Assembly: GCF_964355755.1 (NCBI RefSeq)
Contig: NC_092679.1
Coordinates: 21,352,432 to 21,416,431 of the forward strand
Source: Antedon mediterranea
Lineage: Eukaryota > Echinodermata > Crinoidea > Comatulida > Antedonidae
Length of the DNA stretch: 64,000 nucleotides
Reading direction: 5' to 3'
The notes under the pieces were generated by a model that was not told the origin of the DNA, did no database searches, and saw only the letters and a list, made by a program, of their open reading frames with translations. The position numbers and the translations under genes were made by a program. Shown here one piece after another: positions 1 through 64,000 of the stretch; positions within the stretch are counted from its first letter, which is position 1; each line of letters begins with the position of its first letter.

Positions 1-2622
1 ATCTGTGAACATAAAATTACATAAAAATCAGTCCAACAAAAAAAAACCAGCCCAAAAAAAAAGAAGTTAAAAATACACACAAACAAAATTACACTCTGCC
101 TTGTTTACTTCTATTACCTTAGAATGGGCTTTCTTTCGAAACTGATTCTTAAAGAATATAAGATTTTTGTAAAATTTGTATTTAAATACATTTATGCCAA
201 ATTCATTTATAAACAAATCCAAACACACTTAGATTATGCCGTGTGTATCTTCACAGATCTAAAAAAAAATGAATTTATCCAGTATATTTATCCAGTATAA
301 TTTCAGAAATTCATTTTGCCTAGAGAACAAGTTCATTAATTTATTTATAGTTAATATGACCATATCATTTTCACAGCTGTACAATTTGGTCAAAGTTTAA
401 CCATGGGCTAGTTATTGAATGAGGTGCTTGACTGGATAACATCAGAGACGGAAACAAATACATAAACAAAATGTTTCTGTGCATATAGCAGTATTGAATA
501 TTACAGGAAGAAAAATATTTTTAAAATTCAAAGATTCAAATTAAAACTTAAAACTGGTTTTTAAAACAATTTTATTTTTTTCAAAAGCAAATTCTAATTT
601 CTGTTTATCTATTGACAATAGTTAATACAGTTGGAGTTAAATTTGAAATTCAAATTTTGTGATTATTTTTGTGTAAAACTGACCTAATTCCTTGACCTCT
701 TTATTGTCATTAACATAAGGATTTGTATAGAATTTGCATTTATTAAAATTAAATCATTAATCCTGGTATAATAAATAACAAATTTAACAGGAACGACAAA
801 ATCGTCTCTACATCAAAATTTCCAAATTAAATCAAAGAACAATAAAAAACTAAGGACAACATTACAACTCCACTCTCAAAGACTTGTAATAAGACTTTGT
901 TTATGTTGGACATCTTGTGTCTATGTTTGTCTTGTGAACCTCTGAGGGTCCCTAATGATCAGCAATTTCTGGATGGATCACCCTCATTAAATATGGTAAA
1001 AAAAATAAGAAAAAAAAGCCTTAAGGACCAAAACACGGTGGGTTGAAAATATGTTTCAATTACACTCCCGGTTGGGCTTATAGCCATGTCAATTAAGGTT
1101 ACAATAATATCTAAAACGAATTTGAATATGCATGACCCGGTCCATATATAATTGCTGAATCACAAATTCATATTATGCTAAATTAGATAAATAACAAATT
1201 GTATAATAAACTTGTTAAGTCCCACGCATTTCATTAAAATAGTTAATATGTATTCCATATTGTGTCATGAACTCTTATTTTTTTGTCATCTTGTTTGCAG
1301 TGAGTAAATTTCAATATTTTGACGGATCAGTGCAACAAGAGTAAATCTAAATATTATGACGGATCAGTGTTTAGATTCAGAATATATAACACTGTTTATT
1401 TAGTCAGGCACATTTAATATAAGCAAGAAATATTAAATTCATAAGAATAAAAAAATTAACTGACATACTTCTTTACTTTATATTTATATGATTAAAAACC
1501 ACAATTACATTATGGTATTCTTAGTGAAACACTACAGTAAAAATCACCATTAAAATGGAGGAAACCTTCCGGACCAAATAGAGTGTTCCCTTAATAGGGA
1601 TGTCCTCTGAATAGGGGTTGGCTGTAGTGTTAAAGCACTGTTTATGCTTGTTTTATGAGAAAGGGTCCCTTAAAAGTAGGTTGTTTCACTGTACTTATAA
1701 ATTTATGTCTGATCTCAGACTAACTTAATGTTAATGTTATTTGGAACAATAATAGGGGCCTACGAAATTTCAACTATAGAAAAATTAAATATAAAAATTA
1801 ATTAAAATTTGAATAATAAAATACTAACCCAATCCAGCTAAACTGTGCCTATACATCCAGTCAATAGAAATATAAAACACTAATAAAGCACAGCGTAATT
1901 TTTATTTTGTCCACGCCAGCATGGTTGTGTTTAAACCAGTACATTATAGATAAGCCTAACATGTTAGTATATACTAAAAGTGTGTAACATGTTAAAACTA
2001 AGCCTGCTCCAATATGAACTGATTAATGTTCTATAAATAGATTTAATGTAGAGGGCAGTATGTTCATTTTGTATTGTTCAGACCTCCAAAAGGTTCCTAA
2101 TATTTTATTCATCTTCCTGCCTTCACTATAGTGTAATTTTGTTCTGTTTTGAATATGAAAAATCCCTGATAGTTCATATTTATAAATATATTATTTAGGC
2201 TCTTTTACTAGGTCCTAGATTGCCTAAAAAAAAGCATCTGGCATATCTAATTGTTTACTAGATGCCGATTCCAATGATATAGTGTATTTAGGCTCTGTTA
2301 CTGGGTCAGAGAAGAACGCCTCTGGCATATCCAATTGTTTACTAGATGCTGATGCCTATGATTTTGTTTAATAGTTCCCTCTACAGTTTGATGTTATTGT
2401 TTTACATCTCCTAATATTTCACTTATCCCCTGTAATATGTTTGTTTACCAACAACATAAGGGTAAAGTTCAGCTAGATAGGTTTACATGGGATAGATCCA
2501 GAGGATGAAACCCAAGTTGAATTCATGACCAGTAAAAGTAAAACAATGATTGGAACATGGGCTTAGCTCATATCATTAACTGGAATGCTCAGCTGTATAT
2601 GCATTCTAACATTTAAAATTAC
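1..2622 (-). other. Intron of beta-spectrin, open at left edge
   Basis: No exon was found on either strand in this AT-rich stretch. It follows the exon ending at 2,623, so it is the 5' part of an intron longer than 2.6 kb. It holds one LINE-tail-like repeat near 920-1,010 and nothing else I can support. Confidence 0.7.
920..1010 (+). repeat. Dispersed repeat, LINE 3'-tail-like
   Basis: The segment carries GAGGGTCCCTAATGATCAGC, then TGGATGGATCACCCT and an A-rich tail. The same two blocks occur inverted at 41,812-41,875. This layout resembles the 3' ends of some non-LTR retrotransposons; that assignment is from memory of the motif and is tentative. Confidence 0.45.
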
Positions 2623-2886
2623 CTGTTGTTTTTTAAGCAAGTTCTGAACAGTCACCAAATCATTCAACGTGTCATCATGTCCGACTTGCGTCTCCAGATC
2701 GGTGATCCAGTTGTCCAGATCGTCGCAACCTTGAGAGAACAATGCTTGACTGTTGGCTTCAAACAGCTTCTTGCCCTTTGATTTTGTTGTGTCTTCAAGA
2801 TCCTGCCATTTCTGTTCCAAGTCTTGAAGCTGCTCTTCAACTGTTTCTTTCATTTCTGGTTTCTCTTGTACCAACTGATCTCCATG
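2623..2886 (-). CDS. SPTBN1: Beta-spectrin exon: end of repeat 10, start of repeat 11
   Basis: It encodes 88 residues from [12 protein letters not shown] to LLKKQQ. The acceptor is TTTTTTTAG before CAT and the donor is CAG|GTAATT. Phase is 0 on both sides. It is the last exon of the gene inside the window. Confidence 0.93.
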
Positions 2887-5800
2887 CTAAAAAAAAAATT
2901 GATTTATTTTTATTAAATACATCTTATTATCTTATCTGTTGAACTTAAGAAGCTCTGTCTACACTATAAAACTAGTTTGGCAAAAAAAAAGTGTAATGTG
3001 CCTAAATATGATGATAATATGCCTAAATATGGTAGTGATATGACATCATTTCCATATTTTTTTTTGTCACATAAAGTTTGATAGTGTAGACAGAGCTTTA
3101 GGGCTTTGTAACCATCTACCATCAGGATTAGAAGATCATTATTATTGGACATCTTCAAGTCGTCACTACTCAAAACTCAATTAATTTAATTTTGATTTAA
3201 TATATGCTCCACTATACCTCTCTAAGTTTGTCCAATCTTTCTCTATTCTCCACCAACTCTTTCTCGAAGGCTTGATGTTTCTGCCACTTGCTGTGCAGGT
3301 TACGTGCTTCGTCATATGTCTCTTCTTGAGCAATGACCATCTTCTCCGTGATCCACTGGTCTAACTCCTCGGCTTCCTCAAGGAATGCCTGCAGCTGGCA
3401 CTGATCACGAAGCTTGTCAAGAGCATCTTCTGCTGCTTGTCTGTTGGCTTTGCGTCTGTCAAAGAATTATTTTAAAATAGTGTTGAATTGTACAAACATG
3501 AATACAAGTTTTGACAACATAAATTACTAAGAGCACACTAGTAAACTGGGGTAACCTCTTAATCTTCAAAAAGATGCACCAGATTCTTTAAAAGTTTACA
3601 CGAGCCAGATGTTAAATGGACTTGTGAAAACTGGATCTAAAACCAGGTAAAAGAGGGATTTGAACCTGTATGGATTTTGTGGGTATGGCTTGCGGCATAT
3701 TTGCCAAAACCTCTAATTACTAATTATACAAACAAATTTGCTGCCAACCTTTCATCAATATTTTCTGCCTTCTTGTTGATCTTATCAGCAGCATAGTGGT
3801 TCTCATCACAAAGTTTGTTGGCAAAGGTTATGACCGTGTTGATCTTCTCGTCAGAGTTGTCCATTTGGCTGATAAAATTCTCATGTTTCTTAATAGCTTC
3901 TTCTGCAGCCTCCAAGCTATGCTGTAGAGACAAATGGAAAGAAGATAATTTAACTAATTAATTTTCAAAAAAATGAATTGGTCGATATTTTTATTTTGGT
4001 TTCTATTCTTTTGCTAAAAAATATTATAATTATGATAGTATTTTGAGGGTGATGTTAATGAGCATACTAAGAACAAATTTGTTTGCATGTTGCTGTTTCA
4101 GTCCATTTTAATTTGATCAAAGATGGCCCCTGAATAATAATCTCTTTAAATAAATTGTAACAAAATACAGGACAATCTCCCACTCACAGGTTGTTTAATG
4201 TTAGCTAAGAAGTTATCCTGCTGGTTGAGAATGATGTCAGCCAGTCTAGCATCTCTGACAAACATCTGGTGGTTAAGAGCCTGCGACAGAAGATGCTGTC
4301 TGTTATCCCACATCTGGTGAAGTTCGATCCAACCATCATCAAGCGCTTGCAGACGCTAAAATAATATAGGACACAAACAAAATTGAATTGTGTACAAAAA
4401 GCTAATTGTGATATATTTTATTCAAGCCTGAAGTAGTGATATTGAATGTTTTAAAATCTAGTTAATATGCATAATTTTTTTATCAGTCAGGCATTCTTTT
4501 CTTTGGAGAGACATCAGAAAATATGCCTGGGTAAAATATATACATATGGAACTCCTAAATATCTGGAATCCCCTCTTTCCTTTACTAAAATAACCAAGTT
4601 GGAAGGGAGACACAGTGCAACTGTACTAGAGCTGCTGCTGTAGAAAAGAGAAGGTCCATTTAACCATGATGGTTTATATGGTGGTCATATCACTTAGTTT
4701 AAATGAAAGAAGACATTTGGTCGAAGATCCTACCTGTTTGAGGAAGACATATTGTGCATCAGTTTGTCCTTCTGTGACACGTTCTCCTGTTTCCTTCAGC
4801 TGGGCATACTTGTCTTCATATCCATCGATCTCATCCTTGATAGCAGCATGTTTGTTCAGAGATTTTTCTGCCTCTTTCAGACTGTTTGGAATGTCCTCGG
4901 ATGCAATGGCAGTCTGTGTCTTAGTGAGCCAGACTTGGAATTCATCAAGATCACCTAAGAACTGGTGGAGGTCACCAGCATCGGCAAGAGCTGACTCTCG
5001 TTCTTTCAACTGCAGAAAACAGAAAATAATAATGTAAATAGCTCTAATAAGAGTTTTTTTTTCTATTTGTTTCGACAACAACAGTATTGATTTCTGCTGG
5101 TTGTGGCACAATTTTCAAACAAGATATATTCCATAGTAAAGACACTGACATATGATGGAGAACATTGTACTTACAACATCATTGAGGTTCACCCATGCCT
5201 CTGTGATGTCATTGTATCGTGCTTTGATCTGTTCCTCCTCTTCAGGATGTTCTTGGGCAAGCTTGTCAGATTCTTTCTTGAGATCATCCAACTGTGTAAA
5301 CAAGTAAACAATTTAAGAACAGTCAATATAAAAATCATTTAAAACTTCTGTGTTGATCAATAGCTTGTAAGGTGCTAATAAAACGAAGGCATACTCAAAC
5401 AAGAAAAAAAAATTACCTTAGCTTCAATGGCAGTGATATCACTTTCCATTCCTTTCAATCGGCGTTGCAGAGCTGTGACACCAGCAAGATCATTTCCGAG
5501 TTCTTCTGTGGCAGCAATGACCTTCATCTTATCTCTGATCCAAGTGGTAGTTTCAATGCATTCAATGTGGTATGTTTGAATTCCACGCGATGTCAGGATG
5601 GCTTCACGTCTGGCATCTAATAATTCGCGCAGAGCATGCCATCTCTGGTTCAAGTGGTTCTGCTTCTGGTTGATCTCTGGTGAGTTTGGATGCTCACTCT
5701 GGAGAAGTTGTCGTGCCAGTTGGTTGACAATGGCAACTTTAGAAGCGTTGATCTCAACTTCTTTCTCAAGACGTCCAAATCGGGACAGCAGGATGTCGTT

Positions 5801-8800
5801 TGATTCAAGATCTTCTCCAGGATGCAATGCTTGAAGAGTTTGTTCCTGTTATTAGACAAAGCATGATAATTTTTAACTTTATTATAATAGTTAAATGCTT
5901 CCTTATATGTTCATTATATAGGCCTATGTTAATTGTATTTGTGTCAGTTCTGTATTTGTATGTTAACCCTCCTTATTGGCGAATTATTTTTGTTGTTGGT
6001 TGGTTTTGAAATGAAATTTAAAAAAAATTAGAATGGAAACATTTAAAATTAGGCTGGGTGGAGGACCTTAAAATAAGCTTTTGGCTGGGTGTATGTTCCT
6101 GATTACCTCCACTTAGCACGATTACATAATAAGGACACAAAATATCAAACGTTAAAAACTATACCTTTTCGTCAATCCAGGCCTCGACATTGTCAGCCTC
6201 GTTGAAGAGCTTGAACAGGGACAAAGCATCTATTAAGCGTTGCTTGCGTAGTTGGTTCAAATCTTTCAATTCCTTGTATCTACGATCAATTGTACCCAGC
6301 CTAGCCTGGACCTCTGGTGAATCACGGTCCTAGTTAAAATAAGATATTAACATTTGTTTTCATTAGAATTTTCATATACAGTATGAATACTATACAACAC
6401 ACTTTAATAATTAACAGTGCTAACTTCAATGTGGACAATAAACGGAGCTTGGTGAAGATATTAATAATATTACTACTGTAGTGGGTTCAAATCCTATTAT
6501 CCTCAATCCTCAATGACATGCTGTAAGAGTTTATGTTTATAAGAGCATGTGCATGTCTGTGATCTTCTAATTGGGACATCTTTGGATATTGGGACAGACA
6601 GTAGCTAGATTCACTATTAGTAATGTTTAAATACGTAATATTTATTTATTTAAAAAATCATATTTTTGTAACTATTTGGATCAATTTCTTTATCATTTAA
6701 ATGTATGTGGATTTCTAGCTTTACCTGATCACCAAGTTGATCAGCCTGTTCGTGCAAGCTTCCAATCACCTTGCTGTAGTTGTCCAATTCTGTTGTCATA
6801 ATCTGCAACGAGAAAATACTTTTATGAGTATGACGAAAAAATGGTCATCTAAATTGTGCAATGCCCAATGACATCATACATTAGCGTTGCTTTTTAGATG
6901 GGAGTTGAAACATGCACACAATGCTCAAATATTTACATTATAGAAAAATAACTCAGGCACTATCCTTTATATTCCATTTTAACCAATTAAATTTAACAAT
7001 ATATAATAAATTACATTAGTGAACCATTTTCTAAATAGATAGAAATAGCAAATAACTAATTGTGATAAGGAATTTATAGATTATATTTCAAAAGGAAAAA
7101 CCATCCAACAGCAAGATGTGAAAAAAATATTTTGTTTTCTCATAGGAAGCTTATGTAGTAACGGTGTTCTTATTCATTAATTCCAAATTATTATATAATA
7201 TTAATAATCAAAATATTTAATATTCAAAGCCTTCGTGCGAATAAAAAAAAAACGTACTTTTTAAAATAATATAGTCTTTCTAAACATACATTTTCAGTTA
7301 TCTTTATATTATAGACTATATATGAAAATTTGCATCAGTTTTATTAATTTGATATCCCACATTATTAATATTATTAGTGTAACATTTCAATAAATTAACT
7401 GCACTCTCCCTACAAAAATGCAACATGAAAGCCCACTTTAAACTGCTTTTTCCCTACAAAAACACATTGTGAAAGCTCACGTTAAAATTTAATTTCATTT
7501 TTTGCACTTATGAAGAGATGGCATGAACTGTACTTAATATCAGCACATCCATTTAGAAGCAAGCACTTAAAATATAAATTAGTTTTCACTAAAATATTAA
7601 CATCAAGATATTAGCACAAGACACATTTGACCTTTGACCTTACTAATGGAGAACATGTCATTTTATGTGTCAATTTAAAATGTTTATGACACGCACATCA
7701 TTATAACTGGACTATTTATCTTGCCTCATTGTATTCAATGTAAATTAAGCTATCAAATACAGTGCCACTAAGAGGAGACAAAGTTTTACACAATTAAGCT
7801 GCTAACATCCGGACAAAGGCATTAAAAAACATAGGTCACAACATAGATATTATAGTTCACTATAATATCTCTATGGTCACAACGAAAGCATTTACTGTAC
7901 TATTGAAGAGATAGAAAAAACGACAACTATGGAATGCCAAAAGTGCCTTCAGTATAAGTGTTTGGCACCTTATTGTCCAACAGCATAGATCTACATTTAA
8001 TAATGACCTACTTTCAAAGGCAAGGATGGCAAAATCCGATTGGATTGTCAGAATCAAACCTATTTAGATGTCAATGTCAATCATTTCTAATTAAGATTAA
8101 AGATTCTTTATTCTTGGAGACTGAATAAACTGCTCTATGTGCAAAATAACATGCATTTTAATCAAATTCGTCAACAACCACTACAAACAAAAACATTACA
8201 TTTTTTAGTAATGTTAGGATCTGAAAGTCATGCAGTTAAAATATAAAGAGATACTGCATTCAATTTGGACCGAACAAGGCCAAATTACCATTTTTGAATT
8301 GTACTTTCCCAAAATCTATTCTATGCCCGTTACATTTTTTAACCAGCCTATTAATAAAGTTAGTGAACAAGCAACAAAACAGTGGTATTTGTATATTATC
8401 TGGAAACTCACTTCATCTTCTAAATCGTCTATATTTAGAAATTCCTAGAAAATGAGGAAAATGAAGCAAACACAACAATAAAACATGTGCTCAACATGCA
8501 ACAATTTAATGTGCTAAAATGATGATATCTATGTTATTATGGGATATCTATAAAGGATAAATTAATAATATACTGTACATGATATTAATAATATACATGA
8601 AATATGAGTCTAAAGCTCTGTCTACACTATCACACTAGTTTTACAAATAAAGTGTGGTGTGCCCAAATATGGTCATGATATGCTTAAATATGGTAGTGAT
8701 ATGACATCATCATGTCCATATGAGTACATCACATAAAGTTTGATAGTGTAGACAGGGCTTAAAGTTACATTCATCTGGTTTGAACGGGTATTAAAATGAT

Positions 8801-11800
8801 GTTATTGTTAATATTGGATAACTATATAATGGATTAATAAGGTACAAATGGAATAAAAGAAATCAAGAATGGTAGTAGTAAGCCAAACGTAATACAGTTT
8901 CCGGATCCAGGTCGTGAGTTCGAGTCCCGTCTGAGAACAGTTTTTTTTTTTTATTGAATTCAAACTTTCACTTTGAAGAAAAATTACTACAATTGTTAAG
9001 TTTGATATTAAATAATCAACTAAATTATTGATGTTTTATTTATTTAATTTCAAACAGTTTATGTTTTAAAGGCTACACAGATTCTTTGTTGTGCTATTTT
9101 CTATTCAGCCTTTGTGTTTTTCTTTGTGAACAAAGCACTGTTACAGGCAACTGCAACCAATTTCCTGTCTAAAGAATTTAAATTTCCTACTATCTGTTAA
9201 GATATGCTATTGGTTGCAACAAGAAGTTGCAATTAACCGAATTTCAATTGTAATACAGTGTGTACAGAAGAGTACACCATTTTAATGTAAAACCTATATT
9301 TATTTCACCTATTACATTAACTTTCCTAAATTAGAATCATAATCATAGGAAATCTTTTGCTTCACTGTAGGAATGTTTCTTCTTTTCTTTATTTTTTATT
9401 TCAACTTTCATTCATTACAGGAATATTTCAGCTGACACTGGGTATTCCATACCCCTGATGATTAACATATTGTATATAACTCAGGCCAATGGTACAAAGT
9501 ACAGACGTATAATTACCATATAAATGAATATGCATGCATTACTAGGAAATGACAAATTATATTTACATTCAATAAAACTAAATGATGTAGCAGGCATAAA
9601 GTAGATTATTATCAGTATGAGATGCATGTTTGCTAAATGACAATCTAAAAATACTTCGAATATAAACCAATATGGCGAGAGCAAAAATGATTTTCAGTAG
9701 GAATGATTTATTTATAAGGTCTTATATTAAACACTTGATGCAGTATGTCAATAAAAAAATGAGCAGTTTTGATTTCCACATATGGTCTGGATTTCATCAT
9801 GTCTTTAAAAAATGATTTCATGTTAAAAGCTTGGTCCCCACTAGAACGCACGTAACCCACAACACAAGACCAATTACAAGCGCCAATTCCAATAATCAAT
9901 CGCTTTTGATTGGTGAATTTTACTGTGTTTCAGCCTCGTCCTTGCGTTCCGTCCTAGTGCGAACCAAGCTTAAGCCACGTTTTCTGAGTTGTACTAAAGT
10001 AGGTTCTATTTAAGACAACAATTAAATATAGTCACCTTGTGTTTCTTGATGAGTGATTCGGTGCTAGCTTGGTCATGGCCAACGTCCTCACTGGAGACTA
10101 GTCGCAGAGTGTCTAGCATCCAGATATCAACATCATCTGCATCAGCGAAGAACTAACAAAAATTTAACATTTATGATTTAGTATTATAACAAAATACAGA
10201 TATACAGAGTGCAATTATTATTGTTGCCAAAATCAGTTTTTTCCTAATGAAACCGTATTGACTATACTGGAATCTTGTAAATTTTTGGTTTTATGTGCGA
10301 TATGGGTTTCATCTGGTAGTCACACAAAAGCAAATTTTTTATCTGTGACCTGCTGATTTGCTGCAAAAAAAATAATTAAGCAAATGAAACAATGTATTGT
10401 CCTTCTTACTTGGTACATATCAGTAGCTTCGTTCAAACGGTTCTTCCTCTGCTGACTAAGGTCAGTAAGTTTCTCCCAATTCTGTTGTATGTCAGCATTG
10501 CGTGCCTTAATCTTGTCACCATCACGGTGACCCTCATTGATAAGGTCTTCTCCTGCCTTCATGTTGCCTTCTAGTTGGGTCTGTCTTCCAGACATTTCTT
10601 GCTCCAAGGCCTAGAAGAACAAAAACAGTTATTTAAACTACAAATACATTTAACGTTTTTCTTTAACGCTTCTGGATGGCTTTCTAAAAAACAGTAGAGA
10701 TTTTCTGCATCATAAGTATACCTTGTGTTTGTTAAGAAGGAGGTTAACACTCGTGAGATCTCTGCCAATGTCGCCAGATGACAGAACTTGTTCCATCTCC
10801 TTTATCCAGTTCTCATCGTCTGCAAGATCCCAGAAGAATTTCCACAGTTTGCAGGATTCCTTAAGGTTGTCTTTGCGAGTGTGGCCAACATTCTGCAACT
10901 CTTGGTAGCTCTCTTCCAGGTTGGCAATTCGTTCTTTTACAATCATTGGATCAACAGGAGTATAACCTACAACAAGATAAATTAATTTTTATTCTTCCTT
11001 GAGCATATACACACATCCCCCTTGAACCTTTTTTGCCATGAACCAATGTTGTAGCAGTTTTGAGGTGTGTTTTGGCTTTTCAAGACAGAAATCTTTTTTT
11101 GGGGAATAAAGTATAGGTACGTCCCTAAGGAGTTAGGTAGTACTTTTGACATAGAGGTATATTTTAATCCTATCATTAGTTATCTCAAACAGTATTTTGT
11201 GGTTCTACTAACCTGTGCCATCCACTCCCTTCTCGTCCACAAACCTATCTGCCTGCTGGTTCACCATGTTTACACGTTCACCATAGGCGGAAACATCTGC
11301 TTCAAGAAGGGCGTGCTTCTCCAGAAGATCTTCTACATCCATGAGATGGCGTCCATAATCCTCGGACAACAACTGGCCTTTGGTTTCTTCCATCGAGTCC
11401 AGGAGAAGCTCCATCTCCTGAAAGATTTTCTGGATTTCCAGAGAGTAGTCAAGACGCAATCGACGATTCTTCAGAAGTTCCAGTAAATAGGCCCATAGAC
11501 GAAGAACATTTTCTTTTCTGTTTAAAGATGAAATGGAATAAAACATATATCATCAGCGTTGCTGCAAATTAATATTTTAGGTTGTTTTTGTGGTAGTTGC
11601 TATTGTTTCCTTGTGACATTTTTTCTCTTTTTGTTTGTTTATGGATGTACTATCCAAAATAAAGAAAATAAAAAATGAATAATTGAACTTGGCAGTACGT
11701 GCAACATCGCAAGCGCTTTCTTCTTCAAGTCATGTAAATTCAAAATAGGATTATAGGTAAAGCCATTGCGAAATTAAACGTTCATTTTCTTTTATTTATC

Positions 11801-14800
11801 AGCACTACATACTCACCTAACATTAATTTTCTCTATATCATGATAGTTCTCCGATTCCAATTCTTCAGCGACTGCAACTACGGTCAATACGCGTTCCTCG
11901 TACGCGTTAATATCCGTCTCAATAGCTTCATGCTTCTTGGCAGCAGCCTCCACAGCCGGTAAGTCATAGCCGAAGTTGTCTTGGGAAACCAGACGCTGGT
12001 TATCGCCGAGCCAGACCTCTCGCATTGCAGCTTTGCGATCAAATCGTTCAGCTAGTTGTTCTAGTTTCTCTTGCCGAATAAGCTCCTGGCGAAGTGCCAA
12101 CTCGCGTTCATGCTCAGATCTTTCCAATTTTTCCCAAGCCTGCAAAATAATTAGTAATGATAAAGATAAAGTAATGTATTCGATTTAGTATACGTACCCA
12201 TTATTTAGGGCCAAAAACAACAAATCAAGTGATTAGGAGATTGTTTAGAGGGTTTATAGGTACAGATTATAAAAACTATATTTATATTTTCTTATGATAA
12301 TCTATTTTAATTAAATATGCATACCTTATTGATATCTGAGATGAGCTTTCCTTCTTTGGGTAAATATGGTTTTTGATTGTTCGCTCTCATTTTACTTTGA
12401 ATGGTGAATAGAAGTACCTCTAAGTTGCCTTTTTCCATGAACCTGTAAATAAATGGTTGTGTTGCGTTAAAACAATTTGGAAGCTGGTCGTTTGCTCAAC
12501 TATGCATAATACTACATACAGAACTATATTAAAATATCATCATACAAATATTATGTTATGTTATTGTTAAAAATAGAATTTATTTTAAAAATTGTATTGT
12601 GTTCGACATGATTACTCATGTTATTTTTGGATCTGCATTAAATCATCTCACTTTGTTGTTGCCTAGTGCTACCTCACTGTAAAATTCACAACAAATCTAT
12701 TACACAGGAACTTACTTGGGTGGTTTTTCCACTGTTCTGTAAAAATTAAACGCCAACAATTGCTGTTGTACTCCTGTCAGTGAATTGGCAAAAGTCCTAT
12801 CGCCCAGTACTTGAACGGTATGCTCGATCCATCGTAACAGGTCTGACGTGAGCTTCTCGTACTCCTTGATGAGTTTGTCGTTCTCTCGCACCGATGTCAT
12901 CACGTTCGTGATACGTTTACCCATAACCGTCTCAGTCTTCATTTTTGAGAAGTAATGATAATATGTTACGACGTATGTCATGATAGATTTCTCATCTGGG
13001 TGATCGATGTTAATATCTGAAGAAATAAAAACAACAAAATTAAGTTGTATTAATTATTTGTTTAGATTAATTAGCTTAGATTGATCCAAAAAGACCCAGA
13101 TTTGTTTTGCCATTTTGACAAAAAAAAAAATACGTTCTGTAATTTTCAGTCAACCCTTACATAAACCGATTGAGATATTATACAACTAAAAAGTCAGCTA
13201 AGCAACAACAAAATGTTGATAACAGGGCAGTAACACCTAAATGGTCAAAAATATTAATAATATTAATAATTAAGTATCTTATGGAAAACCAATATTTTTA
13301 TTGCAGTACTATTTTTATAAAATGAGATGTAGAAGGTCTACACTGGCCTACTTGATATGGGCGACATGATGCAGTCATATTCGATGGTCCATCTTCATGG
13401 TAATGGAGGTATAATATAATATATAATAACTCTATGTTTAAACCAGATACCCTCTAATGTTTAATGTACATTTTAAAGAGTAGGATTGAATTTAGGACTT
13501 TATTTTAAAATCTGGTTGTGAGGGAATTTACATTAGTGTCATTGTTCTCTCATACTCTCTATACGGTTATGAGCCAATCAATTACAGTAGGTAAGTGTGA
13601 AAGACCCTTTATACTAACCCTCTGTGTCAAGGAGCTTCACAAGCCCAAGTTTCTGTTCTGCTGTATTGAAAGCATTGTTCAAATTGTAAACTGGTTGACT
13701 CTTTTGAAGTTTGTTATACTCAATAAGATCTGGACGATGTTTGTGGATGAGGGCGTTGAACGCTAGACCATCACGCCAGCTGTTTGTGAAGTTACGGACG
13801 TTCACATTCTTGTAGCCAGCGGTCTTCATCTGACACCAAAGCAAGAGGGCATCCTTTGCTGATCGTTTCTCGTCACTCTCATCATCTTCAATTGTAATAT
13901 CTTGAATCTAGTTTGAAATTAAAATAACAATTGACATTCAAAACATGTTAAAAGTATTCCTAATACACTTTATGTAACTACTAGTAGTAGACATGGAAGA
14001 TAAAATTGTGCACTGTGTACTGTATATCCGTCTGACATGACAACTTAGCAAGACAGCATTAAGGAGTGGGTAGCTTTAAGGTAAATCTTAATGCATTACT
14101 TTCTGTCAAAATAATAGTGTTAATTTTAATCAAATAATGTTTAAATTTCGTAGTATTGTACTCAAAGGACAATGTTTACAGAGGAGCAGTAACAGAAAAA
14201 AAATACAGAATTTATTTTATTCCTTATGGACCTTTACACAAAGCGTGAAGCTGACGGGTGGTTTCCGTTTACTGTTACCGCTCATCTGTGTAAATTGGCC
14301 TTTATGCTAGTACAAATATTGAGAACAGAAGTAATTTGCGGGTGGGCCAAAAAAAGGTTTTGCATTTGTAACATGGTGTCTTTCAAATATTGGGGAGCTT
14401 TTGTTTTGCGAAGAAATACTGTATGACTGACAACAAATCAACGAATGTCATATGTCATAGGTTGTGACAAATCTAAAGCTGTCTTTAATATTCTGACACA
14501 ATATTCCAAAGCTCTATCTACACTATCAAATTCTTTGTGACAAAAAAATGTGATGTGTCCATATATGGACATGATGTCATATCACTACCATATTTGGGCA
14601 TATCACTACCATATTTGGGCATACCAGACCACACTTTTTTTTGTCAAACTTATATGATAGTGTGGACAGAGCTTAAAACACACTCGTCACTGTTCTTACC
14701 TGAAACCTAAGGATGATGGTCCATATTAGACCTAGAGTGAGTCTATGATTCCCATCAGTGATGTCGTGTGATCCCATGTTTTCCAGATGTACACGCTTTT

Positions 14801-17800
14801 CCTTCAGGAATTTCAGTGCCTTGTCGCAGTTCTCTAAACAATGGATTCTCATCTTTCCCTTTGTTGGCTTTGGCTGTAAATAACAAGAAGAACAAATATA
14901 TATTTACTTTCCATTATCGAAACCTGGAGAGTTCTCTCCTACATATTAATTAATACAGAGCTTTCAATTTGCGACTATGTCATTATATGCATGCTGGGGG
15001 AAGGGTGGGACGTGATTCCTTGCTTCCAACCTCGGCACAGTTTTCGTTGTTTCTAGGTTTAGAAGACTGATAACATGACCTAACTTTTTGTCGGCTTACA
15101 TTATAAAATGTCACATTTGAAGAAACTCTTTGTGTTTGAGACAATAACTGGCTGTCTATAGTTTGTAACAGGTAAACAACACATTGTTGTATGTCTTGGG
15201 ATAGCATTTATATTCCTGTTATCATATCATATTATTAAACAACAACATTGCTAAAATTATCATACTTCATAGTATTGATATAATGCATCTTAGTAGACCA
15301 TATGAGTATGAGTTATTACAAATTTGAGATTTAGACATGTAACCAAGTCTAGATAATATTTCTTCTTAAACCAGTATAAAAACTATATATAAAATGAAAT
15401 TCATCATTCAAAATTAAATTTAGCTCAATAGCTAGATTTATTGGACGACAAATGAAAATAAATAGACCTATTTATTACACAAATATATAATGGCCAATTT
15501 GACGACATAATATTAACAGTTTTTATTAGTCCCCCCATAAACTTCACAGACAAACACCACTTAACACGATGCAGTCAACCATGACCAATAAATATTACGA
15601 CAATAATAACGCCCACACAAATTTGTTTAAAAAAAACCACTTGAAAAGTACTGTATGCAAATTTGATTTAGTAAAATTTTATTGGCGCAACAAATAAAAA
15701 ATTATAATTATATTTTCTTATACTGACATATTAAAATCATAACTTACAACATATTAATTTTTAGCTTTGTTTGTTATTTTTACTGATATTCATACTACTG
15801 TAAATTGATAATGAGTATAAAAGAACTGTGATAAGTGTTTTTCTTTGAATTGAAGGTGGTATTGCACTGTAATATTTACTTTAGATAACATTAAACCACA
15901 CATAAAAGTCTAAGCCTGTCCCAGTGTTCTTGCATTATATTTTTCTGTATTTAAGTAACAAATAAAAACACTATACTGTATAATAAGCCTGCCCTAAGTG
16001 TTCATGTATTGTATTTTTCTGAGTTGAACCAGTTTAAGTACAATTGTGGTTATTTCTTTTGAAAGCAAGTACTATGATTTGAATTGCATAAAAAATAGTG
16101 TTACTGTATATTTTATTTAGTTGTTAAGCTTTAAAATCCGGCGTATACATTACTTATATCGACATTCATAAAACATGTATACTTTTTGATATTTTGCGGA
16201 TGTTAGCCACATACGAGGTCGAACTGCTAGTGTTAATGGTTTCTAGAATCGTAATATTTTATTAAGTGGGTTATATTTAGACAGCAGTGTTAAAGGGATC
16301 ATGTGGATTCTCTTCATAATCTATACTTTTGTATAGTGCCACTATATATTATTATGATCAAAACTGAACTGACATAGATGTATGTCTACCTGACATGAGC
16401 TTATAACCGAGGATTAAAAACTAGAGATTCACATGATCAATTTGTAGGTGGGCTTACTATAGGGGTGGTTTCATTGTATGCCAGAGATTTACATACATTA
16501 CACTACAGAGTAATTTATTTATTTCATGTTACAATCACACAATAACAGGCCGTGTCTTTTGAAAATCATAGGTGTGCTACAAATTGCACTCGTCAATACA
16601 TTCAGGGGTCCTGTAGGTGTGCGTTTTGTATGTTCGTGTGTAGCTAGAAGTATACCAAATCTAGGCGTGTTGTAAATCGCACTCCTCAAGGGCAGTTTAG
16701 GAGTGTGTTAGGTGAGTGATCGCACTTACTCGCCTTAAAAAGCAAGGCCTGCAATAATAATAACATTTACCAAAATTTATATTTAGACGTAATAATTTTA
16801 AAACCAGCTGTCTGTTTGAGAAATATGGATACACTTCAATTTAAACATTATGTTTCAATAGTCGATGCCTAATTAGTATTTTACCATTAACATGATTACG
16901 ATTCACAACATCTTTTGCAATAAGACGTGGGTACCGAGGGAGCCAAAACCATTATTAATGTATAACGCAGAAGCTTGCGTTAATTGCGACAACTTATAAC
17001 GACGAAAATTGTATGTTGCTAATTACATTGAATATTTATGAAAAACACAGTGTTTGCAATATGTCTGGCATCCCTGCGGAATAATTATTATGGATCGTTT
17101 GCTTATAAGAATTGCGTGATAGAGAATGAAGTTTGAAAATTAGCTTTCTGATGCTGTCAAACAATTGTCATTGTTGTGAATAATCTTAACCATAAGAATC
17201 ATAGTCGTTATTGTCAGGATCCTAATCATTATCAGGATTACAATCATTATCATTAGAATAATTTACTATGTTTACAAACAATCTTGTACTTAAATTATCA
17301 ATCTACACTACTGTATCAAACTAGGTTGACAAAAAAAGTGTCCAAATATGGTAGTGATGTGCCCAAATATGATAGTGATATGACATCATCATGTCAATAT
17401 AATTGGCACATCACATTTTTTGATAGTGTAGACAGAGCTTAAGAAGAATACAGTAAAACCGTATATGCTTAAATATGGTAGTTTATGACATCATTCATGT
17501 TTTTAAAAAAAGTTGATAGTGTAGACAGAGCTTAATAGATTTTATTAGAGAAACTGATGATTATTAATAAAAAATAACCTAATGTAATAACTGAATTATA
17601 TTAAAAAGACACTTTGGAAAACGAACTGACAATGTCAAGGCCTAGAAAATAACATATTTCCTGTACAAAACGACATAGACAGATACATAACCTAAATATG
17701 TAATCATTACATGAATATAGGGTCTTCATAACTTCCATAGTCCGACAAAAACCTGTTTAAATCAAACCAAATCACTTTGCAATACATGACTTATGGGGTT

Positions 17801-20800
17801 TAGAGAGGACAAGTGGGTGGAACAACCATAAAGGAAATAATTAAACACAGTAGTTGATATTATATTACCAACACTAGATACAGCAGAACCTCTATTATAG
17901 GGAAAGTGTCCCCTTAATGTTTGTGGTGTTCAAAAGGAGGGGTCCAACTCTATTTAGTGTTTTCAGTACATTCAGTTCTATGTTGTCGATAAAAAAATTG
18001 TTGATTTTGCGGCAACCCAAAACATGCCTCCTATTAAAATATTCTTTCATTTAATTTGGCTATTAAAGATAGCATTTATTGAGTCATTATAAATATTTTT
18101 GTTATATCCATTAAATCCAAAGTGAAATAAAGAAACGGTTGAATTCAAATAAGTTTTGAAAGAGATCAGCAATGAGATGAAGCATGACTCACCTAATGAA
18201 TATTCATAATATTAGTTAGGGACAGTCTCAAAAGCTTATTTGTTATGCGAGAATGCAATGAACTGTGTTAGTTATCACACACCTTCTACTAGACTGAGTA
18301 GATGGGGAAAATCAAATTAATTCTTCCTGGGAATCGTTCACAACGTTCCATGACATCAATTTGATGAAGATACTTTAAAATTATAATATGCACATTTGAT
18401 ATGTCCATAAACATAAATAACATCTTTCTTTGAGTGGCCGTTTAATAAAAATATTGATTTAATAAATTAATATAATGTAGATCAAGGTTTAAATAATATT
18501 TTAATAGTGTACAGTATATTTGTTATTTTAGTTATATTTATGAATTATAAATAATTTATTTTTATATTATATTTCATTATAGCTTAAAAGTAATAAACAA
18601 AATCATCATTGACATTATTTCTTTCCAACTGTCTGTAGCAACCTACATAATTTAAGTTTCGTAACAAAAAACTAAAACGATTTTAAAAATCCAATTTTGT
18701 GAGTTAACGAGCGGAACAAATCACGCAGTGTTGATGTTATGTTGTTGGGTTCCCATTTATTCCTACGCTTCATTGTCATGACAGTCTATCGTCTTCAATT
18801 CGGCTCTTAATGATAATGCGTTTGTCCATCTACTATTTGATTGGAATTTACTTATCGTATTTAAACAGATTCCAAAGAATTAATATTTTGAAAATTATAT
18901 ACTATGGTACAGTGATTAAAAGATCATGTCAAAATTATTATTATTATTATTATTATTATTCTACAGAGGTTATTGTAACTAAATTGTGTTTATTCTAAAA
19001 CCTGTTTATGCATACAGCACATGGTAGCAAACGTTTTTTTACATTTTGCTTTTATTACCATTGCTTTTTTTATTGTAAAACGTTATTTATTTTCATTTTC
19101 TTATGTGGGAAATGTAGGCCAATGTCAAAACGCAAAAAATAAGGTGGTATAATATCAAACTGTAGTGATATAAATAGCTTCTTATTATCATAAGTAGGCA
19201 TCCTATAGTCAAGATGAGTTAATAAAAATGCAAAGTCAGCATAAATGTCAACATACATTAAGGATGTCTACAATATGTAAGCTTCACTTAGCATGTGATA
19301 ATAACAACAGATTTGCTGATTGATTCTGTTAGTGGCCTGAATAGTTTTCCCACAATTGTTATATTAAATACTACTGTATATATGATACAGACGACTCGTT
19401 CACATTGAGACTGAATTTAAGTGCAGTAGCTGGATAAACAACGGTGTTTAAAGCCCTGTCTACACTATCAAACTCACCTTTACCATATTTGGGCATATCA
19501 TTACCATATTTGGGCACATCACACTCTTTTTGTCACATCAAGTTTGATAGTGTAGACATACTGTAGCTTAAGAATATAACCGTTCACACACATTCCGTAC
19601 AAATTTACCGTATGTGTATAAATAGGTGGTGTCTTCTCCGGCCATACAATAGGACCAAAATCGGGCTTGGGCTGTGAACATAGTTTTATACCAGCATTAT
19701 GTTTACAAACATGAAGATTATTACACTGGCTGGCATTCCATACCACTAGCTTTTAAAATGTATTCAAAATAAACATTTCAGACCTTTTATTTGACTATTG
19801 ATTTTATCTTTTATTAATTGTAACACAATTTAAATGTGAATAGACCTTCAACTATAGTTTGCTAATACTGTACATAATTAGTTTGGTTTGTAAAATGTGT
19901 ACATTACAGAATGTTGTGATAAATACAATTGTAATTATTGAAAAATCCAGAAGATTTTGTAAAAAAACTGATCATCATCAACTATCAAAATAAAGAATGT
20001 ATCTAATTTTTTCTAATGTTATTGTATGTTTTAATATTAAACATTAGCTTCCTATAGTTGTAAATATTATGATTTGAAAAAAATGAAAATGTTAATTTCA
20101 CTAAAAAAAATTTCCTAGAAATTTGGCAATGAATAAAAATTCCAAAGGGGTTTCCATTACAGCAGGGGTCTGTATTCACATTTAATATTATTTGTTTAAG
20201 TCTCTTATGTAAACAGCAAATTATGCAAGCATATGGCATCATGAAGAAAAGCAACTAATCCAATTCTATACAGTCCCATTAAAGCCGGTAATTTATTAAT
20301 TGGTTGCAAACGATGAGTTTTCACCTGACGAAACACTGCATAATTAAGCTTTATGAATGGGTTTCCAATTCATTTTAGGTGCATGTTTTTCATGAATTTG
20401 TTTATCATGCATACTAATATTTTGGACAACATTGAAACATGAATCGGTTCGGTTTGAAAAATATCCAGATGATATGGTCATTAATTTTGGTGGAAGGCGG
20501 CAAGAAGGAATAGAAAATTAAATGTATTACATTTTTTACATTTACAGTATTGCAACTAAAATATTGAGATAGAGCTTAATATTCCAATGCATGTTAAAAA
20601 ATGATATCTCTTTTTTTTTTATCACAATAGAGAAGATGCATATCTTCGCAAATTCTATACCTGTAGATAGCATCAACTTTAAAACGTCAATTTAGAATCC
20701 TTTAAAACGTCAATTTAGAATCTTTTAAAACGTCAATTTAGCATCTTCTAAAATGTCAATTAAAAAACGTGATGCTTGAACAACTAAATAGTTTGGTATT

Positions 20801-23800
20801 ATCTGATAATAGTGTGAAATACCATGGATCAGCTCCCCAGAGAGTGATAAGCTGGATACAATACAGCTTAAAAGCCCATCTGATAGTGAACAATTAGTCA
20901 ACACATAATACAACTATATCACTCTGTATGCAATTAAGAATAAAACCAAATAAATATATAGACATTTCATTTTTATTTAGTGCAATTTATTATTTTTAAT
21001 CGATACATATTTAGTAGGTCACAGGTCAAAGTTTATGAAATATTGACCTGATACAGGGTAGTATGATATACTACTACTGTATTAAAGACCCCTTCCCTGC
21101 AATTTTGGACGTTTTTTGGAAAATAATACATATATATCACTTTAAAAACATTAAACCATGTCATTCCTCGTCTTAAATGTACGTTTTATGGTAAATTATG
21201 ATAAAAAGTGAGAAACAATGCACTACCTAAGTAGCTCGCGGCGATCGACCTCTCGTGGACGGTCTCAGGCCTAGCCTAGCTAGGCTTAGTTTTGTAGGCC
21301 TAGCTGGTAAACATCGGTAACGTACGAACATCGTACGCTAGCTATATACCTAGCCTGACGTTGTATAGTTGCTGCATTAATTGTCTTTCTATTTTTGCCA
21401 GACTCCGTTGATACAAATTGGGGAAAACCCGGTATTTTCGCTGAAAAGTTAGGAGTCTTCCATTTGTTTTGGCTTCACGATCGATCGAAAAGTGGGCGAA
21501 TTACAGGTGAAAAACAACAATATCAATCCGCGCGCAATGCATTTTGGGATTTATAGCGGGCCGCTATAATTATTAAAATCGATTTATTTTTCACATTTTT
21601 AACCGTTTAAAGACGAAAAAAGTTATCGCAATAGGACCATATAGTATTATTTTTACATTAAATATAGTTTGTGATCTTAAATTAGATCTAAAAAACATAG
21701 GGAATGGGGCTTTAAACAAAGAAATATTTCAGAATGTTGATACCAACTCAAAATAGTATCACAATGGGACATCACTAAAATAGTGCAGTTAAGAATCATT
21801 AAACATTGCTTCAAGAGTTTCAGCTCTTTCTCTCTCAGAAAGAACAGGGCCTGTGTCAGTTTATCCAGGTAAGTTATGCACAAAACAGACTACCACAATT
21901 AAACACTGCTGCATTTAAACAGAATACTGTAGTGTTTTAAATAATAAAATGTCAAGATACAGTAGATGTATACAAAAACAAGACATGCCCCTGGACATGA
22001 TTCTAAATAGTAAATCCTATGAATACAAACTAAAATGTTATGAATAAAGAATGCTGTAAGTATTGTAGCATTTTGCCTGAAACATTGCAGCTTAAAAAGC
22101 TACAGTAATGGGGATGATTATACAGTACACCGCTGCAGGAAAGAAATTAAAAAATTGGAAATAAATTCATATGTCACCTACGAGAAATGTGGGAAGGGGC
22201 ATAAACTTAACCACACAGGTCTTTAGTTTTGTACTGACAAACACACAGGCTCCCATCTTGGTTGAAATGCAGCCATGTAGTCTCTATAGCTTTTAACAAA
22301 CATTCCCGATCATTTCAACCATTGTAAAAATAACTAAAAAGCATAAGTGAAATAACAAACGAAGATAAAGAATCCTTTTTAAAACTAAGCAATTATCTTC
22401 CATGTTCAATGGATTGAGGATAAATTGTTTTTTACTTTTCACTATTATTGTTTTCAGCATGTACTGAATATTAAGCAGACTATCTAAGATTGAATCTCAG
22501 TTCTTCTCATTGCTGATTTTCCAATCTCTTCACTTCAAATCAATGTTCAATGGTTTAATGTTTCTCTTTATGCATTTCCAATTTAACTACACAAGGAGAC
22601 CTACATATTCTATGAAATTCTACCATCAAATATGCAATTAATAATTATGACTGCATACTATGGTATAAAACTAGACTCCTCAATATTCCCCAATAAATTA
22701 CATTAATAACTTAATATAAGCATTAATTTCTATGCTAAACATAGTTTGTAAACGTAATAAATTAATAAACAGACACTATTCTGTTGAAGAATGTCATAAT
22801 AATTTATGATTATTCATATTTCAGTGTTTATGTAGTACGAATTTTAACTCCATGTAATTTATAATTATTTAATGTATACAAAGTCCTAAGAATTTAATCA
22901 TACTAAAACCAGGTACTGTATATTATACTTAAAAGATAAAGAATGTTATTAGTAGGGGTGGTGAAATAGTAATATGGCTGAGTGGATAAAATATGGTCAA
23001 AACCATTCAAGCATTACAAGAGTTAGATCCGTAGCGTTAGTTAAGATGGGGTTTGTAGCGTGGCGTAGAGAGAGACCTGCCTAGTTTACATGCAAAGGTG
23101 TACGCCAGCCTTAGTACTGTACGTGTAAACACCCCTCAGCATTGTAGAAATTATACTGGGTAGACATGCAGATCTGAACTCATCAAGGAAAGAAGGAAAG
23201 AAGATTCTTTCCTAGTATTGGCCTGTACACGATCTTTTACATACTATTACTTTTAGACATAATTCGAATAATACTTAATAGCTTTACTACAGAGTATGTT
23301 TATTACATTAAAATGTTATCAGAGATATTAGTTGATTCATAAAGTAATAAATTATCAAATGTACTGATGACACTAGGCAGTCTGAATTGTCAAAATAATT
23401 TATTATAAATTCATAAACAAATGACGAGGTCCGTGAATTTAATTTATTAAATGCTAAAATCAGATAATTACGTGCAATTATGCTATTTATAATAATCTAT
23501 TACCAGACATTTAAACATAACTGTACAACAACCAGTCTACTGTATATTCCAATATGTATATTGATTCTTATATTAATAACAATATTGATTTTAATTACTG
23601 TATTCCAGGTACCTGTACAATACTACTATGCTGGTAATCTTTTAAATTTACAATGTTAAGCAATTTTATACGGATCTCTGAGACTAAAATAATTAGTATA
23701 TATATATTTTAAAGGACCATTCAACTTTAAAATTTTAACTGTAATATTGATTTCTTTCTTGCTTTATAATTTATGTTCAACAACAAATCAATAATACTGT

Positions 23801-26800
23801 AATAATAATAATACTGTCTGTGGAACATTCCATTATCAATATAGGTGTACAACTATTTCTAATTAACTATTGAATTTAAACTGTACTGTACTATGTTTAT
23901 AGAATGGGTGGTACTGTACTGCATACAATTGAACACAAACATTACTGTACTAATTGAGAAGGGGGAAGGGGAAGAGAAGCGATTCATTAAAACTGGACAG
24001 TGTAATACTATAATTTTATCAATTAATCCATGCCAGAATTAGTCAAATACTGTACATTTTTCCATCTTTTTTAAACTGTTAACTTCAGTTTACTATAGTT
24101 CAAATTTTAAACTTTTCAATGATTCCTATAAAACTAGTGTACAGTACATACTGTACTATTCCACTACACTTTAATAAATAATTTCATGGTATATTCTGCG
24201 TCATTGCAAACTAAAACGGATTATGAAGATTATGTTATCTTGGAACCGTTTTACAATGCCCGAGAGTGAAGAGATTTTATACAATGTTGCATTCAGACTA
24301 AAGGAATTTTAACTGTACCCAAACTTTGTAACACCCATTTTATGTGAACCATAAGCAACCAGGAAATGATTCAAATGTAATACTCAAATTACAAACCAAA
24401 ATCCAGTCATTTTCTTATACAGTTAAAAGTGTCATGCCTTCTGATTTTGAAAACATTTTTGATACAATTTTATTTTTATAGAAATGTTAAAAAGAGTTCT
24501 ATTGATAATAAAGTTAGAGTTTATTTTAACTAAGCTAAAGTACATCAATGTATACTTTTATATTGCAAGAAGTAAATTACCTCTGAGCCCCAATAAACAA
24601 ATATAGGCATAAATTCTAAATAACGCACAAAGAAATTACTGGAATTTCTACACAGTGTATATTTTGTGTTTCAAAAGGACATACTATACCACTTCTTATT
24701 AAAAGTACAACTACCTGTATACATTCTTTATGTTTTTTTGTTACAGTATTTTGGTATTTAAAAGGCATGTGAAGTACCTATTTAAATCCTTTTAAAATTG
24801 TATTTCAATCGTATCACAGTACACTGTACTGTTACATGTTTTTTAATGGTACTTTTATTGTTAGGTAAAAAGATCAATGGTTTAAATGAAGAAACCAATT
24901 GTATCTTTTTAAAATACCTGTAGTACTCTCAGTGGCGCTACAGTATGAGCACTAACTAGCTAAACCCAGATGAAAAAAACAGGCATTAAAATATGTCAAA
25001 AAGGGCTAAAAACGCTTGAGGCCTCCAGCGTTGGAGGGCCACTTAGGGTTCATACCATACTGATTACTCTGTACATTTCCAACTGGCAGTGTCATCATGA
25101 CAAAGTTTATGCAGGATTTAAAAAGCATTCTAAAAATGTTGTTATGTTTATGAAAAGTTCTATCAATCTTAGCTTTTTCCTTTAAATAAATCTTGTTGAA
25201 AAACCATTTTTGAAATAGCCCATTACATTCATATTCAAAGGGCGTGGCCTTATATAGCATTGGGTGAGCATACAGTATGTAAGGAAAAACCATTCTCAAA
25301 ATGGGTAGACAACCCTGGGTAAAACCAACTGAAAACTGTGTCAACAAAATTGACGTTTGTCATAACATAACTTGCGTAGGAAATCAAAACAAGTCGGTGA
25401 GAATCTCAATCTGGTATACCTCTCTTGCAAAAAATGATGTTGCACGCATGAATGAACATCAAAATAACAAGTTGGATATTAAATGTCGTTTCAGGTAGGC
25501 AGCCATTCACCCTTCTCAAATCACATTCCTTGTTGAATTGTTATATCTTTTCACATTAAAATTGAATAAAATACCAAACTATCGTACTTTACAAGCCTAC
25601 ACATTTTGCCTTAGGCATTCCAGTTGGCTATTAAAATTGTATTCAAACTTTAAAATGGGATGTTTATTATGAAAAGATCTTTATCAACCTAAGCCTTTTC
25701 TTTAAGAAATCCAAAGTAAACATTGTATACTAGGTTTCGACGAAAACAAAACATTTACATAATGGTCCTATACTGTTTGGTACTGTACATGTATACCGAC
25801 TACATACTGAAAATACTTTGTCTGTTTTTATTGCTTACAATTACATGTCTTGTATCAAGCTTTAGTTAATATCCAGCTTCAATGTGATTGTTTTTAAAAG
25901 CTTCATTCACATTATGACGTTCTATGGGGCCATGCCAACCTTTTTCTACCATGTTTATGTAATTTATGAACAATTAATTAACAATAACAGGTAAAGTTTT
26001 ATTAGTGTGCTTACAGAATCAGTCGCAAGAGGTTCTAGCGGCCACCAAAACATTATATTAAAAAGAAAGGTTCATCCCAATAAAAACTAAAAATAAAATC
26101 AAGCTCTTCAACCTTTTAAGTACCCAACTTTTACAGCAAGTTTAAGGTACAGTAAACAAATAGAGCAAAAAAAAAATACTGAAGGGAATAAAAAAATTGT
26201 TGGGCAACCAAATTTTAGACCTTGGTTGCCCTGTGGACAACCTAATTTGTTTGCATTCTGTGAACGCTGCAACGTGCAGTCAGCTTCTGTTCAAATGTAA
26301 AACTACAAAGACCATCTTTCATAAACAACAAGTCAACAGGTACTGTAGTAGGTTAGCTAAGGTAAAAGAATACACTTTAGAGGTATGGTTGATTTAATAA
26401 CAAAATATTCTGGCCTTCGTAAGAATTACATTGAACCATGCATAAGCAATGGGTACATTGCCATCACGTTCTCAAATTCCAAAAGTTCCAGAAATTACCG
26501 TAGCTAATTTTATTTTTAAAGACGGATCATTCAGTCTGACACCTTTTGTGGCCCATCAAGCAATCAGAAAACATGTAACATGCAGCAGTATTCAGAGGCC
26601 TACACTGATTATTAAGATGACGGAATCTGCCTCCTTAGGGCCTCAATCAATGTAGTCATGTACTGCACATCGTTGTAAGGTAATGTCTTCGCAAAAATCA
26701 ATTTTAATAAACTGTAGTTTGTTTCGTTAATTTAATTTAGGCTTTACTTGCTGCATGCAATACTACAGTATACATTTAATACTGTAGTACAGAAAATATT

Positions 26801-29800
26801 ATCGTAAATGATATATTTTTATTTTAAAACCACTATGAAACATACACAAAATTACTTCTATTTTGTTCACTATCTATATATTAATTACCTTATTGAAACC
26901 ACTTTAATGTATGCAATTCTAATTTCCTAACAAATTAAATAGTCTATCTCATCTGCAATTGGTCATGCCTCATTGAATCCAGCAATATGGATAGTTCATA
27001 CAATACTGTATTATAATATTATTATATGGCCAGGCAATCATTGACATTGATAATAAACTTATGGAATTATTAAATAATAATTCCTACCATTTATTTTTTA
27101 ACCCTTGACCTGTTTGACCAGAAGAGAAAATGGAAAAGTCTTAGTAGCAAAAGCACGCCCAAAGCTAAAGGAAAACCCACAGAGAATACCTTACATCTAA
27201 ATTCTTCTTCTTTACAGTTTAATTCTTAAAAATTCAAAATAGCATGATCAATGGAGAGTGTCAAATAATAAACACAATATTCGAGGTCAATCACTTTGGT
27301 AACAACTTAATTGACCTTTGGGAATTCTTATTACTGTAATAACATACTTTCACAGGTTTTTAAAATAATTTTCAGTTCTCCTTGGTTATATAGTGTAAGT
27401 ATAATTAAATACTATTTGATGTGCCCATATATGGACATGATGATGTCATAATATCACTACCATATTTGGGTATACTACTACCATATTTGGGCACATACAC
27501 TTTTTTGTCAAACTAGTTTTATAGTGTAGACAGAGCTTTAAACAGCCAGTGCCTTCCAATCTGGGTGGTTGCATTGGGCTGCTCATGATCTGTAGACAGT
27601 GACCACTCATATGGCACTGCAAACAGCTACTGGTGGGTATTAAAATAAGTTAGTACTTTATGGAATCCAGTGAGTGGTTAAAATAAGCCTTAGGCTGGAT
27701 GGGCAACTTAAAAGATGGATGTCCCCGCCCACTTTCGTCCAGAAAAATTACATACAAGAGTCTATTGATGGAAGGTAATTTACTAATAATAATAGGCTTA
27801 TACAATTTACATTTAAAACACAGATATCATACATACCAATCTTTCTCCAGAAAGAACTTCTAAAAGACGTATCAACATGCGTCCATCTCGTAGATCTGTG
27901 TAAAGGTCGACGATACGACAGGACACGCGTTGCAAATGCGAATTCACCCATTTTGTGAACGTCTTCTTCTGTACCATTTCACGCTCATCTGAAAAGATAA
28001 AAAAATCAAGTTCCTTAGAATACTATAGTTTTAATATATTTCACAGTGAAATAATAATTTTAAATATTTTGATTAGAAGTAGGAATATTAGGTTTAAGCT
28101 TTGTCTACAGTATGGACAAAATGATGATGTTGTCGTATCAGTACCATATTTGGGCACATCACAGTTCTTTTGTCAAACTAGTTTTATAGTTTAGTTAAAC
28201 TATAGTATACAAGTGATGATCATGAAAATTTATTCGATAATGAAATTTATTTGGAATGAAAATTGAATTTTAATTCCTTAAGGCCAATTTACACAGACAA
28301 GCAATAACGGTAATAAGAAATATAGAATCTATGTTATTCTTTATGACCATTTACACACAACACGATGGGACGGACTGTTTCCACTCAGGATAGATACAGA
28401 TTCTATGTGGGACAAGCTACACGGTTTTTCTGCTTACCGTTACCGCTTGTCTGTGTACAGTATAAATTGGCCTTAAGCCTTTTTTTTCCAATGCTAATAA
28501 TAATTTAATTTTTTTTAGTCAAATCAATTCAGTCATTTAAGGACTCCATAACGTGTCGCTTAATATGGGTGTCGCCTGAATAGAAGTGTACAACGGAAGT
28601 ACTGTCCATTGTAAAATAATACTGGCTGCTGTTTAATTACTCGTACTATAAAAGTGTTGCTAATCTTTAAGTTAAAAAGTAATGGTAGTCATAAAACGTT
28701 TACTGCTCCTACTGTAGCAGTGTACATTACATGTTAAACAACTATACAACTAATTTAATAGTTTTGTAGTGTACAGCATAGATCAGTATCAGTATACTGT
28801 ATGATTTATTAATACAGAGATTTAATGCCATTTCAATTTCAAATGGACAATTCAAAATGGGGAACCAAACAACATTTTTTATGTCTACGTGCAATCAAAT
28901 TACAGTGTACATTACATACAACTAATTTAATAGTTTTGTAGTGTACAGCATAGATCAGTATCAGTATACTGTATGATTTATTAATACAGAGATTTAATGC
29001 CATTTCAATTTCAAATGGACAATTCAAAATGGGGAACCAAACAACATTTTTTATGTCTACGTGCAATCAAATTACAGTGTACATTACATACAACTAATTT
29101 AATAGTTTTGTAGTGTACAGCATAGATCAGTATCAGTATACTGTATGATTTATTAATACAGAGATTTAATGCCATTTCAATTTCAAATGGACAATTCAAA
29201 ATGGGGAACCAAACAACATTTTTTATGTCTACGTGCAATCAAATTACAGTGTACATTACATACAACTAATTTAATAGTTTTGTAGTTATGTACAATATAG
29301 ATTAGTATGTCCAGTATATAATTTATAATATAACTGATTTAATACAAAGATATAATGCCATTTCATTTCCAAATGGACAATTCAAAATGGCGAACCCCAT
29401 AGCATTTTATTGTGGGTGCACTAAACCTGTTCAACATTGTATAATGCATAGTGATTCATTTAAGTCAATATTTGAATAGTATTGTTTGTTTGCAAGCCTT
29501 AAAATGAATGAATAGGACGAAACATACTGGACGTTGGCTCTCTGCCATGGACTCTGAACCTTTACTTAAACCCACTGTATGTACAATACTCTACTATCAA
29601 TACGCTGTCTAGTAAAAACGTTATCAACTTAAATAACGAGCTGAACAGCAGAACTTGGCCACTATGGATAGTGTCAATGGGTATACACCCAAAGCTTCCC
29701 TCCGAGTTAGTAAAACTCGGTGAAAAATCTTCCCTTGCGAACAATGGTAAACGGCAAAATAAAAAAAGATTCATAAAAACAGTTTTAACTGTATTACAAA

Positions 29801-32800
29801 CAATGTGACCGGTGAATTTTAAGTTGGAATGCCCCTTAACAATTAAACTCTTTGTTGAAGGAAAAAACTACTCCTGAGCTATTATAAAATGTTTTTTCTT
29901 TAAATTTAAATGTCTGATACGGTCTCCTACTGTAATAGCCCAGCATTCAAAGCCATAAAAATGAACGCAAACTGGATAATTAATTAGCAATTAATTTATT
30001 GTAACAAAGTAATCACATTATCAGGATAGATAATAAAAGAAGTTTACAGAAAGTAATTTTAAAAACTTACCCAGAATAAAAGATTTGGAGTCAAGACATA
30101 TAAGATGCCTCGACTCGCTGGACTCGGACATAGTGGATAAACAAATACAACAAGTAAAATGTTACAGTATCATATAAGAAAATCATAACACCATATATAG
30201 TATCTATGCCAAAGAGGTGACAACGAAAACTTACAATAAAGCCGGCAACTATTCTCTCCGCAAAAATTCAATAGTTTGGTGCTAGCTGGCATTTTTCAAA
30301 TCGTTTAAACGTGTGAAACCAAGTTTCATAAAATCTACAGAATGCGACGAAGGAAGAACGACACTGTTTGTGACTAGTGTCAAAGGTTTAGTGTGATATC
30401 GGAATCGTTCACATTTCAGTTCCGTCGGGAATTCGTAATGGTGATTTTGCATTCAATAAAGTGTTGTTATTAATGCTTTGACAACTTTTCTACAATTTGA
30501 AACAATTGAGCCTTTTTAATTATGCAAATTACTGTTTACCTCGATTTGAATGTGTTTATCAGTTGACCTTTGACCGCACTACTACCTTTATAAGAGTGTA
30601 GTCTAAAAAAGGTTATTCCAAAAATTTAATTATTCATTAATAATTTATTAATTAAAATTCTGTGGAAATATTAATTATAAATAATTATTTTTCTAAAATC
30701 AAAGCTTCTTATGGTAATTATAATTTTTCACATCTGGGAATTACAATTTTTTTGATGAGAGGTTTATACTGTAAGCATCGTCATACTGTAGCTAACCTTT
30801 TTTTTAATTTAAAGAAAATCTAAAAAAATTGGCAGATTTTATAAAAAAAAATAAAAATGTTATGAGGGAGGAGGTAGGAACAATTTGTAAACAATTTAAT
30901 TGGCCTAAAATATAGACGCAATTAAATCGGGGCGTGCCATAAGAATTGAATACTGTTTGTGGCATGAATACACTGTTTACAAGTGCTTCAAGTCAATAAG
31001 ATCATTGCGAAAATAATGTTTTAACCTTCAATCAAGAATAAAAAAAAAGAAGTCTACACTATCAAAGTTAACTGTGAGAAAACAAATGTGATGTGCCCAT
31101 ACTCTGTATGGACAATGATGATGTCATATCACTACCATATTTGGGTATACCCCTACCATATTTGGGCACATCACACTTTTTTTGTCAAACTAGTTTGATA
31201 GTGTAGACTGAGCTTAAGACAAAAATTATGGAATACAACTTGTCAATTCATTTAAAATCCAAAAAGATTAGAATCTTAAAATAACTAGCATATAGAAGTA
31301 GCCATTTAGTACTGCATTAATTGGTTAATACAAGACTCTTGCCTAAGGAGTACCTTGTTGAAAGAAAAATATGCTGATGTACACAAACCACAATTGTTCT
31401 TCATAGAATTCAAGACAGCAATGAAAAAGACATGATGAGCAATAGTTTTAGAATGCTGAATAATGGTGTGATGTTTAATCCACAAATATTTGAGTTATTT
31501 CATACACATTGAATAAGTTTAATATTAAATAGAATATTAAGTAGTAATAATCTATTGAGATAATGTTAAAGTATGATGATTTTGTTATGACTGTTGCCGT
31601 TTCATTTATTACAGATCCTGATAGCTTTTTTCAAGTTTATGAAAGTTAAATTTAAAGTTGTACACTATTTAAAACATTTTACTTTTAAATATCGATACAC
31701 ATTAGTATCGGTATCAATTTTAATATTCTCAATTTTTATGCATGAAATAGGCCTAACTCAATAATAAATAAAATACTTTTCATTGAGTTACTGTAGGCCT
31801 ATTTCATGCATAAAAATTGAGAATATTAAAAACTACGACTGACAGTATCTCAAGACAACTTGTCTCATCGGGATTCAACTCAGTCAGCACCGACGAGTCA
31901 AGATGCCTTTTCGTACGTAGCTATATGAGTTAGCCTTAAAGTTGGCTTGCAATTTCAATGCAATGACCAGATTTATTTAGGCTAAAATGTTAAAGCCTCA
32001 GTTACAATCTGATATTGTGTTCAATTATACAGTTGAACAGACTTGAATGGAGTGCAATGAAGCCATACAGTGAGTTAGGTGATACAGATCAATAGCTTAT
32101 ACAAGACTACACATCAATATTAAAATATACCAACATTCATTGGTGTTCTTGTTGACAAGTGCAATTCACACAGTAACAATACCATGGAGGCATCAACCCA
32201 ATACAAGTGGTTGAATATGATGATAGAGCTGTGTTAACTTGGGCACAGAGGGTCCTACCAAGTCAATTATAATCAGTATGTGTAAATCATACAAAATAGG
32301 ATATACTATTTACAGTGTAATCTAATAATTTCATTCTCATCAATAAAATTATACTTTTTTTTACATACTGATATTGTCATAAAAAATGTGAAAATGTAAA
32401 ATATGTTTTAATAATCGAGTTAACATTTTATTTGCCGTCATATGTCAATGTAAACATACCGTAGGCAGGTCTACTACCCTAGTAGTTGACGCAATACATA
32501 CGATTCTTGAGGCTAATCAATTATTTAACTTTTTTACGGCAAAATATGATTTTGCTGATGAAAATTCAACTAACAATCTAATATCCTATTTTGTGTAATT
32601 TGCATTTGTGAGTGGAACTTAATAGTTATAATTGATATGACTTGGTGGGGCTTGGTATTTAGGAGGACCCGAGCATGTACAGTATTCTGTTGACGGCCAA
32701 AGAAAACTCCATGGCTTTTGTACATTCAATTTTTTGGCCGCTGTGTTCACATTCCCAAAGTTTTGTACACAATCAAAAATGTATTCTAAAAACAGTCACT

Positions 32801-34274
32801 ACACACATTTTTTATCAGCTAAAATTAAAATGTGATTCAATTTAATTCCAATTTCAATTTGTATAGTAGTAATATTCTCTATTTAAAAAAAAAAATAATA
32901 TTAATAATTTATTGATGTGCAATGATCAACTTTAAAAACTGTTTCTATGATCGAGTCTACATTTATTCTGTATTTTCAGTTACCATAGCTCTATTTGTCC
33001 AAAATGTACAAATTGAAACTGCCAATAGCACATACGAATGATCAGCATTTAAGATTAACCAAACAGAACACATTTCAATGGCAGGCAAAGCTGTTGTGTC
33101 TGGTGGAAGCCATTGTAATCTCTTCTGAATAGACAGATTTAAAGAACAATATGGTAAAGAGAAAGCCTCCAGTACTAGAAGTCTGAAGAGTCTTTTTCTA
33201 TTGATCAAAGTACAGTGTATTCAATAGTTCTTTTATTAGGATTTTTATTGAATAATTTAAGGTGTAAAGCTGAAAACAAACACAGTTAGGTAAAGACTGT
33301 TAATTGTATGATTCAAAATTCTGATCCACTAGTAAGGTAAAGTTTGCAGACTCTTAATTACATCTTACACTATGTTTCTTAAATGGAAGTTTTTGGTTGT
33401 TAATGCTACAAGCATCCTGGAGTATTTTATAGCATAAAACCGAAATGAAATCAAGATACTGTATTCTCATACTTTACTTGGCCTTGGAGAGTCTTGGTTC
33501 AAATCATTGTACAGTACATATCGTTATTCCAAACCTTTACAGTAATATACAATACTGTATACTAGCCAAATTTAGGTCATAAAACCTTGTTTTATTAATA
33601 GAATGGGTCATACAGATACAAATTACCATACATTCTACATGGTGAAATAATAATAAACCAAGCCCCCTTTTTTTCAGTTTGGGCAGTTTTAGCATTACAC
33701 CAATTTTGTTTTGGTTTTGGTGGGAAAAAAATCGTGAAAATTACCACCAACTTCCCTTTGCTAATGAAATACATCCAGATATCCAAAGGGAAAACATCAG
33801 AATACGGATGAAAATGATTAAGACGGCGTGATTCACTGGCAAAAAACCGAGTAAGATAACAGAAACCATGCATGATTCACTGGCGAAACATTGAATACGA
33901 TAACAGTCAACATATGCCGTTTCCTTCCAACTGTTTACTTATAATGCAAAGTATTCAAATGTACTATAAACTTCATTGACTGAATTATTATTTTTTGCTT
34001 TTCTTCTTTGTAATACTATGTAGCATCAGGCCACTGCTTGCATGTTTCACATTCATTATCTACAGTACTGTACCTTAATCACTTATCCACCTACTCAGAG
34101 CCGTTGATCTATAACTATAAGAATACCTTTAATAATATTGATTTAATAATTTATTTCATCTTTATAACATATCTCACCTGCAAGAGCTTTAATCCTAGAG
34201 CGCTCGAACAGCTTGGCGCCCCCTTCATCATTATAATCCACGTCTGCGTTCCTATAGTCCGCCTCAACAGACAT
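2623..34274 (-). CDS. SPTBN1: Beta-spectrin (spectrin beta chain), 5' part of gene
   Basis: Beta-spectrin forms antiparallel dimers with alpha-spectrin and crosslinks actin beneath the plasma membrane. Twenty exons on the minus strand join without a frame break: 34178-34274, 27837-27988, 14700-14873, 13619-13907, 12716-13016, 12325-12442, 11817-12139, 11213-11517, 10722-10966, 10410-10610, 10036-10152, 6725-6802, 6165-6329, 5417-5845, 5175-5291, 4734-5009, 4188-4355, 3749-3921, 3218-3455, 2623-2886. They give 1,410 codons: an N-terminal segment, CH1 ([10 protein letters not shown]), CH2 ([14 protein letters not shown]), then spectrin repeats with conserved Trp in helix A. Comparison with vertebrate SPTBN1 places the end in helix B of repeat 11 of 17. 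The later repeats, ankyrin site and PH domain are outside the window. Two CH domains distinguish it from alpha-spectrin, and the first two repeats are the alpha-binding site in the family. The symbol is by similarity; an invertebrate gene is co-orthologous to SPTB, SPTBN1, SPTBN2 and SPTBN4. Confidence 0.96.
2950..3098. mobile_element. Short inverted-repeat element, family A (copy 1)
   Basis: The ends are AAGCTCTGTCTACACTAT and its inverse ATAGTGTAGACAGAGCTT. The interior carries variants of GTGCCCAAATATGGTAGTGA and TGACATCAT. There is no coding capacity. It fills almost half of the 331-nt intron between two spectrin exons. Confidence 0.8.
3218..3455 (-). CDS. SPTBN1: Beta-spectrin exon: repeat 10
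   Basis: It begins one base into an Arg codon and continues [15 protein letters not shown] to ERLDKLRE. The acceptor is TTTGACAG|A and the donor is GAG|GTATAG. Helix-A residues LDQWITEKM are clear. Confidence 0.94.
3749..3921 (-). CDS. SPTBN1: Beta-spectrin exon: repeat 9
   Basis: It encodes [16 protein letters not shown] to ENIDER, ending in phase 2. The acceptor is TCTCTACAG. The donor AAAG|GTTGGC is a poor match to GTRAGT, but the phase and homology both require it. Confidence 0.9.
4188..4355 (-). CDS. SPTBN1: Beta-spectrin exon: repeats 8/9
   Basis: It encodes 56 residues from [16 protein letters not shown] to LANIKQP. The acceptor is ATTTTAG|CGT and the donor is CCT|GTGAGT. Phase is 0 on both sides. 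The [15 protein letters not shown] stretch matches the helix C/A boundary of this repeat. Confidence 0.94.
4734..5009 (-). CDS. SPTBN1: Beta-spectrin exon: repeat 8
   Basis: It encodes 92 residues from [18 protein letters not shown] to [11 protein letters not shown]. The acceptor is TTTTCTGCAG and the donor is CAG|GTAGGA. The block [19 protein letters not shown] is nearly invariant in animal beta-spectrins. Confidence 0.95.
5175..5291 (-). CDS. SPTBN1: Beta-spectrin exon: repeat 7, helix C
   Basis: It encodes 39 residues, [20 protein letters not shown] to WVNLNDV. The acceptor is TTTACACAG and the donor is GTT|GTAAGT. Phase is 0 on both sides. Confidence 0.94.
5417..5845 (-). CDS. SPTBN1: Beta-spectrin exon: repeats 6 and 7
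   Basis: This is the largest coding exon here (143 residues), from [13 protein letters not shown] to ITAIEAK. It includes [15 protein letters not shown] and [11 protein letters not shown]. The acceptor is AATAACAG and the donor is AAG|GTAATT. Phase is 0 on both sides. Overlapping plus-strand open frames are shadows. Confidence 0.96.
6165..6329 (-). CDS. SPTBN1: Beta-spectrin exon: repeats 5/6
   Basis: It encodes 55 residues, [18 protein letters not shown] to [12 protein letters not shown]. The acceptor is TTAACTAG and the donor is AAG|GTATAG. Phase is 0 on both sides. Confidence 0.94.
6725..6802 (-). CDS. SPTBN1: Beta-spectrin exon: repeat 5, helix B
   Basis: It encodes 26 residues, [18 protein letters not shown] to QLGDQ. 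The acceptor is CGTTGCAG and the donor is CAG|GTAAAG. Phase 0 on both sides, so the microexon at 8,412-8,444 could be included upstream of it without shifting the frame. Confidence 0.92.
8412..8444 (-). CDS. SPTBN1: Candidate 33-nt cassette microexon of beta-spectrin
   Basis: On the minus strand a long pyrimidine tract ending TTTTCTAG precedes 33 open bases, then a consensus donor GAA|GTGAGT. The reading [11 protein letters not shown] is in phase 0, like the flanking exons (…LIKKHK and IMTTELDNY). Insertion would lengthen helix B of repeat 5 by 11 acidic residues. The vertebrate protein I compare with runs straight through this point, so inclusion is probably optional. Only the sequence signals support it; no transcript is available. 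Confidence 0.6.
8613..8760. mobile_element. Short inverted-repeat element, family A (copy 2)
   Basis: The ends are AAGCTCTGTCTACACTATCA and TGATAGTGTAGACAGGGCTT. The interior has the same TATGGTCATGATATG and TGACATCATCATGTCCATAT motifs as copy 1. Confidence 0.85.
8905..8955 (+). repeat. tRNA 3'-half-like remnant
   Basis: GTGAGTTCGAGTCCCGTC resembles a T-arm with B box (GTTCGAGTCC) and is followed by a run of T. No convincing D-arm or anticodon arm lies upstream, so this is at most a decayed tRNA-derived repeat. Confidence 0.3.
9827..9971. mobile_element. Palindromic short transposon-like element
   Basis: The left end AAGCTTGGTCCCCACTAGAA is repeated inverted at the right end as CTAGTGCGAACCAAGCTT. 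TTAA lies at or beside both ends. There is no coding capacity. It resembles a non-autonomous element with possible TTAA target preference. Confidence 0.65.
10036..10152 (-). CDS. SPTBN1: Beta-spectrin exon: repeat 5, helix A
   Basis: It encodes 39 residues, [18 protein letters not shown] to LIKKHK. The acceptor is TTGTTAG|TTC and the donor is AAG|GTGACT. Phase is 0 on both sides. Confidence 0.94.
10410..10610 (-). CDS. SPTBN1: Beta-spectrin exon: repeat 4
   Basis: It encodes 67 residues, [17 protein letters not shown] to LNEATDMYQ. The acceptor is TTCTTCTAG and the donor is CAA|GTAAGA. Phase is 0 on both sides. The EMSGR motif matches the same place in vertebrate SPTBN1. Confidence 0.94.
10722..10966 (-). 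CDS. SPTBN1: Beta-spectrin exon: repeats 3/4
   Basis: It starts two bases into a Gly codon, reads [18 protein letters not shown] and includes [17 protein letters not shown]. The acceptor is TTGTTGTAG and the donor is AAG|GTATAC. Confidence 0.95.
11213..11517 (-). CDS. SPTBN1: Beta-spectrin exon: repeats 2/3
   Basis: It reads [20 protein letters not shown] to VDEKGVDGT and ends in phase 1. The acceptor is TTTAAACAG and the donor is ACAG|GTTAGT. The motifs [10 protein letters not shown] and [16 protein letters not shown] are strongly conserved in beta-spectrins. Confidence 0.95.
11817..12139 (-). CDS. SPTBN1: Beta-spectrin exon: repeats 1/2 (alpha-binding region)
   Basis: It encodes [20 protein letters not shown] to [11 protein letters not shown] and ends in phase 2. 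It includes [12 protein letters not shown] and [18 protein letters not shown], the most conserved stretch of the first repeats, which nucleate pairing with alpha-spectrin. The acceptor is TTTTGCAG and the donor is TTAG|GTGAGT. Confidence 0.96.
12325..12442 (-). CDS. SPTBN1: Beta-spectrin exon: repeat 1
   Basis: It completes a Lys codon and then encodes [18 protein letters not shown] to LISDINK. The acceptor is ATTTACAG and the donor is AAG|GTATGC. It sits 185 nt from the next exon. Confidence 0.95.
12716..13016 (-). CDS. SPTBN1: Beta-spectrin exon: end of CH2, start of repeat 1
   Basis: It reads [20 protein letters not shown], finishing CH2, and runs to [13 protein letters not shown]. The acceptor is TTCTTCAG|AT and the donor is CCAA|GTAAGT (phase 2). 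Confidence 0.96.
13619..13907 (-). CDS. SPTBN1: Beta-spectrin exon: CH2 domain
   Basis: It encodes [15 protein letters not shown], then the second calponin-homology domain with [34 protein letters not shown] and LDTE. The acceptor is TCAAACTAG and the donor is GAGG|GTTAGT (phase 1). CH1 and CH2 together bind F-actin. Confidence 0.97.
14164..14303. mobile_element. Short inverted-repeat element, family B (copy 1)
   Basis: The left end AAAGGACAATGTTTACAGAG pairs, with divergence, with the right end CTCATCTGTGTAAATTGGCC. The second copy is at 28,280-28,474. It is non-coding. Confidence 0.6.
14509..14674. mobile_element. Short inverted-repeat element, family A (copy 3)
   Basis: The ends are AAGCTCTATCTACACTATCA and TGATAGTGTGGACAGAGCTT (right end partly varied). 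It lies 25 nt downstream of the CH1 exon 3 splice donor, inside the intron. Confidence 0.85.
14700..14873 (-). CDS. SPTBN1: Beta-spectrin exon: second half of CH1
   Basis: It encodes 58 residues, [16 protein letters not shown] to [14 protein letters not shown], with the hallmark [20 protein letters not shown] block. The acceptor is ATTTACAG and the donor is CAG|GTAAGA. Phase is 0 on both sides. Confidence 0.97.
17296..17440. mobile_element. Short inverted-repeat element, family A (copy 4)
   Basis: The left end is degraded (ATCTACACTACTGTATCAAA). The right end TTGATAGTGTAGACAGAGCT is intact. The interior repeats the AAATATGGTAGTGATGTGCC motif. Confidence 0.75.
17466..17533. mobile_element. 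Family-A element fragment (copy 5)
   Basis: Only the right half remains, from AAATATGGTAGTTTATGACA to GTTGATAGTGTAGACAGAGC. It lies 26 nt after copy 4. Confidence 0.65.
18938..18967. repeat. TTA microsatellite
   Basis: About nine tandem TTA units lie inside the large spectrin intron. Confidence 0.9.
19451..19569. mobile_element. Short inverted-repeat element, family A (copy 6)
   Basis: The ends are AAGCCCTGTCTACACTATCA and a right end AGTTTGATAGTGTAGACA extended to GTAGCTT. The interior has two ACCATATTTGGGCA motifs. Confidence 0.75.
20674..20761. repeat. 27/28-bp tandem repeat
   Basis: About three and a half copies of a unit containing AAAACGTCAATTTAGAATC run head to tail. Copies differ by a few bases. 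Confidence 0.8.
21085..21715. mobile_element. 630-bp TTAA-flanked inverted-repeat element
   Basis: The left end TTAAAGACCCCTTCCCTG mirrors the right end GGGAATGGGGCTTTAA. The interior is richer in GC and CpG than the surrounding intron, with TAGGCCTAG clusters, and has no open frame of note. It resembles a non-autonomous DNA transposon. Confidence 0.55.
27419..27538. mobile_element. Short inverted-repeat element, family A (copy 7)
   Basis: The left end is lost. The interior GTGCCCATATATGGACATGA and the right end TTATAGTGTAGACAGAGCTT are clear. Confidence 0.75.
27837..27988 (-). CDS. SPTBN1: Beta-spectrin exon 2: first half of CH1
   Basis: It completes an Asp codon and encodes [18 protein letters not shown] to [10 protein letters not shown], the start of the first actin-binding CH domain. 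The acceptor is ATCTTTTCAG|AT and the donor is TTG|GTATGT. Its phase-1 start accepts either first exon (34,178-34,274 or 30,071-30,131). Confidence 0.97.
28096..28190. mobile_element. Family-A element fragment (copy 8)
   Basis: It starts AAGCTTTGTCTACAGTATGG and keeps CCATATTTGGGCACATCACA. The terminal right repeat is largely lost. Confidence 0.6.
28280..28474. mobile_element. Short inverted-repeat element, family B (copy 2)
   Basis: The left end AAGGCCAATTTACACAGACA is inverted at the right end as GTATAAATTGGCCTT, with internal ATAACGGTAA and TTACCGTTACCGCTTGTC also paired. It is non-coding and about 195 bp long. Confidence 0.75.
28729..29425. repeat. 172-bp tandem repeat, about four copies
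   Basis: The block ACTAATTTAATAGTTTTGTA recurs at 28,749, 28,921, 29,093 and 29,265, exactly 172 nt apart. The first three units are near-identical and the fourth has diverged. Two identical 75-codon open frames here are by-products of the repetition. Confidence 0.95.
30071..30131 (-). CDS. SPTBN1: Alternative first coding exon of beta-spectrin
   Basis: ATG at 30,131 opens [20 protein letters not shown] and ends one base into the next codon at G|GTAAGT. That phase 1 is exactly what the CH1 exon at 27,988 needs (G|AT = Asp). Vertebrate SPTBN1 also has an alternative N-terminus joined at this same DERE point, though of unrelated sequence. The donor, phase and upstream TATAAA-like sequence support it; transcript evidence is not available here. 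Confidence 0.6.
30564..30600 (-). promoter_or_regulatory. Candidate promoter of the downstream first exon
   Basis: On the minus strand a CTTATAAAGG TATA-like box (about 30,583-30,592) is followed by GGTCAAAGGTCA (30,564-30,575), a direct repeat of nuclear-receptor half-sites with one-base spacing. It lies about 430-460 nt upstream of the alternative ATG. Its function is inferred from motifs only. Confidence 0.3.
31049..31215. mobile_element. Short inverted-repeat element, family A (copy 9)
   Basis: The left end AAGTCTACACTATCAAAG and right end TTTGATAGTGTAGACTGAGC flank the usual interior with GTGCCCATACTCTGTATGGA. Confidence 0.8.
31718..31831. repeat. Long near-perfect inverted repeat (hairpin)
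   Basis: A 45-nt left arm (31,718-31,762) pairs with a 50-nt right arm (31,782-31,831), differing by a single 5-nt insertion. The loop is 19 nt. The arms contain TTATGCATGAAATAGGCCTA. It lies in the spectrin intron between the two first exons. Confidence 0.9.
34178..34274 (-). CDS. SPTBN1: Beta-spectrin first coding exon (upstream isoform)
   Basis: ATG at 34,274 opens [19 protein letters not shown] and runs to RSRIKALA plus one base, ending at CAG|GTGAG. The [15 protein letters not shown] block after splicing matches vertebrate beta-spectrins residue for residue. A CATCATCAG acceptor 17 nt before the ATG suggests the exon begins at 34,291 and that a 5'-UTR exon lies further upstream. Confidence 0.93.
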
Positions 34275-35352
34275 ACTGCCTTTTTGTTATTCTGATGATG
34301 AAGAAAAAATATAAAATTGGTTAGGAATTAGAGTACATTAAAAATACTAAACTAAAAGAAAAATAACAATAAAAATCAAATTCACATTTATTCAATTTCA
34401 ACTTTACACTAAGGTGCAGTATTGGACTAAGCACAAAAAAAAAGCAAAATATACCATCCATTTAAATCTAGTTAATTGTGCAAACTTTAGTTTAATAATG
34501 TTTTATTTCACTATACTACAACAACGTACTGTGTATATTTAGAAAATTGTGCAGCAGCACAGATGATGTCTAGCTTACACTACAGTACACTGTAGAATTA
34601 TATTCCCTGGCAAGGTATATGATTGTTCATTTTCAAACATGTCAACTTTATTGTCAAAATAAATAAATAAAAACTTCTCGAAAATCACAATAGGTGACCT
34701 GCATCATCCCGCAATAACATTAACAATACATATTGTTATATTAATAGTAAAGTACCCTAGATGCATTCATTTATAATACCATTATATTTTAACCAAACTG
34801 TAAAAGCTCACTTTGAACAAGTTTATAGACCTATCAAATATTTCTGTATATATAGTTGACTACATTTTAATGTTATCAATATGTTACAGAGATACAGTGT
34901 TATTTGCAGACTAACAATCAATACACCAAGTACAGTATACAGCAGCACTAGCATAATTAGATTGAACTGGAATATTCAGGGGCGATGATTATCATAATCT
35001 ATTATTACATAAAAAGTGTGAATAGGCCTTTGGAAAATGACACACTTGAGCGAGCACCACAACAGGTGAATTGGTGCACACTGCTGTAATGCATTCTTGA
35101 CGAAGGTCAAAATGTTTCAATGGTAGCATTTAAAAGTCACATCAAATGTTATATACTTTATATTAAATTTATGTGTAAACTGTAAATGCACATTATGTAC
35201 CTATAGTATGCAGTACCACATTTCAATTTTTTGTTATAAACCAAACAGTGGAGTAATAAAATAGATTTTGGATGAATTGCAAATTGTACAGCAGTTCAGT
35301 CTCCTAAAACATCCAAAAGTATAGTAGTTAGTACACGGTGAATGTGATTATG

Positions 35353-36635
35353 GAGGTTTCGCAACCTTACGAATACGATAACGAAAACGGATACGTCATA
35401 CATTTGTGAAACTTTTGAGCTGATCCCCATTTCATATTCGTAAAGCGTATTCGTGTTGACGAATATCACCAGTCATATTCGTAACTACAAAACGAGTATA
35501 GTTTTTGATCGATTTTGCACATTTTGCATTTGAATCAGGAATGATTCATGATTATAATATACCGTAGTTCCCCAGGTATAATCCCACCCCCCTTGTACGT
35601 GAAATTTGCCCGAATTTGGGAGGTGGGACTATACCCGGGGATTTCTCGCTGCATGAACTGAAAATGACGATATTTCTTCTAGCTACGATTTAGGCTATCT
35701 AAAAGCTATATTCCGATGTAGGCCTAGCAATTAGACGGCCAGGCCATCTAGGCCTAGGCGGCCTAATTGGTCTTACCTGTGCTATGCCTACCGTATAGAT
35801 TTTCCCCGAGATTTCTACTTAAAAAATACCCTAAAATGTGATCTAGGCCTAGCTTCCTAAATCGACATGAACTCGATCATACGAGTTCTCCATGTTCACT
35901 CACACGCTCGAGCTCTCTGTGTAAATCGCATGTTGTTGCATGTGACACAAACTCTACTGAGCTGTGCACAAGCTGGTCGGTATAGAGGGCGGTGTTTTTT
36001 TTTACGGTAATCAAGCATGCACAGTAGTGTAAACAACAAGAAAGAATGTACACGACGGCGAAAGGATGTACAGAACGTGACGATCGGGGCATGCTAGCCT
36101 TAAGGTTGTATTCAACTTAACAATGTTTGATGAGTTTTAAGTCAGCCAAATTCAGAGAAATCACTCTATTTTTTTGGTGAGAAATTGACGTCGGCCTAGC
36201 TAGCTACAGTAGGCCTAGGCCCACCTCTGGCCTAATGTAAAATTATACACTGGGACTTTGCCCGGGGATATGCTTGCGTGTAAAGGTAATCGTAAAGTCG
36301 GGGGTGGGATTATACCCGAGGTGGGATTATACCCGAGGAACTACGGTAATTATAGATTTATTGGAAGTAATTTACTAAAGTAATTTACTAAAATGCCAAG
36401 TCAATTTTGATAAATAGCAGTTTTTAAAGTCCTCACTCGCTTTGATGTTACGCTAGGCCTAGGCAGCCAAGCACCAAGCAACACATACCTTCGCTTGGCT
36501 CAAATTTACCGCAGTCATATTTTGGACGCGCCTCAATATTTCGTTGCCATGCGAAACAGATTTTTTTATGGCTTACGAAAACGAATATGTGTGCGTGACG
36601 TATCCGTTTTCGTATTCGTAAGATTGCAAAACCTC
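35353..36635. mobile_element. Outer element of a nested DNA transposon pair
   Basis: The left end GAGGTTTCGCAACCTTACGA with nearby AACGGATACGTCA is inverted at the right end (TGACGTATCCG, then TAAGATTGCAAAACCTC). The span is about 1.28 kb, and most of it is the inserted inner element. No transposase is visible. Confidence 0.7.
35560..36348. mobile_element. Inner element of a nested DNA transposon pair
   Basis: The left end TACCGTAGTTCCCCAGGTAT, with AATCCCACCCCC, is inverted at the right end as GGGGGTGGGATTATACCCGA up to GGAACTACGGTA. The right end carries the GTGGGATTATACCCGAG block twice. The interior has many GGCCTA motifs and no transposase frame. Confidence 0.75.
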
Positions 36636-38898
36636 TCTAATACCAATGCCTGAATAGATGAATGGAATACTACTAGATGAGATTCACTATGCTGCACTGT
36701 ATAGCACAAACATGTTGTTTGATTTATTATCTTAACTGTATGTAGTCTTGTTTATCTAAAGGACAGTACTGTACATCTTATATTTGCATAACTCCAAACA
36801 AGTCTAATTGATTTTTTTTAGCATACAACATGGCGGGACAGTTGGATTTTTTCTGTTTAATTAGCACCTACAAAGTAGAATTTGCAAAGAGAGTGATCTA
36901 CAGTATTATCAGGTCCTTCCTTAAATCATTTGTTCCCTTTGTCTTTTAAAATCAAACAATTATATTCAATACACTACATTGCAATAGAAGAAACAAAATA
37001 TACAGTACTGGACAACACTGAACATCCATGCCTATTTTAGTAGGTACAGTTCTCATGAATTTTCAATCGCATAACAATTGTATTAACAGTAAATAGTATT
37101 TGATTGAGTCATTTTTTTTCTCAATAGTTTTAAAACACAATAAGTATTGTTATCAGCATGTTCAATAGAGGGTGACTGTAATTATAGTTAACACTGATAT
37201 TGTTATTATTGTGCACTAGTAGTGTAGTACCTAAAGGTTATAATAAAATAAGACAATTATTTAACCACATAAAAGGCTGTTACCCACAAATGAAGGACTT
37301 AATACCACAAAAGTAATTCAATTAGAAACGAATACAACATTTTCTAAGCCTAAAAAACAAAACTCAACTGGTCTACCTACTTTATCTAGCTACAGAAGGA
37401 GTCGACTATGAACTACCAAAATTACTGTAGTATAAGTATGTGTTATTTATAGGGGGACATACTGTTCCTGTAATGAGGCTTACAGCCAAAACACTTACAG
37501 AAAAGATGTACTGTACTCTAAAACATAACGATTACGGTTAAAAAATAAAAATGTTGAAACACACGCAAGTACACATACCACAATGTCACGGTTCCCTCTT
37601 TCTTAAATTTAAAGAGCCCTGTACTCCGAAACACTTTACTCGGGAAGCAACATAGTATCCAATGGCTTGTTGTATATTTCCAGACGAGCACTTCACTAAC
37701 AAGTGATTCCTTTAGGATTACTAACGTAAACATATCAATGGGCAATTAGGAAATCCGTAAGACGCCAATAAAAAAGGAAGTTCAACCCCATTGAGACAAA
37801 GACGCCCAATTTGTTTTCCCATCCTAATAATTATCATGTAATTATTTATTAGAATTGGGATAAATATTTCAGTGATGGAAACTGTATTTTATTACCTGAG
37901 CACAACACTTTTTTAATTCACATTTCGGCAAGGAAACAAACTGTACATTCTCCGGGTTAATTCCTAGATTAGTCTGCCGACAGTTTAGGCATCACATTAG
38001 TAGAGCATAAATAGTAAGAACACAAAAACTTTGACCATTGCAGCAAAGATACAGTAGCCTGTCTGCAGTATTAAATTTCCACTGAATTTAAGCCTAGCAT
38101 TGAACACAGGAAGTTATTAATTCAATAGGAAATAATATTAGTCTCGATTACTGGTGTTCAGGTGATAAAATGTACAATTAAATAACGAGAAAAAATCCTC
38201 AATTGATCAATACTAGACTAACTGTTTGGAGCAAGTTTATTTATTTTATACCAAAACTCCTCTCGCTCCACCACCATTTCACTTGATTGAACCCCTTTTC
38301 AGTTTTCTTATTATTTATATAAATATTTTTCAAAAATGAGCATATGCCTAGGCCTAGTAGTACTCCATACTTTCATTTGAATGTATTGATAATTAACGAT
38401 ATTACGTAATAATAATTTGAAATTCCTGGCTAGGCTAGGCCTAGACAGTACAGAAAATCACTACTCCTGCAAAACACAGCACCACATTGGTAACCGATTT
38501 GTTGTGTACGTGCGTGAGCATCTCTCTGTACGTCCAAACGATCGAGCACCGCCGTTCATCATTTATAATTACAGCTCTCCTGGAATAATATGTAATGTAC
38601 TTACTAATTTCTAACTTCAATTAAATGCACAAAATGTATATTTCAATCAAGCAGTCTTAAAAGAAGACTGTGACAACATGTATCACAGGCCTAATATCCT
38701 CACAATTATAGGCCTAAAGTGTAAACATTTCCTAGAGACTTATCATCGAAAGGCCAAGCCCACTAACCATAAACATCGAGGAGCGATTTTCACAGAGAAG
38801 AGGCAGAGAGCGATGAGGCCGACACTTCTTACAAACGTTCGTGATTTCATACCTAAATAAACTATTCCAATTATTAAAAAAACTCTTAGCATACTCAC

Positions 38899-39036
38899 CG
38901 TTAAGCTCACACGAAATACCAGCTATATTTTCCAATACTTTGCCTGCATATATTTAATTTTACATCTAAAAAATAATAAGTTCCATCAGTCGTCGGAAAA
39001 TTCAAACAGTGGATGGGGTAGGTAGTAAACCTTACC
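38899..39036 (-). promoter_or_regulatory. Candidate 5'-UTR exon(s) of beta-spectrin
   Basis: Two good splice donors face the spectrin gene on the minus strand: GCCAG|GTAAGG (exon end 39,036) and TTAACG|GTGAGT (exon end 38,899). The coding exon at 34,274 has its own acceptor, so an upstream non-coding exon is expected. Which donor is used, if either, cannot be decided from sequence. Confidence 0.35.
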
Positions 39037-39239
39037 TGGCCTAATTACTACGTCAATAATATCAGTCCGCAAAACAAACAAGTCCTGGTGGTGAACGTAA
39101 AAAACACCGATGGGTAGGCTGAAATCTGAATTTATCTTTTAAAATAATAAAGTATTATCTTGGTTTTGCAGATCAAGTTCAATATAATTCAGCTATGTAA
39201 GAAAATATATAATGTTTTCATTAAGAAAATGTTTTTTCT

Positions 39240-39360
39240 TCTTTAAAAACCCGCCAAAGTACGGACTTTACTCAACAAGATAGTCCCTTACTTAATATGC
39301 AAATAGCATACCTAGGTTGTGACGTATACAAAACCACGCCCCTGTATACCATTTTTGGAA
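39240..39360 (-). promoter_or_regulatory. Candidate promoter upstream of beta-spectrin
   Basis: On the minus strand, GGGGCGTGG, a CRE-like TACGTCA, an octamer-like ATTTGCAT and GGCGGG lie within about 110 nt, just upstream of the candidate UTR exon. This clustering is unusual for the AT-rich surroundings. It is motif evidence only. Confidence 0.3.
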
Positions 39361-41329
39361 AGTGACCTCCCATAAAAGTTATAAGATTCTTTAATATTTT
39401 AGTATAGGTGTTTTAACAGATCATTGAACAAGAATTACTATTAATATTATGCAAAAGCGATGTATCTATAATAGGCCTATTAAGCCTCCATTGATACTGC
39501 ATTTTTTTTTAAATAACTGTACAAGTTATCTTTAAAGCTACCCCCTTAATAAAAACCTTTTTAGATTTTATTATTTTTAATAGGCCATTTTTTTGGTCAA
39601 ATAATAGTTATTTTAAAACCAAAAATGGATTTTAAAACTATTTACTTGATAAAACAGTAATTCAATTAATAAAGGGAACCGTAGTCAACCGGCATTTTAG
39701 TTAAATTTAGAGGTTTATTTGTCGACTATTTATTGTTTTGCAAGAATGAAAGAGAATGAAAAACTGTAATAGCCGTTCCCCGTAGTTGATGTTATATATT
39801 TTTTCCAAAGCTCACTTGTTTACTTAGAAACTATAGTATTCTTTGTCTTTATTCGGTGTTGTTTGGTGTGATTTACTTTGCATCGAAATGTCTATTAAGT
39901 ATAGAGGGCGGTACCGTACTTTTGCAGCAATTCGTAACTTCGTTAAAACCACAGCCTGGTTAAAACATTGGAATGACGCCCCCTATGCTATGAAGAACTA
40001 AGTTCAGTCGCATTATCATCAACTAAAATAATTATAATAAGTAAACAGTTATCTAATAAGTATTATACAAAGATAACACGTGTTTACCAACAGAACTTTC
40101 CTTTCACAAAAATAGCTACCACAAATCAGACAATTATCTTTTTGACTCCCCATCACTGTCAAGAAAAGTTTAATTTCATCATTGAGGCATATACAGTCCT
40201 CGTGTGTGGACCATAATCACTTCACCTCCACACACCCAAAATAGGAATCAATGGAATCCGTATTGCAAGCAATGTTACGATATACATTACAAGTTAGCTA
40301 AGCAAGTATCGTGTCCTCTCAAACAGCTGCTAAACTGAGCTAAACTTTAGAGAGATAAACAATATTGATAATTGATAAATTGGTGTTTTAAATTAGTGAT
40401 TAATTAAGATCGGTACAGATTATGATGCCTGGAGATATTGATTATTTTTCTAGTAATTGATATCACGTATAGACAATGTTGCAAAATAAATAGGCCTACA
40501 CCTTAATTCTAAAAAAAGTCTGGTCTAGTAACAGTGGCGAATCCAGGATTTTGAAATAGGGGAGGACCAAACTAATTGTAAAACGAAGTGCTGAATCCTC
40601 ACTCATGGATAAAATAAATAGACTACGTATTTTATCCATGCTTCACTTAACTGTCCTATTTTTGTACTTCAATGTTCAAAATTTAGAGGTTCAAGCCGGC
40701 TTCCCCACCCCCAATCTGGATCCACTTGGTTTTACAAGATTGCACATGAGTCGAATATTTGTGAGCTCTGATTGGTTGTCCATTTATCGCGTCACAAAAA
40801 GTAGATTCAAATTTGAATATGCATGAGATAAAACAACGATGAAAAAAGTGTAAGCATTCATAAATTATATCCTACCAATGCATTATCATCACCTTTGTAT
40901 CACCAAATCTGCATTGGGAAAGGCTAGATCGAAACGGGAGACTGGTAAAGGTGAAAGACAAAAAAAACAGTAGTATCGACATCATGTCTCAACCACCGAC
41001 ATTAATCTCATCATCCTCTTTTGAGGAGAACGATCCTGAGCGTTCTAATAGACAGTATTAGAAATACACATACATAATTTCTAATATAATAGAAATTGAC
41101 AGGTTGGATGAGTTTGAAAAAAACAACGTATAGGCCTACTGCATTTAATAATTCCACAGAACAACTACTGGTATACATTAGGTTGAAAGATACCTTTAGA
41201 GGAAGGTTCAAGGTGTTTCTCGTATGAGTCGTTAGAATTCGAATATGACAGATGTCCAATATCATAGATATTATAATCACCAGCATGGATGATTTGTTCT
41301 ATCAAATATATTCCTTCCTGGTTTTATTT
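39361..41329. other. Intergenic region between divergent genes
   Basis: No gene was recognised. The region has a relative of the 146-bp repeat (40,316-40,495), a short GTATAGAGGGCGG/GACGCCCCCTATGC inverted pair near 39,898-39,990, and a GTGGCGAATCCAGGATTTTG repeat-like motif near 40,535. Open frames at 40,605 and 41,011 lack support. Confidence 0.6.
40316..40495. repeat. Dispersed relative of the 61,105 tandem repeat
   Basis: AACAGCTGCTAAACTGAGCT, then ATATTGATAATTGATAAAT and a final GACAATGTTGCA closely match the 146-bp unit at 61,105-61,545. This copy is single and diverged. Confidence 0.75.
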
Positions 41330-41585
41330 ATTTTAATAATTCATAATCTAATCTAACATTAGTTAAATAAAAAAAAACCAGATTTTTGTTCCCATGTAAG
41401 ATAAAATAAAATGATTGACGTAATACTTACACAGAGTATATTTGTTCTTGTAAAATTTACCATAGGCCTACAGAATCACCAATCCAAACCGCATAACATT
41501 ATATTACAAACGATAAACTATTTTTGAAGATTAGTACCTCCTTATTCGACATATACGTTTCTGTGTTAAACACGTTGTCTTCAAA
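41330..41585 (+). promoter_or_regulatory. Upstream region shared with the paralogue
   Basis: TAATCTAACATTAGTTA, AAGATAAA, AATGATTGAC and AATCACCAATC occur in the same order as at 62,341-62,480 upstream of the second gene. The CCAAT-like CACCAATC is kept. The TATA box of the second gene aligns with a degenerate ATAAACTATTTTTGAAG here. The duplicated promoter is inferred from this conservation. Confidence 0.6.
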
Positions 41586-41655
41586 ATGAAAGTGGAAATG
41601 TTGTATAGTACGCTGCTGCTGCTTTGGTTTTGCTGTACATCATGCTATGCCACAG
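41586..41655 (+). CDS. Mosaic gene exon 1: signal peptide
   Basis: ATG at 41,586 opens 23 codons with hydrophobic core LLLLWFCC and a likely cleavage after CYA. It ends ACAG|GTAAGA in phase 1. The same architecture starts the paralogue at 62,567 ([12 protein letters not shown]). Confidence 0.92.
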
Positions 41656-44600
41656 GTAAGATGTGCTCAATATTAAAAAGAGAAAGCAAATTATTAGTAC
41701 TTTATAACAATCCTGTTTTATTTTAATTTTTTGCCTTCTTTTAAATATTTTTTAAATCTCTGTTTATTATTGCTTTCTTTAAAGAAGCGTGTCACTTTTA
41801 TTTCAACATATTTTACCAGGGTGATCCATCCAGCCGAAGCTGATCATTAGGGACCCTCATAGATAACTACAATTAAAATGAGAAAAAAATATTGTTTATT
41901 TATTAATTTCAAAAACATTATTTTTATTACTTTTTAGTCAAGTATGTTCTGTATCGATCACGCAACAAAATTGATATAACCCCACTTAAATTTTAACTTT
42001 GTTTTGTTTTTAATTGATTTGTACTACTTAGTTTTGTTTGTTTGTTTTGTTTTTTCTTTGTATTTTATAATAATGATGGCGTTTGTTTGGGCTCATGCCT
42101 ATTACTTGCTCCTGGCAAGATGGAATTTAAACGTTATTATTATAATTATTGTCGACAGTGGTTTAACAGTAAAATAAGCCATATTTACTCTTCGCGTCAT
42201 TGGACTCAATTTCGTCGATTCTAGCTCCTTAGATTTTTTATCACTAACATGTTATATTTCAAGACGTCTCGAAGTCGAAATCGATTTTAGTGGCAGGCAA
42301 CTTGGGATAAATGACGTAAGGCATAATTTACGTAAGTCGTAGGTCATATCTAGATCGAAAGTTTTCGATTGGAGATAGACAACTATATTTCGCAATTATT
42401 AAAACAGAGACAACATTAAGTAGCGAGATTTTTATTTACTTCAAACAAATTGAACATAATTTAGAAAGTAAGTGGTTTGCGGTTTATGGGTCGTCCACTA
42501 ACTTGACAAATAGAAATATGACAATATTAGGACTTCCCAAATTGATTACATCATGAGAAATAAGTCTCCACAATGTAAACTTTTCAACATCTATTTTTGT
42601 TTATTTACAGGTGGTTATTGTTAAGTTAATACAATATGCAATCCGGGTTCTAAAAATGAACAAACAAATGAAAATGAAAAACTCACCAAGGGATTGTTCT
42701 TTTTGTGTATAAATATTTTAAAACGAGATAGATGATAATGATGATCATTGTCAAGTGTATAGAAAAATATAAGAAAATTAATGAAAAAAGGAGGTAGGCC
42801 TAATACGGAATTCCAAAATGTAAAAATGTTACTGATGAATTGTAAAGATATTTGGAATTAACAACATGTGTTAAATAATATGATTTTATGTAATGACAGG
42901 AGATAATATGAATGTGAATAAAATTGGTGTTTGCGTCACAAAAGAGGAAAAAAAAGTTAATGCAATATACCACATAACTGCTTTAATCTTGTACATTTTT
43001 TCTTGCTTAATTATTAGCAAACATTAGACTTGTGAATGGTGGCACTTACTATCAGGGACGAGTTGAACTATACGATAGCGGAGAATGGGGTACAGTATGT
43101 GATGATTACTGGGACATCAACGACGCTCAAGTTGTATGTAGACAATTAGGACTGGGGACAGCAGTCCAAGCACGAGGAGGAGCTTATTTTGGCCAAGGAA
43201 CTGGTCCGATTATACTCGATAATGTCAATTGTGTAGGATCAGAATCCTCTATCACAAGTTGTCCTCATCGTGGAATTAGGTCACATAATTGTGCACATAG
43301 TGAGGATGCTAGTGTCATTTGTGCAATAGGTACAGTATCAATTAATCAGATTTATATAGCAGCCGGTATCCATAAAGTAGTGTTCAGAGGCGCTTCTTGG
43401 CAAAGTTTCTTTGCACAAATGTGTTTTGAGACGTATTTCAAAAAAATTGACGTTTTCTAATGTAGGCCTGTCTATTGGTAGTGCATTTCATAACACTGTT
43501 AAAAAGTTAACTACTGTATTTTACAATGACTACAGTATTCCTGTAGGCCAGATGTAAGCTATATCTATGTGTATTATGAATGCGCGATGCACCAGTATGA
43601 ACTAAAATTAATCGATTAAAGATATATTGTCCCCCTCAACAATTTTTATTGTTGAATATCTCACATAATAGTTATTCACTTTGACCAAAAATTGAATCAA
43701 TAATTTAAATTATTTATCTGAAAAACTATAATTTAAAGGAAAAAATAGTCAAATGGGTTTTTGGTTAAATTTAACTGTTTATTTTGTCTTTTTACTAGTG
43801 TACCGGTAATCATTATTTTTGTTCGTTTTTTTCCCATGGAAGTAAATAACTTAAAAAAAACTGCAAAATGCCCTATTCAAAGTCTGCTTTTATAAATCTT
43901 TATTTTTCATGATTTTGGAGGACAATACATCTTTAAGCTTTCAGTTTACGTTAATGTTGTGAATACAGCAGTACGTTGTGTATTGTAATTGCATTTTGAC
44001 TGTGCTTGCTTTCCATAGATCATATACAAACAGATTTCCAGTCTGGCTTTGATGGTTGGACTCAAGAATATGGGGATGATTTTGATTGGTCACGCCACTC
44101 TGGTTCTACTTCATCGTCTAGCACCGGACCAACAAACGGACATTCAGGTTATGCAAGTAAGTTATAAGAATATTGTATGGTTGGCACGGCAAACACTAAA
44201 GTCGGGTTACAGTACATCATGTGAATACTTGTTTTATTGTCTTGTGTGGGTTCGTCCCACTTTTATTATGCTCTGTTATAAGTATAACAATAAATATTTA
44301 TACATGTGTGTACATTTAAATATTATTTTTAAACATATTGGTTTAGGTACCATAAATTGATATAGTTTACATTGTATATACATAAGATGATTGATTTTGA
44401 TGTTAAACTTCACATTTTCTTTATTTACATTTTTTTTAATACAATTAATTAAAATATATAAATCACAATAAAAAGATGATAAAAATTGATTAAAAACGGG
44501 ACAGTAGTTATTCTATTATGTTCGTGTTCGGGTAGAGAGGCTATAAACTCAGGGAGGAATATAAAATACCCTCCCTTTTAACTAAGACGAAAATGGATGA

Positions 44601-47600
44601 GATAAGATTCACCATGTCAATACTTTGAGAAAAACTAAGTAAAAAAAAGTTATAGTTGTTATAATCACTTCTTAATTTTTCGGCAAACATAGCTCTTGAT
44701 ATTAGAACAGCACAGTTTACTTTTGTTTTTCTTGTTTCCATACAAAGCTGATTATTATGTTTATATTGAAACATCATCTCCAAGAAGTTATGGAGATTCA
44801 GCTCGCCTTAGAAGTCCACCAATACCACAATGGCCAAGTGTAACCATATCATTTTACTATCATATGTACGGAGATACAATGGGAACACTCAACGTTTACA
44901 GAACATCAAACTCGGGTGACGAATTGCTATGGTCAAGAACTGGTAACAAAGGAAACTCGTGGCTTTACTCTGGTACAATACAATTTGCACACAATGGTTA
45001 TGGAGACAACTACATCGTATTCGAAGGCATTAGAGGAAGTTCATTTACTGGGGATATTGCTATTGATGATATTGACATTAATGGTAAGTAAAAACAATCA
45101 TCAACAAAATAAATAGGCCTAGGCATAAACATAAAAAAAAGTGGAGCAGCGCAGGACTGATACGTATTGTACACAATTTTTTAAACTATAAATTAATTAA
45201 TCTTTTTGGTATTTATTGAGACCATTATTCCTATTATATCATCACCGGTCCATTTTATAATAAATCATTATTATTATCATCATAATCGTCAGCATCGTCC
45301 GGCTGAATGTAAATGGGAGACTAGAGCAACAAAATGTCTCAAGTATGAGAGGAAAAAAGTAAAGAAACGTTAAAATAGGTTGATAGGTAAATTTAGTGGA
45401 AATGGGCAGGTTGTCTCCTCTTTACAGACGTTGTAAGCAATTGCTGTGACAGACGGCCGACATATTGTGCACATCATTCTGTACTTATTCGTAAAATGAT
45501 AGATATTGGTGTTAGAAGATCCATTATTCCCACCGTCTGCAGCTTTCTTACTAACCGTACTATCAACACCAAGCACGACAATGTAGTTTCTTCTATTGCC
45601 CAAACTACTTGCGGCGTCCCTCCAGGAATTAAATTAGGCCCCATTCTTTTCCTCATCCTGATTAATGATGCTTGTTTAGAAAGCTACAGACGGTGAAAAA
45701 CATTCTGAAGAAAAACAAAATGTTAGCAATTGAAATGGTCTAAACGAGGAAAAGAAACATTACATGGTATTTTCGTTTTAATATTTAAAATGCATGAAAG
45801 ATTATTTCATGTCTTAATATCTTTTACCAGTTTTTCATTGTGTTTACCCTAATTAAATTGTTCAAAAAGAGGTATTGCCGTACTTTATTATAGCTTATAC
45901 CTTCTCGCTTTTAATATCATAATACTTATCTCTCTTTTTATGCATGACGTATCAGAATATTTGTATCTATATAGCATGAACATTAAAGAAAAACTATTAG
46001 TTTTGATGCTCTTACAGATGATACACCCACCACTACCGAACCCACCACTACAAAACCCACCACTACAATACCAACCACTACAGATTATCACACTACAGCT
46101 ATATCATCAACAGGTAAGGATAGAAATCTCTCCTTTTTTTAAATTTTCGAACCAGATTAATTGTTTATTGAATACAGCGAGCTTTTGCATGCAACAAATA
46201 CCTATACCTAGTTTGCTCTCGGCGAATCTATTTGAACATTTTTAGATCTTAATGGTTATGTATTTGTTCACGTCATACAAATTAGATGGGTATAAGAATA
46301 CGCATGCACATAACAATTCAACACTTTTGACGCGCGCGAATAAAATCCGCATAGTACACAAACAGTAGGAACACCAACAAAAGTCTGTAAAATGAGGTAC
46401 CGTACTTTTAACTACAGGCTGTTGGTGTAGGCCTATTAATTGTATTCTTATTTAGATATTTCTTTCTATTGAATTTCTTCAAATTTATCTATATCTTTTA
46501 GCCTTTTTCCATCATAATAGTTTCAATACAATAGGTCGTGTTTTGTTTCTTCGTATACTTATGCTGTATTTAACTCATTTGTTTTTTAAAACAATGATTA
46601 CTTTATTAAGAACATTTAATATTATGTTTCTTTTTGCAACTACAATATTAATTAGCCAAACTTTACCTTCGGTCATTTTAACATTAGTTTCCACTTTGAT
46701 TAAAATATTATCTTATTTTGTGTATAATATTCTAATTAGTATTACGAAATCAACAGTCAAACAGTTTTTATTCAGTACGTTTAGTAAAAATTCGTTTTAC
46801 TGTAATAACATTTAACCAAAATATTAAACAACTATTGTAGGCCTATAGGTAATATGCAAACCCTGCAAAAATTAAAGAAAATTACTTTGGTACGCATGCG
46901 TTAACTTTTGGTGCGCCACTAAATAGAAATTGTCAACTAAATAGAAAATGATTGGATCAATTTTTGCAGTTAAACAATAATATACAATAGTACATCTCAT
47001 GACGTCATCATGGCGTTGATCATGATCACGAGTTTTGGTATAAAGATAAGATGACACTTACTCATTTCATCAACACCATCAACACCACTAATATGAAATC
47101 ATTCTCATCATCTATCTACCTATTATCCATTCATATCATCACCATATCTTCTTTAGATCTATAATCATCACCATAGAAGAGAGAAAGGAAACTCTATGAA
47201 GTGGGAGTGAAGAGAAAACAAATTAAATTAGATTATTAGTTTATGATTAGGATTAAATAACAGTAAAGTAAATTAATAAATAAGTTTTTATCCCGACAGC
47301 TCCTTTCCAACTGAACACAACGCAATTTCTTTGTGGAAATGAAACCCAAATCATAACATCGCCTGGATATCCAAAACAATATGAAGACAACCTGTACATC
47401 GAATGGACATTCACTACTCATGTTGGAAGTTTGTTCTCTGTTGAATTCTACGATTTTTATCTTGAGGGATGTTGCGATTATGTGACTATTTACAGTGACG
47501 GAGACATTATTGGTAGATTCGGTGGTTCCAGTACGCCACCAGTAATCATATCTACAAATAACTCAATAACAATTGTTTTCAGTACAGATGGTAGTGTTGT

Positions 47601-50600
47601 GGAGAAAGGATTTGAGGCCGAAGTATATGTGTACCCTGACGCTTCAGGTAGGTGTATCCATATTATAAAGTAGATACATTATTTTTCCATTGTGAATTAG
47701 ACTCGAATTATCATCCAGAATTAGATATATTTTTATTGAACTATAGGGAACATGTCCCAGAATTGTCTTTTAGGAAACACTCACCTAAAACCTATATTCA
47801 TCATTATGTTAAGTGAATAACATAATGATATCTATACAGCTATGTTATTTTGTAATTATGTCATCGATTGGATTATGTACGTAATAATTGTCAATATCAG
47901 TATGTTAACGTAACTTTTAGCTACTTAACTTAAGAAAAAGAAAAGGCCTAAAGCATTTAGAGGAGTTTCGTGGTGTGGATTTTTTTTATTTTATTTTTTT
48001 ATTTTTTATTTCTTTATTGCATCAATATAATAATAAATATATAAAAAAAACATAGTATAACACAGACCAAACAAGTTACTAAAATGTATCATAGTCCACA
48101 AATCAGTCTTTCAATGGCCATCATAGTACATCCAGTAACACAAACCAAACGGGGTTCACAATTTGCTTATCATAACTCAGTTTCTGATCATTCACCAATC
48201 ATTGAAAACTCCGTGGAAAGTAATGAAGTTTTTTGTGCGTTGTGTCCTGACTTTGGGGAGGGTGAACGATCTAACGCGTCGGAGCTGATGGTTGTGTGTG
48301 GGAGGTTTAGGTAAGAGAGAGTGTAATCTATGATCTATGGATGTTTTGTGCGTGCTAATCTTGATAATATTTTACTATCTGTATAATATTTGTTTAAACT
48401 CACAGATGGGTTTTGTTCTAATTTTAACGATGGCTATTCTGGTTGGACTGATTATTATGGTAACGATCTATGGATGAGATCCTCTGAACGATATGATGAT
48501 GACAACAACGATTTAGGAAACCGTTACTCAGGATCAGGTAAAATATCTAATATTGTTGTAAGAGTTTCACACTTCCCTGGTTCGATCAATATCAATACCT
48601 AGCCTAACAAGCTATTTTATTTTATGTTGTAAAGACATTCATTTCAATTGATATCTTATTGTTTCAGATGATTGTTACATTTATGTTGCAAACGAATATT
48701 ATGATAGTGGATACAAATATGGCTACCTTAAGAGTCCATATCTGCCAGATAGATGGAATGAAATGTGCCTTAGATTTTATTATTATATGAGTGGAAATTC
48801 AAATCAACAAATTTATGTATATCATTACTCTGACAACTACGGAGGATATAGAGTGTTCACTGAGTATGCTGATTATAGTCAAAGATGGAAGTCTGCAAGT
48901 GTTACTATCAACACTTTCAATAAATATAATTCTTACTTGAGGATAGACGGTAGAGTATATGGTTACACTTACGATACAGAGATAGTTGCTGTTGACGATA
49001 TTTATATCAGTGAGGGAGCATGTTCATATTATCCAGGTATGATTAGTTAATTCATGGACGAATGTATGAAATGTTATTATAATAGTGTGTAAACAATGAA
49101 TTCAAACAACACTAACATTCACGTAATTAAATAAGTAAATCTATATATTGTAGTATATAAGTATATTGATCAAAACGTCGAGAAACTCAACAGTTCTTTT
49201 CAGTTCTATTTATACACGTGGTGTACCATACACTTTCAACATAAATCTTTCTGATTGTAAATCTTTTTTTAACTAGATTTATCTTACATGATAAAAGTTT
49301 GAAGAGTGTTTTTAAAATGTTGTTTATTGATCATTAATGGAATCGAATTACTTTACAGTAAATTATATTTGTTATTTTCACTCAATTTATTTTTACATCT
49401 CTATAGATATACCCCTAGCTACAGCTATTGTTACTGAAGTTTGGGACAGCACAACCTGTAAGTTAAATTTTCTTGGATGTCATTATATTCAACAGCTATG
49501 ATATACACTAGGCAAACCAAGAATTATGTTCCTAAAACACTTACAAGGTGACAGTACACGTAAGAGCGAGCCGTTCAAATGCTGATAATAAAACGGGCTG
49601 CTCAGTTACGCACCTATATTTACTTTAAAATTGGTAAATAGCTTTTCAAAATGTTCTTAAATTCATTAATCTAATATTTAGGCCTACTTTACAGTAGATA
49701 TAATTGTCTTATTTTGAAAATTATCACTAAATTTGCAGTTGAAGATTTCACTGCAGAAGACTTTATCACAATAGGTGAGTTTAATTTTCTCTGATGTTTC
49801 GTCAAACGGTTATGATATAGATAGATATAAACAAAAACTCATTCCTAGATTAACTTTATAACGTAAGCGCGCGTGCAAATAATCGAATGCAACATATGAA
49901 ATGACCTTTAACCACGTGCGCATTTAACATTCTGTTTTAGTACTGTGAATACTTTTATTCTTTAATTTATTGATAATCTAATCAGATTTACTGTACAGTA
50001 AAATAGTTGAATATTTTCACAATTTACAGCTGAAGATTTCACTACAGAAGAGACGATGACTAAATTGGAGAGCACAACCGGTAAGTATAATTGTCTTTAT
50101 AATGTTGTCAAACACTTATTGCCATATAGGCGTAATCCATATGTTCGTAAAAACACTTCCCTAAATCAACTTTGCATAAAGTGATAATATTCAAATGCTG
50201 ATAATAACTAAATATACACGGTACTTATGCATGCATTAACTTTCTGTTAAATATGAAATCATACTCTTTGATTCATTGTTAATCCAATCAGTAGGCCTAC
50301 TTTATAGTAACATTTTATCCTAAAAATTATCACTAAATTTACATTTGTAGATATCAATGTAACAGACGAGACGATAAGCACAACCGGTAAGTATACTTAT
50401 CTTTATTTTGTTGTCGAACGACAATGATGCCTTACTATGACATATACCTAATAAAAAAACTCTAATTAACTTCACAGTATAAAGTTTAATCAGTAGGCCT
50501 AATTTATTGTAAAATAGTTGTTTTCTTCGTGAAAGTTATAACATTAAAAAAAACTTCTTTTGTTTAATTTTGTCATGTGAAACGGTTATGATACAGGCAT

Positions 50601-53600
50601 TCAAGCATGTTTTGTACTTTCTTAGATTAACATTACACTTATTAATAAAATTTGTTAGATGCCGTTTCAAAATGTTGTTTTTTATTACTAAATTATTACT
50701 AAATTTACAGTTGGTAATTATCAAAGTTGGTAAATAGACTTTTAAAATTAAGTTAATTTTAAAAGTTAAAAGAAAGTCAAAAGAAATTGATGATCACGTT
50801 AAATTCCATGTTATGTATTATTTTGTTTATGTTGAAATGAATTTTGAATAAATGACCTTTGGTCAACAAGAAAACCGCTAAAATATATGTTCTACTAAAA
50901 CCAAATTTGAAAATAAAATATTCCTATGACTAGAATCATAAAATAGTAATGGAACGGTAAGTTTAATTTTCTTAGATGTTATTTTCAACGGCTATGATAT
51001 AATGCATAATCAAAGAATCGTGTTCGTAAAACACTATTCGGAATATTATTTCTTTTTATAACTTTCTATGTACCTTTCGCTACAGATATTGTTACTGGAG
51101 AACGGGAGAGCACAACCGGTAAGTTGAATTTTATTTATTATTATTAAAACTTTAGTTTTGATATAGGCCTACTTGTCATCTTGACAATTTTAGGCTATAT
51201 ATCTTCATTTAAGATGTATTAGAATCATTTATGCAATATCTGATTATTTTATCTAGTTACGTTTAGTCCCGATGGTGGCTGTTTAGGTAATTGCGGTGGG
51301 TATGACTCAGTCCAAAACTGCTATTGTGATACGTATTGTGAAACTGCACTCGACTGTTGCTCAGACTATTTCTTGCTGTGTGCAAGTAAGTTAGATTGCT
51401 TAAGAGTTAAGTGATTACAAACGTCCCCACTCGGTATATTTACACATTATTCCACAATGTATCTGTTTGATTAACTTCACATTTAAAATAGTTGTTTCTC
51501 CTGGAAATTATTACAGTGATTTGTTTTTTTATATTTCCTCTTGTCTATAGATGAACCTTTAACTACAAATACGGTTACTGAATGGGATAGCACAACACGT
51601 AAGTTTAATACTTTCATTAATATTAAACGACTGTGATTTTGTGATATAGGCTTAATCCAAAAATTGCAAAACTCTTTCCTAGATTAATTAGAAGTTTAAG
51701 CAATAATACGTGAGAGGGTCGTTTAAATGTTGATAATAACGGAAATGGCCCTAAACGCACCCAACGATTTTCTGTTAAATTTATTATTTAAAGTTAAATA
51801 GCCTTTTAAATGCTGTTTCATATTTTTACATGAAAATTTTCTATACATTTGTTTCATATCTTCTTGTCTATTAGAAGCACCTTTCACTGTAACGGAATGG
51901 TTGGATAGCACAACCAGTAAGTCTTATTTTATTTTATGTCTTATTAAGCTATAAGACAAATTTACGTACGTACGTAAAACACTTTCCCAGATTAAGCTTA
52001 CACTTAATACAGTAAATATTTTTCCTAAATTTGTTGTTATAACCTCTTGTCTATAGGCCTAGATGTAACTTTAGCTACAGATGTTACTGGATGGGATAGC
52101 ACAACCGGTAAGTTTATTTTCTTTTATGTTTTGTTAAATAGTTTTAATACAATAGATTACTGTACGCCCTATAATGAATAAAAATGAAAAAAAAAATATT
52201 TACAAAAAAGATAATAATATTTCAGGATCTGAGGCAACAATGTACACCAAAACAGAAGATATTGTTTTAGTTAAATTATGTTAGCAACAATTTTAAGGAT
52301 TTGTAACATTTTTTTTAAAACTTGAATTGACTAATAAGTTGACAAGTTTTTTTTCAGCAACTCCTTTACCACCGAATATAAAACCATTTCTCTGTGGCAA
52401 CGAAACTCAAATCATAACATCGCCTGGATATCCTAACCAATATGAAAACAACTTAAACATCGAATGGACATTCACTACTCACGTCGAAAGTTTGCTCTCT
52501 GTTGAAATCTACGATTTCTATCTTGAGAACAGCTACGATTATGTGACTATTTACAGTGATGGAGACATGATTGGAAGATTTACTGGTTACAATACACCAC
52601 CGATATCGATATCTACCAGCAACACAGTAACTGTTGTTTTCAGTACAGATGGTAGTGTGGTATATAGAGGATTTCAAGCTAAGGTATCCGTTTACCCTGA
52701 AGCTACAGGTAGATATATACATTCATATTATAAATTTAGTGCCAAGTCTGTTTCCCTCTGTTTTTTTAACATTATGTTAATACGTGGGTAACATAATTAC
52801 ATCATTTAAGCATTGGTTTTATTTTATCGATTGAATCATGTATTGGAGTGGATTGGAGTACTATATATCGATTGTTAGCGTAACTAGAACTATTTTGTAT
52901 ACGAATGAAGTTGTTTCGTAGGTGCGGGTGTTTTTGCGTCTCATCAACATGTACAACATTTATCATTTGCCTAAATATTCATTTCATCTTTTAGATGGAT
53001 TTTGTTCTGATTTCAATGATGGATTTTCTGGCTGGACTCATTCTTATAGTAGTAGTCACAATCAATGGATGAGATCCTCTGAACGATATAATGACGACAG
53101 CGATCTAGGAAACCGTTACTCAGGATCAGGTAGTAATCAGAAAAATAGCTATTATTTATTTAGTCAATCAATACTAACAATATAATTATAATTATAATTT
53201 CATAAAATACGTCACGTTGTCAACAAATAGGTAGGCTGGCCTATTATATAATTATAGATTACGTAAGCCTATTATTAAACTAAACATGTCATTATAAGGT
53301 TTATAATAATTATAAGTAAATAGACAAAAACAGAAACAAAAGTATCATTAAAAACGTTATGAATGTTCATTCATTTGATGCCATTATCTTTTTCAGATGA
53401 TTACTACATTTATGTTGCAAATGAATATGGTCAAAGTGGATCCAGATATGGCTATCTTAACAGTCCAGATATACCAGACAGATGGAATGAAGCGTGTATT
53501 AGATTCTATTACTATATGAGTGGACATTCATATCAATACATTACAGTATATGACAACTACGGACATTCCGTTTTCTACGAATCCGATGATAACAGTCGAC

Positions 53601-56600
53601 AATGGAAGTCTGCAAATGGTACTATCAATACTGTCAGTAAATATAATTTATACCTGACAATAAGAGGTAGAGCATATGGTTACACATACAATACAGAGAT
53701 AGTTGCTGTTGACGATATTTACATCAGTGAGGGCGCATGCTCAGATTATCCAGGTATGATTACCGTAGTACGTATTAATCGACGAATGTGTGACTCACAT
53801 GATTTAATAATTAAATATACTTTTAACTTGATTGATTTTTTGAAAACAATGACTGCAGTCGCGTGCTCAAATTTGAGTTAGTGTTTACCGACCAACCGAC
53901 CAACCGACCAACCGACAGACATTAGTGAGCAGTAGAGTCAAGTTTACACGCGACTAAAATATTTAAATTCAGTTTTAAAATATTCTTGAATTCACCATTA
54001 ATCTCATCAGATGCCTACGGTACTTTACAGGAATATATTCTTTTGCTAAAAACCTAACTCTTTTTTTATATAGATGAACCTACCGAAGAGGTTACTGTAT
54101 GGGCGAGCACAACCGGTAGGTTTTATTTTGGTGGATGTCATTTCAACGGCTGTGATATACCGTAGGCATAATCCAAGAATCATTTCATAACACACTTCCT
54201 CGATTGCACTTTACACTTTACACTTTCTCAAAATGATCACTATATTTCTTAACTTCTTCTATATAGCTGAATATATGAATACTGAAGTATCGGAGAGCAC
54301 AACCGGTAAGTTTAATTGTCTTGGGTGTTATATCCAGCGGCTGTGATATACCGTAGGCCTAGTACAAATCATTTTCGTAAAACAGTTTCCTATATTACAC
54401 TTTCTGAATATGATAATATGACCTAATCCAAGAATCATGTAAAACACTTTCCTAGATTCCACTTTACATTTTCTGAAAACGATCACTAAATTCATTTTTA
54501 TAACCTCTTCTCTATAGATGTAGAAATCACTACTGAAGTATTGGATAGCACAACCGGTAAGTTTAATTTTTTTAATGTCATATGAGTGGCAATGATATAA
54601 TGCCTAAGACAAGATATTCTCTAAATTAACTTAAGAAGTGACACTATATAAGCGGGGTTAGGGTTACGATTAGGGTTGACCTTTTGCTTTTAAATTATAT
54701 CGTTGAGTTGGTAAATAGTTTAATACAGCAAGAATTGTTCTTTCCCAAAATATCTCACTAAATTCGATTTTTTACGTTTTTTCTATAGATATACCTACTA
54801 CAATACCCATCACAGCACATGAAATACCAACCACTACATATGATATACCAACCACTGAAGATGATATACCAACCACTAGATATGATATACCAACCACTGA
54901 AGATGATATACCAACCACTACATATGATATACCAACCCCTGAAGATGATATACCAACCACTGAAGATGATATACCAACCCCTGAAGATGATATACCAACC
55001 ACTAAAGATGCCACCACAAATGATATACCAACCACTGAAGATGCCACCACAGATGGTATACCAACCACTAAAGATGCCACCACAGATGATATACCAACAA
55101 CTAAAGACGATATATTCACAACATCCACCACTACAGGTACGGTTAATCAGGGAAGTTTGAAATTTCACTCTTCCCTGGGTTAATGAATGGGTTACCACAA
55201 ACGGTAAATAAGTCGAACAACACACATAAAAACATATACACAATTTTGATTAAAAATCATTTTTAACTTTTAACTTGATTTATTTAAATTAAGTTGGTAA
55301 ATAGATGTAAATAAAGATGTTGTTTAGTTTATCATTCGTCGGTAGGCATGAATTATCACTTAATTTAGCGTTTTACATTTTGTCTATAGATATACGTTTT
55401 GCTACAGATCCGGTTACTGAATTATGGGATAGCACAGCAGGTAAAGTTTTAATTTTGTTTAATGTCATATTCATCTGATATAATAAGTAGGCGTAAACTT
55501 AGAATTATGTTGTTCGGAAAACATTTTCCTCGATTAACTAGTACAGTTTATAAGAGATTAAGAAATCAGACTGTTTTTTGTTACAGCCCCTGATTGGATA
55601 CAAACTGGTAAGTGTTACTACATACTAATTCTTAACTTTTAAAAGTTTTAAATCATTTTCTTAGATTGCACCTCAAAACTAAAAATGTCAATCTTCTTAT
55701 GTTTGGTTAGTTACAAAGCTAAAGAAGCATTAAAGGGCTGCTTTTCACTAAGGTGAATATATTTGCGAGATTCAAACATTCCTGAGTTCTGATTGGTGGT
55801 GCAATTTTTCACGTCTCAACAATAGATGGAAATAGAATACGCATGCGCATTAGTCAATGTTAAAGATTAGTGCGAATAAATTCGCCTGTGGAAAACCTCT
55901 TTTATTGTAGTCTATTCTTTGATCACTGGTTAGTTTTTTTTGTAATGAAATGTTCGACTTACTCTCGTTTTAGTCTATTTTTTTTAAAGAATAATTACGG
56001 TATGCTGTCTAAACATTGAATCATTTAATTTCTAAATTTTTATTCAGATGTTGTATGTAGTAATTCATACATGACAGTTTACATTGATGCGGCTTCACTT
56101 GGAAGTAACAGCACAGCACACTTTATCGACCCGACGTGTGGCATGATGGGATACACGTATCGTAATGGCATGTATTGGCTGTATTTATATACTAGATACG
56201 ATCAATGTCAAACAACAATAAAGGTAACTGACGATATATAAATATTATAATAAACAGTGAAATTACCACGTGACTAATGAACGTCATTTTAATTGGTTCT
56301 TTTTTTGTTTTTTTCTTTTATCTGATTGTATAATCCTGGATAAAGATGTTATTAAATAAATAAATAATAATAAATGTTGTGTACATTTAAAGCCACTTTT
56401 CTTCACATTTGTAAACAATTTAATTGAAAATTAATTTGTGTAATCCTGGATAAATAAATAAATATAATAAATAATAATAAATGTTGTGTACATTTAAAAC
56501 TAATGACTTTTCTTCACATTTATAAACATTTAAAAATGAATTTGCTTTCCTATTTTCCGTCTTTTTTTCTATCACCATGTCAAATCATTTTTATACTAGT

Positions 56601-58460
56601 TTACATTGGCGTCAACAACTTACCAAAACCAGGTAATTGTATCAAACGAAGGAGATTCCAAGATTTACAGGGATGATGACAGTCGCATAACCATCGAGTG
56701 TGAACTAAAAAACACCGGACGCTCATCGGTTAGTTTTAACCCAGTTGGAACCGAAAATAACTTCCTAAAACACGAACATGACAACTTTACATTCGCAATG
56801 GAGCTATATACCGATAGCAGTTATTCTACTTCATACCCGAGTTGGCAGTATCCGATTGAACTGATTCTTGGAAGTAAAGTATTTGTTGGGGCGAGTGTAA
56901 AAACGTTTAATAAAGATATGGTTGTGTTTGTCGATTCTTGCAAAGCTACACCGAATCCAGACCCTGATGCTAAGCCTAGCTACGATTTAATAAAAAACAG
57001 GTAATAACAACCAGACTATAAGGAATAAATTGACAATTAGCGTGGTCCTATAACTGGATATAACTGGTTCTACATGGGTATGACTGGTTCTACCTGGCTA
57101 TAGCAAGATATACACTAAGCCAGTTATTTCATTTACTTCGATTCCGTCCCAATACCCAAAAACGTCTATAAGGCAAGTTGCAGCCAAACAATGCATATTG
57201 ATCAAACATTCCAATAATTATCGACCTATAGTTGCTCTTTTGTTTCATAATTTGTTTGTGTTGTGATTTTTGTTTTAAAGAAACACTTTCTTATTAGTGA
57301 GAGAATATTTCAAACTATCTAGGAAAATCCCTAAAAATTATGTTGTAAACAGGCTAGATCAACATTACAAAAACTAAACATTGTGGACAAAACAATTTAT
57401 CATATAACTACCATATAAAACAAAGCTTAAATTTGTACATTTTGGCGCCATATAAAATATTATCTACCGTGTAACAGATATGGTAACAAGATCTCCATTA
57501 ACTTGAACACATAACTACTGAAAAGGTCTGACTGGTTTTGATAGCAAAATGTTTCCATTATTCGGAGTCGTTGAACTTATATCTAAATTTAAAGAAACGT
57601 TTCTATTTCTTAAGACAACTAAATACATCCTTTTTATCTTCTGAAGTTGCGGTGTAGACTCGACGGTTAGTTTCGACGGAAAATCAACTTTTGGAGATTA
57701 TTCCTTGGCGTTCTTTTCGTTTGAAACTTTTGGCTTCAGCGGCGAATACTCAACGGTATGAATCATTACAAATGCTAATAATAATGAATTATACCAAGTA
57801 ATATTTTATGAACAGGAACTTAATTGTCATAACTTTTAAGCCAAATAAGTATTCAATCTAGTGCAACAGGCCTAATACTAACTACAAATATAAAAAAATG
57901 CCCACTAAAATCGGTAAATTTCTATAAACTTTATCTTTCAATTTAAATAACAGGTGTTTGTTCATTGTCAATTGTCCATCTGCAATGATAGTGACTGGAG
58001 ATGCTCTAGGAACTGTAAACAACGAAAACGCCGTGACGTCAATCTACCAAATAAGTTGTCTAACAGCATTTCGATTGAACTTGGACCTTTGGTGCTAAAA
58101 AGACCAGACGACAATCCCAACATTATACGCAAGACTGAAGGTACTTTTGGAGTCTCTTAGTGAGCTCATTATATTCTGTAGTCATTTGAATGTGCATTCA
58201 CGGGAACTTGAAATGGAAAGAGATGACAAGAGATGTTTTATTCTTTAATTTTGTATAATTTAATCTGTAATTTATCGAATATTTCTTGTGTTTTGTTAAA
58301 TTAATTAAAAAATTAATTACAAATAAATCTGTACTTTTTCAGAGTCAATATCGAAGTGATTGATGGTTCCAAATCAGCCTGGTTGTCTTGGAAATATGAT
58401 ACCACTTTCTGGCTTGAGAAAACAAAGCAATTCTTACCAGAAACTGGAAAACCACTTTGA
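41586..58460 (+). CDS. Secreted SRCR-MAM-CUB-SMB-ZP mosaic protein, 31 exons
   Basis: The modular extracellular protein resembles DMBT1-type SRCR/CUB/ZP proteins but adds MAM and somatomedin-B domains. The order is signal peptide, SRCR, MAM1, Thr/Pro linker, CUB1, MAM2, five stalk microexons, SMB, three stalk microexons, CUB2, MAM3, three stalk microexons, a 21-bp-repeat exon, two small exons, ZP-N/ZP-C, RKRR, short tail. The exons sum to 4,551 nt (1,516 residues plus stop at 58,359) with no internal stop. Every intron up to the ZP domain is phase 1. SRCR proteins of this type bind microbes or ligands, and ZP modules polymerise; such a role in defence or mucus is inferred. No transmembrane or GPI signal is seen. 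The listed end allows for an alternative last-exon acceptor with stop at 58,460. A polyadenylation signal AATAAA is at 58,942. Confidence 0.9.
41656..43017 (+). other. Intron 1 of the mosaic gene
   Basis: This 1.36-kb AT-rich intron has an inverted LINE-tail-like repeat at 41,812-41,875, matching 920-1,010. Nothing else was recognised. Confidence 0.75.
41812..41875 (-). repeat. Dispersed repeat, LINE 3'-tail-like (inverted copy)
   Basis: On the minus strand it reads GAGGGTCCCTAATGATCAGC, then TGGATGGATCACCCTGGTAA, as at 920-1,010 on the plus strand. Confidence 0.5.
43018..43329 (+). CDS. Mosaic gene exon 2: SRCR domain (group A)
   Basis: One exon encodes a whole scavenger receptor cysteine-rich domain: [56 protein letters not shown]. 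Six cysteines occur at VC, VCRQ, VNC, SC, HNC and IC. The extra cysteine after RQLG that marks group B is absent. The acceptor is ATTATTAG and the donor is ATAG|GTACAG, phase 1 on both sides. Confidence 0.96.
44019..44156 (+). CDS. Mosaic gene exon 3: MAM1, first part
   Basis: It encodes [20 protein letters not shown], then [11 protein letters not shown] and [10 protein letters not shown], a clear MAM start. The usual first cysteine is missing (Thr-Asp in its place). The acceptor is TTTCCATAG and the donor is CAA|GTAAGT, phase 1 on both sides. Confidence 0.93.
44748..45083 (+). CDS. Mosaic gene exon 4: MAM1, second part
   Basis: It encodes [19 protein letters not shown], the core [20 protein letters not shown] and the ending [11 protein letters not shown]. 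No cysteine occurs in this MAM domain, so its normal disulfides are absent. Phase 1 on both sides. Confidence 0.94.
45462..45697 (+). pseudogene. Non-LTR retrotransposon reverse transcriptase fragment
   Basis: The frame reads [16 protein letters not shown], then a [20 protein letters not shown] block typical of reverse transcriptase domain 4 to 5 in LINEs. It stops abruptly and lacks the endonuclease and the FADD-type catalytic motif. It is a dead fragment in a MAM1/linker intron. Confidence 0.75.
46018..46113 (+). CDS. Mosaic gene exon 5: Thr/Pro-rich linker
   Basis: It encodes [20 protein letters not shown] followed by [12 protein letters not shown]. The PTTT units come from a 15-bp repeat and are likely O-glycosylation sites. 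The acceptor is CTTACAG and the donor is ACAG|GTAAGG, phase 1 on both sides. Confidence 0.9.
46114..47299 (+). other. Intron 5 of the mosaic gene
   Basis: This is AT-rich. A 90-codon hydrophobic open frame at 46,543-46,815 is explained by T-rich composition. Nothing functional was recognised. Confidence 0.7.
47300..47647 (+). CDS. Mosaic gene exon 6: CUB1 domain
   Basis: It encodes [19 protein letters not shown], then [27 protein letters not shown] and VFSTDGSV, a full CUB domain of 115 residues. Canonical Cys2 and Cys4 are replaced (NLYIEW, RFGGSS) while Cys1 and a CC pair remain. The domain also occurs at 52,358. Phase 1 on both sides. Confidence 0.95.
48406..48537 (+). CDS. Mosaic gene exon 7: MAM2, first part
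   Basis: It encodes [19 protein letters not shown] to NRYSGS. The [11 protein letters not shown] core is the canonical MAM opening with its first cysteine. The acceptor is AACTCACAG and the donor is TCAG|GTAAAA, phase 1 on both sides. Confidence 0.93.
48668..49036 (+). CDS. Mosaic gene exon 8: MAM2, second part
   Basis: It encodes [29 protein letters not shown] and [16 protein letters not shown]. Cysteines at MCLRF and GACS match MAM; an extra one occurs at DDCYIY. About 118-122 residues align with the MAM3 exon at 53,397. Phase 1 on both sides. Confidence 0.94.
49407..49457 (+). CDS. Stalk microexon 1
   Basis: This 51-nt exon encodes [17 protein letters not shown]. The acceptor is CTCTATAG and the donor is CCT|GTAAGT. 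It is the first of the tandem E-x-T…VTE-x-W-DSTT cassettes, phase 1 on both sides. Confidence 0.85.
49739..49774 (+). CDS. Stalk microexon 2
   Basis: This 36-nt exon encodes [12 protein letters not shown]. The acceptor is ATTTGCAG and the donor is ATAG|GTGAGT, phase 1 on both sides. It lacks the DSTT end. Confidence 0.78.
   Translation: MKISLQKTLSQ
50030..50080 (+). CDS. Stalk microexon 3
   Basis: This 51-nt exon encodes [17 protein letters not shown]. It starts like microexon 2 and ends in the family's ESTT. The acceptor is ATTTACAG and the donor is CCG|GTAAGT. Confidence 0.83.
50351..50386 (+). CDS. Stalk microexon 4
   Basis: This 36-nt exon encodes [12 protein letters not shown]. The acceptor is ATTTGTAG and the donor is CCG|GTAAGT, phase 1 on both sides. 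Confidence 0.8.
51086..51118 (+). CDS. Stalk microexon 5
   Basis: This 33-nt exon encodes [11 protein letters not shown]. The acceptor is CGCTACAG and the donor is CCG|GTAAGT, phase 1 on both sides. Confidence 0.8.
51257..51385 (+). CDS. Somatomedin-B-like domain exon
   Basis: It encodes a compact eight-cysteine module: [26 protein letters not shown]. The spacing C-x3-C…C-x-C-x3-C-x5-CC-x5-C matches somatomedin B (as in vitronectin). It sits inside the stalk array. The acceptor is ATCTAG and the donor is CAA|GTAAGT, phase 1 on both sides. Confidence 0.9.
51551..51598 (+). CDS. Stalk microexon 6
   Basis: This 48-nt exon encodes [16 protein letters not shown]. It differs by a few residues from the paralogue's exon at 63,900 ([15 protein letters not shown]). 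The acceptor is GTCTATAG and the donor is CAC|GTAAGT. Confidence 0.88.
51875..51916 (+). CDS. Stalk microexon 7
   Basis: This 42-nt exon encodes [14 protein letters not shown]. The acceptor is TCTATTAG and the donor is CCA|GTAAGT, phase 1 on both sides. Confidence 0.85.
52057..52107 (+). CDS. Stalk microexon 8
   Basis: This 51-nt exon encodes [17 protein letters not shown]. The acceptor is GTCTATAG and the donor is CCG|GTAAGT, phase 1 on both sides. Confidence 0.85.
52226..52258 (+). pseudogene. Dead stalk microexon (donor GT changed to AT)
   Basis: After a good TATTTCAG, 33 nt encode [11 protein letters not shown] in phase 1, then ATATTGTTTTA. The paralogue's live exon at 62,741-62,770 ends MYTTE and continues GTATTATTTTA. 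Exon, phase and intron start all align, so this is a homologous copy whose donor GT has become AT. Skipping it leaves the frame intact. Confidence 0.75.
52358..52708 (+). CDS. Mosaic gene exon: CUB2 domain
   Basis: It encodes [19 protein letters not shown] to VSVYPEAT. It is close to CUB1, with whole blocks identical ([25 protein letters not shown]). Only the first cysteine of the CUB set remains. The acceptor is TTTTTCAG and the donor is ACAG|GTAGAT, phase 1 on both sides. Confidence 0.95.
52995..53129 (+). CDS. Mosaic gene exon: MAM3, first part
   Basis: It encodes [20 protein letters not shown] to NRYSGS, a near copy of the exon at 48,406. The acceptor is CATCTTTTAG and the donor is TCAG|GTAGTA. 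Confidence 0.93.
53397..53753 (+). CDS. Mosaic gene exon: MAM3, second part
   Basis: It encodes [29 protein letters not shown] and [17 protein letters not shown]. It is a near copy of 48,668-49,036, so CUB plus MAM was duplicated as a block. Phase 1 on both sides. Confidence 0.94.
53853..53958. repeat. ACCGACCA-type short dispersed element (copy 1)
   Basis: It starts GCAGTCGCGTG and ends CACGCGACTAAA, flanking AATTTGAGTTAGTGTTTACC and an ACCGACCA run. The same layout recurs at 60,951 and 62,001. It is non-coding. Confidence 0.7.
54074..54115 (+). CDS. Stalk microexon 9
   Basis: This 42-nt exon encodes [14 protein letters not shown]. The acceptor is TTATATAG and the donor is CCG|GTAGGT, phase 1 on both sides. 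Confidence 0.83.
54267..54305 (+). CDS. Stalk microexon 10
   Basis: This 39-nt exon encodes [13 protein letters not shown]. The acceptor is CTATATAG and the donor is CCG|GTAAGT, phase 1 on both sides. Confidence 0.82.
54518..54556 (+). CDS. Stalk microexon 11
   Basis: This 39-nt exon encodes [13 protein letters not shown]. The acceptor is TCTCTATAG and the donor is CCG|GTAAGT, phase 1 on both sides. Confidence 0.84.
54789..55136 (+). CDS. Coding minisatellite exon (DIPTT repeat)
   Basis: This 348-nt exon encodes about 13 tandem seven-residue units D-I-P-T-T-x-(D/Y), such as DIPTTED and DIPTTTY. The last units are interspersed with ATTD, which makes an 11-residue higher-order unit. The DNA unit is 21 bp (GATATACCAACCACTGAAGAT). 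Thr/Pro density suggests O-glycosylation, and Asp/Glu make it acidic. The length is likely to vary between alleles. The acceptor is TCTATAG and the donor is ACAG|GTACGG, phase 1 on both sides. Confidence 0.9.
55390..55440 (+). CDS. Stalk microexon 12
   Basis: This 51-nt exon encodes [17 protein letters not shown], a clear family member. The acceptor is GTCTATAG and the donor is CAG|GTAAAG, phase 1 on both sides. Confidence 0.85.
55587..55607 (+). CDS. 21-nt microexon before the ZP domain
   Basis: It encodes only APDWIQT. The acceptor TTTTTTGTTACAG and the donor CTG|GTAAGT are both strong, and phase 1 fits the neighbours. Skipping it would also keep the frame, so inclusion is plausible but not certain. 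Confidence 0.65.
55731..55904. mobile_element. Short inverted-repeat element before the ZP exons
   Basis: The left end TTTTCACTAAGGTGAATATA is inverted, with divergence, at the right end AATAAATTCGCCTGTGGAAA. It is non-coding and intronic. Confidence 0.5.
56048..56223 (+). CDS. Mosaic gene exon: ZP-N, first part
   Basis: It encodes [19 protein letters not shown] and HFIDPTCGM, the hallmark start of a zona pellucida domain (C1 at VVCSN, C2 at DPTCG, C3 at YDQCQ). The acceptor is TATTCAG. The donor AAG|GTAACT is in phase 0, the first non-phase-1 intron of the gene. Confidence 0.93.
56325..56537. repeat. Imperfect direct duplication, about 115-bp period
   Basis: TAATCCTGGATAAA, AATAATAATAAATGTTGTGT and ACATTTAAA…CTTTTCTTCACATTT occur twice in order (56,325-56,425 and 56,440-56,537) within the ZP intron. 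Confidence 0.8.
56600..57000 (+). CDS. Mosaic gene exon: ZP-N end and ZP-C start
   Basis: It encodes [28 protein letters not shown] (C4), [27 protein letters not shown] (C5) and SYDLIKN. The acceptor is TATACTAG and the donor is ACAG|GTAATA (phase 2). Confidence 0.95.
57647..57755 (+). CDS. Mosaic gene exon: ZP-C middle
   Basis: It completes a Ser codon and encodes [16 protein letters not shown] to FSGEYST, with the conserved CGVDSTV. The acceptor is CTTCTGAAG and the donor is ACG|GTATGA (phase 0). Confidence 0.93.
57954..58140 (+). CDS. Mosaic gene exon: ZP-C end with furin site
   Basis: It encodes [20 protein letters not shown] and CKQRKRRDV: the last ZP cysteines followed by the furin consensus RKRR. 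After it, [10 protein letters not shown] looks like the external hydrophobic patch that keeps ZP precursors from polymerising early. The acceptor is AATAACAG and the donor is AAG|GTACTT (phase 1). Confidence 0.93.
58343..58460 (+). CDS. Mosaic gene last coding exon, tandem acceptor
   Basis: After TTTTTCAG the in-phase reading is ESISK then stop at 58,359. Using the AG two bases further (CAGAG|TC) gives [20 protein letters not shown] onwards to a stop at 58,460. Neither tail has a membrane anchor. If the intron is retained, translation stops at 58,160. Which tail is real cannot be decided from sequence. Confidence 0.55.
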
Positions 58461-58689
58461 GGAGATGTGAATGAAAAACTGTTTGCTTTGTTTTAGTTTA
58501 TGCTTAAATATTAAATTTTAAAAATTACAATTGAAATTTGTTTTAGATTTATATTTGTTCTTATGGGTTGCCAACAAAATAGATTGGTGGTGTGGCGTTT
58601 CTAATTTCTCCTCATTTTAGCCTTAGTCTTGTTGTGAGTCAACTATAATAACTCATGCAACAACATTCTTTTAAAACCTTTAACACGTT

Positions 58690-58884
58690 TAAGGGCCTTT
58701 CACACCTGTTCCGGCACGGTTCCGGTCCGGCGAATCGAACGCCAATGTTTCGTTTTCACGACGCTCCACGCGGCCAAGCACCAATCGATATGCGCGTAGC
58801 CGCGTAAAAACGAAACATTGACGTTCGATTGGATTTGCCGTCGCCGGACCGGAACCGTGCCGGAGCAGGTGTGAAAGGCCCTTT
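58690..58884. mobile_element. GC-rich palindromic element in the 3' UTR
   Basis: The left arm AAGGGCCTTTCACACCTG and the inner arm ACGGTTCCGGTCCGGCGAAT are both inverted on the right (GCCGGACCGGAACCGT, CAGGTGTGAAAGGCCCTTT). ACGAAACATT and AATGTTTCGT also pair. GC content is far above the surroundings. It lies before the AATAAA of the mosaic gene, so the transcript may carry it. Confidence 0.8.
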
Positions 58885-58941
58885 AGTTTTGTTTCTGTTT
58901 CTTTACATTGGTGTACTGTAAGTTATGTGATTCAAAGAAGA

Positions 58942-58947
58942 AATAAA
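58942..58947 (+). terminator. Polyadenylation signal of the mosaic gene
   Basis: AATAAA is followed within 40 nt by a T-rich stretch (TTTTAATTTGTTTCTTTTG). It is the best candidate after the stop codons at 58,359/58,460, though other A-rich sites exist. Confidence 0.5.
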
Positions 58948-59692
58948 ATGTATGTTCTACTCTAATTTTAATTTGTTTCTTTTGTTTAAAGTAACGTGAG
59001 ATTAGGAATCAGACAATGTGTGATGTTTTGTTCGCGCTGTCTAAATAATGTCCTTAAATAAGTTTTGATTTGACTCAATATTTCTTATTCACGACGCAAT
59101 CGTTAGTGTTATTAATAAATACTGTTTCGCTTGTTTTACGTTGTCCTAGGATGTATACTGTAGCAGGCTTACCGATAGGCGTATCTTTTCTAAAGGAACA
59201 TTTGCATAAATGTTTATAAACTATAGAGGAAGCTATAACGCATGACGTAGATTTGGAAATAATAGTTGCAGACATCGCATTTTTTTAAAGCTATCTCAAA
59301 CAGTAAAACGTAAATAACTATTGGAACTCCAAACCTAAACTAACAATAGTATGAACAATGAACACAAAATAACAATAACAATGAAGTTAATCACAGAAAC
59401 TTATTAAATTTGAGCTTCTTTATGACGATAATGATAATGATTTGGCCTACACACTTTATATGTGTTATAAGACTGGCCAAGAAGTAATAGTAGGCCTACT
59501 AAGAACGCAGGTAGTGAATCAGATCATTTAGGAATAAACACGCAATTAATTTGATTCTGACGTGTAACAATATGCAAATGAGGATATAATTGAATAACTT
59601 AAAGTTATTCGAGTAAAAATAAACTATAGGCCCAGATATTCACATGAATCGAACGAGGGGAAAAATACGTTTTATCAGGGAAGAGTGAACTC

Positions 59693-60420
59693 TTCATTTC
59701 ATTTCTTTATTCGACAACAAGCGGTCCAGGGGTTGCGACAGCAACAGAGCGCCATAACACATTTGTGTCCGCAGCCCCTGTAACATACAACATAATACAA
59801 GGTAAAAATGTAAACAACAGAATATTTAAAAATTTAATTAATTTGAATTACTATGTTACACAATTTTAAATACACCTAGACAATTAAAATAAAGTTAGCG
59901 TTTATCAAGCAGATATTTTTTCAATTTCTACAGGAAATTTTTCAAAGGAAGAGTAACTGCTTGATCTTTGATTATGGGGGTAGTGATGACCATATAACAG
60001 GAAAATTGTTGATAGACGAATATTTTAAAGTATCGGTACGTGCAAAAGGGTGGACAAATGTGAATAATTCAGGATGGCGTTGATTGATATGGATATTATA
60101 CAGTACTACAAAAAGTTACATTATAACAACAACGAAATATAAAGGAAATTAAAATCATTAAACGTCTATCACGTAAAGATAACCAACCCAAAGCTATTAT
60201 ACGTTCGTCGTATGATATAGGTCCGCAGTGGGGTCCCAGAATACGTCTAGAGGCCCGTCGCTGAACCTGTTCGAGGCGTTCTATATGTCCTCCATTTCTG
60301 GGGCCCCACGCCGGCAAACCGTACTCAAGAATAGGTAGCACCAAAGTTTTGTACAGAGTTTTATCACCACAACCAACCCCTATTAAGGGAACACCCATAT
60401 AGGTAATCATTTGTTGGATA
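59693..60420 (-). pseudogene. Decayed non-LTR retrotransposon, RT C-terminus and 3' end
   Basis: On the minus strand a frame reads TLYKTLVLPILEYGLPAWGP, then HIERLEQVQRRASRRILG and YDERIIALGWLSLRDRR, the C-terminal region of CR1/jockey-type reverse transcriptases. Downstream, another frame keeps NFPVIWSSLPP, and the element ends in AATGAAATGAA repeats near 59,693. Frameshifts and stops show it is dead. Confidence 0.8.
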
Positions 60421-60950
60421 GGCCTACCAAAGGTGTCTCCTTAATACGGGTTCTACTGTAATAAGAACCTGTCTCACAGATGCAAAGATGGAAAAAATGA
60501 CGATAAATTCATATGACATTGTTTCTATACGTACATTCGTAACGAACAATACCTCAGCTAATTAATTATAACGCTGCGGCCATCATTTCCACTTTGTGTT
60601 ATTAGCTTAGATAGTATTTTTAATGCAGCATAATGTAACCCTTTTGACACCTCTGTGATAGGCCTACAGTATCCTAATTATTTTACACTCTATAATACAT
60701 TTGTTTTTATTTCATCAACTTTTTTTTTTATTATCAACGATTATATTTAAGAATATTGAACTCTTACTAGAACTGTATAACGGCAGTTATTCTTGATATT
60801 TCAACCTATAATGCTTTTACTGTGGCATATACTTCTTTCGTGGTGTTTCCGAGGAAGTTTTTTTTTTAGTTTAGTATGGAGGATAATATGTTTATTAGTT
60901 TTCTGTGTTTCATTGTAGTACAGTAGCATTGTATTGTGAAATTTAAGAAG

Positions 60951-61047
60951 GCCATAACATGGCTGTATTCGCGTGCGCAAATTTGAGTTAGTGTTTACCG
61001 ACCGACTGACAAAGTGAGCTACAGAGTCGCGTTGCACGCGACTAAAA
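60951..61047. repeat. ACCGACCA-type short dispersed element (copy 2)
   Basis: GCCATAACATGGCTGTATTC, AATTTGAGTTAGTGTTTACC and a GAGTCGCGTTGCACGCGACT end match copies 1 and 3. Confidence 0.7.
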
Positions 61048-61104
61048 GGTAAATTTACTAAAGCAAATAAGCTGATCGACAACAGGATGCATAACATTAC
61101 TCAA

Positions 61105-61545
61105 TATATCTTTCAGACAGCTGCTAAACTGAGCTAAGCTAACTTATCGATAACATTATTGATAATCGATAAATAATCTATGCGTATGTTTAAAAAAAGT
61201 AAATAATCTTACATCCAAAGACATATAATTTGATATCGTGAATAACCAATATCTCTTTCAGACAGCTGCTAAACTGAGCTGAGCTAACTTATCGATAACA
61301 ATATTGATAATTGATAAATAATCTATGCGTATGTTTGAAAATAGGTCAATAATCTTACATCCAAAGACATATTATTTGATATCGTGAATAACCAATATCT
61401 CTTTTAGACAGCTGCTAAACTGAGCTGAGCTAACTTATCGATAACAATATTGATAATTGATAAATAATCTATGCGTATGTTTGAAAAAAGGTCAATAATC
61501 TTACATCCAAAGACATATTATTTGATATCGTGAATAACCAATGTT
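61105..61545. repeat. 146-bp tandem repeat, three copies
   Basis: CAGCTGCTAAACTGAGCT recurs at 61,118, 61,263 and 61,409 (periods 145 and 146), followed each time by TAACTTATCGATAAC and TTACATCCAAAGACATAT. A diverged single relative lies at 40,316. Confidence 0.93.
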
Positions 61546-61652
61546 GCACAACAAACAATAATTATCTCATTTTCTATATAAATGGTTTAGTATTCAAGGA
61601 TTTCGAAAATTATAATCGTTTTCATCATCGTTATCCTCATCATCAACAACAA

Positions 61653-61825
61653 GTGAGTGAGTGGCCGAGCGGTTAAGACAGTGGAACCGCAATTACCTAG
61701 CCATAACAACGGCAGGGGTTCGAGGCTCACTCACTCCATGGTTCTGGTGGTAGAACGAGTCTTCTCGGATAAGGACTATAAACCGTAGGTCCAGTGTACA
61801 CATCTGGCTCAATCAATCAAACAAC
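61653..61825 (+). mobile_element. tRNA-derived SINE
   Basis: The head has a Pol III A box (TGGCCGAGCGG) and B box (GGTTCGAGGC at 61,717) with pairing GTGAGTGAG/CTCACTCAC ends. It is followed by TCTTCTCGGATAAGGACTAT and AAACCGTAGGTCCAGTGTAC, which resembles a conserved central domain of SINEs in other invertebrates. The anticodon arm is degenerate, so it is not a functional tRNA. Confidence 0.75.
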
Positions 61826-62000
61826 AATACCATCGTCCCCCATATTATAATCAATTATCATAATCGTATAATTAGGAGAGCTGATGGGAGTATGATTAGA
61901 AAATCTGAGGTGCAGGGAAAAACAAAATCATCTCCTTACCATCGTATCATTGTCTGTCAGGCAGCGCAATTGTTATTTTCCATCCTCTTCTCTTAAAACA

Positions 62001-62113
62001 AGGCCATATACATGGCTGCAGTCGCGCAAATTTGAGTTAGTGTTTACCGACATTTAGTCTTTACCGACCGACCGACATAGTGAGCTATAGAGTCTCGTTT
62101 CACGCGACCAAAA
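62001..62113. repeat. ACCGACCA-type short dispersed element (copy 3)
   Basis: It contains GGCTGCAGTCGCG, AATTTGAGTTAGTGTTTACC, ACCGACCGACCGACATAGTG and a terminal CACGCGACC. Confidence 0.7.
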
Positions 62114-62340
62114 ATAATTTAGGAAAAACGGTTCAGATAAAGCTATAGACAAGACGAACCTTTACTTAAAAGACCGCGAATTTCAATAAATCGGCAAATG
62201 CATAACATGTGGGATTGTATTTAAGGATGAATAACTTAACTTCAACGATTAAGTTTAGGAAATATTCAGCTTTTCCCCCTATATTAGAATTGTAACAGAT
62301 GGCCAATATCGTAGACACCATATCGCCATCATTTTGTCAA

Positions 62341-62566
62341 TTTATTTAATAATATAATTTTAATACACCTAATCTAACATTAGTTATTAAATTGAAAACA
62401 GGTTCCCGTATAAGATAAACTAGAATGATTGACAAATTATATCTTTCATAAAAAAATAACATACAAATCACCAATCAAACACTATTTGTTTAACGACTAT
62501 ATAAATTGAAGTTAATATACATTATTTTACATTCGCATTTCCAAAGTGTTTTAACACTTTTTTTAA
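62341..62566 (+). promoter_or_regulatory. Promoter of the second SRCR gene
   Basis: CACCAATC (CCAAT-type) is followed by a TATATAA box at 62,498-62,504, about 63 nt before the ATG, so transcription probably starts near 62,530. The sequence upstream matches 41,347-41,480 before the first gene. Confidence 0.55.
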
Positions 62567-62627
62567 ATGACAGCGGAAATGTTTTACAGTACGGTTCTTT
62601 GGCTCTGCTGTGCGTGCTACGCTACAG
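62567..62627 (+). CDS. Second gene exon 1: signal peptide
   Basis: ATG at 62,567 opens 20 codons plus one base, with [12 protein letters not shown] as hydrophobic core and cleavage region. The donor is ACAG|GTAAGA, phase 1, as in the first gene. An ATG a few codons in (AEMFYS) is a possible alternative start. Confidence 0.9.
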
Positions 62628-63947
62628 GTAAGATTCGCTATCTGAGACCTATGTTTCAAGTTGTTGTTGCGTTGTATTGTTCTAGATGTTCCTAACAGAA
62701 TGTATCATGTTATATCTAAATGTCAATTATTCTATTTCAGCGTATTGGACACCAATGTACACAACAGAAGGTATTATTTTATTTAAATGTTGTTCTCACA
62801 TCATCATCATCAAAACGTAATTGAGAACGATATTACAAAATACGACATACTATATATTACAAATTACGACATACTATATAGGCTTATTACAAATAATATT
62901 AAAAAATAGGTAAATCTTATCTACTGTAAAATAATTGTTTCTTCTTGAAAAATTAATGATTGTATCTTGTCTGTATCGCAACAGGTAGTAGGCATACAGT
63001 TACTGTTAGCACAAGCGGTAAGTGATAAGCTCTGTCTACACATCAAACTTTATATGACAAAAAAATGTGATGTGCCCATATATGGATATGATGATGTCAT
63101 ATCACTACCATATTTGGACATACCACTACCATGGGTTTACAGTAAATTCATTAGAGCAAAAAGAAGAACAACTTTTATCTTTTACATTTGTAATGCTTGT
63201 ACATTAGGAAACATCAGACTGGTCAATGGTGGCAATTATTCCCAGGGACGAGTTGAGGTATACGATAGCGGAGAATGGGGTACGGTATGTGATGATAATT
63301 GGGGTATCAACGACGCGCAAGTTGTATGTCGACAACTAAGACTAGGACCTGCCATCGAAGCCCCACGATATGCTCATTTTGGTGAAGGGACTGGTCCAAT
63401 TATACTGGATGATGTTCAGTGTGAAGGATGGGAATCCTCTATCACAAGATGTCCTCATAATGGAATCAGGTCACACAATTGTGGGCATAGTGAGGACGCT
63501 AGTGTTATTTGTGCAATTGCAGGTAGAGTATGCCGTAGCTAGTGTAGGGAAACGTGTTTTTTTTTAAATAAATAATTTCAATAGAAAATAAAATGAAATT
63601 ACAGGAGCCTGTCAATCGTTAACGTATATTTTTTTGTTAAATTGGGAAAAAAATATCACATATATCTCTATTATTATTACGATGTTCTGTGATTTCAGCA
63701 CAAATCAAGCAACCTCCGTATGATCTATTAACAATGTTTCAGACTGTTTTAGAATTATTTCCTTACCTAGCAATAATGGCAATTTATTATAATTTCACAT
63801 GGAGAATTATTATATTGGTCATTATAGGCTATAACAGTATATTATTTTGTTCATTACTTACGTAAAATACAGTAGTTTTTTTTATAAATTCTTGTATAGA
63901 TGAACCTTTCACTACAGATACAGTTACTGAACGGAGTAGCACAACCG
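62567..63947 (+). CDS. Second SRCR mosaic gene, 5' part (tandem paralogue)
   Basis: Five exons join in phase 1: signal peptide 62567-62627, microexons 62741-62770 and 62985-63017, SRCR 63208-63522, microexon 63900-63947. The window ends in the next intron. The SRCR exon and the signal peptide are close to those of the gene at 41,586. However, here two small exons precede SRCR, and a stalk microexon, not MAM, follows it. A secreted recognition protein of the same type is inferred; later domains are unknown. Confidence 0.88.
62741..62770 (+). CDS. Second gene exon 2: microexon
   Basis: This 30-nt exon encodes [10 protein letters not shown]. The acceptor is CTATTTCAG and the donor is GAAG|GTATTA. 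It is the live homologue of the dead exon at 52,226. Confidence 0.75.
62985..63017 (+). CDS. Second gene exon 3: stalk microexon
   Basis: This 33-nt exon encodes [11 protein letters not shown]. The acceptor is GCAACAG and the donor is AGCG|GTAAGT. A family-A element begins nine bases after the donor starts. Confidence 0.7.
63027..63133. mobile_element. Family-A element fragment (copy 10)
   Basis: It starts AAGCTCTGTCTACACATCAA and keeps GTGATGTGCCCATATATGGA and the ACCATATTTGG motif. The right half is missing. It occupies most of the intron before the SRCR exon. Confidence 0.75.
63208..63522 (+). CDS. Second gene exon 4: SRCR domain
   Basis: It encodes [56 protein letters not shown] and VICAIA: a six-cysteine group A SRCR domain very close to that at 43,018. 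The acceptor is ACATTAG and the donor is GCAG|GTAGAG, phase 1 on both sides. Confidence 0.95.
63523..63899 (+). other. Intron of the second SRCR gene
   Basis: This is AT-rich. A TGATTTCAG acceptor-like site at 63,699 opens a short frame but has no donor. No further exon is supported. Confidence 0.6.
63900..63947 (+). CDS. Second gene exon 5: stalk microexon
   Basis: This 48-nt exon encodes [16 protein letters not shown]. The acceptor is TTGTATAG and the donor is CCG|GTAAGT. It closely resembles microexon 6 of the first gene (51,551). Confidence 0.86.
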
Positions 63948-64000
63948 GTAAGTAATACGCTAGGGTACAAGAATTTCACATTTTTCAATTTACGTATAAA

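Follow-up and report, generated by a model that had tools for sequence, protein, structure and literature searches.

Tandemly copied stalk microexons in a crinoid ZP-family gene and their probable role in setting stalk length

The first of eight related ZP genes standing in a row in the feather star Antedon mediterranea (gene 1) encodes a surface protein of the egg-coat type and carries a series of very short exons between its domain exons. The locus raises the question whether these units are coding exons, how they multiplied, and whether the length of the encoded stalks follows from the number of exon copies or from the choice of exons during splicing. The analysis covers the window, i.e., the whole stretch of 64,000 nucleotides, together with the downstream paralogues and genome-wide searches.

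Results

The predicted gene 1 protein has the order signal peptide-SRCR-MAM-CUB-MAM-stalk-SMB-stalk-CUB-MAM-stalk-ZP (Table 1). SRCR, CUB and ZP domains were all found by domain search, with one SRCR exon. From SRCR to the exon ZP1, 26/26 exons are open and bounded by AG and GT, and all 25 exons from SRCR through the last exon before the ZP module are of phase 1-1.

Table 1. Features of gene 1 and of the beginning of gene 2 in the window
Feature	Position	Strand	Description
Signal-peptide exon, gene 1	41586..41655	+	23 residues; related signal-peptide exons at 4 other places of the run
SRCR exon	43018..43329	+	PF00530, E 3e-32
MAM no. 1, two exons	44019..45083 (44019-44156, 44748-45083)	+	domain search, open frame
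MUCa, short Pro/Thr-rich exon	46018..46113	+	15-nt repeat
CUB no. 1 exon	47300..47647	+	domain search, open frame
MAM no. 2, two exons	48406..49036 (48406-48537, 48668-49036)	+	domain search
m1	49407..49457	+	51 nt, (D)+16 residues
m2	49739..49774	+	36 nt, (F)+11 residues
m3	50030..50080	+	51 nt, (A)+16 residues
m4	50351..50386	+	36 nt, (D)+11 residues
Probable relic unit, intron part only	50559..50600	+	E 3e-4 to 7e-3, intron-only models
Probable relic unit, donor and downstream intron retained	50955..51020	+	E 9e-7 to 3e-9, intron-only models
m5	51086..51118	+	33 nt, (D)+10 residues
Somatomedin B (SMB) exon	51257..51385	+	PF01033, E 2e-7
m6	51551..51598	+	48 nt, (N)+15 residues
m7	51875..51916	+	42 nt, (Q)+13 residues
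m8	52057..52107	+	51 nt, (S)+16 residues
CUB no. 2 exon	52358..52708	+	domain search, open frame
MAM no. 3, two exons	52995..53753 (52995-53129, 53397-53753)	+	domain search
m9	54074..54115	+	42 nt, (D)+13 residues
m10	54267..54305	+	39 nt, (A)+12 residues
m11	54518..54556	+	39 nt, (D)+12 residues
Mucin-like exon	54789..55136	+	21-nt and 33-nt minisatellite, DIPTTED type
m12	55390..55440	+	51 nt, (D)+16 residues
m13	55587..55607	+	21 nt, (A)PDWIQT; like peptide PEWIQT within a 72-nt exon of P0181
ZP module	56048..58359 (56048-56223, 56600-57000, 57647-57755, 57954-58140, 58343-58359, stop)	+	PF00100, E 2.7e-29; PF23344, E 2.3e-7
Signal-peptide exon, gene 2 (adjoining paralogue)	62567..62627	+	predicted
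Possible divergent gene 2 unit	62985..63017	+	33 nt, (G)+10 residues; E 0.0015-0.005, elsewhere 0.03
Gene 2 unit, near family consensus	63900..63947	+	48 nt, (D)+15 residues

An earlier note on this DNA had described twelve phase 1-1 microexons of 33-51 nt with one common motif. All twelve are present within 49407-55440, encode variants of this motif and form a single open frame with the domain exons; their lengths (33, 36, 36, 39, 39, 42, 42, 48, 51, 51, 51 and 51 nt) are without exception multiples of three. We read the units as genuine coding exons, all belonging to gene 1. The note had also proposed a repeat unit of roughly 300 bp. The distances inside the groups are 182-332 bp, with 735 bp where the two relics sit, and the array is split into groups of 5, 3, 3 and 1 by the SMB, CUB-MAM and mucin exons. 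The encoded stalks A-C consist to 0.33-0.40 of Thr and Ser and to 0.17-0.28 of Asp and Glu and contain no Cys. The 21-nt exon m13 and the gene 2 unit near the family consensus were absent from the earlier note.

That an exon was repeatedly duplicated together with its intron, as had been suggested, is supported by intron homology, by a shifted repeat in gene 2 and by the unit tree. In a held-out test, in which the flanks of each unit were searched with a model built from the flanks of the other units, exon and donor left out, the downstream flanks were refound in place for 11 of the 12 units (six at E <= 0.011, five at E 0.16-5; m5 was missed). Only four of the twelve upstream flanks were refound, all weakly. 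The likeness claimed for the flanking introns holds for the downstream side, where the introns are homologous, and hardly for the upstream side. Allowing up to three mismatches AAAACACTTTCCTAGATTAA is found at 7 sites versus 0.03 expected. The motif GGCTATGATATA (up to two mismatches) is found at 14 sites versus 7.7 expected and is weak on its own because 3 of 100 shuffles reach this count. In gene 2 a 440-bp stretch repeats at 82.5% identity with a shift of 250-274 bp, and here the exon-plus-intron duplication is seen directly. In the unit tree m2, m3 and m4 are sisters within one array, and the gene 2 units g2c and g2d likewise. The two relics would be dead units, of which the upstream one appears to have lost exon and donor and the downstream one its exon.

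When all units are pooled the exons are more similar to each other than the introns are, both in gene 1 (0.67 versus 0.54 and 0.57) and in genes 2-3 (0.79 versus 0.61 and 0.52). This excess is absent in m2-m4 (exon 0.63, upstream 0.83, downstream 0.61) and in g2c/g2d (exon 0.96, upstream 1.00, downstream 0.96). RNA pairing between docking and selector sequences of the Dscam kind seems unlikely: the repeated intron boxes lie on the same strand, and by eye no regular unit-to-unit pairing was seen among the 25 inverted repeats listed of 34.

With up to three mismatches the donor motif AGCACAACCGGTAAGT occurs at 14 sites of the window versus 0.34 expected, a count reached by 0/100 shuffles; ten of these sites are microexon donors, two lie in the next gene and two are unrelated, the donors of m2 and m12 being too divergent to match. 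Most microexons were said to end with ACAACCG before GTAAGT, and indeed ACAACCG is present in seven of the twelve, followed by GTAAGT in six of these seven. Genome-wide, the exact donor 16-mer occurs seven times, six times in 49407-55440 and once in the next gene, and with up to one mismatch 14/17 occurrences fall inside the ZP gene run; at two mismatches there is no genome-wide excess (100 sites among the matches listed versus 120 for the reversed control). GTAAGT donors are found in 9/12 microexons and 3/17 other exons of gene 1 (p=0.006, which is optimistic because the microexon copies are kin) and in 5/6 microexons and 3/9 other exons of gene 2. The exon end AGCACAAC is near-invariant across the twelve units and one gene 2 unit; further units of genes 2 and 3 have AGAACAAC, ACCACAAC or ACCAGAAC instead. 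Over the three final codons of the units pS is 0.165 versus 0.49 further upstream, and AGCACAAC might, as a weak inference from the sequence, be an exonic enhancer.

With an HMM we count 19 intact units, twelve in gene 1, six in gene 2 and one in gene 3, so that in this one assembly the unit number varies among the paralogues (12, at least 6 and 1). The annotated Antedon mediterranea proteins P0181 and P0046 map downstream on the assembly, P0181 with 691/691 residues placed exactly and P0046 with 929/1092. Both match the present genome and are therefore neighbours within the same ZP run, ruling out that they belong to a different crinoid. The mapped part of P0046, which is the gene 2 protein, joins 6/6 motif exons, namely four consecutive units and two more. 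No gene 2 isoform was found among 120 of 381 protein matches, and a single gene 2 protein is among the matches listed. A DNA search with one unit gave ten matches, all in genes 1-3; as 9 of the 19 known units escaped this search, diverged copies elsewhere could be missed. One diverged unit was found by HMM in a paralogue 2.8 Mb away. In the predicted structure of P0046 the four units at residues 447-513 have a pLDDT of about 30 and no secondary structure, a low value which is not specific to the stalk because the whole model is poor (8 sequences, mean pLDDT 50.5, 540/1092 residues below 50).

Discussion

We consider it probable that the duplicated stalk exons are mostly constitutive and that their number sets the length of the stalk, as in the hinge of IGHG3. 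The array would go back to one linker exon, about 48 nt long and following a MAM domain, which in genes 1 and 2 was copied in place many times along with the intron downstream of it. Gain or loss of a unit would alter the extracellular stalk by 11-17 residues and would be harmless to the frame because each exon is symmetric (1-1). The stalks, rich in Thr and Ser and acidic, are probably unstructured, are likely to be O-glycosylated and may serve as spacers between binding domains. Most exons would be spliced in constitutively and stalk length would be set by copy number, through birth and decay of exons and probably through alleles.

On this reading the locus is an unusually rich case of stalk length evolving through exon copying, with three neighbouring paralogues that hold 19 intact units, 1-12 each, and two probable relics. 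Younger and older copies occur together in one genome, which makes it possible to date directly how exons arise and decay and how length changes without a shift of frame. The locus also allows stalk-length variation between the surface proteins of individual echinoderms to be tested.

It is rather unlikely that the microexons are cassettes of which different subsets are skipped in different cells, so that one gene yields many stalk lengths. Exons shorter than about 50 nt are easily skipped, all twelve are symmetric, and the annotated isoforms P0138 and P0152 of Anneissia, a crinoid relative, differ by one entire MAM cassette and at the N-terminus. Moreover 11/12 units contain an in-phase AG (unscored as splice sites); CTACAG, for example, is found 18 nt into m1, m3 and m12 and 24 nt into m8, and the acceptor of m5 is situated where several other units carry this internal in-phase CTACAG. 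However, phase 1-1 exons are the rule in extracellular mosaic proteins, and since all internal exons ahead of the ZP module, the domain exons included, are 1-1, the neutral frame of the microexons does not speak for combinatorial splicing. No short linker exon distinguishes the Anneissia isoforms, the microexon donors are strong, and the gene 2 protein, with its six joined motif exons, has no isoform among the matches examined. The six joined exons of the gene 2 protein and the GTAAGT donors, as indirect evidence, lean towards constitutive inclusion. Less likely still is a diversification of length in three layers, in which combinatorial exon use, with extra steps from in-phase internal acceptors, would be joined by variation of copy number and of minisatellites. 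If true, one crinoid ZP-family gene would give a ladder of stalk lengths, by cell or by animal, and a length-diversifying system would lie within a candidate recognition gene cluster.

We regard as improbable that gene 1 is a decaying copy and that the divergence of its units reflects relaxed constraint. Gene 1 could nevertheless be drifting because the transmembrane segment kept in genes 2-8 is lost there: a stop precedes the shortened transmembrane exon, and past this stop the cytoplasmic tail can still be read. In the variable codons of the units (-9 to -4) pN is 0.54 and not below the pS of 0.49, and a gene 1 protein was not found among the protein matches searched (600-2611 aa; best 120 of 931, 14/14 and best 120 of 381). 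Against decay, the exons from SRCR to ZP1 have stayed open with intact AG/GT ends, every unit has kept a length divisible by three, and the segment with the ZP module at its end shares 78% identity with P0181 across 327 residues; a secreted ZP protein can still be functional. A non-coding tandem repeat with frames open by chance is rejected as hardly credible: repeats with intron likeness do exist, but each of the twelve units has an open frame and a length divisible by three, identity is higher among the pooled exons than among the introns, and the annotated gene 2 protein joins such exons.

Among the titles listed from the open-licence literature (tandem stalk or linker exons; echinoderm or crinoid SRCR/ZP genes) none concerned gene 1. 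The earlier note had named no system built in this way in SRCR/ZP proteins; named systems of this kind do exist, namely the IGHG3 hinge, the variant stem exons of CD44, the SRCR-interspersed domains (SIDs) of DMBT1 and the schistosome micro-exon genes (MEGs). By analogy the gene 1 array seems to resemble the hinge exons of IGHG3 more than a wholly new system, with short symmetric exons duplicated in tandem along with their introns. The human IGHG3 hinge is of the Cys/Pro type, whereas gene 1 has three separate stalks which are Cys-free, acidic and Thr-rich. IGHG3 has 2 to 5 hinge exons per allele, corresponding to 32, 47, 62 or 77 aa with 15 aa added per exon, and short duplicated hinge exons fix the spacer length there as well (PMC8674132); it is an antibody gene with 2-5 copies, and gene 1 a ZP/MAM/CUB gene with 12.

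The SIDs of DMBT1, itself an SRCR/CUB/ZP protein, are Ser/Thr-rich spacers of 20-24 aa between domains and vary in germline copy number as SRCR-SID units (PMC3100851, PMC5435793). Gene 1 likewise has these three domains and Ser/Thr-rich spacers between domains. In DMBT1 the SIDs alternate with SRCR domains, whereas in gene 1 several stalk exons follow one another after MAM or SMB and, unlike the SRCR-SID units, were copied without a binding domain; several SRCR domains separated by SIDs were not found in gene 1 with its one SRCR exon. CD44 shares a run of exons encoding a variable extracellular stem (PMC8699317); its stem exons are alternatively spliced, and those of gene 1 are tandem duplicates of one unit. 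The MEGs, according to a review, are genes for secreted or surface proteins with many short symmetric exons, which for the most part do not exceed 36 bp and undergo differential splicing (PMC8293314). Short symmetric exons are common to both, but only 3/12 microexons of gene 1 are <=36 nt, large domain exons dominate and the gene 1 protein is large and modular.

Architecture of gene 1

The twelve related stalk microexons (m1 to m12) of the ZP-family gene 1 are a real, well-preserved and unusually large multiplication of stalk exons. All twelve were confirmed at the positions at which the earlier note had placed them, and each is 33-51 nt long, divisible by three and of phase 1-1. The tandem array described there stands insofar as every exon is present, but the exons form four groups (5, 3, 3 and 1) with other exons in between. 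Gene 1, whose exons were assigned in this analysis from the sequence, encodes on the forward strand in this order a signal peptide, SRCR, MAM, a Pro/Thr exon, CUB, MAM, stalk A, somatomedin B, stalk B, CUB, MAM, stalk C and ZP, and its spliced frame is open for 1492 residues counted from the SRCR. The window belongs to a 25-Mb sequence of a 354-Mb assembly comprising 18 sequences. In the protein searches the gene 1 protein was absent from the best 120 of 931 matches, from all 14 matches and from the best 120 of 381 matches.

In gene 1 the stop codon comes before a truncated transmembrane exon, and a cytoplasmic-tail peptide of 12 residues remains readable 3' of the stop. Genes 2-8, the paralogues following downstream, keep the transmembrane exon, the copy in gene 4 having a stop in its tail. 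The gene 1 product may be secreted, in contrast to its neighbours. A stretch of the intron 3' of m8 resembles exon 2 of gene 2, which is 30 nt long and lies at about 62741-62770; judged by eye, the stretch has lost its donor.

Features in window coordinates
Feature	Coordinates	Strand	Composition	Location or remark
Gene 1 signal peptide	41586-41655	+		
Stalk A of gene 1			m1-m5	between MAM and somatomedin B
Stalk B of gene 1			m6-m8	between somatomedin B and CUB
Stalk C of gene 1			m9-m11, mucin-like exon, m12, 21-nt m13	between MAM and ZP
First exonless place	50559-50600			putative dead unit
Second exonless place	50955-51020			putative dead unit
Stretch in intron 3' of m8	52218-52282			like gene 2 second exon
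Gene 1 stop	58357-58359			
Region of the stop and the shortened transmembrane exon	58343-58467			
Interspersed repeat	63027-63132, 14509-14612, 17348-17421, 27414-27484, 31052-31159	both		short, 84-89% identical
Second interspersed repeat	53849-53959, 60959-61013, 62012-62113			with ACCGACCA run
ORF	45397-45696	+		reverse transcriptase-like
ORF	60096-60440	-		reverse transcriptase-like
Spectrin-repeat exons	about 2563-13907	-		by eye

Use of the microexons and constraint on the stalk

Two annotated Antedon mediterranea proteins were placed downstream of the window by exact chains, P0181 from a paralogue with 691/691 residues and P0046, the gene 2 product, with 929/1092, the remainder being unplaced and the corresponding DNA partly N. 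P0046 contains the four consecutive units (copies of the microexon) at 71.6-72.6 kb, the unit at 77075-77122 and a motif-bearing 75-nt exon (78363-78438), the numbering of the window being carried on beyond its end. In the mapped part the unit HMM marks six places at E <= 0.1, and the protein includes every one of them; two gene 2 candidates near the 5' end (62985-63017 and 63900-63947) lie outside that part and are neutral as to inclusion. No isoform of P0046 was found among the best 120 of 381 matches listed; an isoform is on record for another Antedon gene (P0042).

We favour a reading in which the stalk is a spacer, constitutively spliced, the length of which would be set by exon copy number, and a minisatellite exon with 21- and 33-nt repeats could serve as a second length device. 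The nearest working likeness is the IGHG3 hinge (PMC8674132). Combinatorial skipping of the microexons, giving splicing diversity for which CD44 would be the model (PMC8699317), is a less probable alternative. Symmetric phase is common to all 25 exons from the SRCR up to the ZP module and hence not special to the microexons, and in the one isoform pair compared from the crinoid relative Anneissia a whole MAM domain is dropped and the N-terminus differs, with no change of a short linker. On present evidence we consider splicing diversity less likely than fixed inclusion. DMBT1 with its SIDs is a distant architectural cousin of gene 1, which does not follow the DMBT1 rule of multiple SRCR-SID (PMC3100851, PMC5435793); nor do the microexons follow the MEG exon-length rule (PMC8293314).

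Pooled identity is higher in the exons than in the adjoining introns, both in gene 1 (0.67 vs 0.54 and 0.57) and in genes 2-3 (0.79 vs 0.61 and 0.52), but the m2-m4 subset runs opposite (upstream intron 0.83, exon 0.63), and in the young gene 2 pair g2c/g2d every part is 0.96-1.00 identical. Over 13 units, pN (0.54) is not lower than pS (0.49) in codons -9 to -4, and in the last three codons the silent sites are conserved too (pS 0.165). This pattern would fit a stalk that keeps its length, frame and end while its sequence drifts. GTAAGT donors are found at 9/12 microexons vs 3/17 other exons of gene 1 and at 5/6 vs 3/9 in gene 2. For the four-unit stretch of P0046 (residues 447-513, between MAM domains) AlphaFold predicts no secondary structure, with pLDDT values near 30; this is weak evidence because the model is poor throughout (8 sequences, mean pLDDT 50.5, 540/1092 residues under 50).

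Origin and spread of the units

Chance does not account for the repeats, since the donor-spanning 16-mer with <=3 mismatches occurs at 14 sites in the window vs 0.34 expected (10 at gene 1 microexons, 2 in gene 2, 2 unrelated) and its exact form is confined genome-wide to genes 1 and 2 (six copies among gene 1 microexons, one in gene 2). With one mismatch allowed 14/17 genome sites lie inside the ZP gene run, and allowing two yields no more sites genome-wide than the reversed control (100 vs 120, among the matches listed).

Duplication of an exon-plus-intron unit, as proposed in the earlier note, is borne out by many unit-to-unit BLAST matches inside gene 1 that extend into the downstream intron. 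The likeness of the flanking introns was examined by a leave-one-out approach, in which exon and donor were removed and the held-out flank was sought with models made from flanks. It held for the downstream flank, which was re-found in place 11 times out of 12 (six at E <= 0.011, five at E 0.16-5), but upstream in 4/12 and weakly. In 12/12 runs the downstream models also matched both the first (E 3e-4 to 7e-3) and the second exonless place (E 9e-7 to 3e-9), which both lie in the intron, 699 nt long, that separates m4 from m5 and which we read as probable dead units. In gene 2 the duplicated exon with its intron can be seen directly, 71912-72347 and 72186-72597 (numbered on from the window) being 82.5% identical over 440 bp.

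In a tree of 19 units, with bootstrap not settled and 10/16 inner branches open, m2-m3-m4 and g2c-g2d each cluster from a single array, whereas the pair g2f-g3a spans genes 2 and 3. Support is 81/94 for m10-m11 and 83/80 for m9 with g2f-g3a, the remaining groupings being unsettled. Several units share an in-phase internal CTACAG, 18 nt inside m1, m3 and m12, and since its position is the present start of m5, an acceptor shift looks like one way in which units may have shortened.

Eight consecutive ZP genes span about 120 kb. They stand in tandem and are mostly of (MAM)-CUB-MAM-ZP type; genes 1 and 2 at the head carry additional SRCR, SMB and further CUB-MAM blocks. Intact units number 12 in gene 1, six in gene 2 (not counting the motif-bearing exon of 75 nt and a weak candidate) and one in gene 3, and the unit HMM found no match better than E 0.5 in genes 4-8. 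A whole-genome DNA search with one unit gave 10 places, all within genes 1-3, at a sensitivity (10/19 known units recovered) that diverged copies elsewhere could escape. One diverged unit (E 5.5e-9; 63 nt as read from the alignment) lies between MAM and ZP in a paralogue at a distance of 2.8 Mb. The simplest history would be a single linker exon behind MAM, later multiplied in genes 1 and 2.

Other elements in the window

One copy of the first interspersed repeat starts directly 3' of a gene 2 microexon donor. The two ORFs resemble, by eye, LINE-type reverse transcriptase fragments. The spectrin-repeat exons include a calponin-homology stretch and, again by eye, probably belong to a beta-spectrin gene.
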